Source: Dehalococcoides mccartyi 195
Lineage (GTDB): Bacteria > Chloroflexota > Dehalococcoidia > Dehalococcoidales > Dehalococcoidaceae
Length of the DNA stretch: 64,000 bases
Reading direction: 5' to 3'
Assembly (NCBI RefSeq): GCF_000011905.1
Contig: NC_002936.3
Span: 186,001 to 250,000 of the forward strand
A model generated the notes under the pieces. That model ran no database searches, had not been told where the DNA came from, and was given only the letters and a program-made list of their open reading frames with translations. Shown here piece by piece: positions 1 to 64,000 of this stretch. Positions within the stretch are counted from its first letter, which is position 1. Every line of letters begins with the position of its first letter. The position numbers and the translations under genes are program-made.

Positions 1-77
1 CTGCATGGGTAAACGCAATAGCCGGATTGGTCTGGATTTGTCAGCCGTATTTAAGCAGGTCTTGGGCTAAAGGGAGA

Positions 78-881
78 TTAGCCCTTTCCCAGCTCTACCG
101 AACGGTCAAAAGCCGCTTTGGCAGCCTTAATCACGGTTGTTTCCAGTCCGGCTTGCTCAAATACCTTTATAGCTTCGGCGGTAGTGCCGCCGGGAGAGGT
201 TACATTTTTGCGGAGCTGGGCAAGCGGCAGGCCGGATTTTTCCGCATAAACAGCCGAACCGGCGGCTGTCTGGGATACCAGTACCGTTGCTTCCTCAGGG
301 GTAAAGCCCATTTCCTGAGCCGCTTTTTCCAGACTTTCCATAAACAGGAAGAAATAAGCCGGGCCTGAACCTGAGATGGCGGTAGCCGCATCCAGCATGG
401 TTTCTTTGCCGGTATATATTTCTTTGCCCATGGCGGAAAGTATGCTTTTAGCTTGTTCTTTCTGGGCGGGGCTTACCGCCGGCAGGGCAGTCCAGACGCT
501 CATGCCCATGCCTATCATAGCCGGGGTGTTGGGCATAACCCTTACTACGGCTTTGTGTTCAAGCCCGCCGGACAGTTTACTTAGAGTTGCCCCGGCAATA
601 ATGGATATGACCAGCTGTGTCTCTGCCAGTTTGCCCTTAAGTCCGGCGCTCAGTTCAGCCAGGTTCTGGGGTTTTATAGCCAGCAGGACTACTTCGGCGT
701 TTTTTATGGCCTCCGGGTTTGAAGGGGTGGTCTTTATGCCATAGGTATTTTCAAGGAAAGTGCGGCGTTCGGCTTTAATCTCACTTACGGTAATATCCTT
801 AGGCGGGCAGATATTCTTTTGGATAAGGGCGCCCAAAATGGCCTCGCCCATATTTCCCCCGCCGATAAATGCTATTTTCAT
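78..881 (-). CDS. proC: Pyrroline-5-carboxylate reductase
   Basis: Reduces 1-pyrroline-5-carboxylate to L-proline with NAD(P)H, the last step of proline synthesis, in the cytosol. The 267-residue product has the usual family length. It opens with the Rossmann motif FIGGGNMGEAI (residues 5-15), and the C-terminal half carries the conserved SGSGPAYFF and VTSPGGTTAEA segments of the all-helical dimerisation domain. The ATG lies one base past the leuS stop, so leuS and proC form a two-gene operon on this strand. The family assignment is firm. Nothing recognisable follows the gene in the 77 bases to the window edge. Confidence 0.96.
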   Translation of the reverse strand: MKIAFIGGGNMGEAILGALIQKNICPPKDITVSEIKAERRTFLENTYGIKTTPSNPEAIKNAEVVLLAIKPQNLAELSAGLKGKLAETQLVISIIAGATLSKLSGGLEHKAVVRVMPNTPAMIGMGMSVWTALPAVSPAQKEQAKSILSAMGKEIYTGKETMLDAATAISGSGPAYFFLFMESLEKAAQEMGFTPEEATVLVSQTAAGSAVYAEKSGLPLAQLRKNVTSPGGTTAEAIKVFEQAGLETTVIKAAKAAFDRSVELGKG

Positions 882-882
882 A

Positions 883-3324
883 TTATTTCACCACAATATT
901 TACTAATTTGCCGGGTACATATATGACAGACGCCGGGGTTTTGCCCTGCAGGTGGGGTTTGACTCTGGTGCTGTTTAAGGCAGTTTCCTTAGCTTCGTCC
1001 TCCGAGATACCGGCCGGCATTTCCAGCCTTTCGCGGAGTTTGCCGTTTACCTGGATAATCAGGGTAATCACTTCGTCTTTAGCCAGTTCTTCGTCCCACT
1101 TAGGCCAGCTCTGGTTGTGAATGGAATATTCCATGTCCAGATTTGCCCAGAGTTCCTCGGCAATATGGGGGGCAACCGGGGCAAGCATAAGGGCAAAAGT
1201 TTTAAGGCTGTTTTGCCAGCTTTCCGCCGAGACGGCGGCAGCCTCTTTAAACTTGGCCAGGCTGTTTGAAAGCTCCATCAGGGCGGCCACTACCGTATTG
1301 AAACGCAGCCGTTCAATATCCATAGTTATCTTTTTGATAGTCTGGTGGAGGGTGCGCTTAAGTTCGCGTTCCGCTTCAGCCGAGGCGGTTTGGGGGGTGT
1401 ATTCTTCTGTAAACAAGTTCCAGACCCGGTTCAGCCAGCGGCTCATACCCGAAAGGCCGGAATCATTCCATTCCCCGCCCTGATCCCACGGGCCCACAAA
1501 CATCAGATAAGCCCTGACGGCGTCTGTGCCTACCTCTGCCACCAGATTATCCGGGGTAACTACATTCCCCTTTGATTTGCTCATTTTCTGGTGGTTGCTG
1601 ACGATAATGCCCTGATTAAAAAGCTTTTTAAAGGGTTCGCCGAAGTCTATTATGCCCATATCCCGCAGGGCTTTGGTGAAGAAACGGGAATAAAAAAGGT
1701 GCATAACGGCGTGTTCGGCACCGCCGGTATAAAGGTCTACCGGCATCCAGTACCGCAGTTTTTCCGGGTCAAACGGCCCTTTGTCATAACCGGGGCTGGT
1801 ATAACGCAGGAAATACCACGAAGAACACATGAAGGTATCCATGGTATCTGTTTCACGTTTAGCCTTACCCCCGCAGACCGGGCAGGTGGTATTTACAAAG
1901 CCTTCATTATATTTCAGGGGGGATTCGCCCCCGCTGCGGAACTCTACATCTTCCGGCAGAAGCACCGGCAGGTCTTTTTCAGGTACGGGTACAATGCCGC
2001 ACTTTTCGCAGTAGATCATGGGTATGGGGGCGCCCCAGTAACGCTGGCGGGAAATAAGCCAGTCACGCAGTTTGTAGTTTACGGTTTTTTTGCCCCAGCC
2101 GTGTTCCGCCAGATAGTCACATACCTTTTCTTTGCCTTCGGTATTGGGCAGGCCGTTAAACGGGCCGGAATTCTGCATAACCCCTTCATTTATATAGGCG
2201 GCTTCAAGGGGCTGGCCGTCATAATCCGGCGGGGCAATTACAGTTATAACCGGCAAGTCGTATTTTTGGGCAAAGACAAAATCACGCTCGTCATGGGCGG
2301 GCACGCCCATAACCGCCCCGGTGCCGTAACTCTGGAGAACATAATCACCAATCCAGACGGGTACTTTATGGCCGTTTACCCGGTTGGTCACGTATGCACC
2401 GGTAAAAACGCCGTCTTTTTCCCTTTCGGTGGAAAGGCGCTCAATCTCAGTGCAGGCGCGGGATTTCTTTATATATTCATCCACCGCCGCTTTGTTTTCG
2501 GGGGTGGTAATCTTTTCAACCAGAGGGTGTTCGGGTGCCAGTACCATAAAGGTCACCCCGTAAATAGTGTCAGGGCGGGTGGTAAAGACCTTTATCTCCT
2601 GTTCGGGCGCAGCCGGGCAGTCCAGGGCAAAGGATACTTCCGCCCCGTAGCTTTTGCCTACCCAGTTTCTCTGCATGGCGGTTATTTTTTCCGGCCAGTC
2701 CAGGCCGTCATGGTCTTTCAGTTCATCAGCATAGTTGGTAATGCGGAAAAACCACTGTTCAAGGTCACGGCGGGTGGTGGGGGTTTCACATCTCCAGCAG
2801 GTGCCGTCTACCACCTGTTCGTTGGCCAGCACCGCCTGACAGCTGGGGCACCAGTTTACCGGGGCTTTGGCGCGGTAAGCCAGCCCGGCTTCATACAGCT
2901 TTAAGAAGAACCACTGAGTCCACTTGTAGTATTCGGGCAGGCAGGTTATAACCTCTCTGTCCCAGTCAAACATAGCGCCGATAGTTTTAAGCTGGCGGCG
3001 CATATTTTCCACATTATTCAGCGTCCAGATACGGGGGTGGATATGGTGCTTGATGGCGGCGTTTTCCGCCGGCAGGCCGAAAGAGTCAAAACCCACCGGG
3101 CGCATTACGTTAAAGCCGTTTAAGCGTTTGTATCTGGCAAAACAGTCCGCCGGGACTTCGGCATACCAGTGGCCTATATGGAGGTTGCCAGAAGTATAAG
3201 GGAACATGGTAAGGGAGTACCATTTGGGTTTGGGGCTGTCTTCACCGGCGTGGTAAAGGCGGTCTGCCGCCCATTTATCCTGCCACTTTTTTTCTGTTTC
3301 CTGCGGATTATATTTTTCGGCCAT
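883..3324 (-). CDS. leuS: Leucyl-tRNA synthetase
   Basis: Charges tRNA-Leu with leucine. The 813-residue class I synthetase has the HIGH signature at residues 49-52 (GNLHIGHWY), a KMSKS loop (HQKMSKSKGNVV) in the C-terminal third, a Zn-binding segment with CPSC and CWRC pairs near residue 160, the editing (CP1) domain with its TTRPDTIYG motif, a second CxxC zinc insertion (YCEKCG and CPVCGG), and an anticodon-binding C-terminus. The length matches bacterial LeuRS. It is the first gene of a leuS-proC pair. I see no T-box-like leader in the 160 bases upstream. A long open frame on the opposite strand (1591-2904) is a shadow. Confidence 0.97.
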   Translation of the reverse strand: MAEKYNPQETEKKWQDKWAADRLYHAGEDSPKPKWYSLTMFPYTSGNLHIGHWYAEVPADCFARYKRLNGFNVMRPVGFDSFGLPAENAAIKHHIHPRIWTLNNVENMRRQLKTIGAMFDWDREVITCLPEYYKWTQWFFLKLYEAGLAYRAKAPVNWCPSCQAVLANEQVVDGTCWRCETPTTRRDLEQWFFRITNYADELKDHDGLDWPEKITAMQRNWVGKSYGAEVSFALDCPAAPEQEIKVFTTRPDTIYGVTFMVLAPEHPLVEKITTPENKAAVDEYIKKSRACTEIERLSTEREKDGVFTGAYVTNRVNGHKVPVWIGDYVLQSYGTGAVMGVPAHDERDFVFAQKYDLPVITVIAPPDYDGQPLEAAYINEGVMQNSGPFNGLPNTEGKEKVCDYLAEHGWGKKTVNYKLRDWLISRQRYWGAPIPMIYCEKCGIVPVPEKDLPVLLPEDVEFRSGGESPLKYNEGFVNTTCPVCGGKAKRETDTMDTFMCSSWYFLRYTSPGYDKGPFDPEKLRYWMPVDLYTGGAEHAVMHLFYSRFFTKALRDMGIIDFGEPFKKLFNQGIIVSNHQKMSKSKGNVVTPDNLVAEVGTDAVRAYLMFVGPWDQGGEWNDSGLSGMSRWLNRVWNLFTEEYTPQTASAEAERELKRTLHQTIKKITMDIERLRFNTVVAALMELSNSLAKFKEAAAVSAESWQNSLKTFALMLAPVAPHIAEELWANLDMEYSIHNQSWPKWDEELAKDEVITLIIQVNGKLRERLEMPAGISEDEAKETALNSTRVKPHLQGKTPASVIYVPGKLVNIVVK

Positions 3325-3503
3325 TTCTGTTTTCCTATCTGAGATATCAGATTATATTACCCCGTACTGCCGGTGCTTTCAAGTTTGGGGCGGCTTTTCG
3401 GGGCTATTTCTATATTGGGCAGGAATTGGGTAAAATGAAGCAGACCTGAAAATGTGCTATATATAAATAGAAAGGCTGGCCGTAAGTGGCCGGTGGTTTT
3501 TTA

Positions 3504-4811
3504 ATGACAGTTAAAGAGATTGTGGTAATAGGTGCGGGGGCGGGAGGGCTTATGGCGGCAGGCCGGGCGGCTGAGTGCGGCGGTAAAGTAATCCTGCTGG
3601 AAAAGACCGAACAGCCGGGCAAGAAAATGCTTATTTCGGGGCAGGGCAGGTGCAATATTTCCAACAGCCGGGATATTGCCGAATTTATCACCGCTTTCGG
3701 CCCTAACGGGCGGTTTTTATACAGCGCCTTCAGCCGTTTTTTCCGGCAGGAGCTGGTGGATTTGCTGGCACGTTACGGGGTGGAAACCAAAACCGAACGT
3801 GGCGGGCGGCTTTTCCCTGTTTCGGACAAAGCTCATGACGTGGTGGCGGCCTTAACTGAATATGCCTCCGGCGCGGCCTTGGTAAGCGGGCAGAAGGTCA
3901 GCCAGATACTGGTAAGTGAGGGGCGGGTAGTGGGGGTCAAAACCGAAAAGGAGACCTTCAGGGCGGATGCGGCGGTGATTGCCACCGGGGGTGCGTCCTA
4001 TCCCGGTACCGGCTCTTCGGGAGACGGTTTCCGTTTGGCGGAAGCGCTGGGGCATACTATTGTGAAACTCCGTCCGGCTCTGGTGCCTCTGGTGGTGAAA
4101 GAGATAGATTTGGCAAAGAGCATGCAGGGGGTGGCCCTGAAAAATATCCGCCTGACGGCCTACCGCTGTGAAGCGGATAAAATACCTGCGGATTTGACCC
4201 TGCAGGACTGGGGGCGGGGTATTGCGGGCAAAAAACCGCCCAAAGCGGTGATTGAAAGCCGCATGGGTGAGCTTATGATTACCCACTTCGGGCTGGGCGG
4301 GCCTTTGACCATGCTGATGGGTCTGCCGGTTGCCGAGGCACTGGAGCAAGGGGCGGTGAGTGTGGCCATAGATTTAAAACCGGCACTTTCGCTGGATAAA
4401 CTGCGTCTTCGCCTCCAGCGGGACTTTGATACTTTCGGCAAACGCAGTTTTCAAAACCTGCTCTCAGAGCTTTTGCCCCAGAAGATGATAAGGCCGTTTG
4501 TAGACCTGACCGGCATAGACCCGTTCAAATGCGGCGGCCAGATAACGGCGGCTGAACGAGAAGTTATCTTGGCAAACCTGAAATGCCTGCGGTTCAATAT
4601 TACTTCCACTTTGCCTTTAAGTGCGGCGGTGGTGACTGCCGGCGGGGTAGACCTGAAGGAGATAAACCCGCGGACTATGGAGTCTAAACTGGTAAAAGGG
4701 CTTTATTTCTGCGGGGAGGTTATGGATATAGATGCGGATACCGGCGGTTATAACCTTCAGGCGGCTTTTTCCACCGGCTATCTGGCAGGTGAATCAGCGG
4801 CGGGGGCTTAG
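3504..4811 (+). CDS. HI0933/BaiN-family FAD-dependent oxidoreductase
   Basis: Flavoprotein of the HI0933/YhiN/BaiN family. The 435-residue product starts with an FAD-binding Rossmann fold (VVIGAGAGGLMAAGRAAE), followed by the family signature GKKMLISGQGRCNISN, a central ATGGASYPGTGSSGDG motif and the C-terminal YNLQAAFSTGYLAG segment. Exact substrates of the family are poorly known; BaiN from a gut Clostridium reduces bile-acid intermediates. I chose ATG 3504 because the dinucleotide fold starts just after it; GTG 3486 in frame is an alternative, and neither has a strong ribosome-binding site. A paralogue lies at 34167-35351, so the window holds two members. Confidence 0.85.
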   Translation: MTVKEIVVIGAGAGGLMAAGRAAECGGKVILLEKTEQPGKKMLISGQGRCNISNSRDIAEFITAFGPNGRFLYSAFSRFFRQELVDLLARYGVETKTERGGRLFPVSDKAHDVVAALTEYASGAALVSGQKVSQILVSEGRVVGVKTEKETFRADAAVIATGGASYPGTGSSGDGFRLAEALGHTIVKLRPALVPLVVKEIDLAKSMQGVALKNIRLTAYRCEADKIPADLTLQDWGRGIAGKKPPKAVIESRMGELMITHFGLGGPLTMLMGLPVAEALEQGAVSVAIDLKPALSLDKLRLRLQRDFDTFGKRSFQNLLSELLPQKMIRPFVDLTGIDPFKCGGQITAAEREVILANLKCLRFNITSTLPLSAAVVTAGGVDLKEINPRTMESKLVKGLYFCGEVMDIDADTGGYNLQAAFSTGYLAGESAAGA

Positions 4812-5013
4812 CGGGAATGGCCGGGCGGGGTAATAGCCTGCTCTTTGTTTTACCCCTTCTTTGGCTGTCTGCCGGATATAGAACATCCGCTTGAGATAAA
4901 TACGTACAATTACTAATACCGTATAGAGCCTGTAAAACGCATAATGAATATCCGGTGCAGTTGCCAGGGTTTTTCAGCATATGATATGTCCTGCCATACC
5001 GGGAGGAATGAAA

Positions 5014-5316
5014 GTGAGCATGCAAATATCTTTTAATCTGGATATCATAAATAAATGCGTCTGCCATAAATGTCCCGTTCAGAACCAGAGTGAATGTGTC
5101 CGCACCCAAATGGCCGGGCTGAAAACCAGCTTTAGGGAAATACCCCTCAATCCCCATAAAATACCCAAGGCATATTGCCTTAACGGGAAGTCTGTCTGCA
5201 AAGGAATTGACCGCAGCAAACCGTGTATCTGCGGCAGCTGCGAAATATATGCCAAACACCAGCTGTCCGAAGCTGAACCGGGCGGCTTCTACTGTATTGA
5301 GGGCAAGTCTGCTTAG
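5014..5316 (+). CDS. DUF2769 cysteine-rich protein
   Basis: Small protein of about 100 residues with ten or more cysteines arranged in a DUF2769-like pattern: CVCHKCPVQNQSEC near the N-terminus and YCLNGKSVC with CICGSC in the second half. This suggests metal or Fe-S binding; the function is unknown. The start is set by the GGGAGG at 5001-5006: GTG 5014 lies 7 bases after it, while ATG 5020 is a second choice. A candidate promoter (TTGAGA 4891-4896, 17-base spacer, TAATAC 4914-4919) lies in the 200-base gap upstream. It stands alone between the BaiN-type gene and the glutaredoxin. Confidence 0.72.
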   Translation: MSMQISFNLDIINKCVCHKCPVQNQSECVRTQMAGLKTSFREIPLNPHKIPKAYCLNGKSVCKGIDRSKPCICGSCEIYAKHQLSEAEPGGFYCIEGKSA

Positions 5317-5504
5317 GATAATCAAATACAGGCTTTTTTATATGCCTCCGCCTGCCGCTTATGCTATTTCACCGGGTTTCATTTAGTAGTAATATATTTC
5401 TTATACAGGCGGATGCCTTACAGATAAAAGATTTGCCGCCGTTTTAAGCAGTCTGTTTGCACACTGAGTGCCGTATTAGTCCGGATAGGAGGTATTTGTC
5501 GTAT

Positions 5505-5780
5505 ATGGAAAAAGTTACGGGTAAAAATGCCGGGGAGATTAAACTTTATGCTCTCAGCACCTGCGGCTGGTGCCGCCTGACCCGCCAGCTTCTGGCTGAA
5601 CTGGGAGTGGCTTATGAATTTGAATATGTTGATTTGCTTACCGGGTCTGAGAGGGATAAAGCGGTAACAGAGCTTAGCGCCCTTAACCCGTCAAAATCTT
5701 TTCCCACTATGCTGATAGGGGGAAGCAAAGTGATAATAGGCTATAAGGAAGCCGAAATACGGGAGGCTCTGAAAGCATGA
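5505..5780 (+). CDS. Glutaredoxin-like protein
   Basis: A 91-residue thioredoxin-fold protein with a CGWC active site ([14 protein letters not shown]) and a later FPTMLIGG segment, which carries the cis-proline of the fold. It likely reduces disulfides or acts as an electron shuttle. It overlaps the next gene by four bases (ATGA), which encodes the catalytic subunit of a ferredoxin:thioredoxin reductase fused to rubredoxin, so the two probably form a redox pair. AGGAGG at 5487-5492 precedes both TTG 5496 (3 bases away) and ATG 5505 (12 bases away); neither spacing is ideal. I chose the ATG. Confidence 0.85.
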
Positions 5781-6283
5781 GTCAGCAGCTTCCCGAACCA
5801 GCCGAAGATTTAGCCCTGTTCCAGCTGCGCCTAAGAAGTGAAGCTGAGGCTTCGGGTTATCACCTGAACCCGGATAACGCTTTTGTCAAAATGCTGGCAG
5901 AGGGCTTGCTGGCCAACCGCCAGCGTTATGGTTATCAGTCCTGCCCCTGCCGTTTGGCAGAGGGTAACCGGAAAGCTGATTTGGATATTATTTGCCCGTG
6001 TGATTACCGTGATGCAGATATAAACGAATTTGGCAGCTGCTACTGTGCGCTCTACGTTGACAGCCAAATTGCCAAAGGTGAAAAAAAGCCTCAGCCGGTT
6101 CCGGAACGCCGCCATGCACCCAAAACCCTGCCAAAAGCAAAAACTGCCCAGGCACCTGCTAGTCTTGCATATCCTGTCTGGCGCTGCCGGGTCTGCGGGT
6201 ATCTGTGCGGGCGTGATGAAGCCCCTGACCAGTGCCCTATCTGCAAAGCAGACAAAGAGCGCTTTGAGCTCTTTATGCAATAA
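5777..6283 (+). CDS. Ferredoxin:thioredoxin reductase catalytic domain fused to rubredoxin
   Basis: The 168-residue product joins two domains. Residues about 10-100 match the catalytic (beta) subunit of ferredoxin:thioredoxin reductase, with the cysteines of the Fe-S/disulfide site visible as CPCR, CPC and CYC. After a Lys/Pro/Ala-rich linker, residues about 133-168 form a rubredoxin-like Fe(SCys)4 domain ([11 protein letters not shown] and [14 protein letters not shown]), like the C-terminal domain of rubrerythrins. Ferredoxin or rubredoxin electrons would reduce a disulfide partner; the glutaredoxin encoded just upstream, overlapping by four bases, is the obvious candidate. Partner and direction are inferred. 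Confidence 0.88.
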
Positions 6284-6303
6284 AACCCAAAAGTCCAAAA
6301 GGC

Positions 6304-6332
6304 TTGCCTCTATGTGCCGCTTAGTCTATTAT
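6304..6332 (+). promoter_or_regulatory. Candidate sigma-70 promoter for the DUF1616 gene
   Basis: TTGCCT (6304-6309), 17-base spacer, TATTAT (6327-6332), about 38 bases before the ATG at 6371. The -10 context TATTATAGTG recurs in the promoter at 8449-8478. Confidence 0.5.
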
Positions 6333-6370
6333 AGTGTCAATTACTGTGCTTATGGGGCAGGCCTTTCGGG

Positions 6371-7282
6371 ATGAATTTTTTACGCCGGTATGATTTTTAT
6401 CTGCTGATACTGTTTATAGGGTTAGGTGTGCTGGCCTTTAACGGTGGCTGGGTACTGCCTTTGCGGCTGTTATTTGGCCTGCCGCTGGTCCTGATAGTGC
6501 CGGGTTATGCCCTGGCATCAGTCCTGTACCCCTCTAAGCTTAGCCTCAGCCGCTCATCACGGCTTATGGTGAGTTTGGCACTCAGTCTGTCAGTCTCCAT
6601 GCTGGCCGGGCTGGTTTTAAACTATACGGCCGGGCTAAATCAGGAAAGTGTTTTCTATACGCTTGGCGGCTTCAGCCTTGTTTTCTGTCTGGCGGCTATT
6701 GCCCGAAGGCAGCACCTGCCGCCAGATGAAAAGCCCGGCCTGATACTGGTTCCGCCTGATACCAAAAAACAAACGCCGAAAAGCACCGCCCAGGTCTTTT
6801 TAAATGTGCTTCTGGCGGTTTGCCTGCTGGGGGCGGGGGGCTTTGCCGTTCAGCGTCTGGTTCAAGCTTATTCACCGGCTGAGTTTACCCAGTTTTATCT
6901 GCTGGGAATAGATGATACCGCCGAAAATTTTCCGGAGCTGTTTATTCTAAGTAACGGGCAGGTGTCCGCTGTTAAGTATGGCAACCAGCCTGCTGTGGAA
7001 GCTGACTTAGCCCGCCTTAAACTGGTCATCTCCAATAACGGCCAGTCAGGTACACTCTACCGGGTGGAGGCCTTTATTAACGGGCAACTGTATATATTTT
7101 CCCTGGCAGACGGCGGGGAATTTGATGGTTTGGTGGATGTGGCGGCGGGTGCGGCCGAATCACTTGAGCTTTATTTTGCCCCGCCCGAAGCCGGAGATAA
7201 CCAGATACTGGAAATCTGGCTTTATGCGGGTGAAGAAGCTGTTTTTTCTCAGCCGCTAAAGCTGGTGTTCAGTGCGGCTTAG
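6371..7282 (+). CDS. DUF1616 membrane protein
   Basis: The 303-residue product has four hydrophobic segments in the first 115 residues (for example YDFYLLILFIGLGVLAF and LFGLPLVLIVPGYALAS), a cytoplasmic-looking linker, another membrane segment around residue 145 and a C-terminal extracytoplasmic domain of about 140 residues. The N-terminal half matches DUF1616, common in archaea and Chloroflexi near cell-surface glycosylation genes. Function unknown. It ends two bases before the convergent glycosyltransferase, at the edge of the glycan locus, which hints at an envelope role. Confidence 0.8.
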   Translation: MNFLRRYDFYLLILFIGLGVLAFNGGWVLPLRLLFGLPLVLIVPGYALASVLYPSKLSLSRSSRLMVSLALSLSVSMLAGLVLNYTAGLNQESVFYTLGGFSLVFCLAAIARRQHLPPDEKPGLILVPPDTKKQTPKSTAQVFLNVLLAVCLLGAGGFAVQRLVQAYSPAEFTQFYLLGIDDTAENFPELFILSNGQVSAVKYGNQPAVEADLARLKLVISNNGQSGTLYRVEAFINGQLYIFSLADGGEFDGLVDVAAGAAESLELYFAPPEAGDNQILEIWLYAGEEAVFSQPLKLVFSAA

Positions 7283-7283
7283 G

Positions 7284-8300
7284 CTAAATCTTTTCATTTA
7301 AGAGCTTTGTGTAAACTTCTTTCAGGCGGTTAATTACTTCCGGCCAGCTGCACATTTCCGCCTTGGTGCGGGTCTTTACCGGTGTCCCCTGAGTATAGGC
7401 CTGAAAGGCCTTTAAAAATTCAAAATCATCTTGGGCATAGTATAGTCCGTCTCCCTCAGGAAACATTTCCGGCAGCGCCCCGAAGGGGGTGGTTATAACC
7501 GGCAGATTGGCCGCCATGGCTTCCAGCACCGACAGAGGCATTTCGCTGGAAAAAATCTGGTAATTGGCATCTTCTTCCGGCAGCATGGGGTAAATATAAC
7601 AATCTGCCAGAGCATATAAATCTGCAATATTGGGGCGGAAACTGGTCAGAATCATGCAGCCGCTTTTCCTCAGGCTTTCCAGCAGTGTCCGGTTGAAAAT
7701 ACCCGGATTTGACACGGCCATGATCACCTGGGTATCCGGGTTTTGCAGCCGCCTCAGCAAGTCCACTCCCCGACCGGCCCGTACAGGCCCTACGTGAAGC
7801 AGCAGGAGCTTATTTGGGGGCAGGCAATACCGCCGGCGGAGTTCGGCCTTGGTTTCAGGGGAAACCGGCCTGAAATTAGTCATATCCACCCCATTCGGCA
7901 AGATAACGGTTTTTACCCCGCACTCCCCGAAAAAACCGGCACTTTTTTGGGATAAACAGATGGCCAGGTCCGGCTTTACATAAGAAAGCATATTCCTGAC
8001 GGTGCGGGTTTTAACAGGCTGTTGGGCGGAAATAACCGTTTTGGCACGGGGGGCAGACAGTTTGGCCATTTTCAGGCGGAAAAGTTCGGCGGGATCCGGC
8101 TTTCCCAGCAAATGGATTATATCCGGCTGGAAACGGCGGATGCGGTTTAAACTGCGGGGGCGGGTAAAGTGTTCCCTGGGACAGGGCAGCAGGGATATCC
8201 CCTTTTCTTTAGAGAGAGAATCAGCCAGCTGGGCCGCCATCTTGTAGATGCTGCGGTCAGGGCAGGTTTTAAAGTCACCTATCAGGCAGATTTTTATCAT
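7284..8300 (-). CDS. GT4-type glycosyltransferase
   Basis: A 338-residue GT-B fold glycosyltransferase. The start MIKICLIGDF gives a normal first Rossmann strand; the reading frame stays open further upstream but the extra residues do not fit. Motifs include ILPNGVDMTNF, a nucleotide-sugar segment LLLHVGPVRAGRG, and the C-terminal retaining EX7E-like region SVLEAMAANLPVITTPFG. Sugar donor and acceptor are unknown. It is transcribed away from the heptose/glycan operon starting at 8508 and probably belongs functionally to that locus. Confidence 0.85.
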   Translation of the reverse strand: MIKICLIGDFKTCPDRSIYKMAAQLADSLSKEKGISLLPCPREHFTRPRSLNRIRRFQPDIIHLLGKPDPAELFRLKMAKLSAPRAKTVISAQQPVKTRTVRNMLSYVKPDLAICLSQKSAGFFGECGVKTVILPNGVDMTNFRPVSPETKAELRRRYCLPPNKLLLLHVGPVRAGRGVDLLRRLQNPDTQVIMAVSNPGIFNRTLLESLRKSGCMILTSFRPNIADLYALADCYIYPMLPEEDANYQIFSSEMPLSVLEAMAANLPVITTPFGALPEMFPEGDGLYYAQDDFEFLKAFQAYTQGTPVKTRTKAEMCSWPEVINRLKEVYTKLLNEKI

Positions 8301-8448
8301 ATTAGGCTCTCTTAAATATCCGGAGCTTAGTGTAAGCCACTTTTGGCTGTTCGTCAAAGCATTTTTGATTGCGAAGCTGAGAGAAGTTTGGGTAATTGCC
8401 AGATATGCCAAATGACCATGACAAAGCGTAATATTTAGGCAAAAACTA

Positions 8449-8478
8449 TTGACAAATGGCACCTGATGGTCTTATTAT
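8449..8478 (+). promoter_or_regulatory. Strong sigma-70-like promoter of the glycan operon
   Basis: Perfect -35 TTGACA (8449-8454), 18-base spacer and -10 TATTAT (8473-8478). The ATG of the first gene follows 30 bases later. It would drive the string of overlapping genes from 8508 to about 20622. Confidence 0.7.
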
Positions 8479-8507
8479 AGTGACAATAAGCGAAAAACAG
8501 GGTACAA

Positions 8508-9740
8508 ATGAACCAAAAGGCTGTATTTATTGACCGTGACGGCACAATTGTAGAAGACGTGCCGTATTGCAATTCCCCTAGAAAGATACGCTTGCTGGAA
8601 GGGGCGGGCAAAGCTATTAGACGATTGAATGACCAGGGCTTCCTGGTCATTTTGATTACAAACCAGTCCGGGGTTGCCAGAGGCTATTTTTCGGAAGAGA
8701 CTTTAGGCGAAATCCACAACAAGCTCAAAGAAGATTTGGGCTATTTCGGTGCTCATTTGGATGATATTTTTTACTGTCCGCATCACCCTGCCCAGAGTTG
8801 CACCTGCCGTAAACCGGCCACCGGCCTTATTGACCAGGCAGTTGCAAAATACGGCCTGGATATCAGCGGTTCATACTTTATAGGTGACCGGCTGATAGAT
8901 ATTCAGGCGGCCAACCGTTCAGGCTGCCAGGCGGTGCTGGTGCCGTATACTTTGCCCGAAACAGATTATTTTAAGCTGGAAATTTCTGTTGACAGCCGCC
9001 CCTCTTTTCTGGCAGGTGATATTTCAGCCGCGGTGGATTGGGTGCTGGCGGATGCACTGGGCAAGGCGTCTGTTTCGGTAGTTATACCCACCCTGAATGA
9101 AGAAAAAAATATCTGCAGTGTTCTGCCCCGCTTAAGGTGCGTGCCGGGTATTGCCGAAGTTATTTTGGTGGACGGCAGGTCTACTGATAAAACTGTTGAA
9201 AATGCCCTGCGGCTATGGCCGGAAATAAAGGTCATAAATCAGCCTGGCCGGGGTAAGGGTGATGCCATGCGGGCGGGTTTTGAAGCTGCTTGCGGGGATA
9301 TAGTGGTTACTCTGGATGCAGACGGGTCACTGGCTCCGGAGGAGATTCCCTGCTATGTGGGGCCTCTGTTTGACGGGTATCAGATGGTCAAAGGTTCGCG
9401 CTTCTGCCGGGGCGGTGGCACTTCGGATATGCCGCTCTTCCGCCGTTTTGGCAATTTTGTCTTTACCAAAATGGCTAATCTGGTGTGCGGCTGCCGTTAT
9501 ACAGACCTGGTTTACGGTTACCATGCCTTCCGCCGCCAGATACTGGGAAGCCTGTGTTTGAAAAGTGACGGGTTTGAGATAGATACCGAAATGTATATCC
9601 GGGCCACCCGCAAGGGCTTGAAAGTAAAGGAAGTACCCAGCTACGAAGCAAAAAGGCTGGAAGGGGCGGGTAAACTCCGCAGTTTCCATGATGGCGCCCG
9701 CATCTTGCGGACTATACTGCGGGAGAGCGTTAATGGCTGA
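8508..9740 (+). CDS. GmhB-like HAD phosphatase fused to GT2 glycosyltransferase
   Basis: A 410-residue two-domain protein. Residues 1-175 are a HAD-IIIA phosphatase of the D-glycero-D-manno-heptose-1,7-bisphosphate 7-phosphatase type: FIDRDGT (nucleophile D9 and D11), ITNQSGVARG, the Zn-binding CPHHPAQSCTCRKP loop, and FIGDRLIDIQAA. From about residue 188 a GT2 domain begins (VSVVIPTLNEEKNI, DGRSTDKT, a DAD metal motif), resembling dolichyl-phosphate-sugar synthases. Kinase, nucleotidyltransferase and isomerase partners of heptose synthesis are encoded downstream in the same operon. The fusion joins removal of the 7-phosphate to a sugar-transfer domain. It is the first gene after the promoter. 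Confidence 0.88.
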   Translation: MNQKAVFIDRDGTIVEDVPYCNSPRKIRLLEGAGKAIRRLNDQGFLVILITNQSGVARGYFSEETLGEIHNKLKEDLGYFGAHLDDIFYCPHHPAQSCTCRKPATGLIDQAVAKYGLDISGSYFIGDRLIDIQAANRSGCQAVLVPYTLPETDYFKLEISVDSRPSFLAGDISAAVDWVLADALGKASVSVVIPTLNEEKNICSVLPRLRCVPGIAEVILVDGRSTDKTVENALRLWPEIKVINQPGRGKGDAMRAGFEAACGDIVVTLDADGSLAPEEIPCYVGPLFDGYQMVKGSRFCRGGGTSDMPLFRRFGNFVFTKMANLVCGCRYTDLVYGYHAFRRQILGSLCLKSDGFEIDTEMYIRATRKGLKVKEVPSYEAKRLEGAGKLRSFHDGARILRTILRESVNG

Positions 9741-10728
9741 CCCGTTTATTTCGGTAGTGGTTTCAGCATACAGCATGGAGCGTTATACCGACCTGTTATC
9801 CCTCATAGACAGCCTTAAATCCCAGGCTTATACCAATTTTGAAGTAATACTGGTTATTGAAAAATCCAGCCAGCTTTTTTCCAACCTGAACCGCTGTCTT
9901 TCGCAGCACCCTTACAGCCGTAATTTCAAGCTCTTTTTCAATGACGGTCTGCCGGGGCTGGCCAGTGCCCGCAACCTGGGGGTGGAGAAGTCACAGGGGG
10001 AAATAATAGCTTTTATAGATGATGATGCGGCCGCTTCACCGGAGTGGCTTGGCTGTATCGCCTGCTGTTTTAGGGAGGATAAAAAAATCATAGGGCTTAC
10101 CGGCCCGGCCTTGCCCTGGTGGGAACACCCCGGACTCAGCTGGTTTCCGGCGGAGTTTAACTGGGTCATAAGCACTATGCCCTGCCTTCCCCGCAGCCGC
10201 GGCTATATCAGAAACGCCTGGGGAACCAATATGGCTTTTCGGCGGCAGGCTTTCAGTAACGGGCAGGGCTTTGATACCGAACTGGGCGCTAAGGGCGGGG
10301 GTAAAAAGGGCAAGTCAGAACTGGTGGGTGAGGATACCGAATTTTGCCTGCGTATCTGCCGGCAAAGCGGCCTGAATATCCTTTACGCACCCGAAGTAAA
10401 AGTTATGCACCGGGTATACCGTTACCGGCTGAAGCCGGGTTTTATTGCCAAGAGGGCTTATTGGGAAGGGTATACCAAGGCGGTTTTTAAATACAGGCTG
10501 GGCAAAGAAACAAGCGGGGCAGGGGTTTTATCTGAAGAACTGGGTTTGCTTAGGCGGATTTTTCTCCGTCTGCTTCCCCTCAGCTTGCTAAATCTGCCTC
10601 TCAAACCCCGCCGGTCTGCTTTAACTATTCTGACCACCTTAAATATTCTGGGTTCTACCGGCTGGGGTTATATACGCGGAATGGCCTCAGCCAGATTTAT
10701 ATCAGTCAAGGAGGCGGTAAATGCCTGA
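9733..10728 (+). CDS. GT2 family glycosyltransferase
   Basis: A 331-residue GT-A glycosyltransferase: FISVVVSAYSMERY at the N-terminus, GLASARNLGVEKSQGEIIAFIDDDA with the metal-binding DDD, then GTNMAFRR and GEDTEFCLRI, which place the catalytic base. The ATG overlaps the previous gene by eight bases, and the next gene also overlaps by eight, so translation is coupled. The C-terminus has a hydrophobic stretch (LLPLSLLNLPL), possibly for membrane association. Donor and acceptor are unknown; the context suggests assembly of a surface glycan. Confidence 0.87.
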   Translation: MADPFISVVVSAYSMERYTDLLSLIDSLKSQAYTNFEVILVIEKSSQLFSNLNRCLSQHPYSRNFKLFFNDGLPGLASARNLGVEKSQGEIIAFIDDDAAASPEWLGCIACCFREDKKIIGLTGPALPWWEHPGLSWFPAEFNWVISTMPCLPRSRGYIRNAWGTNMAFRRQAFSNGQGFDTELGAKGGGKKGKSELVGEDTEFCLRICRQSGLNILYAPEVKVMHRVYRYRLKPGFIAKRAYWEGYTKAVFKYRLGKETSGAGVLSEELGLLRRIFLRLLPLSLLNLPLKPRRSALTILTTLNILGSTGWGYIRGMASARFISVKEAVNA

Positions 10729-11659
10729 AGTGTTAGTCACCGGCGGGTGCGGTTTTATCGGCAGTCATCTGGTAGATGCCCTGCTGTCACAGGGATTTAA
10801 GGTAAGGGTAATGGACAACCTTTCAAACGGTTCACTCGAAAACCTTAAGTGCGGCCAAAGGGATAAACTGGAAATAATAAACGGAAACCTTACGGACAAA
10901 TTTCTGCTGGATTCAGCCGTAAAAGGCTGCGAAACGGTATTTCACCTGGCTGCCCATGCCAATGTCCAGAATAGCGCCAAAGATACCGGCATAGACCTTG
11001 AGAATAATACTCTGGCTACCCATAACCTGCTGGAAGCCATGCGCCGAAACCGGGTGGACAGGCTGGTATTTGCTTCCAGTGCGGCGGTGTACGGGGAGAG
11101 CGGTCTGACGGTACTGGATGAGGATTACGGGCCGCTTTTGCCTATTTCCCTGTATGGTGCCAGCAAACTGGCAGGCGAAGGGCTGATAAGTGCTTACAGC
11201 CATCTCTACGGGCTGAAAGCCACCATGTTCCGCTTTGCCAATATTGTGGGCAGCAGACGGCACAGCGGGGTGATATATGATTTTGTCAGCCGTCTTCGCC
11301 AGAACCCGTCCAGTCTGTTAGTGCTGGGTGACGGAAGCCAGAGCAAGCCTTATCTGCACGTTAGTGACTGTGTTGCCGGTATGTTGCTGGGGTTTGAAAA
11401 ATCAACCAAAAATTTGGGTTTATATAATCTGGGTACGCCTGATTCGGTGGCAGTCAGGGATATTGCCTGTCTGGTCGCCTCGGAAATGGGGCTTAAGAAT
11501 GTTTGCTACAGCTATAGCGGTGGGGAACGCGGCTGGCAGGGGGATGCCCCTCAGGTACGCTTTGATATCAGCCGTATCCGCACTTTGGGCTTTAAACCTA
11601 AGTTTACTTCACTTCAAGCCGTCAAACTGGCAATCAAAGAAACTCTGAAGGAGATTTGA
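10721..11659 (+). CDS. Extended SDR NAD-dependent sugar epimerase/dehydratase
   Basis: A 312-residue nucleotide-sugar short-chain dehydrogenase. It has the NAD-binding VTGGCGFIGSHLVDALL at residues 5-21, the catalytic Ser in FASSAAVYGESG, and YGASK with the Tyr/Lys pair. The C-terminal half has FRFANIVGSRRHSGV and a YLHVSDCV segment like UDP-glucose 4-epimerases. The precise reaction (4-epimerisation, or modification of a nucleotide-heptose) cannot be read from sequence alone. It sits between a glycosyltransferase and the heptose nucleotidyltransferase, overlapping the former by eight bases. Confidence 0.86.
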   Translation: MPEVLVTGGCGFIGSHLVDALLSQGFKVRVMDNLSNGSLENLKCGQRDKLEIINGNLTDKFLLDSAVKGCETVFHLAAHANVQNSAKDTGIDLENNTLATHNLLEAMRRNRVDRLVFASSAAVYGESGLTVLDEDYGPLLPISLYGASKLAGEGLISAYSHLYGLKATMFRFANIVGSRRHSGVIYDFVSRLRQNPSSLLVLGDGSQSKPYLHVSDCVAGMLLGFEKSTKNLGLYNLGTPDSVAVRDIACLVASEMGLKNVCYSYSGGERGWQGDAPQVRFDISRIRTLGFKPKFTSLQAVKLAIKETLKEI

Positions 11660-11661
11660 CT

Positions 11662-12372
11662 ATGCAGGCGGTAATACTTTGCGGCGGTTTGGCTACCAGA
11701 CTAAGACCCATAACTGAAAACATTCCCAAGTGTCTTTTGCCCATGGCCGGGCGTCCTTTTCTGCACCACCAGTTTCGCTTGCTGAAATCACAGGGCTTTG
11801 ACCGGGTGGTTTTGTGCATAGGCCATCTGGGTGAAATGGTCAAAGATTGTTTCGGGTCGGGAGATGAATACGGCCTTAAGCTGGCCTACAGTCAGGAAAC
11901 CGAAAAACTGCTGGGTACGGCCGGGGCTTTGAAAAATGCCGAAGATTACCTGGAAGAAGAGTTTTTTGTAATAAACGGGGATACCTATCTGGATATGGAT
12001 TACCGGCAGGCCTGGCAGACCTATTCTCAAAATAATTGTGATGCCCTTATGACAGTTTATGATAACAGGCATGGGCGTATAAATGCCCGCAATGACGTGG
12101 CACTGGATGAAAATATGCTGGTCAGCTGTTATGAAAAAGACAGCCACCTGCCGGAACTGAAGTTTGTAAATGCCGGGGCTCTTATTCTCCGGAAGAGCCT
12201 GTTTGCCACCCTGGAAAAGGACAAACCTTATTCGCTGGAGAGGGCTATTCTGCCGGTGCTGGCTCACAACCAGCGGATGCTGGCCTATCCGGTAAAGGAA
12301 TGTTTCTATGATGTGGGTACGGTAGAGGGCATATATACCTTTTGCAACTATCTGGAGAACCAGCCGGTATGA
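11662..12372 (+). CDS. Sugar-1-phosphate nucleotidyltransferase (HddC-like)
   Basis: A 236-residue nucleotidyltransferase with the N-terminal signature AVILCGGLATRLRPITENIPKCLLPMAGRPF, a metal-binding NGDTYLDMD segment and FVNAGALIL. By position between heptose kinase, phosphatase and isomerase genes it most likely makes GDP- or ADP-D-glycero-D-manno-heptose; the base specificity is not evident. AAGGAG at 11648-11653 is eight bases from ATG 11662, which sets the start; an in-frame TTG at 11656 is too close. It overlaps the next gene by four bases (ATGA). Confidence 0.85.
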   Translation: MQAVILCGGLATRLRPITENIPKCLLPMAGRPFLHHQFRLLKSQGFDRVVLCIGHLGEMVKDCFGSGDEYGLKLAYSQETEKLLGTAGALKNAEDYLEEEFFVINGDTYLDMDYRQAWQTYSQNNCDALMTVYDNRHGRINARNDVALDENMLVSCYEKDSHLPELKFVNAGALILRKSLFATLEKDKPYSLERAILPVLAHNQRMLAYPVKECFYDVGTVEGIYTFCNYLENQPV

Positions 12373-13346
12373 TTATCAGCCGTACACCATTCCGGATAAG
12401 CTTTGCGGGGGGCGGCACAGACCTTAAGGCTTTTTATTCCCTTAAAGCAGGTGAGGTGGTAAGCACCGCCATAAATAAATACATGTATATTACGGTCAAC
12501 AAACGTTTTGACAGCACTATCCGGGTCAGTTACTCGTCCACCGAAATAGTAAATACGGTTGATGAAATATGCCATCCCATTGTCAGGGAGGCGTTGAAAC
12601 TTACCGGTATAAGCGGGGGGATAGAGATTGTCTCTATAGCGGATATACCTGCCGGTACCGGGCTGGGTTCGTCCAGCACTTTTACGGTCGGTCTGTTAAA
12701 TGCCCTTTATGCTTATCAGGGTAAACTCCTTTCGGCTGAAGAACTGGCCAGACAGGCCTGCCGGATAGAGATAGACTGCCTGAAAGAGCCTATCGGCAAG
12801 CAGGACCAGTATATTGCCGCTTACGGGGGCATATGCTATTTCCGGTTTGAAGCTGACGAATATGTGGGGGTTTCACCCCTGCCGCTTAAGGCGGAGCTTA
12901 AAGCAAACTTAAATAAAAGTCTGCTCCTTTTCTATACCGGTTCTTGCCGTCAGGCAGGCAGTATTCTGGCTGAACAGCAGTCCAATACCACCCGCCCGGC
13001 TAATTTTAAGAATTTAACCTGCCTTACCAGACTGGCCGCTTCTTGCCGGGAGTGCCTTCTTGACCATGCTTTGCCGGAGGACATGGGGAATATTTTACAT
13101 AAAGGATGGCTGGCCAAGAAGAATCTAAGCAGCGGTATTTCAAACCCGTATATAGACCAGTGTTACCAGTCTGCATTAAGTGCCGGTGCTTACGGGGGCA
13201 AGCTTTTGGGAGCGGGCGGGGGCGGCTTTTTGCTGGTCTGCGCCCCGCCCAAGAGCCATGATTCCGTACGCCGGGCGCTTTCAGATTTGCCGCAGGTGGA
13301 TTTTGAGTTTGAACCTGAGGGCAGCAAGATAATTTATGTTTTGTAA
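12369..13346 (+). CDS. hddA: GHMP kinase, D-glycero-D-manno-heptose 7-phosphate kinase type
   Basis: A 325-residue GHMP-superfamily kinase. The N-terminus has the HddA-like RTPFRISFAGGGTDL, the ATP loop is PAGTGLGSSSTFTVGLLNAL, and the C-terminal glycine motif is GGKLLGAGGGGFLL. HddA phosphorylates heptose 7-phosphate at C1; the neighbouring GmhA-like isomerase and GmhB-like phosphatase supply the flanking steps. The related fucokinases and galactokinases are less likely given this context and the TPFRISFAGGGTD motif. The start ATG overlaps the previous stop. Confidence 0.85.
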   Translation: MIISRTPFRISFAGGGTDLKAFYSLKAGEVVSTAINKYMYITVNKRFDSTIRVSYSSTEIVNTVDEICHPIVREALKLTGISGGIEIVSIADIPAGTGLGSSSTFTVGLLNALYAYQGKLLSAEELARQACRIEIDCLKEPIGKQDQYIAAYGGICYFRFEADEYVGVSPLPLKAELKANLNKSLLLFYTGSCRQAGSILAEQQSNTTRPANFKNLTCLTRLAASCRECLLDHALPEDMGNILHKGWLAKKNLSSGISNPYIDQCYQSALSAGAYGGKLLGAGGGGFLLVCAPPKSHDSVRRALSDLPQVDFEFEPEGSKIIYVL

Positions 13347-13373
13347 ATTTCAGAATGCAAATGGAGGTAAATT

Positions 13374-14024
13374 ATGATTATCAGCAAGCCGGATGTTGCC
13401 AACGGCAAAGGGCACAAGCCCGAATTACCGGAAACCAGTCTTGTAAGCGATATGGACTGTTTGTTCCGTGAGTACCTGGGGGGTCTAAGCCATTGTCTGG
13501 AAGAGCTGGCTGCCCAGGATATCAGCGGGGTAGCGGAGCTGATTTATCAAGCTTATAGCCGCCGCCGCCAGATATTTATTGTGGGCAACGGGGGAAGCGC
13601 CTTTACTGCTTCGCATATGGCCCGTGATTTGCGGATAGGCACAGCCCTCCGGGGTAAACCCCGCCTGCGCACCTGCAGCCTGGCTGACAATGTGGCTTTT
13701 ATCACTTCTCTGGCTAATGATGTTAATTATGAGTCTATCTTTACGGAGCAGCTTATCGGCCAGATAGAGCCGGGAGACGTGCTGATAGCTATCAGCTGTT
13801 CGGGCAATTCGGCCAATGTGGTACGGGCGGTGGAATACGCCAATGAATGCGGTGCCTCTACGGTGGGGCTGACCGGTTTCGGCGGGGGAAAGCTGCTTGA
13901 GCTTTGTGACCGCTGCATAGTCCTTTCCAGCTGTGATTACGGGCAGGTGGAAGATGTGCACCTGAGCCTTGGGCATATCTTTTCCTGTATGGTAAAGGCC
14001 CGCATAGAAAAAGAAACTGTCTAG
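13374..14024 (+). CDS. gmhA: Phosphoheptose isomerase (SIS domain)
   Basis: Converts sedoheptulose 7-phosphate to D-glycero-D-manno-heptose 7-phosphate. The 216-residue protein has a GmhA-type SIS domain: FIVGNGGSAFTASHMARDL, AISCSGNSANVVRAVEYA, LTGFGGGKL, and the metal-site C-terminus QVEDVHLSLGHIF. An N-terminal extension of about 20 residues precedes the helical region. The ATG has GGAGG at the right distance. It completes the heptose set isomerase, kinase, phosphatase, nucleotidyltransferase within 8508-14024. Confidence 0.9.
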   Translation: MIISKPDVANGKGHKPELPETSLVSDMDCLFREYLGGLSHCLEELAAQDISGVAELIYQAYSRRRQIFIVGNGGSAFTASHMARDLRIGTALRGKPRLRTCSLADNVAFITSLANDVNYESIFTEQLIGQIEPGDVLIAISCSGNSANVVRAVEYANECGASTVGLTGFGGGKLLELCDRCIVLSSCDYGQVEDVHLSLGHIFSCMVKARIEKETV

Positions 14025-14050
14025 TTCGGGGATTAGCCTTGGAAAATATA

Positions 14051-14962
14051 ATGAGCCTTTCGGTAGTAATTTGTACCCGAAACAGTGCTTCTACTATAAA
14101 AGACTGTCTGGATTCGCTTATGCCTGCTTACCGCAGCAGTCTTATCCGGGAAATTATCATAGTGGACGCCCAAAGCACGGATGCAACCTGCCATATAGCC
14201 GGGGATTATCCGGTAAGGATATATTTTGAACCCGGCAAAGGGGTTTATTTCGGTTACCAGTATGCCCTGGGCATAGCTTCCGGGGAATACGTGCTTTTTC
14301 TGGACAGTGATGCCTATCTGGATAATACCAGCCTGACCAGCGTTCTTAATACATTTACCGACCCGGAAATAGGCTTGGTGGGTGTATATTCCTTCAGCCC
14401 GGACAAAAGCCGCCTGGGCAGGTGTGCCGGGCAGTGGTGGGACTACCACCGCATGCGTCTTTTAGCCCATTCCAGCTCTTCACTATTCGGGCGCTTGTAT
14501 CACCGGGTAGTGGGTTTTGGGGCGGTCTATACCAGCGGCCCGTGTTTTATAGCCAGCCGCCAGTGTCTGGAAGCAACCGGCGGTTTTGCTCCCGAATTAT
14601 ACCTGTATTATCTGCACCCGAAACTGGCCTATCCCGGTGATATTATGCTTTCAAAACGGGCTGTTAATGCCGGGTACAAGGCGGTTTGGGCAAACTGCGG
14701 GCGGGTTGGGCATTACCCTCCGGCAAACGCCTTGGAATTATGGCGTCAGCGGGTCAATTGGGGGCGGGGTGATGCGGCTTATCTAAAGATATGCCGTACT
14801 GGTTTTACTAAAAGGGCTACGTGCGTGCTGTCACGTCTGGGTTCTCCCTTTATGGCTTTGTATCTGGCTTTCAGGTACTGCAACCCGGTTCATTTGTGGT
14901 ATTTGCCGCTGGCTCAGCTGGCCTGGCTGGGCGGCTATTTTAATTTCAGGCTGAAAAGATGA
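14051..14962 (+). CDS. GT2 family glycosyltransferase
   Basis: A 303-residue GT-A glycosyltransferase: LSVVICTRNSASTIKDCLDSL, IIVDAQSTDAT and the DSDA metal motif (LFLDSDAYLDN), followed by a C-terminal hydrophobic pair. TTG 14039, four codons upstream, is an equally possible start; GGGGA precedes it at 14028-14032 while only GGA precedes ATG 14051. The next gene overlaps by four bases. Its donor is unknown; an undecaprenyl-phosphate-sugar or glycan acceptor is likely from context. Confidence 0.85.
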   Translation: MSLSVVICTRNSASTIKDCLDSLMPAYRSSLIREIIIVDAQSTDATCHIAGDYPVRIYFEPGKGVYFGYQYALGIASGEYVLFLDSDAYLDNTSLTSVLNTFTDPEIGLVGVYSFSPDKSRLGRCAGQWWDYHRMRLLAHSSSSLFGRLYHRVVGFGAVYTSGPCFIASRQCLEATGGFAPELYLYYLHPKLAYPGDIMLSKRAVNAGYKAVWANCGRVGHYPPANALELWRQRVNWGRGDAAYLKICRTGFTKRATCVLSRLGSPFMALYLAFRYCNPVHLWYLPLAQLAWLGGYFNFRLKR

Positions 14963-16578
14963 AAAACGAAGCCCTTTTGCTTTCGTTTTCAAAGCTGTTT
15001 GGCATTTTGGCGCTGGTTTTGTGGGGTTTTAGCCTGGCGGGAAGCACTTTCAGCCCTGACACAGAAAATATACTTAAGCCGCCGCTGCTTCTTTTTGTCT
15101 TGGCGGTGGCATCTTTATGTATAGGGTCGGCATTTCTCTGGAAAATGCGCACCCCGCAAACCCGTTTATTGTGTTTATATACCTTTATAATGTTGATTAT
15201 GCTCTGGCTCAGCCCGGTTATTCTGCAGTCCAGCCCGGTCTCTGCCCAGTGGACATATGGCATTTATTACCCCAATACCCAGTTTATCAGCCAGACCGGC
15301 GGTATAGACCCGGCCGCCTATACCTTTCATAACTGGCCGGGGTTTTTTATACTTGATTATAGTTTGTCTGCGGTATCTGGTACTTCCTGTCTGGATTTTC
15401 TGGCTTTTTACGGGCCTTTCCTTATGCAGATATTGATGTTTGTTCCGCTGTACTGTTTATTTAAGAATATTATCCCCAATCCCAATCACCGTTTTGCGGC
15501 TATCTGGGTGTTTTATCTGGCAAACTGGGTAGCCCAGATTTATTTTGTGCCTCAGGGGGTAGGGGTTTTCTTTTTGATTTGCCTTTTGGCCCTTATCACC
15601 AGCCCCGGTTTTTCCCTTGCCCAGGGAAATGCCGTTTCCCACCGGGTAGTGGTTATTCTGGTGCTGGCGGCACTTACGGTAACTCATTTGCTGACCTCGG
15701 TGGCAGCTTTGCTGTGTGTGGCGGCTTTAATCCTAAGCCGTCTGGTAAAGGGGTTTAATCTGGGTATTCTGGCAATAGTAATGGTGGGCTGCTGGACTAT
15801 TTACGGGGCGGCCACTCAGTTTGATTCCCAATTGCCGGAGTTTGTTAACCGGGCTTTTGAGCTTGAAAACCTTTTCCAGTTCAGCTCCGCAGGCAGCGGT
15901 GGGGAAGCGGGAGCGGCATTCCTGCAAATATCTCAGGTAAGATTTATCTTTTCAGGCTTATTTGCCGGTCTGGCGGTTTTGGGGGTGCTTTTATCCCTCA
16001 AATACCGTCACCGTTTTGATTTCCCCCTGCTGGCTCTGGAAGGGGTGGCAGCGGTGATTTTATGCAGTATGCTTTACGGTTCGGAATTCTGGACGCGGGC
16101 ATTTCTGTTTTCGCTGGTGCCCATTGCGTATTTTACGGTTAAACTGCTGCGTAACCGCCTGACTACCCTTATAATGGTGGCCGTTTTATTGGTGGCTATT
16201 CCCGGGCATCTGCTGGCTCACTACGGGGCAGTATCTGATATGGTCAGCCGTTTTGATGTATCTGCCTGGCAATACCTGGAAAACTATACTCAGCGGGGCT
16301 ATATAAGCGGGGGTATCAGCTATATAAAACCTGACTATCTGAATCTTTCGCTGAAAAAACTAAACTGGCAGGATGGTTTGCTGGTCGGGCAGGACTATAC
16401 AGGCCGTTATCCCCAGTACCTGCAAATAGGCAGGAGTACCGATGTGGACTGGGTTTATTACTATGGGGACAGCCAGCATGTGCCTGCTCTGGAAACTGTG
16501 CTTGAAGATTCGCCTGGGTATGGGCTTATCTACCAGAACCGGGAGATGAATATTTACTTTAATCAGGGGGCCAACTGA
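14959..16578 (+). CDS. Polytopic membrane protein of the glycan locus
   Basis: A 539-residue protein with about 12 hydrophobic helices over residues 10-410 and a soluble C-terminal tail of roughly 120 residues. The first extracytoplasmic loop contains TYGIYYPNTQFISQTGGIDPAAY, which recalls GT-C oligosaccharyltransferases or dolichyl-phosphate-mannose-dependent transferases, but no DxD/EXD motif stands out clearly. A glycan polymerase (Wzy-like) or GT-C transferase is plausible; neither is proven. It sits between two GT2 genes with ATGA and one-base junctions. Confidence 0.7.
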   Translation: MKNEALLLSFSKLFGILALVLWGFSLAGSTFSPDTENILKPPLLLFVLAVASLCIGSAFLWKMRTPQTRLLCLYTFIMLIMLWLSPVILQSSPVSAQWTYGIYYPNTQFISQTGGIDPAAYTFHNWPGFFILDYSLSAVSGTSCLDFLAFYGPFLMQILMFVPLYCLFKNIIPNPNHRFAAIWVFYLANWVAQIYFVPQGVGVFFLICLLALITSPGFSLAQGNAVSHRVVVILVLAALTVTHLLTSVAALLCVAALILSRLVKGFNLGILAIVMVGCWTIYGAATQFDSQLPEFVNRAFELENLFQFSSAGSGGEAGAAFLQISQVRFIFSGLFAGLAVLGVLLSLKYRHRFDFPLLALEGVAAVILCSMLYGSEFWTRAFLFSLVPIAYFTVKLLRNRLTTLIMVAVLLVAIPGHLLAHYGAVSDMVSRFDVSAWQYLENYTQRGYISGGISYIKPDYLNLSLKKLNWQDGLLVGQDYTGRYPQYLQIGRSTDVDWVYYYGDSQHVPALETVLEDSPGYGLIYQNREMNIYFNQGAN

Positions 16579-16579
16579 A

Positions 16580-17434
16580 TTGGAAGACAGCCTGCCTTTG
16601 TCTGTAATAGTTTGTGCCAGAAATGCTGAAAAGACTATCAGCCTCTGCCTGGAGAGCATCCGTATGAATAACCCTTGGGAGATAATACTGGTGGACGGAA
16701 ACTCCACTGATAAAACAGTTGCGCTGGCGGCCGGTTTTACCCGGAATATCTTAAGTGACCAGGGCAGGGGAACCAGCTTTGCCCACCAGATAGGCTCAGA
16801 AATAGCCAGTCAGGATTACATAATGTTTGTAGATGCTGATGTGGAACTGCCGCCTGAAGCTTTCAGCCGGATGTTTGCTGAACTGAAAAAATCCGGACTT
16901 GAGGGCATATATGCCCAGACCGAAGGGGCAGGGCGGGGAAATTTCTGGGAGAAAGCGGCATCGGACTTTCTTTCCTGCCGCCCCAGTCCGGCCGGTATCT
17001 GGTTCGGGGCAGGGCTGGTTAAGCGTGAGATAGTCCTCAAGTACGGCTTTGATTCATTTATAAGCCCAGGTGATGACGTAGATTTTAACCGCCGTGCCCT
17101 AAGCGGCGGCTGCGTATTTGGTGTTTCGGCGGTACAGGTCAAACATCACCACCGCACTACTTTTCAAAATGTGGTCCGCCAGTATATCTGGTACGGCAAG
17201 GGGCGTTCACGCCTGGCCTGGAAAAACGGCTTGCTTATCCTGCGTTTTTGGCCGCCTTTCCCGGCTGTGTATGGTCTGGTTTATTCGCTGGGGCATTTCA
17301 AGTTCCGTCCGCTATCTCTCCATCTTTTGGCACTGGTATTTCAAAGCTGGGGTATGATATGCGGACTAGCTGAGCTGGTTTTCAGCCCCCCGCCGGACCG
17401 GCCGCCCCGGCCTTGCTGGAAGTGGGGTATCTGA
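16580..17434 (+). CDS. GT2 family glycosyltransferase
   Basis: A 284-residue GT-A glycosyltransferase starting at TTG, with GGGGG nine bases upstream. Motifs: LSVIVCARNAEKTISLCL, ILVDGNSTDKT, FVDADVELP (metal site), and SPGDDVDFNRR before the catalytic-base region. A C-terminal hydrophobic segment (FPAVYGLVYSLG) could contact the membrane. It resembles the GT2 at 14051 in length and motif spacing, so the two may be an old duplication. The stop overlaps the next start (TGATG). Confidence 0.84.
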   Translation: MEDSLPLSVIVCARNAEKTISLCLESIRMNNPWEIILVDGNSTDKTVALAAGFTRNILSDQGRGTSFAHQIGSEIASQDYIMFVDADVELPPEAFSRMFAELKKSGLEGIYAQTEGAGRGNFWEKAASDFLSCRPSPAGIWFGAGLVKREIVLKYGFDSFISPGDDVDFNRRALSGGCVFGVSAVQVKHHHRTTFQNVVRQYIWYGKGRSRLAWKNGLLILRFWPPFPAVYGLVYSLGHFKFRPLSLHLLALVFQSWGMICGLAELVFSPPPDRPPRPCWKWGI

Positions 17435-18648
17435 TGAATATACTCCATCTGGGCAGCGGCAGCCTGAAAATACCCCCGGAGGGTTACGGCGGCATTGAAA
17501 AATATGTATTTGAATCTGCCCGCTGTCTGGCGGCCAGAGGCAATAAGGTAGTCATATTTGATATACGCCCGGATAAGGCGGATGCTAAAAGTGAGCGGAT
17601 TGAAGGGGTAGAGATAGTCCGGATTCACCGCATGTCCACAAACCGGTCTTCCAGTTTGTGGCTTGCCAATATTTATTCGGTATTGAATTTGCTGGTTTTC
17701 AGTCTGAGAGCCCGCAGTTATATAAAACGTAACCGTTTTGAGATTATTCATATACACCGTACGCTGGTGGGGCTGATACTGGTGCTGGTTTTGCCATCCC
17801 AAAGGCAGAAAATGATTTATACCCTGCATTCGCCGGTTTGGGTGATGGAGAAGGGCAGCTTCAAAGACCGTATGAGCCGCAAACTGGATATATTTGTTAT
17901 AAGGCATATCAAAAGGGTTCTGGTGCAGTCAGCCCAGATTAAGGCCATACTGGAGATGGAACGGGTGAAATCCGCCAAAATAGGGCTGCTTCCCTGCGGG
18001 GTGGACACCGAGGCTTTCAACCCTGCTCATCGGAGCAATCTTATCCGCTCTAAATATGGCATAGGTGAACGGCTGTTGGTTTTGTTTGTAGGGCGGATAG
18101 TGCCTTACAAAGGGGTGGAATACCTGGTGAGGGCGGCCAATCTGGTGGTAAACAAGGCCGGTTTCCGTGAGTGTGCTTTTTTACTGGCCGGGCCGATAGC
18201 CGAACACGGTCTGGATGCGCTGGAACATGCCGGATACCCCGGCAGGGTCAAAGGATTGATAAAGGAATATAAGCTGGAGGACTTTGTGTTTTTAACCGGC
18301 AGCCTTCCCCAGGACGAATTGCAAACCGCCTTTGCTTCGGCAGATATTTTTGTGCTGCCGTCTTTGGCGGAATCATCACCGGCGGTGGTGCTTCAGGCGC
18401 TGGCCTCCGGCTGCGGGGTTATTGCTTCCAATATATCCGGCATACGTGAGCAGGTTATAGACGGGGTAAACGGCGTTTTGGTGAAAGCGGCTGACGAAGC
18501 CGAACTTGCCAAACAGATTTTGGAATTTTTGCAATCCCCAGGCAGGCGGTTTGCTATGGGTGCTAACGGAATAGCTTTGGTCAAGGAGCAGTTCAGTTGG
18601 GAAGTTCTCTGCGGCCGTCTGGAGGGGATTTACAGGGAGTCAGTATGA
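17434..18648 (+). CDS. GT4 family glycosyltransferase
   Basis: A 404-residue GT-B retaining glycosyltransferase. It opens with ILHLGSGSLKIPPEGYGGIEKYV, has LLPCGVDTEAFNP, a donor-site start LLVLFVGRIVPYKGVEYLVRA and the EX7E region ESSPAVVLQALASGCGVIASN. It is typical of mannosyl- or glucosyl-transferases; specificity is not evident. It is coupled to both neighbours: the start shares a base with the upstream stop, and its end overlaps the methyltransferase by four bases. Confidence 0.88.
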   Translation: MNILHLGSGSLKIPPEGYGGIEKYVFESARCLAARGNKVVIFDIRPDKADAKSERIEGVEIVRIHRMSTNRSSSLWLANIYSVLNLLVFSLRARSYIKRNRFEIIHIHRTLVGLILVLVLPSQRQKMIYTLHSPVWVMEKGSFKDRMSRKLDIFVIRHIKRVLVQSAQIKAILEMERVKSAKIGLLPCGVDTEAFNPAHRSNLIRSKYGIGERLLVLFVGRIVPYKGVEYLVRAANLVVNKAGFRECAFLLAGPIAEHGLDALEHAGYPGRVKGLIKEYKLEDFVFLTGSLPQDELQTAFASADIFVLPSLAESSPAVVLQALASGCGVIASNISGIREQVIDGVNGVLVKAADEAELAKQILEFLQSPGRRFAMGANGIALVKEQFSWEVLCGRLEGIYRESV

Positions 18649-19340
18649 ATAAAATTTTTATCAGAAAACTGCTGAGCCTGAGCCACCGCTATGGGGGGTA
18701 TATACCTCTGTCCCGCCTGAATACGGTCAGCCGCTGGCTTGGAAATGAAAAGGGGGAAGTGCTGGATATAGGCTGCGGTGGCGGGTCTGCCATGCTTTTT
18801 CTAAACCGCCGGAAGTCATTCAGTGCCTGCGGAGTAGATATAAACCCGGCACTTATTGCAGATGCCAAAAGCAAAAAGAGCCATCAGCAGTATTTCTGTC
18901 AGGATATTCTCAGCCTGAATCTGGATGATAAAAGTTTTGATACGGTTATCTGCCTGGAGCTTATTGAGCATTTGCCCAAAGATGAGGGGTTAGCGCTTAT
19001 TTTGCGGCTGGAGAAAATAGCCCGGAGAAGGGTTATTTTAAGTACGCCGGTAGGCTTTTCCGAAGTAGAGGGCAATCATGATGGGGACGGCTCTGCCCAC
19101 CAGTGCGGGTATTTGCCGGCTGAACTCAGGGAAAGGGGCTATCTGGTTCGGGGTAACCGTCTGCGTTTGGAAAGGGCATGGTGGCCGTATCTTTTAAAAC
19201 ATTCGCCGGCACTGGCCTCGGTACATTGGGCTTTCTGGCTGGTGACAGGGGTAATTTTCAGCCCGCTGGCATATTTTTTCCCCGACCAGGTAGCTTCGGG
19301 TATGGTGTGCCTCAAAGAGGTTGGTTGTGAAAGAAAATAA
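18645..19340 (+). CDS. SAM-dependent class I methyltransferase
   Basis: A 231-residue methyltransferase with motif I VLDIGCGGGSAMLFL, motif II acidic residue in CGVDINPAL and the post-motif IVCLELIEHL-type segment (VICLELIEHLPKDEG), as in UbiG/Methyltransf_11 proteins. A hydrophobic C-terminus (WAFWLVTGVIFSPLAYFF) may anchor it at the membrane. In this locus it probably methylates a glycan or glycolipid. It overlaps the next gene by 14 bases. Confidence 0.83.
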   Translation: MNKIFIRKLLSLSHRYGGYIPLSRLNTVSRWLGNEKGEVLDIGCGGGSAMLFLNRRKSFSACGVDINPALIADAKSKKSHQQYFCQDILSLNLDDKSFDTVICLELIEHLPKDEGLALILRLEKIARRRVILSTPVGFSEVEGNHDGDGSAHQCGYLPAELRERGYLVRGNRLRLERAWWPYLLKHSPALASVHWAFWLVTGVIFSPLAYFFPDQVASGMVCLKEVGCERK

Positions 19341-20622
19341 AGCGGGCAGTCCGCCGTCTATACTGGTGCTTTCCAACGCTGATTTTGAAAGCCGGGGCTT
19401 TCAGGCAATTGTACGCGGTCTGGAAAACTGTCTGGGAGAAAGCCTGCCGGGGCTTACCTTTGATTATTTCAGCTTTGCCCCTAAGAGATATAACTATCTG
19501 GAAAGCAACAGTTTACGGCTGATTCCCCACCCCTGGGCAAAAGGCAGCTCTGAAACGCTGAATATTTTCAGCTACATGGTGCTTATGCCAAAAAGCCTGC
19601 TTAAGGCTGTTTATTATAAACTTCGCCCGGCTAAAAACCCTTACCGCCGTTATGCCGCCCTTTTGCATATAAATGTGGATTGTCTGAATGAGACAGATTA
19701 CGGTTTCAGCTGCGTCTGCCTGAATCTGCTTAAAAGCTGGGCGGGTTTGCGGGCCTTTGGCTGCCCGCTGCTGACGGCCCCGGTGGATATCGGGCCTTTC
19801 AATACCCCCGTCAGCCGCTTTCTGGGCAGGTATATACTCTCAAAAGCAAAGCTGGTAGCTTTGCGGGATGAACTCAGCTATGATTATCTGATTAAGCTTG
19901 GGCTTAAGCCTGAAAACCTGTATCTGGGGGCGGATATGGCCTTTCTGATGCCGCCTGCACCGCCCCGGGTGATGGAAGAGGTGCTTACCGCTGAAAAGGC
20001 GGTTAAGGATAACCGGCTGATTATAGGCATTTCACCCAGTTTGTTTCAGATGGAACTGGGGAATATATTTGCCGGTTCGGCAGCAGATAAACCCGAAATA
20101 TACCTTGGGCTGATAGCCTCTCTGGCTGATTTTGCGGCTGATACGCTTGCTGCCCGTATTTATCTTATTCCCCATGTCCACCCTGATGACAGCCGGGTCT
20201 GCCGTGAGGTATACAGCCGGATGCACCGCAAAGATAGTGTGCAGGTATTTAACGGTGATTATCCGTCTGAAATCATAAAGGGGCTGATAGGGGAGTGTAA
20301 TATTTTTGTAAGCTGCCGCATGCACGCCAGTATTGCCGCTTTGTCTCAGGCTATACCCACCCTGACTTTAGGCTATCAGGAAAAATACTGGAAACTTTTA
20401 GGGGATTACTTGGGGCAGTCTGACTATCTGGTAGATATTAAAATGCCAAAGGCAGAGGATATTCAGGCTACTCTCAGGCAAAAACTGGCCTATATGGCAG
20501 CCAACCGCCCTGAAATAAGTGAGCGAATAAAAGAGCGACTGGAAGTAATAAACCAAAGGGCAGCTTTGTACGGGCAGAAAGTGGCAGAAATAATCAGCCG
20601 CGGGAAGCCCGCTTCCCGATAA
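19327..20622 (+). CDS. Polysaccharide pyruvyl transferase family protein
   Basis: A 431-residue protein of the CsaB/WcaK-like pyruvyl transferase family: ILVLSNADFESRGFQAIV at the N-terminus, LVALRDELSYDYLIKLGL and GADMAFLMPP in the middle, and the characteristic CRMHASIAALSQAIPTLTLGY near the end. Members attach pyruvate ketals to surface sugars, in Gram-positives anchoring S-layer proteins. GTG 19327 is chosen because AGAGG (19316-19320) lies six bases upstream; TTG 19321 is the alternative. The 3' end overlaps the convergent FrhB-type gene by 29 bases. Confidence 0.85.
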   Translation: MKENKAGSPPSILVLSNADFESRGFQAIVRGLENCLGESLPGLTFDYFSFAPKRYNYLESNSLRLIPHPWAKGSSETLNIFSYMVLMPKSLLKAVYYKLRPAKNPYRRYAALLHINVDCLNETDYGFSCVCLNLLKSWAGLRAFGCPLLTAPVDIGPFNTPVSRFLGRYILSKAKLVALRDELSYDYLIKLGLKPENLYLGADMAFLMPPAPPRVMEEVLTAEKAVKDNRLIIGISPSLFQMELGNIFAGSAADKPEIYLGLIASLADFAADTLAARIYLIPHVHPDDSRVCREVYSRMHRKDSVQVFNGDYPSEIIKGLIGECNIFVSCRMHASIAALSQAIPTLTLGYQEKYWKLLGDYLGQSDYLVDIKMPKAEDIQATLRQKLAYMAANRPEISERIKERLEVINQRAALYGQKVAEIISRGKPASR

Positions 20623-21880
20623 GCCTTTCGGCCAGGCCGCTAAGCCCTGTCCAGAAATGTTTGGCCGGTTCTATAATCAGACTGGAGTTAGTCCTGCCCA
20701 AATGGTAGTTTATGACCTGTTCAATAGTATACAGGTAAGCTATCCTGCGGGCGGGCGGATGGGGGGCGGGGTATTCGGGCAGTTTCCAGCCCAGCAGGGG
20801 CAGGACAGCTTTTTTGGCGGCATAATCCTGCCGCTTGTTTCGCCACTCCATTACCCGCTTGGCGGCCAGAGGCTGGGATTTGATACACCCGTTTTTGACG
20901 GCGCTTTGGTAAAAACCCTGTCCGGTGCTGCCCCGTACAATCACCGCCGAGGTCCCCTCATGGTCATTTTCCAGTTCTTTCAGCCAGGCATCTCCCAGAG
21001 AGATGTCCGCCAGTTCGTTCAGCTGGTCATTGCATATCAGGCAGCGGCGTGGGGTGAAGAAACCGTGTCCGTGATAAGGGTGGTAAGCCTTTAAAGGCAA
21101 GCGGAGGGTAGTTCCGCCGCATGTTTCCAGCCGCATATTCCCCGGCCAGCCGTTGGTGCGGTAACTAAGGCTTGTTACCGAATCTTTATTTATGCCCTGC
21201 TTTTTAAGTATATATTCTGTCCCTTTGAAACTCATGGTGCTTGAGCAGACTATACCCAGATGCAGCACTATCCGTTCTTGCAGTACCGGGTTTTGGCGCT
21301 CTGCCTTGCGGATAGCCTGAATATGGCAGGGCAGGCCTGCCACTGCATAACGCCCTGGTCTGGCGGCTATCTCTGATATGGCTGTGTTGGCGGCAACCGG
21401 GCAGTATTTAGACCCGGCGGCCTGTTTTAATTCCTCTGCCGTACGGGCAATAAAACCTGTGGGAGTAAGGGGGGAAAAGGGGGGTGCAATGCTGACTAAT
21501 GCCCCGTCTATTAAGCCTGTTTCCAAAGCATAAGCTAGCAGCGTGGTAGCTATTCCGCCCGAAGTGGAAAGGTGACGCTGCAAACTGTCACTGCTGAAAG
21601 CGGTATAACAGCTGTTTTTAATTAAAAAGGGTGATTTACCGCCGAAAAGAGATTCGGTGTATTCATCCAGATTTATTCCTGTGCCGGGGCAGGCTTTCAG
21701 GCATTTGCCGCAGTTCTGGCAGAGGGCTTCGTTCAGCTTCGGCAGGTAAATGCCTTTCTGGGGGTCAATCTGCATTTTTATAGCACCGGCAGGGCAGACC
21801 GCCTGACAGATACCGCAGCCGCAGCAAAGTTTCTGCCGCAGGGTTACAAGTATACTCTTTGGCGCTTTTAGGTTAGCCAT
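20594..21880 (-). CDS. FrhB/FdhB-family Fe-S flavoprotein
   Basis: A 428-residue coenzyme F420 hydrogenase/dehydrogenase beta-subunit family protein. Two ferredoxin-type 4Fe-4S motifs lie near the N-terminus (CCGCGICQAVCPAGAI and CQNCGKCLKACPG), followed by the FrhB domains (TSGGIATTLL, AVAGLPCHIQAIRKAE, GIVCSSTMSFKGTEYIL). Such proteins are often encoded beside polysaccharide pyruvyl transferases in bacterial and archaeal glycan loci, where a sugar-modifying redox role is assumed. The ATG overlaps the upstream flippase stop by eight bases. Confidence 0.85.
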   Translation of the reverse strand: MANLKAPKSILVTLRQKLCCGCGICQAVCPAGAIKMQIDPQKGIYLPKLNEALCQNCGKCLKACPGTGINLDEYTESLFGGKSPFLIKNSCYTAFSSDSLQRHLSTSGGIATTLLAYALETGLIDGALVSIAPPFSPLTPTGFIARTAEELKQAAGSKYCPVAANTAISEIAARPGRYAVAGLPCHIQAIRKAERQNPVLQERIVLHLGIVCSSTMSFKGTEYILKKQGINKDSVTSLSYRTNGWPGNMRLETCGGTTLRLPLKAYHPYHGHGFFTPRRCLICNDQLNELADISLGDAWLKELENDHEGTSAVIVRGSTGQGFYQSAVKNGCIKSQPLAAKRVMEWRNKRQDYAAKKAVLPLLGWKLPEYPAPHPPARRIAYLYTIEQVINYHLGRTNSSLIIEPAKHFWTGLSGLAERLIGKRASRG

Positions 21881-23204
21881 TAAGCGGGGCACTCCTCTTG
21901 GCAAATAGTCTGCTGCTGACATATACAGCGCAGACAGATTGGGCAATCACCCAGGCCAGGCCCGCTCCGTTGATACCCATGGACGGTATAAGCCCGAAAC
22001 TTAGTATTAAACTTAATCCGGCAATCAGGCAGTTCATGGCAATAAGCCCTTTCAGGCGTTTTTTTACTTTCAGGCTGCCCATATAGATTACGTTCAGGGT
22101 TTGGGGCAGCAGGCCTATTATCATTATCCTGAGTAAACCGGCCGATGACAACGCGTATTCCTGCCCGAAAAAGAGCAGTATTTTATCCGCCAGCAGGAAA
22201 AATATTATGACCAGCGGCAGTATAAGCCCCAGGCTTAGCTTCAGGCTCTTTTTGATATGGGTAGATAAGCCGTTTTCATCATGCGAACCCTCACTGAACA
22301 GGGAAGTGGAAACAGAGGCGGGGATGGTGGTAAGGGCGGCAGCAGTACTCCAGCCTATATAAAAATAGGCATTGGATTCCGCTCCCAGTATACCCAGTAC
22401 CAGCAGGGGCAGGAGCAAGGCTGGTGCTGAACCTAAAAACTGGGATAGATTGTTGCCCAGTGAAAACCCGAAACTTGATTTTATATAAGGTGTGCAGAGT
22501 TCAAAACCGGGGCGGAAGCCTTCTGAAACTCTGGGTATAAAGCCGAATATTGCCACCAGCAAAGCGGCTATCAGGGCTAAACCCCAGGCCAGAATAATCC
22601 CGTTTTCCGGGAAAAGGCTTGCCAAAATAACTACCAATATCAGCCGCAGTCCGCTGGCTGTTATTACCCTTAGGGTAGAGTAGCCCGAGTGCCGCTGGGC
22701 AATCAGGCTGTCATCTGCAATGGAATTAAGGGCAGTAGCGGCGGTAAAAGCGGTAAAAGCAACCGCCAGCAGCAGGTTTTGACGCAGAAAGACAAGTTCC
22801 GGTGACCATAAACCCAAGCCCAGTAAAAAGATAACCCCAGCCAGTATGGAGACTATAAATGTAAGGCTGATAGATGAGTTTATAATGCTTTTAGTCGGGT
22901 AAGCCTTCTGGGGCAGAAAGCGGATAATCCCAAACCCCAGCCCCAAATGTGAAATAGTACCCAGCAAAGACATGGCAGATATGGCAGCTCCGGCCAGCCC
23001 CACCGCCGCCGGGGGAAAAAAACGGGCGGCCAGTATCCAGAAAACAAAGCTGAGGGCGGCGCCTGCCCCGCCGGCTATCATCAGAAAAATGGCATTTATA
23101 TAAAGAGGGGAGCGGATTTTATCAAAGAACCGGTATGGCTGCAGGTTAGCGGGACGGGTATCGGCAGCCGCATCAGGGTGGATTTTGTTAAACATATGTG
23201 CCAC
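21873..23204 (-). CDS. Wzx-like flippase / polysaccharide export protein
   Basis: A 443-residue MATE/MOP-superfamily membrane protein with about 12 hydrophobic helices. It probably flips lipid-linked oligosaccharide across the membrane. The first helix region AGGAGAALSFVFWILAARFFPPAAVGLA is typical of Wzx/RfbX proteins. The GTG start is supported by GGAG five or six bases upstream; ATG 23195 is a second option. It is co-transcribed with the FrhB-type gene, converging on the glycosyltransferase operon. Confidence 0.85.
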   Translation of the reverse strand: MAHMFNKIHPDAAADTRPANLQPYRFFDKIRSPLYINAIFLMIAGGAGAALSFVFWILAARFFPPAAVGLAGAAISAMSLLGTISHLGLGFGIIRFLPQKAYPTKSIINSSISLTFIVSILAGVIFLLGLGLWSPELVFLRQNLLLAVAFTAFTAATALNSIADDSLIAQRHSGYSTLRVITASGLRLILVVILASLFPENGIILAWGLALIAALLVAIFGFIPRVSEGFRPGFELCTPYIKSSFGFSLGNNLSQFLGSAPALLLPLLVLGILGAESNAYFYIGWSTAAALTTIPASVSTSLFSEGSHDENGLSTHIKKSLKLSLGLILPLVIIFFLLADKILLFFGQEYALSSAGLLRIMIIGLLPQTLNVIYMGSLKVKKRLKGLIAMNCLIAGLSLILSFGLIPSMGINGAGLAWVIAQSVCAVYVSSRLFAKRSAPLNG

Positions 23205-23363
23205 AAAGTCTCCAAGCCAAGTTCAAGCTATAGCCTGACAAACATATAATAGCAAAAATAACGACAAAAGGCTATATATTATCTGGCGTAACCGTGTCAG
23301 GTATCTTAGGGATGCGGGTTTTGTCACTTGTACTTGGCGGCTATATTTTCTAAACTGATAAAG

Positions 23364-24161
23364 ATGAATTATTTTAAAAAGAAACGGTCAGGACTGCTTT
23401 TCAGCCTGATGTTTATCTGTCTGGCAGGTGTTACTTTTTTCTTCTGGGCGGTGCCGGATGTGCTTGGCCAGCAGTATATTAAACAGCTGGATTACTTGCC
23501 TTCACCCCAGGCAGGCGAAAAGATACTTATATTTTCACCCCACCCGGATGATGAGACTATTGCTTTGGGGGGATATATTGCCAGTGCCTGTCAGGCCGGT
23601 GCCGAGGTGGAAATTGTGCTGGTTACCGATGGCAGCAAGTTCGTAAATAAAGATATCCGCTACCAGGAGTTTGAGAATGCCTGCCGTCTGCTGGGGGTAC
23701 CGGCGGATAATCTGGTGTTTTTAGGCTTTAAAGACGGCAGTCTCCAGTCAGTGCCGCTTACCCGCCTGGTAGACTCATTTAATCTTTTGATAAATGAATT
23801 TTCACCGGATATTGTATTTTATCCCCATCACAAAGATGCCCATGATGACCACGCGGCCATAAGCAGGGCAGTGGGGCAGTCTTTGAAAGTGAGTCCCGGC
23901 ATCCGGTGTTACGAATATCTGGTGCATTACCGGATTTTCTTCCCCCAGCCGCGGGTTTATAATTCTAATCTGTATCTGTTGCCCCCGCTTACGCTGGTAA
24001 ATGAAGACCAGAACTGGCTTCGGTTTGACCTTTCTGAAGGAGTATTGGAGCAGAAAACGCTGGCCTTGGAAGCTTATGAGAGCCAGCTGAAAAATCCATT
24101 CCTTAAGCCTCTTATCCAGAGTTTTATCCGCCAGAATGAGCTGGTTTGCCTGCCGAATTAG
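23364..24161 (+). CDS. PIG-L/LmbE family deacetylase
   Basis: A 265-residue protein with one N-terminal transmembrane helix (LLFSLMFICLAGVTFFFWAV) and a PIG-L deacetylase domain facing outward. The Zn-binding motif is FSPHPDDETIALGG with a downstream HKDAHDDHAA. The family removes N-acetyl groups from GlcNAc-containing substrates; here a glycan or glycolipid is likely. ATG 23364 is preferred; an in-frame TTG at 23328 would add 12 residues. It is divergent from the flippase gene. Confidence 0.85.
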   Translation: MNYFKKKRSGLLFSLMFICLAGVTFFFWAVPDVLGQQYIKQLDYLPSPQAGEKILIFSPHPDDETIALGGYIASACQAGAEVEIVLVTDGSKFVNKDIRYQEFENACRLLGVPADNLVFLGFKDGSLQSVPLTRLVDSFNLLINEFSPDIVFYPHHKDAHDDHAAISRAVGQSLKVSPGIRCYEYLVHYRIFFPQPRVYNSNLYLLPPLTLVNEDQNWLRFDLSEGVLEQKTLALEAYESQLKNPFLKPLIQSFIRQNELVCLPN

Positions 24162-24339
24162 ATTGGCCGGTTTCTTGCAGATTTTAGTCCGGCAGAGTGA
24201 GGATTAACAGGGATAAATTAGATGCCCTGAGCCGGATTACAGTTTTGCTGGCGGCTTCGGGCTTGCCTTTGGCAGCCCCAGCGGCTAACATTTAGACGCG
24301 GTCTGTTAAGTATATAAAGATTATCGGGAGCGGCCGGAT

Positions 24340-25314
24340 ATGGATAATATTTTAGATAAGAAATGGGCTTACCGTGAACTTGGTCAAACGGGCATAGGGC
24401 TTAGTCCTTTGGGTTTGGGCAGCTGGCAGTTCTCCCGCGGCAAGGGGGCGGCTATCGGTGTTTGGGGTATGCTGAACCAGGCCAAAGTAAATGAGATTGT
24501 GCTTAATTCGCTTGCGGGCGGCATAAACTGGTTTGATACCGCCGAAGCTTATGGCATGGGGCAAAGCGAAGAGTCTCTGGCCGAAGCTTTGAAGCAGGCG
24601 GGTATCCGGCCGGGTGAGTGTTTTATAGCTACCAAATGGCAGCCTACCATGCGCTCAGCCTCTTCTCTGAAGACCCTTTTGCCCATACGTGAGGGCTTTC
24701 TAAGCCCGTATAAGGTAGATTTGTATCAGGTGCATTTCCCGGGGCTTTTTGCCTCCATTGATGCCCAGATGGATAACATGGCCGCTTTGTATAAAGAAGG
24801 CCGGATACGGGCTATAGGCGTCAGCAACTTTAATGCTTCCCAGATGCGTATTGCCCAGAAACGTTTAAACAAACACGGCCTGTCACTGGCTTCAAATCAG
24901 GTCAAGTATAATCTGCTTGACCGGCAGATTGAGACAAACGGGGTGCTAGAGACTGCCCGCGAACTGGGTATCAGCCTGATTGCTTATTCTCCGCTGGCCA
25001 TGGGTGTTCTTTCAGGTAAATACCAGCGTAATCCGGAGTATCTGGAGATGGTGCCTTTTATCCGCCGTAAAACTATCCGTCGCGCGCTGGAAAAGAGTAT
25101 GCCGGTTATCGCCAAGCTCTCTGAAATATCTGCCAGGTACAATGCGGATATAGCTCAGGTAGCTTTGGCATGGGTAATTTACGGGCAGGGGGACACTGTT
25201 TTCGCTTTAGCCGGTGCCAGTACCCCGGTGCAGGCACGTGAAAACCTTAGAGCCCTGGATATAAAACTGACCGCCGCTGAAATAGCTGAATTAAACAGTG
25301 TTTCCGGGTCTTAG
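24340..25314 (+). CDS. Aldo/keto reductase
   Basis: A 324-residue AKR-superfamily oxidoreductase. It starts with YRELGQTGIGLSPLGLGSW, has the catalytic NWFDTAEAYGMGQSEE (Asp and Tyr), FIATKWQP where the family Lys falls, GVSNFNASQM and LAYSPLA-type (LIAYSPLAMGVLSGKY) segments. It reduces aldehydes or ketones with NADPH; the substrate is unknown. The last four bases overlap the convergent DUF134 gene. The gap to the deacetylase (24162-24339) holds no gene I can recognise. Confidence 0.9.
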   Translation: MDNILDKKWAYRELGQTGIGLSPLGLGSWQFSRGKGAAIGVWGMLNQAKVNEIVLNSLAGGINWFDTAEAYGMGQSEESLAEALKQAGIRPGECFIATKWQPTMRSASSLKTLLPIREGFLSPYKVDLYQVHFPGLFASIDAQMDNMAALYKEGRIRAIGVSNFNASQMRIAQKRLNKHGLSLASNQVKYNLLDRQIETNGVLETARELGISLIAYSPLAMGVLSGKYQRNPEYLEMVPFIRRKTIRRALEKSMPVIAKLSEISARYNADIAQVALAWVIYGQGDTVFALAGASTPVQARENLRALDIKLTAAEIAELNSVSGS

Positions 25315-25664
25315 GTTTGTCCGGGAGGGTCTGTTTGGGAAGGAGGTATTTGCCGCTGGCAGCAGGGACGGGCGTCCAGTTCGAAAACTCCCCCCTCTAT
25401 CCGCAGGGCTTTACCTTTTAAGAGGGCGTCTGCTACTTTGTATCTGGCGGAATAAAGCATTCGCTGGAAAGTAGGTCTGGAGATATTCATTTGCCGGGCA
25501 GCCTCTGCCTGTTCCAGCCCCAGCAGGTCTTTTAAACGCAGGGCTTCGGCTTCCTCGGTAGACAGCTGGTTCTCCTCAAGCAGGCTAAGAGGTATGCCGG
25601 CAGGCTTATAATAGGCTACTTTGGGTATTTCACTTATGCGGCGGCATTTGTATGGTCGGGGCAT
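25311..25664 (-). CDS. DUF134 (UPF0251) helix-turn-helix protein
   Basis: A 117-residue DNA-binding-type protein of the DUF134/UPF0251 family: MPRPYKCRRISEIPKVAYYKPAG at the start, then a sigma-70 region-4-like helix-turn-helix (LEQAEAARQMNISRPTFQRML). The C-terminal tail has paired cysteines (ARPCCQRQ) near the expected metal-binding position. Members are putative regulators and often lie near redox genes. It is transcribed convergently with the aldo/keto reductase. Confidence 0.85.
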   Translation of the reverse strand: MPRPYKCRRISEIPKVAYYKPAGIPLSLLEENQLSTEEAEALRLKDLLGLEQAEAARQMNISRPTFQRMLYSARYKVADALLKGKALRIEGGVFELDARPCCQRQIPPSQTDPPGQT

Positions 25665-25816
25665 GGTGTTTACCTTTCAGTTTCTTTGGCACTTGGAATC
25701 AGAATAGCTTTTGCTTTTATTTGTGTCAATATTTTGCTCCGGGCTGTATTTACGTATTATTACTAATTGACCGGATGTCTTTATTAGATTAAATTCAGAA
25801 AAGGAGGGCAAAACAT

Positions 25817-26311
25817 ATGGCAGATACCAATTTTATAAATCAGCAGTTAGAACTTTTGAAAGATCCGGATGGGCTAAAACGCCAGTCTGCCCGGCTGGAG
25901 CTTGAAGATTTAGGCAGCGCCAGTGTGCCGTATTTAGTAGCCAAACTGGACGAATATCAGGGGGAAGCGTTGTGGGAAAGTGTCAAGGCTCTCAGCCGTA
26001 TCGGTGACGCTGCATCCGCCCCGGCTCTGGTCAAACTTCTTTCTCACGAGGTATCGGATATACGCTGGCTGGCTTCTTTGGGTTTAATAAAGATAGGCAG
26101 AGAAGCGGTGGGGCCGGTGCTTAGGGCGCTTAGTTTGTCAGATGCGCGTTCCCCCTTCCTGAGGGAGGAAGCCCACCACGTGCTTACCAGTCTGCGGGAT
26201 AAAGCGCTGAAAGATGATTTGTCCGGAGTTATAAGTGCTTTGGAGAGCAATTCCCCCCGGTCTGCTGTGCCGGTAGCGGCTGAGGAAGCACTTCTAAAGC
26301 TGAAACTTTAG
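25817..26311 (+). CDS. HEAT-repeat protein
   Basis: A 164-residue all-helical protein built from HEAT/PBS-lyase-like repeats: repeated segments such as ALVKLLSHEVSDIRWLASLGLIKIG and PVLRALSLSDARSPFLREEAHHVL. Likely a protein-protein interaction scaffold; function unknown. The start has a good AAGGAGG, ten bases upstream. It stands alone between the DUF134 gene and the aminomutase leader. Confidence 0.8.
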   Translation: MADTNFINQQLELLKDPDGLKRQSARLELEDLGSASVPYLVAKLDEYQGEALWESVKALSRIGDAASAPALVKLLSHEVSDIRWLASLGLIKIGREAVGPVLRALSLSDARSPFLREEAHHVLTSLRDKALKDDLSGVISALESNSPRSAVPVAAEEALLKLKL

Positions 26312-26452
26312 GGGCGGACTTTCGGACAGAACTAAATATAAGCATTTACAAGTAACTAAACTAAGCCACAGTAATTTATGGCAATTTATGGTCAAAAAAT
26401 AAGCTGTATTTACTTAAAACAAATCAGTATCTCTCTATTATACCTCTGTAGC

Positions 26453-26482
26453 TTGACTGCGGGGGTATAACAGAGGTACAAT
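26453..26482 (+). promoter_or_regulatory. Sigma-70-like promoter of the leader transcript
   Basis: TTGACT (26453-26458), 18-base spacer, TACAAT (26477-26482). Transcription would start near 26489, within CTTGATATCAAG. Confidence 0.65.
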
Positions 26483-26512
26483 ACACTTGATATCAAGGAC
26501 ACGAGGAGGTAT

Positions 26513-26605
26513 TTGTCACTCCAAAGTGAGAAAATATACTTAAATATAGTCTTGGTGACCCGTTATAAAACGGGTTTTATCCCCGGCCCTTTCCGCTGTT
26601 TTTAA
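26513..26605 (+). CDS. Possible 30-codon leader peptide
   Basis: A TTG-initiated frame of 30 codons directly after AGGAGG (26504-26509, only three bases from TTG). It spans the terminator hairpin at 26558-26578, as attenuator leader peptides do. The 14 bases AGGAGGTATTTGTC also occur before the glutaredoxin gene (5487-5500). The short spacing is a weakness and no amino acid run (such as Lys) stands out, so this is tentative. Confidence 0.25.
   Translation: MSLQSEKIYLNIVLVTRYKTGFIPGPFRCF
26558..26578 (+). terminator. Intrinsic terminator or attenuator hairpin
   Basis: Seven-base-pair stem ACCCGTT (26558-26564) with AACGGGT (26569-26575), four-base loop ATAA, followed by TTTTAT. It lies 75 bases after the predicted transcript start and 180 bases before the aminomutase gene. 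Confidence 0.65.
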
Positions 26606-26758
26606 TCTTCCGGTTGTTTTCTTCTCAGTTGTTTTGTGTCATTCTGCTAATCTTAGCGTAGTTTCAAACCTCTTTATTCAAGCTGTCCGCTTGTCCAGCC
26701 GTGTTCTCTTAATTCAGCTTTTGGGTTGGGGTGTATCCCGCACAAAGGAAGGATTAAC

Positions 26759-28951
26759 ATGGTTTTAACACATATTGAAGAAAAGATGCCCCAGACCTCT
26801 TTGCCGGAGCATGATTACCGCCTGATGGCCCACAAGATAAGCTCTGACTACAGTGAGGAAGAGTGGGGGAACTGGAAATGGCATGTTTCCCATACTATTA
26901 AGGACTTGGCTACCGTTGAAAAACTGCTGGGGGTGAAATTTTCAGTTGAAAAACGCCGCAGTCTGGAAGATACTATCCGCAATTTCCCCATGAGTATTAC
27001 CCCGTATTACTTTTCCCTGATTGACCCCAAAAATTTTGAAAATGACCCGGTTTTTATTCAGTCTGTACCCAGTGCCGCCGAGCTTAATTTCAGCTGCCAT
27101 GATAAGGAAGACCCACTGGCTGAAGATGTGGACAGCCCCGCCCCCGGCATTACCCACCGCTATCCTGACAGGGTGCTGTTTCATGTTTCAAACCGCTGTG
27201 CCATGTACTGCCGCCACTGTACCCGCAAACGTAAAGTGGGGGATGTTGACAAGACCCTGTCCCGTGATGACCTGGTAAAGGGCTTGGAATATATCAAAAA
27301 TACCCCCCAGGTTCGGGATGTGCTGCTATCCGGGGGTGACCCCCTGCTGCTTTCAGACAGTATGCTTGAGTGGCTGCTGTCTGAGCTGAAGGCCATACCC
27401 CATGTTCAGGTAATACGCATCGGCACACGGGTGCCGGTGGTACTGCCCCAGCGGATTACCCCCCATCTGGTAAAAATCATTAAAAAATACCACCCTGTCT
27501 GGGTAAATACCCACTTCAACCACCCCAGAGAGATTACTGCTACCTCTATCCGGGCGCTTCGCCTGCTGGCGGATGCCGGTATCCCGCTGGGTAACCAGAC
27601 CGTCCTGCTGGCCAAAGTAAATGACTGCCCACGGGTTATGAAGGCTCTGGTGCACAAACTGGTGGAAAACAGGGTAAGGCCTTATTACCTGTATCAGTGT
27701 GACCCGGCGCAGGGGCTTTCCCATTTCCGCACTTCCATAGGCAAGGGGATAGAGATTATTGAAAATCTTATCGGGCATACCAGCGGTTTCGCTGTGCCTA
27801 CCTATGTAATAGACGCCCCCAACGGCGGCGGCAAGATACCCATTATGCCGAATTACCTGATATCCCAGTCCTCCAGCAAGGTTATCCTGCGTAATTACGA
27901 AGGGATTATAACCGCCTATTACCAGCCGGAAGACTATCACCCGCCCAAGTGCGGCCAGGACTGTTCGGCCTGTAACCTTGAGCTTGATTTAAACGGTGCG
28001 GCCGAAGGGTCACTGGTGGGCATTGCCCGCTTGCTTTCAAATCATGAAGACACTGATTATTTAGTCCCCACCGAATGTGACCGGATGGACCGCCGCAAGA
28101 GCGGTTATGACCAGATAGTCACTCTGGGTACGTCTTTGATTCAGCACGGCAAAAACAGTGACCGTATTTACCTGATGCGGCTGGCTGCCGAGGAAACCGC
28201 TACCCTGCTGCCTGAAATGCAATCACTGGCCGCTGAAAACGGCTATACCAAGCTGTTTGCCAAAGTGCCCGGTGATGTTAAAACCCTGTTTGAGGCAGAC
28301 GGTTTTGAAACCGAAGCGGTTATTCCCTGTTTTTACGGCGGGACTAAGGCCGGTTATTTTATGGGCAAATTTATAGATGAGGGCAGGAAAACAGAGGAAA
28401 ATGCCGAATTGCTGGAAGATGTGCTGAAGGTGGCCCATTCCAAAGCCGGTAAGGCACTTTCGTTTAAACTGCCTAGGGGATACACCCTTCGCAAATGCAC
28501 TGCTGACGATACTGCGGCCATGGCCGAGGTGTTTTCCACTGTATTTGCCTCATACCCGTTCCCTATTTACGAACCGGAATATATCAGCCGCACCATGACC
28601 GAGAGTATAACCTATTATGGTATCTGGCACGGGCAGAAACTGGCGGCGCTGGCTTCGGCTGAGCAGTATCCGCTGGAAGGCCATGTGGAACTGACAGATT
28701 TCGCCACCCTGCCGGATTACCGCCGCCGCAAGCTGGCGGGTATCTTGCTGCATACTATGGAAACCGAAATGAAACAAAAAGGTTTCGGGGTAAGCTATAC
28801 GTCTGCGGTGGCAGAGTCTTACGGTATGAATATAAGCTTTGCCAGACAGGGGTATGAGTTTGCCGGCCGGCTTAAGAATAATACCCAGATAAACGGCGGC
28901 CTGAAAAGCATGAATATCTGGTACAAATGCCTGAAGAAACAGACTAAATAA
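26759..28951 (+). CDS. Lysine 2,3-aminomutase fused to beta-lysine N-acetyltransferase
   Basis: A 730-residue fusion. Residues 1 to about 420 are a PLP- and radical-SAM-dependent lysine 2,3-aminomutase (KamA/AblA): the CxxxCxxC cluster is C147, C151, C154 ([13 protein letters not shown]), followed by [12 protein letters not shown] and the substrate segment [11 protein letters not shown]; cysteines CGQDCSAC mark the family's Zn-type C-terminus. Residues from about 430 to 730 are a GNAT acetyltransferase (AblB) with [17 protein letters not shown] as the acetyl-CoA loop. Together they would turn L-lysine into N-epsilon-acetyl-beta-lysine, a compatible solute. AblA and AblB are usually separate genes. 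ATG 26759 has AAGGAAGGA five bases upstream. Confidence 0.92.
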
Positions 28952-28979
28952 GCCGGATTTTTATGGCATTATATAAGAA

Positions 28980-29011
28980 AGCGGGCACCCCTGAGAGGTG
29001 TCCGCTCTTTT
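28980..29011 (+). terminator. Intrinsic terminator after the aminomutase fusion gene
   Basis: Ten-base-pair stem (28980-28989 with 28997-29006, one G-U pair), seven-base loop, then CTTTTTCTT. It lies between two convergent genes; the A-rich upstream flank may allow weak termination of the serpin gene too. Confidence 0.8.
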
Positions 29012-29031
29012 TCTTACAGACTGGTATTATT

Positions 29032-30312
29032 TCAGGCGGTGGGGTCTATTACCCGTCCGGTAAAGAGGGTAGTGCCGGTAGCCATATCTACTATACAGAA
29101 GATAAAAGCCCGGTCAATAGACAGGGTGACAAGTTCGGTTGGGGCGGAAGTCAGGTTCATACTTACGGCTGTTGCCGCGGCCGCTTCAGTGCCGTCTTCG
29201 CTGACAGATATAAATGACTTGTGGAATACATCACCTATCATAAGGTTATATCCGCCGTCCATCTTGGAGAAATCTGCCTGGCTGCCAAAGGCAGTGGGCA
29301 TACCCAGGGAAGACAAAGCGTCTTTAAGGGTAAACTTTGATTCAAAGCTGAACTTGGGCAGGGACAGGTTTATCTGGTTGGACTTGATAGAAGAAAGTAT
29401 CTCTGCCAGCATCTGTCCGGAAAGGGCATCTTCCACCTGGGCAAATTTGCCTTCATCCGGCAGAATAATCACCATTGAGAGCCCGTTTCCGGCATAAGCC
29501 AGCTCTACAGCCTGAAAATCATCTCCGCTGTAATAGCCGTGGTTTTCAATCTGGCGCAGCATCTGCACATTTACGCTGGTACCGTTTTGCAGGTAGAAAA
29601 GGCCGCTTTGAGTATTTTCTTCATCAAAGGGTGCTGCCCAGGCGGCATTAAAGTAGATAGCATTGGTCAGCACCAGACGGGTGGTTGCATCTATGCCGTC
29701 AGCCGGGATAAGGTCTTTGATTTTGTCTTTGGTTGCGTCTGATACCCAGTCATTTATGACCTTGCGGGCTTCTTCGGAATTAGCGGCAAAGTCCAGCACC
29801 CTAAGACCTGCCCCGTAATTCTGGGCCAGTGTATCCAGAAAATCTGACAGGAAGGTGTAGTCTTTCTGCCCCCAGATGGCATTTACCAGCTTGAGTTCAA
29901 AAGTGCCTTCATCTGCTTCCTTGGCCTGAGCCTCTCTTTTATTCAGTTCCTGGTCAATAAAGTTAAAAAAGGCATGCAAATCAGCATCCGGCAGCAGGTA
30001 ATTAAGGGTGTTTTGCATTTCGGTTTTGGTGGCGGTATCTGCCCCGGCATAGGTCATGGCCAGAGCAATGGAAATGCTGAACGGGGAATAAAAGAAGTTG
30101 CCTTCCTCGGTGCCTTTCAGGTAGCGGTACAGTTTAAAGGCTAAATCATTATTGGCTTGGACTTGGGTGTTTAAATTTTGCTGGCTGACATTCGGACTTA
30201 GAATCCGGTCTTTGTCAGATTTCAGTTCTTCAGCCGAAACACCGCCCGCACAGGCGGTAAAGGTGAATAAACTGACTACGGCCAGCAGCGAAAGCGCAAG
30301 TTTGGTTTTCAT
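29032..30312 (-). CDS. Serpin-family protease inhibitor, lipoprotein
   Basis: A 426-residue serpin. The N-terminal signal MKTKLALSLLAVVSLFTFTACAGG ends in a lipobox-like FTAC, so the mature protein is probably a lipid-anchored surface protein. The serpin core has NFFYSPFSISIALAMTYAGA, LTNAIYFNAAW and the C-terminal FIFCIVDMATGTTLFTGRV. The reactive-loop hinge EDGTEAAAATAV is rich in small residues, as in inhibitory serpins; the scissile bond cannot be fixed by eye. AAGGAG precedes ATG 30312 at a normal distance; an upstream in-frame start would spoil the signal peptide. The target protease is unknown. Confidence 0.93.
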   Translation of the reverse strand: MKTKLALSLLAVVSLFTFTACAGGVSAEELKSDKDRILSPNVSQQNLNTQVQANNDLAFKLYRYLKGTEEGNFFYSPFSISIALAMTYAGADTATKTEMQNTLNYLLPDADLHAFFNFIDQELNKREAQAKEADEGTFELKLVNAIWGQKDYTFLSDFLDTLAQNYGAGLRVLDFAANSEEARKVINDWVSDATKDKIKDLIPADGIDATTRLVLTNAIYFNAAWAAPFDEENTQSGLFYLQNGTSVNVQMLRQIENHGYYSGDDFQAVELAYAGNGLSMVIILPDEGKFAQVEDALSGQMLAEILSSIKSNQINLSLPKFSFESKFTLKDALSSLGMPTAFGSQADFSKMDGGYNLMIGDVFHKSFISVSEDGTEAAAATAVSMNLTSAPTELVTLSIDRAFIFCIVDMATGTTLFTGRVIDPTA

Positions 30313-30390
30313 GCTTGTATCTCCTTGTTTTGTCTGCAAATATTAAAACGCACAGGGGTTAAAAAGGATAGCATAGGATAAAAATGCCCG

Positions 30391-30419
30391 TAGACCATTC
30401 CAGCCCAAAGGTTTATAAT
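30391..30419 (+). promoter_or_regulatory. Promoter of the hemolysin III gene
   Basis: TAGACC (30391-30396), 17-base spacer, perfect TATAAT (30414-30419). Transcription would start near 30426, just before AGGAGG at 30433-30438, leaving a very short leader. Confidence 0.65.
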
Positions 30420-30444
30420 TGTAGTTTCTTTCAGGAGGACCGAT

Positions 30445-31086
30445 ATAAATATACGCAAAGCGGAGCGCTTTTCTTCATTTTCTCATCTGGCAGGGGCGGT
30501 GGGGGGTGTGCTGGCACTGATAGTGCTGGTCATACTTAGCTGGGGGAACTGGGATATCATGGCGGTCTCAGTCATTTATGCGCTGGCTGTTATCAGCCTG
30601 TTTTCTTTCAGTACTATTTACCACGCCCTGAAAAAACAGGAAAATGAAATAAATGTCTGGCGCAAGCTTGACCATATAGCCATATTTATAATGATAGCCG
30701 GTACTTATACCCCCATGGCTTATATCTATCTGGACGGGGGCTGGCGGCTGGGTATGCTTATTGCCACCTGGGCTTTTGTACTTATAGGTGTCTTCCAGAA
30801 GGTGTTTTTCCTGAATGCACCCCGCTGGCTCTCACCGGTAACCTATCTGGGTATGGGCTGGATGGCGGTTTTCCCTTTAAGAGAGTTTTGGCTGAATATG
30901 CCGTCTCTGGTGTTCTGGCTGATTGCTTGCGGCGGTTTGGCCTACAGCATAGGGGCGGTTATTTACGGTATTAAAAAGCCAAACCCGGTGCCGGGAGTAT
31001 TCGGTTTCCACGAGATATTCCATGCCCTTATACTCTTGGGCTGGGCGTTTCATCTGGCGGCGGTTATACTGGCTATCTTAGGCTAA
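30445..31086 (+). CDS. Hemolysin III/YqfA family membrane protein, apparent ATA start
   Basis: A seven-helix HlyIII/PAQR-like protein. The first ATG/GTG/TTG that gives a long product is GTG 30499, but the frame is open further upstream and encodes [16 protein letters not shown], which fits the conserved N-terminus of the family. The only strong ribosome-binding site, AGGAGG at 30433-30438, is six bases from ATA 30445, and the promoter at 30391-30419 gives a short leader. I therefore start at ATA 30445 (213 residues). Family landmarks are [25 protein letters not shown], and [18 protein letters not shown], which carry the conserved Ser/His/Asp set. The role is unknown. The stop overlaps the convergent ABC-F gene by four bases. 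Confidence 0.82.
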
Positions 31087-33074
31087 TTATCCAGTGCCTT
31101 CAGGGCATCTTCCAGTTTCTGTTTGAGGGCATCGTTCTGCTGGCATAGCCTTAGCCATTTATCACCCAGAGTGACCAGCTGCTCCTTGCAGTTTTTATAT
31201 TCCGCTGATGTATCGGCCGCTTTTTGGCCGCTGCGGTATAAATCAGGGTCGGCAAGCAGTGTTTCCAGTTCCTGTTTGCGTTGTTCCAGGCTTGTTATTT
31301 CAGCCTCTGTGTCGGATATTTCCTTCTTCAAAGCCCCGGTTTCTTTATAATGCTGGTTTCTTATCTGCCCTTCCAGAGTTTTGCGCTGTTTCTGGGAGAG
31401 TGCGGCCGGAACGGGGGAGGGGCGGTGAGAAATAACCGGTGCAGGGTTTTTGGGTGCTTCCCCTTTAAAAGGGTTGGCGGCGGCAAATTCCAGATAGGCA
31501 TCATAATCGCCTTCAAAAACCCTGATTTTGCCGTTACGTACTTCAATAATCTTGTTGGCCACTTCGCGGATAAGGGTGCGGTCATGGGTGATAAAACACA
31601 GAGTGCCTTTGTATGCCTGAAGGGCGTCTGCCAGTATTTCGCGGGCGGGTATGTCCAGATGATTGGTGGGTTCGTCCATTAGTACCAGATTGGCGGGCTT
31701 AAGCAGCATTTTGGCAATGGCCAAGCGGGTTTTTTCACCCCCGGACAGCACCGATATCCTCTTTTTTACATCATCCCCGCTGAAGAGAAATGCCCCCAGC
31801 ATACCCCGCAGCTGCTGTTCGGGAGCGTCCGGTAAAATAGTTTCCAGCTCCTCTATCAGGTTATTTGCAGGGCTTAGAGACTCTACATAATACTGGGCAA
31901 AATAGGCGGTGTTTACGTTTGCCCCCAGATTACGGTAACCTGAATCAAACGGCATAACCCCGGCCAGTATCTTAAGGAGGGTGGTTTTGCCGGCACCGTT
32001 AGGGCCTACCAGAGCGGCCTTGTCACCCCGGGCAAGCACCAGTTCCAGCCCCTGGTAGATAACCAGGTCACCGTAAGACTTGGTGAGGTTTCTTAGTTTT
32101 ATAACATCATGCCCGCTGCGTTCGGGTTCGGGGAAATTAAAGTGTATTTTTTTGGTCTGGCGGGGGATAGCTACCGCAGACAGCTTATCCAGCTTTTTTA
32201 TCCGACTTTGCACCTGGCTGGCTTTGGTGGCTTTGTAACGGAAGCGCTCTATAAACTTGGTTTCTTTATCAATAAGTTCCTGCTGGCGGCGGGCCTGGCT
32301 TTCCAGCTGGTTCAGGCGGAGTTCACGTTCCCGCAGGTAGCTGTCATAATTACCGGAGTAAAGGCGGGCTTTTTGGTCTTCCAGTGACAGTATCTTGGTA
32401 GCGATGGAGTTTAAAAATGCCCGGTCATGGCTGGTAAAGAGCACCGAGCCGCTATACTGTTTGAGGTAGCTTTCAAACCAGCGGGTGGACTCTAAGTCAA
32501 GGTGATTGGTAGGCTCGTCCAGTATGAGTATATCCGGGCTGAGGAAAAGGAGTTTGGCCAGTTCAGCCCGCATCAGCCAGCCGCCGGAAAACTCATGCAG
32601 GGGGCGGTCAAAATCTACCGGTTTGAAACCCAGCCCGGCCAGTATCAGCTTGGCTTCCTGTTCGGCATTATAACCACCCAGAGCCTCAAATGAGTGCTGA
32701 AGCTCCCCCAGCTCGTTCATCAGGCGGTTATTTTCAGAGCCGTCTTTTTCCTCGGCCAGTTCCCCCTGAAGCAGGGAAATTTTGTGTGAAAGGGAGCTAA
32801 GGCGGTCAGAGGCACTGGAGACAGCTTTAAGCAGGGGCTGTTTGGAGCTGGGCTTGATATCCTGTTCCAGATAACCCACCGTAGTGCCGCGGCGGAGGAT
32901 AATTTTACCTTCGTCCGCTTCCAGCCTACCGGCAATCATTTCAAAAAGGGTGGTCTTGCCGCTGCCGTTTGGCCCAAGCAGAGCCAGCCGGTCTCTTGCC
33001 CCTATATTCAGGTTTACGCCGGTGTAAAGGCTGCGCACCCCGAAGGATTTGGAAAGATTTTGGATATTTAGCAT
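31083..33074 (-). CDS. ABC-F family ATPase
   Basis: A 663-residue soluble protein with two ABC domains and no membrane segments, typical of ABC-F ribosome-associated or antibiotic-resistance factors (Uup/YheS-like). Walker A motifs are [16 protein letters not shown] and [16 protein letters not shown]; signatures are [16 protein letters not shown] and [16 protein letters not shown]; both Walker B segments are [10 protein letters not shown]-like. A charged inter-domain linker and a C-terminal coiled-coil (residues about 560-660) are visible. It is cytosolic and probably acts on translating ribosomes. Confidence 0.93.
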
Positions 33075-33140
33075 TTTAGTTTTGTATCAGCGCCATTATA
33101 CAGTAAGAAACCCCCGCCGCCAAAAGGGGCGTCTCCTGAC

Positions 33141-33175
33141 AAAAAAATAGGGGGACGGTTTTAAAGCCTCCCCCT
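33141..33175 (-). terminator. Intrinsic terminator downstream of the lipoprotein gene
   Basis: On the minus strand: stem AGGGGGA/TCCCCCT (33169-33175 with 33149-33155) followed by seven T (33141-33147). It terminates the gene at 33207-34073. Confidence 0.78.
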
Positions 33176-33206
33176 TGGTTTTTCCTGCCGGAAAGTTTCA
33201 GAAAAT

Positions 33207-34073
33207 TTAGCCTAACTGAATGGCGTTAACTGCATCAGGTGGCAGGGTAATAGTGACCGGCTGGTTAATATTGTCTATAGAGATTGACATAACAAGAGAT
33301 AGAGTTTGGCCTTCTGTTACTATATCCATGGACATATCCATTTTTACTACAAAAGAAGTATCTTTGGCAATCCAGGCAGTCATTTTGACATTTTTCAGGC
33401 TGTCAGCGGGGTTGGTTATGCTTGACGGGTCATCTACAGCTTGCTGTTCATTCAGGTATTGTATCAGTTCTTCCAGGTCAGGGGTGATGGTCACTTTCCA
33501 GCAGCTTACTCCGTTTATTGTTTCAGACCCGTCTACGGTAAGGGTTGATTTGGAGAACAGATAGTCATTTTGCTGGGTTTGGGAATCCCAGTTTTGGTTT
33601 TGCGTCTGGGCATCCATCAGCATTTTGTACCAGGTATTAAGCTGTATGCCGGTGTACTGGTCACTGTTGGTAATCTTGAAATACTGGATACTGTCAATCA
33701 GATACATTTCCATTTCCAGTGTGCTTTCTAGTTCTCCAGTCATGATGGTGCTGGTTGTCAAATGGGCTTTTTGATTGCTGAGGTCTTCTTGGCCGTTTGT
33801 GGTCATAACTGTTCTGACGCTCATACCGGAAACCTGTATGGTCATTTCAATAACACTGGTTGTATTAAAGCTGGTTATATTGGGAGAAGCTGCCAGTATG
33901 GACGCAATCAGCTGTGAGCCGGTAGGGGTGGTGGGGGTTTCAGATGCGGGGGGATTATTGTTATTGGTGTCTGGTGAGTCAGTGTCATCAGTAGCGCTTG
34001 AACAGCCGCCCAAAGCCAGTGAGAGCAGCATGAGCAGGCTGAGTAGGGTAGCCAAAAATTTGCCGGATTTCAT
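33207..34073 (-). CDS. LolA/LppX-like lipoprotein of unknown function
   Basis: A 288-residue lipoprotein: signal LLSLLMLLSLALGGCSS with the lipidated Cys at about residue 24, a Ser/Thr/Asn/Pro-rich linker (DTNNNNPPASETPTTPTG) and a beta-rich domain that looks like the LolA/LppX or DUF6612 fold (repeated strands such as TSVIEMTIQVSGMSVRTVMT and TAWIAKDTSFVVKMDMSMDI). Such domains hold lipids or hydrophobic ligands. It has its own promoter (34131-34159) and terminator, so it is a single-gene unit. Confidence 0.78.
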   Translation of the reverse strand: MKSGKFLATLLSLLMLLSLALGGCSSATDDTDSPDTNNNNPPASETPTTPTGSQLIASILAASPNITSFNTTSVIEMTIQVSGMSVRTVMTTNGQEDLSNQKAHLTTSTIMTGELESTLEMEMYLIDSIQYFKITNSDQYTGIQLNTWYKMLMDAQTQNQNWDSQTQQNDYLFSKSTLTVDGSETINGVSCWKVTITPDLEELIQYLNEQQAVDDPSSITNPADSLKNVKMTAWIAKDTSFVVKMDMSMDIVTEGQTLSLVMSISIDNINQPVTITLPPDAVNAIQLG

Positions 34074-34130
34074 CTGTTTCCGCCTTTCGCGTTTACCCTC
34101 ATAGTAAACTGTATGACTATATAGGACATA

Positions 34131-34159
34131 ATGATAAATCCAGGTAATAAATAAGTCAA
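34131..34159 (-). promoter_or_regulatory. Promoter of the lipoprotein gene
   Basis: Minus strand: TTGACT (34159-34154), 17-base spacer, TATCAT (34136-34131), about 60 bases before ATG 34073. Confidence 0.6.
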
Positions 34160-34166
34160 TAGATTT

Positions 34167-35351
34167 TTAGTTTAAACCGGCTATATAGCCTGAAGCCCAG
34201 GCCCAGCCCAGATTATAGCCGCCGCGTACCCCGTTTACGTCCAGCACCTCACCCGCCAGATACAGCCCTTTGACCAGCTTTGATTCCAGTGTCTGGATGT
34301 CTATCTCCCCGGTGTCTATCCCCCCGGCGGTAAATTCGGCCTCATTCCAGCCGCGGGTACCCGAAACCTCAAACCGCCAGTTTTTTAGTTTGGCAGCGGC
34401 TTTGGCGGGGTTGTCTTTTTCAAACAGCTGTTTAAATGCCACACAGAGCTTGTTGGGCAGTATGCCGGTCAGCATTTCCTCCGGGCTTAAGCCCGTTTTC
34501 CGGCGCTTTAAAAGCTCTGTTTCCATCTGTTTCGGCTCTATAAATGGTATCAGGTCTATTCCAAGGGAGACATCTTTTATGTTTAAACGGTTTATGGCCA
34601 GTGAAATCTCCTGGCTTATGTCCAGTATCAGGCTGCCTGACAGGCCGTATTTGGTAAAAAGCAGTTCACCGTCAACCGGGGTGCCCACTTTGTCCCTGAT
34701 ACGGCTTTGAGCCCGGGCAATTATGCGCTGCCCCTGCAGCAGGTGGCAGATGGGGTCTTTGACCACTAAGGGTACGGTGCTGGGTATTGGCTTTATAATG
34801 CGGTGCCCCAGTGAAGCGGCCAGTTTGTAGCCGCTGCCGTCAGAACCGAAAGCAGGGTAGGTGCAGCCTCCCCCGGTCAGGATAAGGTTTTGCCCTGTCT
34901 GCTGTCTGCCATCTGCCGCTTGCAGGCTGAACCCGTTTTGAGTTTTGCGGATAGACAGGCAGTCAAAGCCGTACTCCACTTTTACCCCCAGACGCCTTAT
35001 TTCCATTTCCAGTACTTTCAGTACCGAAGCGGCCTGGTTGGTAAATGGAAAGATGCGGCCGTCCTGTGAATAATAGTGAAGCCCCAGTTCAGAAAAAAAA
35101 TTTAGTATCTCGTTCCGCCCGAAGCGGCTGAAAACTGAATTTACCAAAGGTCTGGCTTCGGGGTTATAAAAGCTGGAATCCAGTTGTTCGTTAAGCAGAT
35201 TGCAGCGTCCGTTGCCGCTGGCAAGTATTTTTTTGCCTAGCTGGACAGTTTTCTCAAGGATAATCACCGGATCACCGCGGCGGGCTTTGCTGATGGCGGC
35301 TGTCATGCCGGCAGCACCCCCGCCAATAATCAGGGTTGTTTTCTGGGGCAT
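34167..35351 (-). CDS. HI0933/BaiN-family FAD-dependent oxidoreductase (second copy)
   Basis: A 394-residue paralogue of the protein at 3504-4811. It has the FAD Rossmann motif LIIGGGAAGMTAAISKARRG, the family signature GKKILASGNGRCNLLN, the mid-protein LTGGGCTYPAFGSDGSGYKL, and the C-terminal VRGGYNLGWAWASGYIAG. It is shorter than the first copy by about 40 residues, so this is a divergent paralogue rather than a recent duplication. Substrate unknown. Confidence 0.85.
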   Translation of the reverse strand: MPQKTTLIIGGGAAGMTAAISKARRGDPVIILEKTVQLGKKILASGNGRCNLLNEQLDSSFYNPEARPLVNSVFSRFGRNEILNFFSELGLHYYSQDGRIFPFTNQAASVLKVLEMEIRRLGVKVEYGFDCLSIRKTQNGFSLQAADGRQQTGQNLILTGGGCTYPAFGSDGSGYKLAASLGHRIIKPIPSTVPLVVKDPICHLLQGQRIIARAQSRIRDKVGTPVDGELLFTKYGLSGSLILDISQEISLAINRLNIKDVSLGIDLIPFIEPKQMETELLKRRKTGLSPEEMLTGILPNKLCVAFKQLFEKDNPAKAAAKLKNWRFEVSGTRGWNEAEFTAGGIDTGEIDIQTLESKLVKGLYLAGEVLDVNGVRGGYNLGWAWASGYIAGLN

Positions 35352-35527
35352 TTCTAAAAGGCCTCTCTGGGAAATTTGTCATGCAGGCGTTAAACGCCAG
35401 AAGTTATTATACACCAGGCTGCGAATAAGCTGTTGGTTAAAGGGCAGTTTTGTAAATGATGGGGAAGGGGGACAGAGGGTTATTTTTTAGTTTTCCCAGG
35501 TAAAGGCGGGATAAATTTTGCTAAGGG

Positions 35528-35869
35528 CTAGGGTGTTACTTTTTGGCCGCAGGCAGGGCAGAAGGATGCATCCGCTGATAGCCCGCTGCCGCATTTGGGG
35601 CAGTACCTGCCGGGTGTGGTGGGAGTATTATCAGCAGCTAAGCCGGGTTTTTCCGCCTTAGTGAGTTTAGGCGGGTTTTTCAGATAGCTTCTTATAAGGA
35701 AAAATGACCCTAAAAGCATAATCAAAGCCGGAAATCCGGTAACAAAGAAAAACATCAGAGCTGCATTTGACTCGCTTTCATTAAGAGAGCCGATGAGGTT
35801 TTGGGCTGAAAAAACAAGAAGAGGCAATCCCCACAGACCCAGCAGTATGCCTATAATCAGCCTGACCAT
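35528..35869 (-). CDS. Two-helix membrane protein with zinc ribbon; RdhB-like helices
   Basis: A 113-residue protein with two hydrophobic segments (LIIGILLGLWGLPLLVFSA and NAALMFFFVTGFPALIML) and a C-terminal zinc ribbon (YCPKCGSGLSADASFCPACG). The second helix and the loop before it read much like the last part of the RdhB anchor at 41801-42079: both have N, GS, E, AALMF, VTG, P at matching positions. It may therefore derive from a reductive-dehalogenase anchor, now joined to a metal-binding tail; this is inference. Two further zinc-ribbon membrane proteins follow upstream on the same strand. Confidence 0.75.
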   Translation of the reverse strand: MVRLIIGILLGLWGLPLLVFSAQNLIGSLNESESNAALMFFFVTGFPALIMLLGSFFLIRSYLKNPPKLTKAEKPGLAADNTPTTPGRYCPKCGSGLSADASFCPACGQKVTP

Positions 35870-35881
35870 AGTGCTAACTCC

Positions 35882-36133
35882 TTATTGTTTTTCCGGGGTG
35901 CATAGTTTTTTTGTACCGCAAACCGGGCAAAACTCTGCCTCTGCCTCCAGTTTCTGCCCGCACCGGGTGCAATACTGCACTCCTCTGTTGAGTTCCTCTG
36001 TATCCAGCGGTTGATTTCTGACCGGTTTTTTATCCAGCTTTCTAAACAGGTGGATTAAACCCCAGATAAGGGCTACAGGTATCATTATTACTACAATGAG
36101 TATTAGTAATTCCATCGGACCAATTTTGGGCAT
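35882..36133 (-). CDS. Single-helix zinc-ribbon membrane protein
   Basis: An 83-residue protein: one transmembrane helix (MELLILIVVIMIPVALIWGL), a basic linker, and a C-terminal zinc ribbon (YCTRCGQKLEAEAEFCPVCG). GGAAGG five bases upstream supports ATG 36133. It is 12 bases before the zinc-ribbon protein at 35528-35869, so they are likely co-transcribed. Function unknown. Confidence 0.72.
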   Translation of the reverse strand: MPKIGPMELLILIVVIMIPVALIWGLIHLFRKLDKKPVRNQPLDTEELNRGVQYCTRCGQKLEAEAEFCPVCGTKKLCTPEKQ

Positions 36134-36216
36134 GGCACTTCCTTTCCAGTGTAACACCGGCTGTACGCTAGGAGTATCTCTATAAGGTATATAGCCGTAA
36201 GGATTGTATCCCTGTA

Positions 36217-36540
36217 TTAGTCCCGCAGGGGTATGCCTTTGGCGTCATACTGGAATGAGCCGGTAAGTATCAGGATACCCTCAATAAACCCCCAGATAGA
36301 ACCGATACCCAGCGTAACAATAGTCACTATAATCTGGGCTATACCTATGCCTACATAGCCAAGGTAAAACCTGTGCACGCCGATGCTTCCTAAAAATATC
36401 CCCAGCAGACCGGCCGCTATTCTGGATTTGCGTTCTTGGTATTCTTCAGCAGTCAGGCTGCTTTGGCGGATTTGGCTGCCGCAGGCAGGGCAGAAGGATG
36501 CATTTTCAGCTACTTGTTTGCCGCATTTGGAACAATACAT
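36217..36540 (-). CDS. TM2-domain protein with N-terminal zinc ribbon
   Basis: A 107-residue protein. The N-terminus is a zinc ribbon (YCSKCGKQVAENASFCPACG), followed by a TM2 domain: GLLGIFLGSIGVHRFYLGYVGIGIAQIIVTIVTLG and an IWGFIEGILILTG tail. TM2 proteins have two membrane helices joined by a short loop; their role in bacteria is unclear. It is the first of three zinc-ribbon membrane proteins on this strand. Confidence 0.82.
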   Translation of the reverse strand: MYCSKCGKQVAENASFCPACGSQIRQSSLTAEEYQERKSRIAAGLLGIFLGSIGVHRFYLGYVGIGIAQIIVTIVTLGIGSIWGFIEGILILTGSFQYDAKGIPLRD

Positions 36541-36755
36541 ATTGTGTTGCCTCTATACTGTTGTTTTAAACATTATAGCTTTGAAAATATGTATTAACAA
36601 GTCCGTAAAAGATAATAAATAAGCCGGGATTTTATCAGTATAAATACCTTAGGGATATCAGGCTGCCCGCCTGAGCCCAAAAAAAACATTCAAAAACGTT
36701 AATCAGAGAGACGTATTGCCGTTCTTATATATGCAAGGGTGTGAATATGTCTCTG

Positions 36756-37439
36756 TTAATCAGTAGTCTTTAAAATATATCCGCGATTCGGGCTGTTAAT
36801 TAAAAGTTTGGGATTAGATGCGTTCTCCTCTATCTTATTGCGTAACCTTAAGATGTGGGTTTTAAGATTGCTGCGGGCTTCCGGGTAATAATCCCCCCAG
36901 AGTAATTCAGATAGCTCTTCGTAGCTCACTGTTTTATCATGGTTTTTCATCAGCATATACATAATGCGGCCTTCGCTGACAGTCAGATTTATGAGGGTAT
37001 CGCCTATCCATAATTCCCTGATTGACGAACCGAAATGCATTTTGCCGCAAGTGACGGACAGGTCTTCACCGTTTATCTGTTTTTTAGTCAATAAGCGCCG
37101 GACTCTGGCCAGCAGCTCCATCTGGCGGAATGGCTTGGTAATATAATCATTAGCACCCAGAGTTAAACCCCGAACAACATCACTCTCATCTCCGCGTACC
37201 GTCAGAATAATAATGGGTACATCTGAAAAGTTGCGGATTTGCTTCAGGACATCAAAACCGTTCATATCAGGTAACCCCAAATCCAGCAAAATAATATCAG
37301 GGTTTACTGATTCAACAGATTCTATCCCCTTTCGGCCGCTTGACGCAGAAATTACCCGTGAATTTGGACAGCTTATCTGAAATATGGTAGATATGACATC
37401 AACTATTTCGGCATCGTCTTCAATTAACAGCAGCTTCAT
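36756..37439 (-). CDS. OmpR/PhoB-family response regulator of the rdh locus
   Basis: A 227-residue response regulator. The receiver domain has the acidic pocket E7-D8-D9, phosphoacceptor D53 (LLDLGLPDMNG), the conserved T of ILTVRGD and K of DYITKPF. The C-terminal winged helix (residues about 130-225) ends with LRNKIEENASNPKLLINSPNRGYIL. It overlaps the histidine kinase gene by 20 bases and is divergent from rdhA, as in typical Dehalococcoides reductive dehalogenase loci, so it probably controls rdhAB transcription. Confidence 0.92.
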   Translation of the reverse strand: MKLLLIEDDAEIVDVISTIFQISCPNSRVISASSGRKGIESVESVNPDIILLDLGLPDMNGFDVLKQIRNFSDVPIIILTVRGDESDVVRGLTLGANDYITKPFRQMELLARVRRLLTKKQINGEDLSVTCGKMHFGSSIRELWIGDTLINLTVSEGRIMYMLMKNHDKTVSYEELSELLWGDYYPEARSNLKTHILRLRNKIEENASNPKLLINSPNRGYILKTTD

Positions 37440-39243
37440 ATGGTTTCCTTTTGTTCTTATACCCCAGTTTTAGATGCTCTGGCTTGACCGGAGTCAATGT
37501 GGGTATAGTAAACGTGAAGATGCTGCCATGTTCGTTCGCATTTTCCACCCATATTCTGCCGCCGTGAAGCTCTACAAATCTCTTTGACAGGGCTAAGCCC
37601 AAGCCCATGCCGTCAAATCTTTCTCGGTCTCTTTCCAATCTGTGGTAGGGTTCAAATAAATAAGCCATGTCTGATGAAGATATGCCTATACCCGAATCAA
37701 TAATCTGGAAGACCACATCAGTTGAGGTTCTAAAGCACTTGATTTTTATCAGCCCTGACCCCGGAGTATATTTGATAGCATTGCTTAAAAGGTTAAGCAG
37801 GACTTGCCTTAATCTGTCAGGGTCGGCTTCTATAAATATAGTATTTTCATCATGTTCGAATACCAGCCTTAGATTAGCTTTCCTGAGTTTGGCATCAATA
37901 TACTGGATAATATCGGCAGATAATTCAATACACTCAATCGGTATTTTTTTAATCTGAAGAACACCTATTTCACCTCTGGCCAAATCCAAAAGCTCGTCAA
38001 TCCGTTTATTCAGGTTGAAAGCCCCTTTATTGATATTCTGGGCTAAGTTAAGCCAGGGTTCTTGCTTTAACCCCGAAGAAAGGGTGTCACTGGCCGCCAT
38101 TATCGGCGTCAGGGGAGTCTTCAGTTCGTGGACTAAGGCTCTGGTAAATTCAATCCGGTTTTGGATTTGAGTTTCCAGTTCGTGGCGCAGTGAGGCTTCA
38201 TTCTGATACAGGTCTGTTAATTGCTGTTCGGTAGTCTTCCATTCGGTTATATCTTCTATTCTGCCGGCAAAGGCACCTATGCTCCCGTCAGCTTTAAACT
38301 GGGGGTTTAGAGTTTCTCTAATCCAGCGGCATTCGCCTTTGCCATTTATTATCTGGTATTCAATCTTCAGGGGGTCTTCAAAACCCCTTTCCAGGCAGTC
38401 AGTAATAAAAGCAGAGCGTTTTGAAATTATCTGGCTGCGTTTTTTGTATAAATACCCGCCTTTATTCTGGGTAGACAGGAACGTCATCTTGAATTCTTTG
38501 GTAGTTATGCTCAGTAATTTTTCAATTATCGGGCTGATAAAGGTGACTGTGCTACCCGAATTATCTATGATATAGATAATCTCCTTCATAGTTTCCAGCA
38601 GGGAGAGGGGAATCAGCTCTGCTTTGGGGGATAAACCGGAGGTAATCCGGGCTTCGTTTTCAATATGAGCTTTATCAATCGCAGACTGAATCAGGTTTTT
38701 TAGATAGTCAAGGCTTTCATTATGTATGCTGTAGGGCAGTCCGGCTTTTTGGGCTTCTCTTTTTACAATTTCTTCATCTGGCTGGTTGCTCTCAAACCGG
38801 AAAGCTGTTAGTTCCTCAATACCGCAGCTTGAGGCAACTTGGCCATTTCGGGTTTCTGAACCAAAACTCTTTGAAACTTCCCTGTTCCACTTGGTCAGAA
38901 AGGAATTGTTTCCCAGCCAGGAGTTTTGACTGAGATATTTCTCCACCCGTTCGGGCCCAAGTAACATTTCCCAGCAGTTATTCCCCTCAATCTTACGGAT
39001 ATTGCTGTCACAATACATATCCAGCAGGCTATTCAATTCAGGGTGGCAAGACCCATATATAATGATGGTAGCTTCGTTTGCCAATACGGATTTGTCCACT
39101 TGGTTGCGGATGGTGTCGCCGCTTATGGCGAACAGACAGCAGGGTAGTACCGGGTAAATAACGAACTGGTCTTGAGGTATAAGCGGGACAATTTGCCTGA
39201 CTTGATCTAACATGGAGGCGCAGGTAACTAAACCTATTTTCAT
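37420..39243 (-). CDS. Soluble DUF1638-PAS histidine kinase
   Basis: A 607-residue kinase without membrane helices. Residues 1 to about 190 match DUF1638 (MKIGLVTCASMLDQVRQI at the start, IIYGSCHPELNSLL), a domain known mainly from methanogens near corrinoid methyltransferases. A PAS domain follows (about 215-330), then HisKA with phospho-accepting H372 (LVHELKTPLTP) and the ATPase domain (LLSNAIKYTPGSG, DSGIGISSSD, GMGLGLALSKRF). AAGAGAAGG sets the start at ATG 39243. It overlaps its response regulator gene. The DUF1638 input suggests a corrinoid-, ligand- or metal-related signal; this is inference. Confidence 0.88.
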   Translation of the reverse strand: MKIGLVTCASMLDQVRQIVPLIPQDQFVIYPVLPCCLFAISGDTIRNQVDKSVLANEATIIIYGSCHPELNSLLDMYCDSNIRKIEGNNCWEMLLGPERVEKYLSQNSWLGNNSFLTKWNREVSKSFGSETRNGQVASSCGIEELTAFRFESNQPDEEIVKREAQKAGLPYSIHNESLDYLKNLIQSAIDKAHIENEARITSGLSPKAELIPLSLLETMKEIIYIIDNSGSTVTFISPIIEKLLSITTKEFKMTFLSTQNKGGYLYKKRSQIISKRSAFITDCLERGFEDPLKIEYQIINGKGECRWIRETLNPQFKADGSIGAFAGRIEDITEWKTTEQQLTDLYQNEASLRHELETQIQNRIEFTRALVHELKTPLTPIMAASDTLSSGLKQEPWLNLAQNINKGAFNLNKRIDELLDLARGEIGVLQIKKIPIECIELSADIIQYIDAKLRKANLRLVFEHDENTIFIEADPDRLRQVLLNLLSNAIKYTPGSGLIKIKCFRTSTDVVFQIIDSGIGISSSDMAYLFEPYHRLERDRERFDGMGLGLALSKRFVELHGGRIWVENANEHGSIFTFTIPTLTPVKPEHLKLGYKNKRKPYEAAVN

Positions 39244-39244
39244 A

Positions 39245-39847
39245 TTAAACCTTCTCTTCACTGGCTGACGGATTTATTTTATTTATCAGCCAGATAATAT
39301 CCTTGATGTTTTCAGGGAATATGCAGCTGCCAAAATTAAGTTTCAGGCTCGGTTTTAAGTAAAAAACGTTGCCGCCGGCCAGGATAGTTAATTTTTTGGG
39401 CTGCATAAACTGGAGGAAATTTTTAAAAGAGTTCAGGTGATTATACAGGGGGATAGTGACTATCAAAATCTTATGGCGATCATCAAGTTCCAAATCCAGC
39501 GAACCGTCCGGTTTTTGCAAAATAGGCATTTGATAACTTTTGATACCCTCAATTTGCAGCAGGGACTGGAGCACTTCGGCTGATTTGGGTATAACCTTGG
39601 AGAAATAACAGATGGGAATTGCCTGATTATCCCGGTATTTTATGCCCGCAAGCGGGATATTGTATTTAATAAACTCTAAGGCAGCCGTAAGGTCTGCGGC
39701 ACTGAGGCAGTTGCCTTCTTCCCATTTCTCAATGGTGCTATATGTGAAATTCCGGAGCTCATCTAATGACAAAGCCGGCACTTGGGTGTAATCAGCCTCA
39801 AGCAGATTTGCATATAGAGGTAGCGAGTTTTTACACATAGCTGGCAT
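39245..39847 (-). CDS. Conserved hypothetical protein of the rdh regulatory operon
   Basis: About 200 residues; no family recognised with confidence. The N-terminal half is helical (LSLDELRNFTYSTIEKWEEGN, DLTAALEFIKYNIPLAGIKY); the C-terminal half looks like an alpha/beta fold (RHKILIVTIPLYNHLNSFKNF, KKLTILAGGNVFYL). This helical-plus-Rossmann-like layout recalls corrinoid-binding proteins, but the DxHxxG cobalamin motif is absent. ATG 39847 is preferred since GAGGG lies about eight bases upstream; ATG 39862 is also possible. It ends one base before the kinase start, so it is cotranscribed with the two-component genes and may help in sensing. Confidence 0.7.
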   Translation of the reverse strand: MPAMCKNSLPLYANLLEADYTQVPALSLDELRNFTYSTIEKWEEGNCLSAADLTAALEFIKYNIPLAGIKYRDNQAIPICYFSKVIPKSAEVLQSLLQIEGIKSYQMPILQKPDGSLDLELDDRHKILIVTIPLYNHLNSFKNFLQFMQPKKLTILAGGNVFYLKPSLKLNFGSCIFPENIKDIIWLINKINPSASEEKV

Positions 39848-39862
39848 GAGTTTAGCCCTCAT

Positions 39863-40289
39863 ATAATTCTGATACTTTTAATCATAGCATATCTTTGCGT
39901 TATTAATGGTTATATTCGGTAACTATTTAGTAACTTTTCTTCAGGTTATTTTGTTACTTCAGCTTGCTTTGCATAAACCTAGCTACAGTTTGGGTTGCCC
40001 GGGTACAGATTTGTTACCAGATAACTCAGGCTTATTCTGCTTGCGGCCAGAGCGTGTGCCGCCGTAGCTAAATACACGCTTTAAATCTTAGCGTATCTTC
40101 CAAATCAAATTGATACCGTTGCCCCGGAAATCACCACCTATTGTTACCTGAGATGAAACTTTGACTTGGTATATTTAGTTCAAGTAATTGGGGTATGAGC
40201 TAAATCTATAGCTAAAAGGGGGGGTACTATGCGCTTTGGCACCGGGAAAGACCGGGCTTATCCAAAATATAAATTGTGAGGTTGGATGT
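39863..40289. promoter_or_regulatory. Divergent regulatory region upstream of rdhA
   Basis: About 430 bases between the regulatory operon and rdhA. It contains GTAAC in direct repeat, 11 bases apart (39919-39923 and 39930-39934), an inverted GTTAC at 39953-39957, GTTACCAGATAAC (40013-40025, arms GTTA/TAAC), another GTTACC at 40143-40148, and an ACGCT/AGCGT inverted repeat (40076-40094). OmpR-family regulators bind direct repeats at one-turn spacing, so the GTAAC sites are candidates for the response regulator. A weak promoter candidate is TTGACT 40161-40166. No gene is seen here. Confidence 0.5.
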
Positions 40290-41762
40290 ATGCAAAATTT
40301 CCATTCTACTTTATCAAGACGTGACTTTATGAAGGGGATTGGGTTAGCTGGTGCTGGCTTTGGTGCTGCTGCTGCTACAGCTCCGGTATTCCGTGATTTG
40401 GATGAAGGTGCTTCCATAGCCGCTAATACTTATAAGAAAAATCCGTGGTGGGTCAAAGAGCGCAATTATTGTGACCCCACGACTCCTATTGACTGGGATG
40501 TATGGAAAGCATTTGACGCTACTCATTATGACTACATCGGCGGACAGTATTCTGAAGAGTATTTAGCTCAAATCGGTGTCCCTTCGGTACTCAATGAGAG
40601 TGTAGCAAAGAGGCACGAACGTATAACTTCTCGTTTGGGCAAGCCTGGGTTCTCCATGCAGGACTGGGCCTTTTGTCAGGGCGCTAAAAATGTAACTTCT
40701 TCCATGTGCTATAACGAATTTGGTCAGAGTCGGTCCATGTTCTTGGGTGACAAGAAAATGATGGATGAAGTGATGACCCCGGAACAGATTGGTTTGTCCA
40801 AGTATGAAGGTACTCCTGAATATAATGCTCTTATGTTAAAAAGCGCTATTCGCTTTTTGGGTGGTACAGATATTCGGTGTTTACCAGTTGATGACAAGAC
40901 TAAGAGGGTATTGAACGTTGGGGAGAATCAGCATCCTGACCAGCCCTATGTCTGGGAGGATGGAATATCTTGGCCTTATGAGACTATGACCAAACGGGCT
41001 ATTCCTACGAAAGACGCCCACATCTTAGTGTTCAGCTATAACGGTTCATTTGACGGTACCGTACGCAGCCCCTCCTGGATATCTAACGGCGTTGCTTTTA
41101 ATCAGTGTCTTTCAGGTGATTCTATTCAGCTTTACCTGCAACGCTTTCTAAAGGGTCTTGGCTACTGGCTGGTAGGCGGTGACGATTTCCCCGGTATAGC
41201 CAGTTATCCAGGCGCAGGTGCGTTGTCCGGTTTTGGCGAAATTGGCCGTATTGGTCATGCTGTTGGTTGGGATAAATGGATGCGCTGCACCCGCCTGATG
41301 GTAACTAATCTTCCTCTGCCGGCGGATAACCCCATAGATTTCGGGGTAGTTTCCTTCTGCACCACTGCCTGCAAGAAATGTGCCGAATTCTGCCCTGTCA
41401 GCGCTATCAAGATGGATTCGGAGCCCAGCTGGGAATTGGCCACTGACCCCTCTAACCCGTACCTTAAACCCCAGAATTTCAATAACCCCGGCCGTAAGAC
41501 CTGGTATCTGAACCAGGCTGGTTGCTTCTCCAACTGGTGTTTGACTGATACTTTCTGTGGTATTTGTATGGGAGAATGCGTATTTAACAAACTGGCTGAT
41601 TCCAGTATCCACGAGGTTGTTAAACCCGTTATTGCTAATACCACTTTGCTGGACGGCTTCTTCTTTAATATGGATAAAGCCTTTGGCTATGGCTGTCTGC
41701 CTGAAGATCAATGGGAAGACTGGTGGACGCTGGGCGAGAAGATGCCTATACATGGTATTTAG
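40290..41762 (+). CDS. rdhA: Reductive dehalogenase catalytic subunit
   Basis: A 490-residue corrinoid/Fe-S enzyme that removes halogens from organohalides as terminal respiratory reductase outside the membrane. The Tat signal is SRRDFMKGIGLAGAG near residue 9, with the mature protein beginning near FRDLDEG. Fe-S ligands are C357, C361, C364, C368 (CTTACKKCAEFCP) and a second group C412/C417, C423, C426, C430 (CGICMGEC). The first motif is Cx3Cx2Cx3C rather than the common Cx2Cx2Cx3C. GAGG eight bases before ATG 40290 sets the start. Substrate cannot be inferred; the sequence differs clearly from TceA, VcrA and BvcA as I remember them. rdhB follows after 38 bases. Confidence 0.95.
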   Translation: MQNFHSTLSRRDFMKGIGLAGAGFGAAAATAPVFRDLDEGASIAANTYKKNPWWVKERNYCDPTTPIDWDVWKAFDATHYDYIGGQYSEEYLAQIGVPSVLNESVAKRHERITSRLGKPGFSMQDWAFCQGAKNVTSSMCYNEFGQSRSMFLGDKKMMDEVMTPEQIGLSKYEGTPEYNALMLKSAIRFLGGTDIRCLPVDDKTKRVLNVGENQHPDQPYVWEDGISWPYETMTKRAIPTKDAHILVFSYNGSFDGTVRSPSWISNGVAFNQCLSGDSIQLYLQRFLKGLGYWLVGGDDFPGIASYPGAGALSGFGEIGRIGHAVGWDKWMRCTRLMVTNLPLPADNPIDFGVVSFCTTACKKCAEFCPVSAIKMDSEPSWELATDPSNPYLKPQNFNNPGRKTWYLNQAGCFSNWCLTDTFCGICMGECVFNKLADSSIHEVVKPVIANTTLLDGFFFNMDKAFGYGCLPEDQWEDWWTLGEKMPIHGI

Positions 41763-41800
41763 GCTTTTTGCGATACTAATTAGAAAGGATAATAACTAAT

Positions 41801-42079
41801 ATGTTTTGGCCTATAGTTATGGTCATTTTGACAATCGTTGTCGGGGCTCTGCTGATGTGGGGCAAAAATAAGGGGCTATCATTCAAAATGTATGAATGGC
41901 TGCTTTTTATTGCCGGTATAGCCTTGTTTATTTTCACTCTGGAAAATATTCAGGGTAGTTTTCAGGAGAATGTGCCTAAAGCCGCTCTGATGTTTGTGCT
42001 GGTAACCGGCATTCCTTCCATTATCTTGCTTGCCATACCCGCCATAGGTACTTTCAGACGGGGTAGCGGCCGGTCTTAA
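41801..42079 (+). CDS. rdhB: Reductive dehalogenase membrane anchor
   Basis: A 92-residue protein with three hydrophobic helices (MVILTIVVGALLMW, WLLFIAGIALFIF and AALMFVLVTGIPSIILLAIP), and a conserved EN-x-x-GS loop before the third. RdhB holds RdhA at the outer face of the membrane. AGGAT precedes the ATG. It directly follows rdhA, as in nearly all Dehalococcoides loci. Confidence 0.93.
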   Translation: MFWPIVMVILTIVVGALLMWGKNKGLSFKMYEWLLFIAGIALFIFTLENIQGSFQENVPKAALMFVLVTGIPSIILLAIPAIGTFRRGSGRS

Positions 42080-42109
42080 TACAGGGTACTTTTATTTGCT
42101 CTTAGATAC

Positions 42110-42145
42110 CCTGAAAAGGGGGGCGGCAATGCCTCCCTTTTCAGG
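42110..42145 (+). terminator. Strong hairpin after rdhB
   Basis: Eleven-base-pair perfect stem CCTGAAAAGGG (42110-42120) with CCCTTTTCAGG (42135-42145) around a 14-base loop. No T-run follows, so it may be an RNA-stabilising or processing structure that separates rdhAB from the downstream gene, or a weak terminator. Confidence 0.6.
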
Positions 42146-42255
42146 TGTGTTTAGCGGTTTAAACGGCTAAGGGCGTAATGGGACTGAAAATTAAGCTCAG
42201 GCTTCCAGGTAATTTATTATCTCCGGCAGTTTTCTCCGGCTGCCGTGCTTTGTGA

Positions 42256-43476
42256 ATGGAATATATGAAAACTAAAATCGGAATCAAGCAAGTTGTAATA
42301 TCTTTGGTTGTAGTAACCCTGGTAGGGTCTTTTATTGTCGGGCAGTTGCCCAAGGAAACCCGGATTGAATCATATCTGCCGGATAATGGCACCGGCTGCA
42401 CCTATGACCTGGTAAAGTATATTCCGCCTCAGGATTATATTTTTAAATCTGTAGACGCTGAGGGTAATGTAACCGGTTATATTACCCTTACCGAAGGCAA
42501 AGGCTACGGGGGAATACTTTTGGTGGAGATAGAGTGGACGCCGGACGGTACCATCCTGTCCATTTCTGTTCCCCAGCAGCAAGAAGGTGATGCCTGGTGG
42601 GATAAGCTTAAAACGCATGAGTTTTTTGAACAGTATGTGGGGCGGCAGTTTAATACCGGCCTGCTGCTTGGGGAAGACATAGATGCAGTTTCCGGGGCCA
42701 CCATTTCCAGCAACGGGGTGGCTTTGGGTGTATATGAAGGCAGGGCTCTGGTAGCGGCTGAACTGGGGGAGCCCTATCCCGCTCCGGTAGAGACTGTTAA
42801 ATTCGGTTTGGGTGAGATACTTCTGGTGACCGGCTTGCTGATGGCGGTGGTGTTCCGGACTATGGCCGTTTTTCAGAAGCGGAAATGGTTGCGCTATATT
42901 ACGCTGGGATTAGGGCTGGTGGTTCTGGGTTTCTGGTTATCCCGCCCCCTTAGTCTGACCAATATTGCCGCCTGGCTTATCGGCTCACCGCCCAATATGG
43001 CTAATAATCTATTCCTTTATATACTGGTTATTGGGGTGGTCGGCTTAGCCCTGCTGACCGGCAAGAATTTCTACTGCTTCTGGCTGTGCCCGTTTGCTGC
43101 CGTGCAAGAGGTAACCCACCGGATTGGTGGCCAGATAGGCCTGCGTCCCAAACCCAAAGTCTACAGATTCTTACGGAATATCCGTTACCTGCTGCTGTGG
43201 GCAACCCTGGTGATGGTCTTCTGGTTTACCAATCCTTCTCTGTCTGTTTTTGAGCCCTGGGGCACTCTGTTCAGTCAGGTGGGCACCTATGACCAGTGGT
43301 TGCTGCTGATTGTAACTATCACCTTTGGTTTCTTTATCTTTAGCCCGTGGTGCTTTTATTTGTGCCCGGTAGGGGCGTTTATGGATGTTGTACTCAAAAT
43401 CCGTAAAGGAGGGATAGGCCTTTGGAACAGACTAAGAAATCCGGCGGAAAAGAAATTAGCCGGGGACAAAACATAA
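42256..43476 (+). CDS. NosR/RdhC-like membrane flavoprotein with CxxxCP motifs
   Basis: A 406-residue membrane protein. After an N-terminal helix (VVISLVVVTLVGSFIVG) comes an extracytoplasmic FMN-binding domain with the flavinylation motif VSGATISS (flavin-accepting T149), then five or six helices and two NapH/NosR-type CxxxCP motifs (CFWLCPFAAVQE and CFYLCPVGAFMD). This is the layout of NosR, NirI and RdhC/VcrC proteins, thought to move electrons from the quinone pool or help maturation of the exported enzyme. ATG 42265 is an alternative start. It follows rdhAB after a hairpin. Confidence 0.88.
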   Translation: MEYMKTKIGIKQVVISLVVVTLVGSFIVGQLPKETRIESYLPDNGTGCTYDLVKYIPPQDYIFKSVDAEGNVTGYITLTEGKGYGGILLVEIEWTPDGTILSISVPQQQEGDAWWDKLKTHEFFEQYVGRQFNTGLLLGEDIDAVSGATISSNGVALGVYEGRALVAAELGEPYPAPVETVKFGLGEILLVTGLLMAVVFRTMAVFQKRKWLRYITLGLGLVVLGFWLSRPLSLTNIAAWLIGSPPNMANNLFLYILVIGVVGLALLTGKNFYCFWLCPFAAVQEVTHRIGGQIGLRPKPKVYRFLRNIRYLLLWATLVMVFWFTNPSLSVFEPWGTLFSQVGTYDQWLLLIVTITFGFFIFSPWCFYLCPVGAFMDVVLKIRKGGIGLWNRLRNPAEKKLAGDKT

Positions 43477-43562
43477 CGGTGGTAGTCATGGTGTCAGTGA
43501 TAACCCTGCTTGCCATAGCGGTTATATTCATGAAGGTGGCCGGGATTGAGCTGTATGCCTAA
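43422..43562 (+). CDS. 46-residue single-helix membrane protein overlapping the rdhC-like gene
   Basis: A short frame, TTG start, that overlaps the end of the rdhC-like gene by 55 bases in another frame. A textbook AAGGAGG (43406-43412) lies nine bases before TTG 43422. The product has a basic/polar N-terminus (EQTKKSGGKEISRGQ), one hydrophobic helix (ITVVVMVSVITLLAIAVIF) and a short tail ending MKVAGIELYA. That topology suits an inner-membrane accessory peptide. It has no recognised family. Position and ribosome-binding site suggest co-translation with the NosR/RdhC-like protein. Confidence 0.72.
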   Translation: MEQTKKSGGKEISRGQNITVVVMVSVITLLAIAVIFMKVAGIELYA

Positions 43563-43608
43563 CGGCTTAGTTGCTTAATGCACCTATTACTTTTAGAAGG
43601 ATGAAAAT

Positions 43609-44361
43609 ATGGAAAAAGCATTTGTTTCATGGAGCGGGGGTAAAGACTGCTCACTGTCTTTATACCGGGCCCTAAAGGACGGCTATGATGTGCGCTATCT
43701 GGCCAGTATGTTTACCGAAGGCACAGGCCGCCTTTATCCCCACCATTTCACTCCGGAATTGCTTATTAGTCAGGCGGAAGCTATCGGTATTCCTCTGGAA
43801 GTTACCTGGACCAGCGGCCAGGAATATACAAATAACTATATCAAGATGCTTAAAGGTTTCCGCGAAGAGGGCATAACGGTAGCGGTATTCGGGGACGTAA
43901 GCGTGGGCAACCCGGATGCCCTTGAACACCGGATGTGGGTGGAAAGGGTCTGCCAGGCTGCCGGTATGAGGGTAGTGCTGCCTCTCTGGGATGAAGACCG
44001 TGAATCCATTATCGGTGACCTTATAGATTCCGGTTTTGAAACCCTGATTGTGGCTGCCGACAATACCAACCTGGGCAAAGGCTGGCTGGGGCGGAAGCTG
44101 GATAATGAGCTCTTTGAGGAATTAAAGCTGCTCAATGCCAGTTCGCCTGACGGTAAAGTAGGCCTTTACCATACGCTTACGGTTGACGGGCCTATTTTCA
44201 GGAAGAAACTGGAAATAGCTGACAAGAAGATAATCTATAAAGAATGCGGTCTGTATGACGGCAAACCGGCTGTAGCCCCCTTCTGGTATCTGGAACTGGA
44301 AGACTGTTTTCTGGTGGACAAACCGGTGCTGATTGCGGAGAGTGCCGCGGGGTTGGAATAG
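43609..44361 (+). CDS. DUF71/ATP_bind_4 PP-loop ATPase, B12-salvage type
   Basis: A 250-residue PP-loop ATP pyrophosphatase (COG2102): the N-terminal SWSGGKDCSLSL (residues 7-18) is the nucleotide loop, and EHRMWVERVCQAAGM and KECGLYDGKPAVAPFWYLELED match the diphthine-ammonia ligase family fold. The bacterial subgroup near CbiZ and BtuF has been predicted by comparative genomics to act in B12 salvage rather than diphthamide synthesis. Here it begins a run of corrinoid genes and is two bases from the first radical SAM gene, which fits that prediction. The reaction, perhaps an ATP-dependent amidation of a corrinoid side chain, is not established. Confidence 0.85.
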   Translation: MEKAFVSWSGGKDCSLSLYRALKDGYDVRYLASMFTEGTGRLYPHHFTPELLISQAEAIGIPLEVTWTSGQEYTNNYIKMLKGFREEGITVAVFGDVSVGNPDALEHRMWVERVCQAAGMRVVLPLWDEDRESIIGDLIDSGFETLIVAADNTNLGKGWLGRKLDNELFEELKLLNASSPDGKVGLYHTLTVDGPIFRKKLEIADKKIIYKECGLYDGKPAVAPFWYLELEDCFLVDKPVLIAESAAGLE

Positions 44362-44363
44362 TT

Positions 44364-45110
44364 ATGAAAACGAATATATACCATATTACTCATACCCCTA
44401 CTACCGGGAGTGTCTCGCTGCGTTTTTGGGGCTGTAATATGAGCTGTCACGGGTGTCTGTGCAAAGAGGGTATTTATGACCATCTGCTGAAAGAAAACAG
44501 ACTTGGTAACCTGCCTCAAACTGAAAATGCCTTTAAACCCAGGCGTCTGCTGGAACTGGATGAAGTACTGGCCAGACTTGATGAACTGAAACCCCAAAAG
44601 GTGTTCCTGACCGGAGAAGAAGCCTCTCTTGACCCGAATTACGCCGCCATTACCCGGGCTTTTCATGAGCGGTATGGCTGTAAAAATGTTTTATATACCA
44701 ACGGGTTTAAAATGCCTGCCCTGGGAGACACCGATGCGGTTGAGGTGGGTATAAAGGCTATTTCCGAGGAACTGCACCAGTGGTACACCGAACGTTCGGT
44801 TGAGCCGATAAAGCAAAACTTTATCCGTTATGCCCATTCGGAGGTAAAGCTGACTGCCGCTTCCATACTTATACCCGGGCTGGTGGAAATAGATGAAATT
44901 GAGCGGATAGCCCAATTTATAGCCGGTGTCAACCCGGATATACCGTATTTTGTGCTGCCGTATTTCCCGGCCGGCAATAATAGCTGGCGTAAAACCAGCC
45001 CTTATGAGGTGGCCGAAGCGGTGGAAAGAGTAAGCCGCTATCTGACGAATGTATCCGGCTGTCAGGGAGTTGAGCAGGAAATACTCCACGAAGTGGAACG
45101 GGTAGTCTAA
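44364..45110 (+). CDS. Radical SAM protein 1 of the corrinoid island
   Basis: A 248-residue PflA-like radical SAM protein. The cluster-binding CxxxCxxC is C24, C28, C31 (FWGCNMSCHGC), with a further C33. SAM-contact segments are KVFLTGEEASLDPNY (the GGEP-like strand) and VLYTNGFKM. It is one of three homologues in this island (also 45853 and 47493) that share the N-terminal YH/YQ-ITY start, WGCN, the EEASLDP/EASLD motif and the NG strand. No extra Fe-S cluster domain is seen. Substrate unknown; the neighbours suggest corrinoid or dehalogenase maturation. Confidence 0.85.
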   Translation: MKTNIYHITHTPTTGSVSLRFWGCNMSCHGCLCKEGIYDHLLKENRLGNLPQTENAFKPRRLLELDEVLARLDELKPQKVFLTGEEASLDPNYAAITRAFHERYGCKNVLYTNGFKMPALGDTDAVEVGIKAISEELHQWYTERSVEPIKQNFIRYAHSEVKLTAASILIPGLVEIDEIERIAQFIAGVNPDIPYFVLPYFPAGNNSWRKTSPYEVAEAVERVSRYLTNVSGCQGVEQEILHEVERVV

Positions 45111-45114
45111 GGCT

Positions 45115-45837
45115 ATGGCCGGGACTGTTTCCAGAATATATTATCCCAGAGTGTTTGTTACCGGAGTCGGTACCGGCGGCCGGGCTTTCCTGACGCCGGC
45201 AGCCGAAGAGACTGTAAAAAGCTGCGGTATTATTGTGGGCTGGCCGGAAGTTATAAAAAACCTGGGATTCGGGCTGGAAAACAAGCTGGTTTTAGAGCAG
45301 AACTGCCTTAATTACCAGCAATTACTGGCTGAGGCGGCCGGTTTGGCCAGGGCTAAACTGGAAGACGTTGCCCTTTTGGTTATGGATGACCCGCTGGTAT
45401 ATTCGGCCGGACTTGGCGGCTATAGTGACATCTTTAAAGACTTCCGGATTGAATTTATACCGGCTGTTTCCAGCCTGCAGTTACTGGCTGCTTCCGCCCG
45501 GCTTTCACTGGAAGACTGTCTGCAGGTGGTCTATAGACCGGATGCCTCCGGCAATATTGACCAATCTGATTTAGCCTTAAAACGGGAGCGGATGCTCAAA
45601 GCCCTGAAGGCTGGCTATCATATACTGGTACTTAGTGACCTGGAACAGACACTTGCCCAGACCGCCTGTTTTTTGATTGAGAAAGGGCTGGCTGTTGAGA
45701 CCGGGGTAATAGTGGGTGAGCAGATGGGCACTGACAGCCAGAAAATAACCGAAAAAAGTATCCTGGAAGTTTCCCGGGATACCAGCCACTGGATGTCCTG
45801 CATGGCGGTCAGACAGGGCAAAATTTTAAAGAAGTAA
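45115..45837 (+). CDS. Orphan CbiE-like tetrapyrrole methylase
   Basis: A 240-residue SAM-dependent tetrapyrrole methylase like CbiE/CobL-N. It has the glycine-rich VFVTGVGTGGRAFLTPAAEE, LVMDDPLVYSAGL (the usual GDP is DDP here), and FIPAVSSLQLLAASARL, close to the conserved PGISS/AAARLG. CbiE acts at C5/C15 in corrin-ring construction, yet no other ring-building gene is nearby. It may modify an imported corrinoid or bind one. A second CbiE-like domain is fused to BtuF at 53758-54776, so the family is present twice. It lies between two radical SAM genes. Confidence 0.82.
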   Translation: MAGTVSRIYYPRVFVTGVGTGGRAFLTPAAEETVKSCGIIVGWPEVIKNLGFGLENKLVLEQNCLNYQQLLAEAAGLARAKLEDVALLVMDDPLVYSAGLGGYSDIFKDFRIEFIPAVSSLQLLAASARLSLEDCLQVVYRPDASGNIDQSDLALKRERMLKALKAGYHILVLSDLEQTLAQTACFLIEKGLAVETGVIVGEQMGTDSQKITEKSILEVSRDTSHWMSCMAVRQGKILKK

Positions 45838-45852
45838 ATTGCGAGGGAATTT

Positions 45853-46677
45853 ATGACTATCTCCAACCTTAAATATCAGAATAACCCGGAGCTTTGGGCA
45901 GATAAAATGGACAGGCAGACCAATGTTTATCATGTTGCCTATGCCCCGGCTATCAAAAAGGCTTACCTTTTCCACTGGGGATGCAACCTGGAATGCAGGG
46001 GCTGTTTGTGCAAGAAGGAAATAAACTGCATGGCGCTGGAGGAGAATCTGGACGTGGTCTTCCGTGACCCCCGTTTCTGTCCCCCCCAGACCCCGTCTGC
46101 CCCGCTTTCCTTCGGTAAGCTCATTTCCCTGCTTCAGGATATAGAACTTACCGAGGTGGCCTTTGAAGGGCAGGAAGCCTCGCTTGACCCGATGCTGCCG
46201 GATATCTGCCGCTGGCTGAAGGAGCGGGGCTGCAAGGTAATCCTGCATACCAACGGGGTAGCTATGGCGGATGCCAGCCATATAGATGACGTTATTGTCA
46301 GCCTGAAGGCTATTACCCCTGAAATATATGCCGGCTATACCTGCCGTTCCAACTCAAGCCTGCTTGAAAATTTTAAGGAATACTATCAGGCCGGGGTTAA
46401 CCTGAAGGCTGAAAGCGTGTTTATACCGGGCTATATTGACCTTGAAGAAACCGAAAAAATAGCCAGGTTTATTGCTTCGGTAGATGAAAATATACCCTAC
46501 CGGATGGATGCTTATTTTGAATCCGGGGATAATCCCTGGCGGCCGCCTACGCCTGAGGAGATGCAGACGGCACTGGAAGTGGCCCGCAAGCACCTGAAGA
46601 ATGTTTATTGCACCCAGCAGACCAAGCAAAACTTAAGCAAAGCAGACCTGCTGTACGAAGTGGTGCGGCTGTATTAG
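45853..46677 (+). CDS. Radical SAM protein 2 of the corrinoid island
   Basis: A 274-residue radical SAM protein with C44, C48, C51 (HWGCNLECRGC) and the shared EVAFEGQEASLDPML and VILHTNGVAM strands. Compared with paralogues 1 and 3 it has an N-terminal extension of about 20 residues (ISNLKYQNNPELWADKM); GAGGGAA just before ATG 45853 supports this longer form. It sits between the CbiE-like and the first CbiZ gene. Function unknown. Confidence 0.84.
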   Translation: MTISNLKYQNNPELWADKMDRQTNVYHVAYAPAIKKAYLFHWGCNLECRGCLCKKEINCMALEENLDVVFRDPRFCPPQTPSAPLSFGKLISLLQDIELTEVAFEGQEASLDPMLPDICRWLKERGCKVILHTNGVAMADASHIDDVIVSLKAITPEIYAGYTCRSNSSLLENFKEYYQAGVNLKAESVFIPGYIDLEETEKIARFIASVDENIPYRMDAYFESGDNPWRPPTPEEMQTALEVARKHLKNVYCTQQTKQNLSKADLLYEVVRLY

Positions 46678-46707
46678 ACAGCCGGATAGATTAAGGAGGC
46701 TAGAAAA

Positions 46708-47487
46708 TTGACTACTAAGAGTGAACTTAAAAAGATATCTCTGGGTTCGTTTGAAGGTTTTACGGCCGATACGGTTTATTATACGGCTATCGGCTATCCC
46801 AATAATGTTTTTGCCCTGCGTTTTAATGAAATGCGGGATGTCATAAGCAGCCGTCACGGTATTATGAAGTCAGACTTTTTAACTATCTGCCATATACCGG
46901 ATGAGCTGGGCCTTTATATGCATGACCAGAGCAAGAGCCATTTCTATTATTACGGGCAGCTTCTGGCAGATGTGCTTAAAGAATATGACGTTGAAATTGA
47001 AAACACCGCTTTTCTCTCCACCGGTGTCCAGATGCGTAATCTGGCTTTTGCGGTGGAAAGGTATGAAGAACTCTGGGTAGTCTGCTTTACCACTGCCGGC
47101 GTCCGCCACAATGCGGTGCGTATAGGCAAAGATGCGGCAGTGGGTATAGAGCGTAACGGGGAATTCAAAGGTTTCGGCACTATCTGCCATGTGGTGGTGA
47201 CCAATGCCTCTTTTGACCACGGGGCACTGGTTTCATCAATCATAACCGTTACCGAGGCCAAGAATGTAGCCTTGCAGGAAATGGATATACGCAGTTCCCA
47301 TAATCCTGACTGGCTGGCTACCGGCACCGGTACAGACCAGGTGATTGTAGCCTCCGGCTTTGGAGAGAAGTGCAAGTATGTTCAGGGGCACACTGTAATA
47401 GGTAAAATGATGGCTGATGCGGTTATAAAATCTACCAAAGAAGCGGTGGCTAACTGTATCCGGGATACGGCCGGACAGCCTGACTAG
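46708..47487 (+). CDS. cbiZ: Adenosylcobinamide amidohydrolase, copy 1
   Basis: A 259-residue CbiZ-family protein. CbiZ cleaves the aminopropanol arm from adenosylcobinamide or pseudocobalamin, giving adenosylcobyric acid, so that the lower ligand can be rebuilt. The family core is clear: STGVQMRNLAF, TTAGVRHNAVRIGKDA, VVTNASFDHGALVSSIITVTEAKNVALQEMDIRS and ATGTGTDQVIVASG. The TTG start is supported by AAGGAGG (46693-46699) eight bases upstream. A second, diverged copy lies at 52955-53761. It is flanked by radical SAM genes 2 and 3. Confidence 0.93.
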   Translation: MTTKSELKKISLGSFEGFTADTVYYTAIGYPNNVFALRFNEMRDVISSRHGIMKSDFLTICHIPDELGLYMHDQSKSHFYYYGQLLADVLKEYDVEIENTAFLSTGVQMRNLAFAVERYEELWVVCFTTAGVRHNAVRIGKDAAVGIERNGEFKGFGTICHVVVTNASFDHGALVSSIITVTEAKNVALQEMDIRSSHNPDWLATGTGTDQVIVASGFGEKCKYVQGHTVIGKMMADAVIKSTKEAVANCIRDTAGQPD

Positions 47488-47492
47488 CCAAG

Positions 47493-48233
47493 ATGAATAT
47501 TTACCAGATTACCTATGAGCCGAATTACCGGGTGCTGGGGCTTCACTTCTGGGGCTGCAACCTTTTTTGCCGCGGCTGTTATAAAAACTACCGGATTGAC
47601 GACCTTAGTCTGCCGGGCAGTTCGGTAGAACAGCTTAAAGATGCTCCCAGAGCCAAAAATCCTGCCAGATTTTTAACCCTTGAGGAAGTGCTGGAAAAGA
47701 CTGAAGGCCTGACCCCCAGAGATATATTCTTTATGGGCAAGGAAGCCTCGCTTGACCTCGAACTGCCTCTGCTGGCAGCCCGGCTTCATGCCCGGCACAA
47801 GAGCTTCCACACCCTGCTGACCAACGGGCGTAAACTTACCGACCTTTCAGATATAGACGAAGCGGTTTTCGGCTTTAAATCTGCCAGCGAATCTGTCCAC
47901 CGGGAATATACCGGGCTGTCCAATACGGGCATACTGGCTAATTTCAAGAAGGTTTACCAGAGCGGTAAAAAGGTTCAGGCTGAAATAGCTTTCATTCCCG
48001 ACCTGGTGGAAGAGGAAGAGATTGGGGCGCTGGCTAAGACTATCTCTGAAATAGACCGCCGGCTTCTTTTCCGGGTTACGGCCTATTTTGCTGTACCGGG
48101 AGCTCCGTGGCCTTCGGCCTGCCGGGAGCAGGTGGAAGATGCCGCTTCAGTTGCCCGCAGATACCTTGATAACGTGGTTACTATGGCCTCTGACAGCCGG
48201 GATAACGGCTGGAAGCCGGAAGTAATTTTTTAG
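47493..48233 (+). CDS. Radical SAM protein 3 of the corrinoid island
   Basis: A 246-residue radical SAM protein with C22, C26, C29 (FWGCNLFCRGC), the DIFFMGKEASLDLEL strand and TLLTNGRKL. It resembles paralogues 1 and 2 in length, motif spacing and its N-terminus (MNIYQITYEPNY). It starts five bases after cbiZ and ends eight bases before the ribonucleotide-reductase-like gene. Substrate unknown; see the findings on the whole island. Confidence 0.85.
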   Translation: MNIYQITYEPNYRVLGLHFWGCNLFCRGCYKNYRIDDLSLPGSSVEQLKDAPRAKNPARFLTLEEVLEKTEGLTPRDIFFMGKEASLDLELPLLAARLHARHKSFHTLLTNGRKLTDLSDIDEAVFGFKSASESVHREYTGLSNTGILANFKKVYQSGKKVQAEIAFIPDLVEEEEIGALAKTISEIDRRLLFRVTAYFAVPGAPWPSACREQVEDAASVARRYLDNVVTMASDSRDNGWKPEVIF

Positions 48234-48241
48234 GAATAAAT

Positions 48242-49999
48242 ATGAAACTAAGCCAAAATGCCAGGATTGTGCTTGAGAAACGTTACCTCAAACGGGACGG
48301 GGACGGGAATATTGCCGAATCCTCGGAGGATATGTTCCGCAGGGTAGCGGACACGGTGGCGGCGGCTGAAAATGCCTATAACCCGCCTGGTAAGGCTGCC
48401 TGTATGGCAGAAGAGTTTTACGGCATGATGACCGGATTTGAGTTCCTGCCCAATTCGCCCACCCTTCTGAATGCCGGGCGGGAACTGGGGCTTTTATCCT
48501 CCTGTTTTGTATTGCCGGTGGCAGATTCGGTTGCGGGGATAGCGAAAGCTGTCGGCGAAGCCATGGTTATCCACCAGTACGGGGGCGGTACCGGCTTTGC
48601 TTTTGATGCCATACGGCCGGAAGATGACCCGGTAAAAAGCGGCCATAAGGTGGCCGGCGGGCCGGTCAGGCTGGTGGGGGTCTTTTCGGAAGCGGTCAAC
48701 TACATAAAGCAGGCCGGGGTGCGCTGCGGCTGCAATTCGGCCAGTCTGCCGGTAAATCACCCGGACATTTTAAAATTTATCCGGGCTAAAGATGAAGGCA
48801 GTCACTCCGCCAACTTCGGCATCAATATTGCCCTGACGGATGATTTTATCCGGAAAGTCCGGCGCGGAGAAGATTATGAGCTGGTTAACCCGCGCACCGG
48901 AAGGGTCAGCGGCAGTTTATCCGCCGCCGAGGTCTTTTACCGCATAGCCCGAAGCTCTTGGGAAACGGGTGACCCGGGGATAATGTTTATTGACCGCATA
49001 AATAAAGATAACCCCACCCCCCGGCTTGGGGAATTTATAACTACCGACCCCTGCGGTGGACAGCCTTTGCTACCGTACGAATCAGCCACTTTGGGGACAA
49101 TAAACCTGTCCGGTATGCTCTTGAAAGAAGGCAACTGCTGCCGGGTGGATTACCCGCGGCTTGGCGGGCTGATTGCCAAAGCTGTCCGCTTTCTGGATGA
49201 CGTACTGGAGGTAAACCGCTATCCGTCAGCCGAGGTTGAAAAAGCGGCTAGGGCCACCCGCAAAATAGGTCTGGGGTTTATGGGCTTTGCCGAGATGCTG
49301 ATAAAGCTGGGTATCCGCTATGATTCAGCGGAAGCGGTATCCGCAGCAGATGAGCTTATGGCTTTTGTAAAAGAAGCTGCCTGCCAGGCCACCGAAGAGC
49401 TGGCTCTGGAACGGGGGGCTTTTCCGGCTTTTGCAGGCAGTATATATGCCCAAAAGGGTGCCAAACCCAGACGGAATGCCACCTGCCTTACCTTTACCAA
49501 TACCGGCACTACCAGCATTATTGCCGATACCTCGGTCGGTATTCACCCCATATATTCGCTGGTTATGGTCCGCAACATACTGGACGGGCAGCGGCTGCTG
49601 GATATAAACCATGCTTTTGAAGAAACCGCCAGAGAGAGGGGCTTTTTCAGCCCGGCGCTTATAGAAAAACTGCTTACTGGGGAAAGTCCCTGTAACTGCC
49701 CGGAGATACCGGAGGATTACCGCCGGTTGCTGGTTACCGCCCGGGATATTCAGCCGGAATGGTGTATCAGGGTGCAGGCAGCTTTCCAGAAATATACTGA
49801 CAATGCTATTTCCCAAACGGTCAATTTCCCTGCCGATGCCTCGGTTGAGGATATCGCAGATTTATTCCTTAAAGCCCACGAGCTGGGTCTTAAAGGGGTT
49901 ACGGCTTACCGTGACAGCAGCCGGGAATTGCAGGTGCTTTGCACCGGTGCGGACTGCCGGGATATAGCCAGAAAGTATTTTGAGGATTGCTGTGTTTAA
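48242..49999 (+). CDS. Class II ribonucleotide reductase homologue with altered active site
   Basis: A 585-residue protein of the adenosylcobalamin-dependent NrdJ family. The fold is clear: FLPNSPTLLNAGRELGLLSSCFVLPV, QYGGGTGF, NHPDILKFIRAKD, QPLLPYESATLGTINLS, and the TNTGTTSIIADTSVGIHPIYS loop. Catalytic residues differ from the canonical enzyme: the NPCGE motif reads D269-P-C271-G-G273, so the Asn and Glu that act on the ribose are replaced, and the partner redox Cys (ESCNLGS) is A282. C271 and the first-site Cys of LLSSC remain. The C-terminus has LCTGADC and CC. It may be a repurposed AdoCbl enzyme or a sensor. It overlaps the cob(I)alamin adenosyltransferase gene. Confidence 0.85.
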   Translation: MKLSQNARIVLEKRYLKRDGDGNIAESSEDMFRRVADTVAAAENAYNPPGKAACMAEEFYGMMTGFEFLPNSPTLLNAGRELGLLSSCFVLPVADSVAGIAKAVGEAMVIHQYGGGTGFAFDAIRPEDDPVKSGHKVAGGPVRLVGVFSEAVNYIKQAGVRCGCNSASLPVNHPDILKFIRAKDEGSHSANFGINIALTDDFIRKVRRGEDYELVNPRTGRVSGSLSAAEVFYRIARSSWETGDPGIMFIDRINKDNPTPRLGEFITTDPCGGQPLLPYESATLGTINLSGMLLKEGNCCRVDYPRLGGLIAKAVRFLDDVLEVNRYPSAEVEKAARATRKIGLGFMGFAEMLIKLGIRYDSAEAVSAADELMAFVKEAACQATEELALERGAFPAFAGSIYAQKGAKPRRNATCLTFTNTGTTSIIADTSVGIHPIYSLVMVRNILDGQRLLDINHAFEETARERGFFSPALIEKLLTGESPCNCPEIPEDYRRLLVTARDIQPEWCIRVQAAFQKYTDNAISQTVNFPADASVEDIADLFLKAHELGLKGVTAYRDSSRELQVLCTGADCRDIARKYFEDCCV

Positions 50000-50531
50000 G
50001 GTATCTGGGAAGCCCCAGCCCGGTCTTGTACAGGTCTTTTACGGTGACGGGCGGGGCAAGACCTCGGCCGCTATGGGTGAGATTGTGCGGGCTGTTTCTG
50101 CCGGGCTCAGGGTTACGGTAGTGTTCTTTATGAAAGGCGAACGCCGGAATGCCGAATATAGTTCCTTAAAAGCTCTGGGGGTGGAATACGCTGTTTTTGG
50201 CCGGAGCAGTTTTTTAAGCGGTGCAGACGCCCGGGCAGAAGATGCCAGACTTTGCCGTCAGGCTCTTAAGTTTGCCGAAGGGCAGATAAGTTCGGGTAAA
50301 TGGGATTTGGTGGTGCTGGACGAAATAAACAATGCCCGTTACTACGGCTTTATAGAAACAGAGGATATTTTAAAACTGCTTTCCGTCAAACCGGCCCGTA
50401 CCTCACTGGTGCTTACCGGCAAAACGGCGGACAAAGAGGTAGCGGCAAAAGCAGACCTGGTGGCTGAATTTCGCAAACTGAAGCACCCGTATGACCGGGG
50501 TATTTTAGCCCGGGCGGGTATAGACTATTAG
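49992..50531 (+). CDS. cobO: Cob(I)yrinic acid a,c-diamide adenosyltransferase (CobO/BtuR)
   Basis: A 179-residue corrinoid adenosyltransferase. The P-loop GDGRGKTSAAMGEIVRA binds ATP and the segments VTVVFFMKG and LVVLDEINNARYYGFIE are typical of CobA/CobO/BtuR. It adds the 5'-deoxyadenosyl group to the cobalt, making substrates for CbiZ, CbiB and adenosylcobalamin enzymes such as the neighbouring reductase homologue. GTG 49992 has GAGG six bases upstream and overlaps the previous gene by eight bases; TTG 49980 is an alternative. Confidence 0.92.
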   Translation: MFKVSGKPQPGLVQVFYGDGRGKTSAAMGEIVRAVSAGLRVTVVFFMKGERRNAEYSSLKALGVEYAVFGRSSFLSGADARAEDARLCRQALKFAEGQISSGKWDLVVLDEINNARYYGFIETEDILKLLSVKPARTSLVLTGKTADKEVAAKADLVAEFRKLKHPYDRGILARAGIDY

Positions 50532-50545
50532 GTGAATAAAACACA

Positions 50546-51502
50546 ATGAACGAATATATCCTGATACTTATTCTGGCTGTCCTTTGGGATTTGGCTCTGG
50601 CTGAGCCTCCGGCGGCTATCCACCTGACTGTCTGGATAGGGCGGGTGATTTCGCTGGTGGAGAAGGCAGGGCTTAAGATACGCAGTCGCGCCCTGCAGTA
50701 TATCTTCGGCATGGCGGCCTCTTTGTTCCTGATAGCTTTATTCGGCTGGCTGACTTATCTGCTGCTTGATTATCTGGGCGGCCTAAGCTTTGCCTTATAC
50801 CTGATAGCCGCCTTTTTAATCCTGAAGACCACGTTCTGTTTACGCTTTAACGCCCGCATGTCTTTACTGGTGGAGAAATACCTGAAAGGCGGGGACTACC
50901 GGATAGAGAGTGCCGCCCCGGAAATCCGCTATCTTCTGACAACGGTTGAACGTGACAAGGAGGACGGATTTGCTCCGCCCATGATATCCTCCACCATCCG
51001 TTCGCTGGCGGAAAACGCTTCGGATTTTCTGGTAGCCCCTCTGTTCTATTTTCTGATTCTGGGTGTGCCGGGGGCGGTGGCCTACCGGGTTTGCAACACC
51101 CTGGACGGTATGCTGGGACACCGCGGTGAGTACGAATACCTGGGTAAGTTTGCCGCCTGCCTGGATGATATCATTAACTATCTGCCGTCCAGACTTACCG
51201 GGCTGATGTTTATACTGGCGGCTTTTGTTTCGGGGATGGATGGCCAAAACGCCTGGAGGATTGCCCTCAGGGACCAGTCCAAAACCGAAAGCCCCAATGC
51301 CGGCTGGCCGATGGCATCTGTTGCCGGAGCACTGGGGGTAAGGCTGGAGCGGGCTGGCCACTATGCGCTGGGGGATGCGGCAAAACCCCTCAGCCCCGGT
51401 CACATTGGTCAGGCCGTAAGGCTGTTCGGGGTGATGTCCGCTATCAGCATTGCCATCAGTACGGGCATACTGCTGGCGGTATATTTAATAAGCTTGAACT
51501 GA
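50546..51502 (+). CDS. cbiB: Adenosylcobinamide-phosphate synthase (CbiB/CobD)
   Basis: A 318-residue membrane protein that joins adenosylcobyric acid to aminopropanol (or its phosphate), the step opposite to CbiZ. Motifs: LAVLWDLALAEPPAAIHLTVWIGR at the N-terminus, STIRSLAENASDFLVAPLFYFLILG and the C-terminal NAGWPMASVAGALGVRLE. Several membrane helices are visible. With CbiZ and CobO nearby, imported corrinoids can be trimmed and rebuilt. Confidence 0.95.
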   Translation: MNEYILILILAVLWDLALAEPPAAIHLTVWIGRVISLVEKAGLKIRSRALQYIFGMAASLFLIALFGWLTYLLLDYLGGLSFALYLIAAFLILKTTFCLRFNARMSLLVEKYLKGGDYRIESAAPEIRYLLTTVERDKEDGFAPPMISSTIRSLAENASDFLVAPLFYFLILGVPGAVAYRVCNTLDGMLGHRGEYEYLGKFAACLDDIINYLPSRLTGLMFILAAFVSGMDGQNAWRIALRDQSKTESPNAGWPMASVAGALGVRLERAGHYALGDAAKPLSPGHIGQAVRLFGVMSAISIAISTGILLAVYLISLN

Positions 51503-51517
51503 TGGGAGGTGGCTTTT

Positions 51518-51778
51518 ATGGCCAGAGAAATGACACATTGTTACGTTAAAATACCGGTTAAACCGCTGGATGATACTGCTATGGAAAAACTGCGCCAGCT
51601 GGAGCAGAAGCTGGGTCTGCCCTTGATAGCTTTCAGTGCCCGCAGTGACGAATATGCCAGGTTATCCGCTGAAGAATTGGCTGAGCTGGATAAGCTGGGG
51701 GCGGAACTGGATGCCTCTATTGTGGCTTACTCCCGGGGTAAAACCGCCCGCCCTGCCGGGCAGTCCTGCAGGATATAG
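51518..51778 (+). CDS. Small hypothetical protein of the corrinoid island
   Basis: An 86-residue soluble protein with no recognised family. It has an N-terminal beta-like stretch (CYVKIPVKPLDD), two helices (TAMEKLRQLEQKLGLPLIAFSARS and LSAEELAELDKLGAELDASIVAYS) and one Cys near each end. GGGAGG eight bases before ATG 51518 supports it. It is placed between cbiB and the cysteine desulfurase gene, twelve bases before the latter. Role unknown. Confidence 0.65.
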   Translation: MAREMTHCYVKIPVKPLDDTAMEKLRQLEQKLGLPLIAFSARSDEYARLSAEELAELDKLGAELDASIVAYSRGKTARPAGQSCRI

Positions 51779-51789
51779 GGGGAAATACT

Positions 51790-52941
51790 ATGGATGAGCT
51801 GATTTACCTGGATAATGCCGCCAGTACCCCGGTTGACCCGAGGGTAGTTACGGCTATGCTGCCTTACTTTACCTGGCACTACGGAAACCCCTCGGCTATT
51901 CACCCCATGGGTCGCAGGGCGGACGAGGCTCTGGAAACCGCCCGTGAGCAGGTGGCCGCCCTGATTAACTGCCAGCCGGAAGAGGTTATCTTTACCAGCG
52001 GCGGCACCGAATCAGACAATCTGGCTATCAGCGGTGCGGCGATGGCTGGCCGGGGCAGACACATTATTACCTCGGAGATTGAGCACCATGCCGTGCTCTT
52101 AGCCTGTCATGCCCTGGAAAAGAAGGGCTTTGAGGTTACCTATCTGCCGGTGGACTCCTTCGGGCAGGTTTCTCCTAAGGACGTGGAGGCGGCCATTACT
52201 CCCCAAACGGCTTTGGTAAGCATTATGGCGGCCAATAATGTAATCGGCACCCTTCAGCCTGTAGCTGAAATAGGGGCTGTCTGCCGCCGTCAGGGAGTTA
52301 TTTTCCATACCGATGCCGTCCAGATGGCCGGTCACCTGCCGCTGGATGTAAAGCGGGATAACATAGACCTTTTATCCCTGTCTGCCCACAAGTTTAACGG
52401 CCCCAAAGGGGTGGGAATACTCTATGCCAAGGGCGATGTGCCTTTAGCCCCGCTTATTCTGGGCGGTGGGCAGGAAAGCGGCCTGCGTTCGGGTACGGAA
52501 AATGTGCCCGGTATTGCGGGACTGGGGCTGGCAGCCGGGATAGCCGCACTGGAAATGCAAGAAGAGGCGGGCAGGGTTTCCTCCCTTCGTAAAAAACTGG
52601 CCGAAGCCATACTGGGGTCTATTCCCGGCAGCCGCCTTAACGGCCACCCCCAAAAGCGTCTGCCCGGTAATCTGAATATCAGTTTTGAAGGAGTGGAGGG
52701 AGAATACCTGAGCAAGGAACTAGCCAAGCAGGGTATCTGCGTATCTACCGGTTCGGCCTGCAGTTCGGCAAGCCACGAAGCCCCTTATGTGCTTCTGGCG
52801 ACCGGCCTTGAGCGTGATCTGGCTAACTGCTCTATCCGCCTTTCTCTGGGTAAAATGACCACCCCGGAGCATATTCAAAAAACCGCAGATACTTTGAGTG
52901 CGGTAGTCAGCCAAATCCGCCGGCAAACCCCGGTCTGGTAG
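51790..52941 (+). CDS. Cysteine desulfurase (NifS/IscS type)
   Basis: A 383-residue PLP enzyme that converts Cys to Ala and passes on sulfur. The PLP lysine is K201 (SAHKFNGPKGVG); the active-site Cys is C324 (STGSACSS). Further conserved segments are YLDNAASTPVDPRVV, HYGNPSAIHPMGR and FTSGGTESDNLAI. It presumably supplies sulfur for the Fe-S clusters of the radical SAM proteins and of RdhA; this link is an inference from position. Confidence 0.95.
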   Translation: MDELIYLDNAASTPVDPRVVTAMLPYFTWHYGNPSAIHPMGRRADEALETAREQVAALINCQPEEVIFTSGGTESDNLAISGAAMAGRGRHIITSEIEHHAVLLACHALEKKGFEVTYLPVDSFGQVSPKDVEAAITPQTALVSIMAANNVIGTLQPVAEIGAVCRRQGVIFHTDAVQMAGHLPLDVKRDNIDLLSLSAHKFNGPKGVGILYAKGDVPLAPLILGGGQESGLRSGTENVPGIAGLGLAAGIAALEMQEEAGRVSSLRKKLAEAILGSIPGSRLNGHPQKRLPGNLNISFEGVEGEYLSKELAKQGICVSTGSACSSASHEAPYVLLATGLERDLANCSIRLSLGKMTTPEHIQKTADTLSAVVSQIRRQTPVW

Positions 52942-52954
52942 GAGGAAAAAGCTT

Positions 52955-53761
52955 ATGCAACTGAAAAATACAGGGTATTCACCGGTAACTTTGGAAAGGG
53001 AGGTCTGTTCTTTGCCGGGTGTAAAAGCCGAAGTGTTTTCCACTCGTGTCTGGGATGCCCCGGCTAATCTGCTGGCGGTCTTTTTTGATGAAGACCATGC
53101 CGCCCTTTCAGGTACAGACGGCTACGGCAGCATCCGGCTGGTCTGCAACTGCTACCTGCCAAAAGATTTGTGTGATTACCTTCATTTCAACCACAAAGAT
53201 TACGATGATTATTTAAAAGACCTGAAGCAAGAGATGGCCTCATTTTACAGTCTTGAAACCCAGGAAATCTTCATGCTGTCCACCGGGGTCAGCATGGACG
53301 AAGTTTGTTATACTCTTGAATCCGGGGATAAGCTCTGGGTCTGCGCCTGGGTTACGGCCGGTTTTAAGCATAATGCCATGCGGATAGGGGTGGATAAAGG
53401 CGCAGGACTGGAGGTTGAAGGGGAATGCCAGCCCTGCGGAACTATAAATATCATTACCGCCACTAATGCCCGGCTGGACTCTGCCGCTCTGGCTTCCAGC
53501 TTTGTGACTGTTACCGAAGCCAAGGTGGTGGCCCTGCAGGACCTTAATATCCACAGTTCATTTAATCCGGCCTTGCAGGCAACTGGCACTGGTACTGACC
53601 AGATAGTAGCGGTTTCCGGCTGGGATTTTGGCTGCCGCTATGTCGGCGGGCATACCCGGCTGGGGGAAATGACGGCCAGAGCGGTTACCTCCGCCTGCCG
53701 GAAAGCCCTCAGCATCCAGCTGGCCAAAGACCCCAATTATCACTCCGGGGGTAAAAAATGA
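52955..53761 (+). CDS. cbiZ: Adenosylcobinamide amidohydrolase, copy 2
   Basis: A 268-residue CbiZ-family protein diverged from the copy at 46708. Core motifs: LSTGVSMDEVCYTL, WVTAGFKHNAMRIGVDKGAG, ATNARLDSAALASSFVTVTEAKVVALQDLNI and ATGTGTDQIVAVSG. Two different copies suggest different corrinoid substrates, for instance cobinamide and a cobamide. AGGAGG precedes the ATG. The stop overlaps the BtuF-like start by four bases. Confidence 0.92.
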   Translation: MQLKNTGYSPVTLEREVCSLPGVKAEVFSTRVWDAPANLLAVFFDEDHAALSGTDGYGSIRLVCNCYLPKDLCDYLHFNHKDYDDYLKDLKQEMASFYSLETQEIFMLSTGVSMDEVCYTLESGDKLWVCAWVTAGFKHNAMRIGVDKGAGLEVEGECQPCGTINIITATNARLDSAALASSFVTVTEAKVVALQDLNIHSSFNPALQATGTGTDQIVAVSGWDFGCRYVGGHTRLGEMTARAVTSACRKALSIQLAKDPNYHSGGKK

Positions 53762-54828
53762 GTACAGCTGCCAAATACGCCACCCGCCAGATAACTGACC
53801 AGGCCGGACGCCAGGTTCATTTCGGCTGCTTGCCCCAGCGGATTATATCCCTTGCCCCCAGCCTGACCGAAATAGTGTATGCCCTGGGAGCGGAAGACCT
53901 TTTAAAGGGCGTGACTGACTACTGTGATTACCCTCCCGAAGCCAAAAACAAGCCCAGGGCTGGCGGTTACAGTACAGTTGACGTCGACCAGATTGGCAAA
54001 ATACAGCCGGATTTGATACTGGCCGGGCAGATACACTTAAAAGATATTGTCCCCCGGCTGGAGGCGCTGGGTTATCCGGTGCTGGTGCTTGAACCAAGCA
54101 CGGTAGAAGGTTTGCTGGAAACTATCCGGATAGTGGGCAAGTGTACCGGGCGGGCTAAGGCCGCTGAACTGCTGGCGGAGTCACTGGGCAGGCGGACAGA
54201 CTTTATAACCGCCAAAATCGCTTCCCTGTCACCGGAAAACCGCCCCCTGGTTTATGTTTTGCATGAATGCCAGACCTGGAAAACCTTTGGTTCGGATACC
54301 ATAGGGGATACCCTGATTGAGATGGCCGGGGGGTATAATATCGGGCGGGATTTCGGCCGTTATTATCCGTATCCTGCCAAAGAGGATATTAAACTCAAAA
54401 ACCCGGATATTATTATTGCCGAAACCGGTTACGGGGATAACCCCCGGGAACCGCTTAATATCGCCCTTGGCGAGCCTGTTCTGGCAGAGGTAACCGCCCG
54501 CCGGACCGGGCGGGTCTTTGGTATCCACAGTGACCTGGTCAGCCGGGCAGGCCCCCGGATGGTGGACGGGCTGGAGTGTCTGGCTCACCTTATTCACCCG
54601 GAGTTATTTCCGGCCAAACCTGCCGTTTGCTGCGGCCGGGTCTATATAGCCGGGGTAGGGCCGGGTTTGGCTAAGTGGGTTTCACCCAGAGTGAAAGAGC
54701 TGGTGGCCGAGGCGGATATACTGGTGGGTTGGAAACAGGACTTGCAACCTGTAAAGGGTCTGATTAAAAGTCAAAAGCTAAAAAACCAGGCGGAGCCACT
54801 CTCCTTTGCATTATGTTATGTATATTAG
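53758..54828 (+). pseudogene. BtuF corrinoid-binding protein fused to CbiE, truncated by an insertion
   Basis: Residues 1 to about 285 form a BtuF-like corrinoid-binding ABC domain (RIISLAPSLTEIVYALGAEDLLKGVTDYCDYPPEA, VDQIGKIQPDLILAGQ), without an obvious signal peptide. From about residue 292 a CbiE-like methylase begins (GRVYIAGVGPGLAKWVSPRVKELVAEADILVGW), parallel to the start of the complete protein at 45115, then stops after about 50 residues and turns into the unrelated tail KLKNQAEPLSFALCYVY. The sequence beyond about 54776 is an integrated element, so the gene was probably broken by insertion; the missing part should lie past the element's far end. The BtuF half may remain functional. 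Confidence 0.82.
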
Positions 54829-55478
54829 AATCTTTTGATAGAAGCAATAACTCTTCCCAATATATCAGCGTTAGTCATAACTAAATCTTTATAATCTCCA
54901 TTTGAGGACCGCAGAATAATCTGTCCATTATTCAAATATAGATGTTTTGCAGTCACTTCATTATGCGCTGTACGAACGGCATAAATTTTACCTTCAAACA
55001 TCTCTGAATCTTTATCAACAATGATTATATCGCCGTTTTCAATCCCATCCCCTTTGAGGCTCTCACCGCTCACTCTCAACGCATACACTCTCTTACTCGC
55101 ATTTTTTAATAATTCCTTTGGGACAGGAACATAATCAGATGCTGCCTCTTCATCTACTAATTCCGGATATCCTGCGGGTATATAACCAATTACTGGGATG
55201 AATTCAATATCATCCATTCTTCTGGATATTGCTTGTGCGCGGCTTAATAAATTACCAAGAGATTCTTCTTTCTCACCCAATAATGCTGATGTCGAAATAT
55301 CAAGTCCACGCGCTAACTTCTGCGCAATTCCAAGTGTAGCACTATATGTTTTCCCGCTTTCCAATTGGGATATGTAGGCACGATCTACACCTGATCTCCG
55401 GGCTAATTCACTCTGCGTCATACCTATTTTTTTGCGTAACTCTTTGAGCGTTATACCTATTGATGACTTATCTTCCAT
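54825..55478 (-). CDS. LexA/CI-type repressor (HTH plus S24 peptidase)
   Basis: A 217-residue repressor. Residues about 8-65 form an HTH_3 domain (LRKKIGMTQSELARRSGVDRAYISQLESGK), and the C-terminal half is an S24 self-cleaving domain with the Ser in RVSGESLKGDGIENGD and the Lys near GKIYAVRTAHNEVTAKHLY. RecA-stimulated self-cleavage would lift repression during DNA damage. ATG 55478 is preferred; GTG 55493 would add five residues. It is divergent from the small HTH gene at 55589, with palindromic operators between them. Confidence 0.92.
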   Translation of the reverse strand: MEDKSSIGITLKELRKKIGMTQSELARRSGVDRAYISQLESGKTYSATLGIAQKLARGLDISTSALLGEKEESLGNLLSRAQAISRRMDDIEFIPVIGYIPAGYPELVDEEAASDYVPVPKELLKNASKRVYALRVSGESLKGDGIENGDIIIVDKDSEMFEGKIYAVRTAHNEVTAKHLYLNNGQIILRSSNGDYKDLVMTNADILGRVIASIKRF

Positions 55479-55538
55479 AGCACCTATTTTCACTTGCCTG
55501 TTGAATATTTACAAGTTGTAGATATATTTAACAAAAGT

Positions 55539-55579
55539 GTCAATTATATATTGACTTAAGTCAATGGTAGTGGTATCCT
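55539..55579 (+). promoter_or_regulatory. Tandem palindromic operators and rightward promoter of the element
   Basis: Between the divergent repressor and HTH genes, the half-site GTCAAT recurs: GTCAAT (55539-55544), ATTGAC (55550-55555), GTCAAT (55560-55565). They form a 17-base palindrome with a TATAT centre and an overlapping perfect 14-base palindrome TTGACTTAAGTCAA (55551-55564). The -35 TTGACT (55551-55556) and -10 TATCCT (55574-55579, 17-base spacer) overlap the sites, so a bound repressor would block RNA polymerase. Confidence 0.72.
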
Positions 55580-55588
55580 CATGTAGAA

Positions 55589-55819
55589 ATGAGCAACAAA
55601 ATAGTTGATATTATCAAACAATACCTTGGCAAAAACAGCATCTCGGGAAACCAATTTTCCCGGACAATAGGATTTGACCCAGCAATATGGTGCAGAATTA
55701 AGCACAAAAAAATGCAACCCTCACCTGCATTTTTGACAAGTGTCGCTCGGACTTATCCGGAACTGCGTCTCCAAATTCAAGAGTCGATGTTTGGTACAGA
55801 GGAGAACGATGGAAACTAA
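55589..55819 (+). CDS. Small Cro-like helix-turn-helix protein
   Basis: A 76-residue protein. The segment SISGNQFSRTIGFDPAIWCRIKHKKMQPSPAFLTSVART has the helix-turn-helix pattern of Cro/XRE-type regulators (a helix, a turn at IGFDP and a recognition helix). It faces away from the S24 repressor, as Cro does from CI, and is the first gene of the element's rightward transcript. It overlaps the next gene by 11 bases. Confidence 0.72.
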   Translation: MSNKIVDIIKQYLGKNSISGNQFSRTIGFDPAIWCRIKHKKMQPSPAFLTSVARTYPELRLQIQESMFGTEENDGN

Positions 55820-56303
55820 TAAATCAGAAATAGAACTATATCCCATGACTCCATCTCAAATTCGGCAACGTAAAAATGCCGGAGCACTCGGAGGTCAAGC
55901 TATTCTGGAACGATACGGAGTCGAGTGGTTACAGAAAATCGGTAAGCTTGGTGGGAGACCTAGATTAGCAAATATTGAACTATTAAGACAGCAAAAAGCC
56001 CTTAAGGCTGCTAATAAAGAAAATCAGATAGGAGGAATGGACAGCCGCCGGTCTGAAAACCTGGGGCAACTTAAACGGCTTATAAGGCTGAAATACTTTG
56101 GGGCGAAGTGTGAGCTTCGTCCCAGAAAGGGGAATGAGGCAATGCCTCAACAACAAGTGGCTTATCGTATCAAGAATGAACGCACCGGTCAATGGTGGGA
56201 GGGAAAGGCTGATAGCCCGATAGATGCCATGCGGAAAGCCGGCAATGAATTCCCGGTCAGAAACCCTAAGTTCGGCTATTTCCATTTAACTAGTCTGAAA
56301 TGA
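55809..56303 (+). CDS. Hypothetical protein of the mobile element
   Basis: A 164-residue, strongly basic protein; no family recognised. The N-terminal part has IRQRKNAGALGGQAILERYG and IGKLGGRPR, a Gly/Arg pattern found in small phage and plasmid DNA-binding proteins, and the C-terminal part KNERTGQWWEGKADSPIDAMRKAG resembles short phage-associated domains. GAGGAG four bases before ATG supports it. The last codons overlap the upstream frame of the primase region. Confidence 0.6.
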   Translation: METNKSEIELYPMTPSQIRQRKNAGALGGQAILERYGVEWLQKIGKLGGRPRLANIELLRQQKALKAANKENQIGGMDSRRSENLGQLKRLIRLKYFGAKCELRPRKGNEAMPQQQVAYRIKNERTGQWWEGKADSPIDAMRKAGNEFPVRNPKFGYFHLTSLK

Positions 56304-56311
56304 GGTCCAAT

Positions 56312-58918
56312 ATGACAACAGCAACACGTAAATATACGATAGACGATATACTGGCCAAACTCCAGGGCGTCAAAAAGAACGGCTCCGGCTGGATGGCCTG
56401 CTGCCCTGCGCATGCCGATAAAAACCCGTCACTATCAGTATGCGAAAAGAGTGGCAAGATTTTGATCAAATGCTTTGCCGGATGTAGCTATGAGACGATC
56501 ATGTCCGCGTTGGATATGCCTGTTAATGATGCAATGCCCAAAACTGCCAAGTCATCCAAGAAAAATTCACCGCTGGGTCGGATAGTTATGGCATACCCGT
56601 ATGAGCAAAAAGACGGATCCATATACTACGAGCATGTACGCTACCAGCCAAAAACCTTCAGATTTAGACGCCCGGATCAGAACGGGTACTACATCAATAA
56701 TATGGATGGGATAGACCATATTTTGTACCGGCTGCCTAATCTGGTACGCGGGATAGCTGAAGGTAAATCAGTCTACATTGCTGAAGGTGAAAAGGACGTT
56801 GATAACATACGAGGCTTAAACTTGGTCGCAACGTGTAATGATTGTGGCGCCGGCAAGTGGGAAGACAAATATTCTGATGAATTAAAAGGTGCGCCTCAAG
56901 TGATCATTATCGCCGATAAAGACGAACCCGGCCGCAAACATGCCTCCGAGGTCGCCCTATCCGTACATAACAGAGGCGTACCGGTAAAAATTATAGAGAT
57001 GCCGGGTGAATTCCAGAAGACTGAGGACGGCTATACAGGGGTTAAGGACTTTTCCGACTGGCTGAATGCCGGCGGAACTGCCTCCCAGCTGGAAAAACTG
57101 GTAGCCGAGGCACCGGTCTATGTACCGCCGCTAATACAGGACTCCCTCCGTGAGATATCCGGAGAGCGGTATTGTGTGGAAAACGGCAGGGTCTGTCTAA
57201 TAAAAGGCGGCAGAGATGGATCGCTGACTCTCCCCCTGTGTAATTTTACAGCCAGGGTAACAGAAGAAATAACCAGAGACAACGGGGTAGAAGTATCCAA
57301 GTTTTTCCGGATACTTGGCCATGATTACGCCGGTAATAATCTGCCCGCTATTGAGGTGTCTGCATCATCTTTCCCTGGATTAAACTGGGTAGTATCAGAA
57401 TGGGGAATGCGGGCCATCATAGGCGCCGGTCAGAGCGTTAAAGACTGCCTCAGAGAGGCTATGCAGCTGCTCTCCCAAAACGCCCAATCCCGTCATATAT
57501 ATACCCATACCGGCTGGCGTCATATTAACGGGCAAGATATATTCCTCTCCCAGGGCGGGGCTATAGGCTGTGATGGAGTGGATGTAGACCTGGAACCCCA
57601 GCTGCAGAGGTATTTCCTGGGCACACCGGACCCGGAGAAATTAAGGGAATCTGTCCGGGCCAGCCTGAACTTTCTCTATATCGCTGACTTGTCCGTTACC
57701 CTGCCGCTTTGGACAACGATGTATCTGTCTCCGCTGGCCGAAGCCCTTGAACCGGCTTTTACCTTATGGCTGGTGGCTGTGTCCGGCAGTTATAAATCAA
57801 CTCTGTCTGCGTTGGCACTCTGCCATTTCGGAGATTTTGACAATAACCATCTGCCGGCGTCTTGGCGGGATACCGGTAACCAGCTGGAAAAACTGTTGTT
57901 CACCGCTAAGGACCTGCCGCTGGTTATAGATGACTGGGCACCTGGTCAGGATAACAATAAGAAACGCGAGTTGGAAGCTAAAGCTGAGCATATCATTCGT
58001 GCCCAGGGCAATCACCAGGGGCGCGGCCGGATGCGCTCAGACACAACCTCACGCCTGAGTTATTATCCCCGCGGTATGTTGGTTACATCAGGTGAGCATA
58101 CACCCTCCGGCCATTCCCATACCGCCCGTATTATCAGCGTGCGGTTGGAAAAGGAAATGGTTGACCTCGGCTTAATGACCGAGGCTCAGACTAAGGACCG
58201 CCACCTATACCGCCAGGCCATGGCCAACTATATCGCCTGGTTACAACCGAACTGGCTTGAGCGCAAATGTGAACTCCGGCAGAAATTTACCCAGCTGCGG
58301 GCTGAGATTACCAATGAATTAAGCGACTGCAAAATACATTCCCGCCTGCCGGATGTAGTAGCCATCCTTCTGATTGCGCTGTCTACCGCTTTAGAGTTTG
58401 CTAAATCTACTGGAGAGCTTAAGGCAGACGAATACGATTTATTCATGAATGAGGGCCGCCGTTATTTCATGGACATGGCCAAGGAGCAGGGCGAAATGGT
58501 TGAGGAACAACGCCCAGGTCAGAGAGCTATTGAGGCTATCCAGGCATCGCTGCGTATCGGTACGGCAGTATTACGCAATAAAAATGATGCCGCGCTGACT
58601 GAGTTGCCATCAGGTAAGACCGCTATCGGCTGGCGGGATTATATGAACGGGCATACCCTGCTGGATCCGGCCGCCACTTACCAGGTAATAGTCCAGCACT
58701 GCGCAAAGTCCAACAATCCATATACCATCAACGAGCTGGAAACATGGCGGGATTTAAACCGCATGGGATTTACTGAGGCCTCCAATGACGGCAGGCCTAC
58801 GGTCATGGCCAGAGTAACGGCTATCCCGAAGTCATTCCGGGTAGTCAAGGTTAAAAATGAGGCTATCGGATTGGCTAAAACAACATCCCTGCCGCTGGAA
58901 GGCATGGAAAATGTGTAA
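56312..58918 (+). CDS. Primase-helicase (CHC2/TOPRIM and P-loop ATPase) of the element
   Basis: An 868-residue replication protein. The N-terminus is a CHC2-like zinc domain (CCPAHADKNPSLSVC and CFAGC), followed by a TOPRIM-type region (VYIAEGEKDVDNIRG, VIIIADKDEPGRKHA). The second half has a P-loop (AVSGSYKSTLSALAL), the acidic strand LVIDDWAPG and ARIISVRLEKE, typical of DUF927-like phage and plasmid helicases. GAGG six bases before ATG 56312 makes this start better than ATG 56300. It would start replication of the excised element; the TGGAAACA repeats begin just after it. Confidence 0.88.
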   Translation: MTTATRKYTIDDILAKLQGVKKNGSGWMACCPAHADKNPSLSVCEKSGKILIKCFAGCSYETIMSALDMPVNDAMPKTAKSSKKNSPLGRIVMAYPYEQKDGSIYYEHVRYQPKTFRFRRPDQNGYYINNMDGIDHILYRLPNLVRGIAEGKSVYIAEGEKDVDNIRGLNLVATCNDCGAGKWEDKYSDELKGAPQVIIIADKDEPGRKHASEVALSVHNRGVPVKIIEMPGEFQKTEDGYTGVKDFSDWLNAGGTASQLEKLVAEAPVYVPPLIQDSLREISGERYCVENGRVCLIKGGRDGSLTLPLCNFTARVTEEITRDNGVEVSKFFRILGHDYAGNNLPAIEVSASSFPGLNWVVSEWGMRAIIGAGQSVKDCLREAMQLLSQNAQSRHIYTHTGWRHINGQDIFLSQGGAIGCDGVDVDLEPQLQRYFLGTPDPEKLRESVRASLNFLYIADLSVTLPLWTTMYLSPLAEALEPAFTLWLVAVSGSYKSTLSALALCHFGDFDNNHLPASWRDTGNQLEKLLFTAKDLPLVIDDWAPGQDNNKKRELEAKAEHIIRAQGNHQGRGRMRSDTTSRLSYYPRGMLVTSGEHTPSGHSHTARIISVRLEKEMVDLGLMTEAQTKDRHLYRQAMANYIAWLQPNWLERKCELRQKFTQLRAEITNELSDCKIHSRLPDVVAILLIALSTALEFAKSTGELKADEYDLFMNEGRRYFMDMAKEQGEMVEEQRPGQRAIEAIQASLRIGTAVLRNKNDAALTELPSGKTAIGWRDYMNGHTLLDPAATYQVIVQHCAKSNNPYTINELETWRDLNRMGFTEASNDGRPTVMARVTAIPKSFRVVKVKNEAIGLAKTTSLPLEGMENV

Positions 58919-59243
58919 ATATTTTTTACCGGCGGGGGGTATATCAAAATTTTGGAAACATGGAAACAAACCACTTTTTCCAATCGTGGCTTACGTTGTT
59001 TCCAAGACCTGGAAACAAGCCCTAAATTTTGGAAACATTGGAAACAGACATAATGTTAGCTGGAAACATTTTGGTAACACGATTGATATACGAACAAATA
59101 AACTACTTAACAATAATAAAATGGAAACATTTTGGAAACAACGTAACTTAGCTTTGAGATTCCTTTATTGTTTCCATGTTTCCAAAAGAATAGGAGTTAG
59201 CTGACATGAAGATTGTTAAATCATTCTCAAAGGGCTCGGATAA
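58919..59243. repeat. Iteron-like cluster of TGGAAACA repeats
   Basis: Over 58953-59184 the octamer TGGAAACA occurs eight times on the plus strand (58953, 58961, 59010, 59030, 59039, 59061, 59122, 59133) and three times inverted (58997, 59169, 59177), plus one variant TGGTAACA (59072). The spacing is irregular (8 to 61 bases). The cluster lies between the primase-helicase and the recombinase. It could be a replication origin or a multi-site operator. The only open frame over it (58857-59204) is built from the repeats and is not credible as a gene. Confidence 0.72.
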
Positions 59244-59247
59244 ATGA
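59206..59247 (+). CDS. Possible 13-residue peptide coupled to the recombinase gene
   Basis: A short frame (ATG 59206) with TAGGAG about ten bases upstream. Its stop overlaps the recombinase start as ATGA. The recombinase start has only a weak AGGG, so this micro-frame might allow translational coupling. No function is implied by the peptide. Confidence 0.3.
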   Translation: MKIVKSFSKGSDK

Positions 59248-59879
59248 AAGTCGCGTTATATGCCAGGGTAAGCACTCGGGATAAAAATCAGGATCCGGAA
59301 GTCCAACTGATGGAGCTGCGGAAATATTGCCAGGAAAACGGCATGGAAATAACCAGGGAATATATAGATCATGCCTCGGCCAATGATTTCGTCCGCAGGA
59401 CGGCATGGAAACAGTTGTTAGTGGATGCATCTGCCCGAAAGTTTCGGGGGTTACTGGTGTGGAAACTTGACCGGGCATTCCGCGACATTACGGTGGCCAC
59501 CTCGTCCGTTAAAATGCTGCGCAATGCCGGCATAGATTTTATTGTTACCACTGTCCCTGTTCTTTCAGTCCAAGGTCCAGCTGGAGACCTGATGTTTAAC
59601 ATCTATGCCGCTTTTGCCCAGTTTGAAAAGGACACCATTATTGAAAGAGTTAACGCCGGACTTTCAAGAGCAAAGGCTAAGGGTAAGGCATTCGGTCGCC
59701 CAAGAAAGGCAATAGACTTCAATAAGGTTTTGGAAGCCCACGAGATAGCCTGCTCACGGGTTAACCGGATTACTAAAGAAAATCAGGGTTATTCCGAGAC
59801 GGCGAGGATATTGAGCGAGCAGACCGGGCTAAGAATTACAGCCGGTTGGGTCTATAACCGGATAAAGGCCGGCAATTAA
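59244..59879 (+). CDS. Small serine recombinase (resolvase/invertase family)
   Basis: A 211-residue recombinase. The catalytic Ser is S10 (LYARVSTRDKNQDPEVQ); the Arg-bearing LVWKLDRAFRD and the NIYAAFAQFEKDTIIERVNAGL segments are typical. A Hin-type HTH region follows (SETARILSEQTGLRITAGWVYNRI). It is the short resolvase/invertase type, not a large serine integrase, so it may resolve multimers or invert a segment; it may also be the integrase of an unusual element. An integrase for the whole element is not otherwise seen in the window. Confidence 0.9.
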   Translation: MKVALYARVSTRDKNQDPEVQLMELRKYCQENGMEITREYIDHASANDFVRRTAWKQLLVDASARKFRGLLVWKLDRAFRDITVATSSVKMLRNAGIDFIVTTVPVLSVQGPAGDLMFNIYAAFAQFEKDTIIERVNAGLSRAKAKGKAFGRPRKAIDFNKVLEAHEIACSRVNRITKENQGYSETARILSEQTGLRITAGWVYNRIKAGN

Positions 59880-59882
59880 AAT

Positions 59883-59958
59883 GCTTCAAAAAACCCACCC
59901 CCATTTTTGCATAAATTTTAAAGCCAAAAATCTTATCGGATGGGAGGCTTCAAAAAAC
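59883..59958. repeat. 12-base direct repeat with internal inverted repeat
   Basis: GCTTCAAAAAAC occurs at 59883-59894 and 59947-59958. Between them ATTTTTG (59903-59909) and CAAAAAT (59925-59931) are inverted. It lies directly after the recombinase gene, where a res-type site would be expected; a bidirectional terminator is another option. Confidence 0.4.
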
Positions 59959-59992
59959 AAATGATTTTTGAAGGAATAGTTGAGGTGACGGC

Positions 59993-60526
59993 ATGACAGC
60001 CAAAGGGTTCAAAATAGAAGCCTGCGGAATGGGGTTTAATAATACCGGTTATCCCGGAGCATTTACACCTGTGGTTGTAAGCATAATCAAATCCCTCATT
60101 AGCGGTAATATCCTGCACTTATTCTCTGGCTCCAGCACGATAGGAAGTGAGCGAGTAGATATTGCACATCAAAATGCTACGGCAAATTGTACTGTTGAGG
60201 AATTTATTGCACAGGATAAACGTCACTGGGATTGGGTTATTCTTGACCCCCCTTACCAAATTACACGCACTGATGCAAAGCTAAATGGGTATGGAATAAA
60301 GGGGGCCGTTTCGTCTTGTGTCCAAAAGAGGCGTCCGTTAATTAGCTGGTTGCGTCAACATGCTGATAACGTAATATGGCTAGACCAGTGTGCGCCAATA
60401 ATTAAAGGATTTAAGCGAGAAAAATTATGGTTATTGTTGCCTGGTGGATTTCATTCAGTGCGTGTACTGACGTGGCTTAGCCGTAACCAAATAGAGCTGC
60501 CATTAGTAACCAGCAACAGGCAATAG
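59993..60526 (+). CDS. DNA methyltransferase-like protein (DPPY motif)
   Basis: A 177-residue protein with a SAM-site-like LHLFSGSSTIGSERVDI and a catalytic DPPY (WDWVILDPPYQITRTD). The order FxGS then DPPY fits a small N6-adenine or N4-cytosine methylase domain, without an obvious target-recognition domain. The frame begins at an ATG overlapping a short upstream frame. It is probably used to modify the element's own DNA or its host; no restriction enzyme is next to it. Confidence 0.72.
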   Translation: MTAKGFKIEACGMGFNNTGYPGAFTPVVVSIIKSLISGNILHLFSGSSTIGSERVDIAHQNATANCTVEEFIAQDKRHWDWVILDPPYQITRTDAKLNGYGIKGAVSSCVQKRRPLISWLRQHADNVIWLDQCAPIIKGFKREKLWLLLPGGFHSVRVLTWLSRNQIELPLVTSNRQ

Positions 60527-60537
60527 GAGTGTAAGAG

Positions 60538-60597
60538 ATGACAGCAATTAAAGAGCTCCTTTGTAAAGAGATAAGACATCAAAATTCACAATTGTAA
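60538..60597 (+). CDS. Possible 19-residue peptide
   Basis: A short frame MTAIKELLCKEIRHQNSQL with AGGAG (60525-60529) eight bases upstream, between the methylase and the next gene. It may be a decayed or very small gene; no known family. Confidence 0.3.
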   Translation: MTAIKELLCKEIRHQNSQL

Positions 60598-60651
60598 AAA
60601 ATGATGGCCTATCTTAATAAAAATTGTGCTAAGGGAAAGGAAAGAAAATCA

Positions 60652-61194
60652 ATGAAAACTGTTTTAACTAAAATCAAAGGTATCACCCCATTATTGATGC
60701 ACAGATTCCCGATGGCGGGGGCAGACGATACGTCAAAAAGACGCACCGGCGTACCAGATTGGAAGGCAGAGGCTGAACTATCGTTATACAAGGATGATCA
60801 TGGACAAATTTATCAGCCAGCGAGCCATATTGAAGCCTCGCTTAAAGAGGCCAGTAAAACACTAAAAATACCAGGCAAACGAGGGGCAACCTATTCAAAA
60901 CTCATTGGTTCCGCTGTCTCTGTTTCCCCTGATGCTATCACTCATTTGATACAGAATTATGAAACCGATAGTCGTCCTGTTGTCATACAGAAAGCACGGA
61001 TAGTACGTTACAGACCAATATTTAAGGAGTGGGAATTAGAATTTGAAATCAATATTGGAGATGAACAAATTCCTATTGAGGTTGTTAAACAGGCCTTAGA
61101 TCATGCCGGACTATACGTAGGGATAGGTGATTTTCGCCCAGGACGTGGGGGTAAATTCGGTAAATTCATAGTTACAAAATTTATTGAGCAATAA
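60652..61194 (+). CDS. Hypothetical protein of the mobile element
   Basis: A 180-residue protein; not recognised. It has a beta-rich N-terminus (LTKIKGITPLLMHRFP), an alpha region (ASHIEASLKEASKTL) and a glycine-rich C-terminal loop (GIGDFRPGRGGKFGKF). The loop and the overall layout recall phage proteins and RAMP-like RNA-binding folds, but this is only an impression. AAAGGAAAG upstream supports ATG 60652; a longer frame from 60601 is possible. The five-base-periodic G-rich array starts 13 bases after its stop. Confidence 0.65.
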   Translation: MKTVLTKIKGITPLLMHRFPMAGADDTSKRRTGVPDWKAEAELSLYKDDHGQIYQPASHIEASLKEASKTLKIPGKRGATYSKLIGSAVSVSPDAITHLIQNYETDSRPVVIQKARIVRYRPIFKEWELEFEINIGDEQIPIEVVKQALDHAGLYVGIGDFRPGRGGKFGKFIVTKFIEQ

Positions 61195-61206
61195 TGCAGC
61201 ATACAG

Positions 61207-61288
61207 GGTAGGGCGGGGCATGGTCTGGTAAGGCACGGTGGGGCTAGGACGGACCGGGCGGGGAGGGGTAAGGCAGGGCAGGGTAAGG
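61207..61288 (+). repeat. Five-base-periodic GG array (GGYNN)
   Basis: From 61207 to 61288, GG recurs every five bases (positions 61207, 61212, 61217 and so on) in 16 of 17 units; the single exception is at 61252. The third position is usually C or T; the last two are variable. The phase has no coding sense (five is not a multiple of three) and the strand is strongly G-rich. It occupies the gap between two plus-strand genes and ends 26 bases before the next ATG. Confidence 0.88.
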
Positions 61289-61314
61289 TTTTAAAAAGTG
61301 AGGAGATGATAAAA

Positions 61315-61506
61315 ATGAGACATCTTAAAGCAGTCTGGCCGGATGGTTCTTTTATTGAAGGCATTCGTCCCAAGAATAGACTATTCGAGAGCCCCGGCAC
61401 GCATCATTTAATAGTTACCGAAACGAATCTTGATAAACAAAATTTAATAGGTAAGCGAGTCGCTATTCCGATTTGTGGACCTCAGTATTGGGTGGTTATG
61501 GAATAA
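61315..61506 (+). CDS. Small hypothetical protein of the mobile element
   Basis: A 63-residue protein with no known family. AGGAG (61300-61304) is ten bases from ATG 61315; ATG 61306 is too close to it. The sequence is beta-rich (HLKAVWPDGSFIEGI, HHLIVTETN, KRVAIPICGPQYWVVM). It follows the five-base-periodic array directly, so the array would be in its 5' leader. Confidence 0.58.
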   Translation: MRHLKAVWPDGSFIEGIRPKNRLFESPGTHHLIVTETNLDKQNLIGKRVAIPICGPQYWVVME

Positions 61507-61530
61507 ACACAAAAAAGAGGAGTGAACAGC

Positions 61531-61995
61531 ATGGAAAAAGCAATTGTAAATTGTCCTAAGGTCGTAACGTTCGGCCAGATACGGTCATTTAAATCCAAGC
61601 AGATTATAGAAGAAGGTGAACCGGTCTGGCTGGATATAGAGTTCGAGGCATTTTTAGAGCAGTATGAACTAAAACTGCTGCTGGATATCAATAAAATGAG
61701 ATATCCGATTGATTTCATAGCGGTTTCATTTGCTGGAACGGATGAAAATACCCCTCACAGAGTAGTTACGTTTGAAGAGATAGACGACGTTCAGATGAAA
61801 CCATCTGTAAACGTACCTGGGCGTGGGCAGAATAATCCAGGCTCGATGCTAAGTGCCTTAATCCATGGAAATATTAAGCCAATCATGCGGGTATCGTTTA
61901 GCGCAAACGTGCCCGAGAACTATCAGGAACCCCGAATCGCTTCATCAACCATGGGAGTAAAAACAATCATATTCAACTTTATGGGGACTAAATAG
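61531..61995 (+). CDS. Hypothetical protein of the mobile element
   Basis: A 154-residue protein without a recognised family. The N-terminus has KVVTFGQIRSFKSKQI; the middle has AVSFAGTDENTPHRVVTFEEIDD; the C-terminus is beta-rich with KTIIFNFMG. AGAGGAG eight bases before ATG 61531 supports the start. It is part of a run of four short genes. Confidence 0.6.
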   Translation: MEKAIVNCPKVVTFGQIRSFKSKQIIEEGEPVWLDIEFEAFLEQYELKLLLDINKMRYPIDFIAVSFAGTDENTPHRVVTFEEIDDVQMKPSVNVPGRGQNNPGSMLSALIHGNIKPIMRVSFSANVPENYQEPRIASSTMGVKTIIFNFMGTK

Positions 61996-62007
61996 AGAGG
62001 TGAATTT

Positions 62008-62277
62008 ATGAGCAGGACAGGTGTTGTTGAACGGGGAGAGGATGATTTTAACCTACGAATGCTTCAGAATGAACTGGATATCTGCGCCGAGGAAATGGGA
62101 AGCGCTGGCTGTGAAGGGTGTTCATGCCAGCGCCTCTGTGACCGTTTATGGGCGTCAATAAAGCCCGCCAGAGATAATATGCTGTCAGTGGATGAGTATT
62201 TTGATTACAGCCGGAAGTTTAAAGAGCTTCGGGCGGCAAGATACTGCCGCCAGTATTTGCCGTTGATTATCGCCTGA
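62008..62277 (+). CDS. Small cysteine-rich hypothetical protein
   Basis: An 89-residue protein with a tight Cys group (GCEGCSCQRLC, with further Cys at 26 and near the end), likely metal-binding. GAGGTG upstream supports ATG 62008. It overlaps the convergent membrane-protein gene by 11 bases. No family recognised. Confidence 0.6.
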   Translation: MSRTGVVERGEDDFNLRMLQNELDICAEEMGSAGCEGCSCQRLCDRLWASIKPARDNMLSVDEYFDYSRKFKELRAARYCRQYLPLIIA

Positions 62278-62611
62278 ATGACAGGATTACGCCTAAAACA
62301 GTACCGGCTGATATAGGCCAGAGTAAAAACCACTTGATTACAGACCATCCGCCATCCAGAAATGAATAATCCCATGCTACCAGTTTCGGTAAAGCGTGGG
62401 TGAAAAACCCGATTAAACCGTTTGTGAAATTCGCAATTGTAATGCCAATATTGGCCATCGTGCTATCGGTATAACTCATTACCTGGAACCCCAGTAAGGC
62501 ATTAAAAAAATTCTGCTCGGCAGTACCTATCCAAACACCGTCAAGTATCAGACACATAGCATTGCCGATTACGAAGGCAAATACTACCCATACCAGCCAT
62601 TGAGGACGCAT
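62267..62611 (-). CDS. Hypothetical membrane protein of the mobile element
   Basis: A 114-residue protein with three hydrophobic stretches (WLVWVVFAFVIGNAMCLIL, LPKLVAWDYSF region, WFLLWPISAGTVLGVILSF). The ATG overlaps the stop of the upstream gene as ATGA, so the two are translated together. Such small membrane proteins follow structural genes in some archaeal- or Chloroflexi-type phages; the role is unknown. Confidence 0.65.
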   Translation of the reverse strand: MRPQWLVWVVFAFVIGNAMCLILDGVWIGTAEQNFFNALLGFQVMSYTDSTMANIGITIANFTNGLIGFFTHALPKLVAWDYSFLDGGWSVIKWFLLWPISAGTVLGVILSFRR

Positions 62612-64000
62612 CAGAGACTCACCGTCTTTCTGTTTACCAGTTCAGTAGCCGCTACGACTACAAATGGCAGGACTGTCCATAAATCAGCTCCCAAAGCGGC
62701 AGACAAGAACCCTGTCCAGATACCACCTGCGATGATACATGGCAATAATTTACGGGTTACTCCGAACGATATCATGGTAATAGCAGCTCCGCCGCCGAAT
62801 ATAAACGGATACCAGACAAATTCAAGCGGGATACCTGCTTCGGATATAATCTCATTTATAGGGGACAGGAATTCAAGCCGGTCAGGATCCAGCGCTCCGA
62901 AAAATCCGGCAGGCGTATCAGAAATTTCATCATCATCTATAATCTGAATACCTTTGTCATCTCCAGAAACTACTAATGCGCTCAAATTGTAGGCGTTGTA
63001 GCTGATTATAGCTGCCGAGACATCCGCATCGGTGGTTGTTGTCCGGAATGAGGGCGTGGCATCATTACTATTCCCGGATAGATCCGTAAATGTAGTGGCG
63101 TATTGCCATTCCCACGAGCCTTTTAATACCCCACCAATCGTTATTTTAGCGTAGTACAGGTAAGGCATGGATCCGTTAGCCCCGATAACCCAGTTATTGG
63201 CATTATCAGTAATAGAGCCAGCATAAGCGGCAGAATCAGCCAATATATTGTCAACGTATAAAGAAAATGTTCCCCCGGATAAAACAGTTTTTACTGTATG
63301 GTCGCTAGATATTATTCCGGTAGCTGTTAGTGTTACAGCAGGAGTATAGCCACCTACAACAAAATAATAATCATAACTGTCTGCTGACCAAGTTACGCCG
63401 CTGTCCGATGACGAACACTTAGTTCCACTGGCATAAGCATCCGAATTTTCTGACCACACCTTAATATAATTAGAAGCGTCTCCAGTCGGGCAAGAGAAAG
63501 CCAAGGCATAAGAAGTTCCGGAACTTAATTTTGCTGACTGACTTAAGTAAAATGTTTGGGCGCCAGCTGACCCACTGATAGTAGATGCGCTAATTGATCC
63601 AGTTGCAAGCGCAGTACCAGTTGGCACTCCTCCAGATACGGCGTAGATATATACATTAAAATTTCCGCTTGGCGCTAATATTTTCTGACACCATAATGTA
63701 ATACTGTTGACATATATATCGCTAATAGGGATAAAAGTTTGTCCATACCAATTTGCTCCGTAGACTCTGGATGTGGTGGCTGAATAATATGTGGCTTGGC
63801 TAATATTTGCTGCTGATCCGATTAGCGCAACAATTTCGCCTGCATTATTCGGGTAGCAAATATAAGCACCGCCTTTGTCGATTATTAATTTGCTGGTCCC
63901 GCTGGATGTATTTATATACCCACTCAACTCAATCTCAAAATCACTCCCCAGCTCCAAAGACGCAGAATCAACAACGCTCATACCGGCTGTGTCAGGGAAA
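62611..64000 (-). CDS. LamG-type structural protein, 5' end beyond the window
   Basis: At least 456 residues and open at the right edge. The sequence continues upstream of the first in-window ATG (63981) with FPDTAG, which fits the LamG-like start of a concanavalin-type domain (MSVVDSASLELGSDFEIELSGYINT), so the gene is probably partial here. It has Ser/Thr-rich beta repeats, a second LamG-type half (GSWEWQYATTFTDLSGNSNDATPSF) and two C-terminal hydrophobic helices (FIFGGGAAITMISFGV, LPCIIAGGIWTGFL). It resembles phage minor structural or virion-surface proteins, with unusual membrane anchoring. Confidence 0.68.
   Translation of the reverse strand, partial: FPDTAGMSVVDSASLELGSDFEIELSGYINTSSGTSKLIIDKGGAYICYPNNAGEIVALIGSAANISQATYYSATTSRVYGANWYGQTFIPISDIYVNSITLWCQKILAPSGNFNVYIYAVSGGVPTGTALATGSISASTISGSAGAQTFYLSQSAKLSSGTSYALAFSCPTGDASNYIKVWSENSDAYASGTKCSSSDSGVTWSADSYDYYFVVGGYTPAVTLTATGIISSDHTVKTVLSGGTFSLYVDNILADSAAYAGSITDNANNWVIGANGSMPYLYYAKITIGGVLKGSWEWQYATTFTDLSGNSNDATPSFRTTTTDADVSAAIISYNAYNLSALVVSGDDKGIQIIDDDEISDTPAGFFGALDPDRLEFLSPINEIISEAGIPLEFVWYPFIFGGGAAITMISFGVTRKLLPCIIAGGIWTGFLSAALGADLWTVLPFVVVAATELVNRKTVSL

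Follow-up and report, generated by a model that had tools for sequence, protein, structure and literature searches.

A class II ribonucleotide reductase homologue with DPCGG in place of NPCGE in a cobamide gene cluster of Dehalococcoides mccartyi

Described relatives and the gene cluster

In ribonucleotide reductases (RNRs) the active site is normally re-reduced by a C-terminal dithiol; a class II RNR lacking the Cys-rich tail was still active when assayed with DTT (PMC5704485). Class III RNRs contact the ribose without the Asn and Glu of the class I and II enzymes and still reduce nucleotides (PMC4493059). DUF71 proteins, some of which are predicted to act in B12 salvage, number five in one Dehalococcoides strain (PMC3541065). 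In a 2026 comparative paper, an expansion of RNR genes together with rdhA was reported in one Dehalogenimonas strain, and some rdhA loci were described as genomic islands with ParB, DnaG-type and RNR genes; the legend of its dcpA island figure lists an RNR gene beside the DNA-replication-associated colour class, and the passages available from that paper do not mention the active site of these RNRs (PMC13390414).

The DNA analysed here (the window) is a stretch of 64,000 nucleotides from D. mccartyi 195, a genome of one contig of 1,469,720 bp. The gene under study is found in a cluster with the following features:

40236..41762, + strand: RdhA reductive dehalogenase with an RRDFMK TAT signal, upstream of the cluster
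41801..42079, + strand: RdhB-like membrane anchor, which clusters with small proteins adjoining rdhA
42256-43476: 406-aa protein between rdhAB and the cobamide cluster, which clusters with an FMN_bind-type neighbour of locus L051
43609..44361, + strand: DUF71/Diphthami_syn_2 PP-loop ATPase, whose relatives directly adjoin other RNR-like genes
44364..45110, + strand: third radical-SAM paralogue, of the branch seen beside the CbiE-like gene
45115..45837, + strand: CbiE-like tetrapyrrole methylase, under the NCBIfam cut-off
45853..46677, + strand: second radical-SAM paralogue, of the branch seen beside CbiZ
46708..47487, + strand: CbiZ-type adenosylcobinamide amidohydrolase (domain scan)
47493..48233, + strand: partner radical-SAM protein with a CNLFCRGC motif, 8 nt 5' of the RNR-like ORF and in the RNR-linked radical-SAM clade
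48242..49999, + strand: NrdJ-derived protein of the DPCGG/ESATLG subfamily, 585 aa, with residues C88, C162, C164, D269, C271, G273, A282, N420 and H435 (domain scans, alignment, model)
49980..50531, + strand: ATP:corrinoid adenosyltransferase, CobA/BtuR family, probable true start GTG 49992
50546..51502, + strand: CbiB-like protein of the salvage cluster, named by clustering and context rather than by family scan; relatives lie beside other RNR-like genes
52955..53761, + strand: CbiZ-like gene, the second in the cluster, assigned through sequence clustering

The first-pass annotation had tied the RNR-like gene to adenosylcobalamin supply through its overlap with the adenosyltransferase gene. 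This overlap is real: it spans 20 nt if translation begins at TTG 49980, or 8 nt if it begins at GTG 49992, which is better placed behind a GAGG Shine-Dalgarno-like stretch; however, the arrangement is not universal, and genome G010 does not have the adenosyltransferase gene at this place. A riboswitch ahead of the cluster was considered and rejected, as Rfam gave no cobalamin riboswitch over the window or the related salvage loci. Adjoining the cobamide cluster, positions 54825-59879 hold an HTH-like regulator, a large primase/helicase-like ORF and a resolvase-like ORF (named by sequence appearance), and this region looks like a mobile element.

Fold and active site of the window protein

The product of the 48242-49999 ORF is matched by both large-chain Pfam domains, Ribonuc_red_lgN and Ribonuc_red_lgC (331 bits), and scores 549 bits against the NCBIfam model TIGR02504 (NrdJ_Z), above its cut-off of 399.95. 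This model does not separate the RNR-like family from true NrdJ. Existing models annotate members of the family as RNRs, and they are therefore misread in the gene counts, metabolic models and comparative papers devoted to these bacteria. The window protein resembles the NCBIfam 'ribonucleotide reductase-like protein' PRK06948 (NF005401) in its NrdJ-like sequence, its modest length of about 600 aa and its lack of a long tail; judged by score it is a non-member, with 226.7 bits against a cut-off of 906.

A phmmer alignment with T. maritima NrdJ (1xje/3o0o) pairs window residues C88, D269, C271, G273 and A282 with C134, N320, C322, E324 and C333, respectively. An AlphaFold2 model of the window protein (pLDDT 90.7, pTM 0.92, 28 aligned sequences) superposes on T. 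maritima NrdJ 3o0q with Z 47.8 and an rmsd of 1.9 A over 545 residues, and therefore the substitutions are no alignment artefact. Domain scan and superposition agree that the RNR barrel and the N-terminal domains are present, and the whole fold is common to the two proteins at 38% identity. Thus the reading made from the letters, with DPCGG for NPCGE, A282 for the second redox Cys, and the fold and C271 kept, is borne out by alignment and by structure prediction against the T. maritima enzyme.

Residues shared with T. maritima NrdJ include the first redox Cys (C134), the thiyl Cys on the finger loop (C322, retained as C271) and the Lys-Gln of loop 2. Conversely, the catalytic Asn and Glu of NPCGE are replaced (N320D, E324G), as are the second redox Cys (C333A), the Pro of the phosphate loop (P490N, window P420N, by which APTG becomes TNTG) and the Ala at the end of loop 2 (A210C). 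E435H and H508C are additional losses. The redox pair is therefore incomplete rather than absent: the annotated loss holds for A282, but C88, the first of the pair, is still in place. The C-terminal CxxC for re-reduction is absent, and the DCCV end of the window protein is not conserved in its orthologues. These substitutions are fixed in 5/5 orthologous loci found.

The window genome holds three class II-type genes by genome search; neither NrdD, sought through an NRDD search, nor a class I small subunit was found in the genome. One of the three encodes a canonical NrdJ of 866 aa with NPCGE, ESCNLG and a six-Cys Zn-finger tail, directly after an NrdR-like gene. From this separate canonical enzyme beside nrdR it follows that the window gene is not the housekeeping RNR, and the absence of any other RNR, which would have told against the first-pass annotation, is not what the genome shows. 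That annotation had also called ordinary ribonucleotide reduction unlikely. The non-housekeeping role stands, but its argument from loss of the Asn and Glu does not suffice, as class III RNRs reduce without those contacts and the active-site change alone does not exclude reduction (PMC4493059). The class III enzyme NrdD is itself a glycyl-radical enzyme of another family, whereas the window protein has only lgN and lgC and no glycyl-radical domain. Stronger arguments against nucleotide reduction come from the genomic context and from the fact that C333, the phosphate-loop Pro and the C-terminal CxxC are all missing together, so that the DPCGG protein is unlikely to reduce NDPs in the normal way. 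With E273, C282 and the Pro of the phosphate loop gone, the DPCGG branch probably acts on a substrate other than an ordinary nucleoside diphosphate.

An Asn-less clade related to the housekeeping NrdJ

The window gene is the extreme branch (DPCGG) of a larger Asn-less family. In the family of the window genome, each of 11 genomes has one long copy and one to about ten short copies, in which NPCGE is replaced by [ITSVC]-type residues with GC[GA]E or by DPCGG; the second class II-type gene of the window genome (599 aa, SGCGE, directly after a radical-SAM gene) is one such copy. In a tree of 64 sequences, 40 noncanonical proteins group together as one clade (support 100/99), with the canonical NrdJ of the same family as sister group; within it the DPCGG proteins sit on a long stem and form a subclade supported at 100/100. 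The clade persists with SH-aLRT 94 when the signature columns are removed and two divergent proteins of another family are added; depending on the tree it holds 40-42 sequences with SH-aLRT 94-99. It was thus shown that the noncanonical clade arose from housekeeping NrdJ and is seen in the order of the window genome only, and a DPCGG clade near corrinoid genes, for which the first-pass annotation had proposed to look, does exist.

Comparison of 40 noncanonical with 22 canonical sequences revealed a consistent pattern. The catalytic Asn is lost, C271 retained and a Cys gained at the end of loop 2 (A164C, T. maritima A210) in 40/40 noncanonical proteins. The C-terminal CxxC is found in none of the 40 but in 21/22 canonical sequences, the one exception being cut by a contig end. 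Outside DPCGG, the Pro of the motif is changed and E273 retained in 36/36 proteins; the PTG phosphate loop is also kept, and most have C88 and C282. The DPCGG branch adds G273, A282, T419-N420, H435, C508 and Q525.

Since E273, C88, C282 and the phosphate loop are retained in most non-DPCGG members, these proteins may still act on nucleotides. The family could then be a nucleotide reductase of an uncommon type: formate or a redoxin, for example, might reduce it directly, as happens in class III, and it would supply dNTPs, or some special deoxynucleotide, during organohalide respiration. The class III active site (PMC4493059) and the activity of a tail-less class II enzyme with DTT (PMC5704485) both speak for this reading, as does the retention of C271, E273 and the phosphate loop outside DPCGG. 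It is nonetheless considered improbable, since the canonical NrdJ leaves no apparent dNTP need, DPCGG also lacks the phosphate-loop Pro and E435, and the neighbours are cobamide and dehalogenase genes rather than those of nucleotide metabolism.

The distribution of the family was examined in larger sets. A DNA signature of loop 2 matches 17/139 genomes of the order, with 0 control matches. In a motif scan of 84,980 species, from which records near the window genome may be omitted and whose pattern misses divergent members, true matches were found only in Dehalococcoidia. Pattern matches outside the order proved not to be family members: L087/L088 encode no RNR, and in L082 and L084 an intein interrupts the protein ahead of the catalytic Cys. 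Immediately in front of that residue, the canonical NrdJ of other organisms has intein-like insertions at L082, L084, L144 and L145. Short length was rejected as a hallmark, as short NrdJ of other Chloroflexota retain NPCGE or NPCSE and the terminal CxxC. Viral contigs hold about 80 class II homologues, canonical (NPCGE) wherever the motif is resolved, and a viral scan with the window protein as query returned no relative.

Transfer and selection bear on two further readings. Near-identical or identical RNR-like genes occur in different species-level genomes (L061/L062, L066/L067, L072/L074), and G003 and G005 share a DPCGG gene without a single nucleotide difference, which suggests recent interspecies transfer. 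The genes might therefore be RNR cargo of a mobile element or phage island, serving DNA replication and lying beside rdhA by chance. Some rdhA islands do carry ParB and DnaG-type genes and an RNR labelled as DNA-replication-associated, in the passages available (PMC13390414). This reading is regarded as very improbable: the genes are most closely related to the NrdJ of their own host, the viral homologues lack the substitutions wherever the motif is resolved, chromosomal salvage-operon members keep synteny across genera, and rdhAB-radical-SAM-RNR-like operons recur in another family.

That the genes are functionless, decaying duplicates is hardly credible. Several active-site losses and one in-frame TGA in a relative would fit decay. 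It is contradicted by the selection signal, as DPCGG has a dN/dS of 0.11 and the SGCGE paralogue one of 0.04, values comparable to the 0.05-0.06 of canonical NrdJ between congeners; moreover, ORFs are intact in nearly all loci and the Cys gain is coordinated. On this sequence measure the window gene (dN/dS 0.11) appears functional and under purifying selection. The in-frame TGA lies at a conserved Trp (DQA-stop-MTGDPG) of an SGCGE RNR-like gene (L076:4860-6638, genome G006) and may reflect decay, sequencing error or recoding. In genome G004 an ORF (L058:2400-2972) begins like a B12-binding radical-SAM protein and continues into an internal piece of an RNR-like protein; it is apparently a recombination remnant.

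Conserved neighbours and a proposed role

In the five DPCGG loci, the order radical-SAM, CbiE-like, radical-SAM, CbiZ, radical-SAM, RNR-like, (CobA), CbiB is mostly retained; one of the five is rearranged and has no CobA at that place. In the DPCGG and SGCGE lineages a radical-SAM gene precedes the RNR-like gene by 0-9 nt, and in order-level lineages such a gene likewise comes immediately before it; the RNR-linked radical-SAM copies form one clade apart from the CbiZ-linked and CbiE-like-linked copies. This adjacency is not obligatory, since in six related genomes (L237-L243) a syntenic radical-SAM gene is followed by BtuF-like cobamide transporter genes with no RNR-like gene between them, whereas G006 and G007 have one. 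The partner protein is a weak match to glycyl-radical-enzyme activases and NrdG-like radical-SAM proteins and has the CxxxCxxC motif, but it falls far under all curated cut-offs and is paired with a class II-type protein that has no glycyl radical domain.

Within 3 kb, rdhA is found at 21/40 noncanonical genes against about 7 expected, radical-SAM genes at 15, DUF71 at 11 and cobamide genes at 11, with at least one such neighbour at 38, counts that are inflated by the shared ancestry of paralogues. Three canonical genes have none of these neighbours. In two genomes of another family, rdhA, rdhB, radical-SAM and RNR-like genes follow each other on the same strand, never more than a few tens of nt apart. 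Dehalogenase genes occur in 16/17 genomes with the RNR-like family and in 18/120 without it; outside the window genome's own family the figures are 5/6 and 18/120 (p = 0.0007, in tests that ignore shared ancestry). The known dehalogenase accessory proteins PceT/RdhT and RdhB are likewise encoded beside rdhA. We know of no sequence relation between them and the RNR-like proteins, and no description of an RNR-fold dehalogenase accessory protein was found in the literature searched. Unlike T. maritima nrdJ, the window gene has a dedicated radical-SAM partner and lies among cobamide and dehalogenase operons.

Taken together, the family is very probably non-housekeeping, neofunctionalised and linked to cobamides and organohalide respiration. 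For the window gene itself, there is about an even chance that it is a repurposed class II RNR, that is, an AdoCbl-binding, Cys-based radical protein serving cobamide or dehalogenase metabolism. Its RNR-like barrel, checked for fold, would still hold adenosylcobamide delivered by the adjoining adenosyltransferase. The invariant C271 would then act in radical chemistry through Co-C homolysis and a thiyl radical, with no dNTPs made, and the product or released cobamide would enter cobamide remodelling or the cofactor supply of reductive dehalogenases, with the radical-SAM protein as functional partner. The invariance of C271 argues for retained radical chemistry, which is held at slightly below even, as the residue could also have been conserved because the structure needs it or because it binds a metal. 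Judging from the radical-SAM partner and the operons, the role of the protein would lie in cobamide remodelling or in supplying cofactor to dehalogenases. Speculatively, the adenosyl group might be removed to give the cob(II)amide needed by dehalogenases. It is doubtful, though conceivable, that the order-specific RNR-fold family and its radical-SAM partner form a cofactor-maturation system of organohalide respiration, which would have left DNA-precursor synthesis and whose retained radical Cys would de-adenosylate or remodel bound adenosylcobamide for reductive dehalogenases.

The main rival is a non-catalytic cobamide carrier, loading chaperone or sensor, in which the NrdJ fold only holds (adenosyl)cobamide and either delivers it, to remodelling enzymes or to RdhA ahead of export, or reports cobamide status. 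The progressive loss of catalytic residues, the separate canonical NrdJ and the directly adjoining rdhA, BtuF-type, CbiZ, CbiB and CobA genes all agree with such a protein. It is rated unlikely, because invariance of C271 (40/40) and of E273 outside DPCGG (36/36) is more constraint than a carrier should need, and the radical-SAM partner suggests chemistry.

RNR being a textbook essential enzyme, repurposing for cobamide or dehalogenase metabolism would, if true, be a clear case of an RNR gaining a new function. The clade is striking in having abandoned the catalytic Asn while keeping the radical Cys, in reaching about ten copies per genome and in travelling with reductive dehalogenase genes. 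Within the open-access literature no paper describing the Asn-less RNR-like family was found, nor any paper with expression evidence under the presumed locus tags. The RNR-like protein and its radical-SAM partner are testable candidates for cobamide loading or remodelling in obligate dehalogenating bacteria.

Two minor features of the loci were also observed. TGCAE members (L040, L044, L046, L047, L048) have no rdhA seen near them and mostly lie directly 3' of a DUF71 gene, L048 being without a called DUF71 ORF; tRNA genes were found in 4/4 of these loci scanned (L046 lay outside the scan). Small DUF2795 proteins flank many rdhA-linked RNR-like genes (L045, L049, L068, L070, L071; two tested, the rest assigned by clustering).
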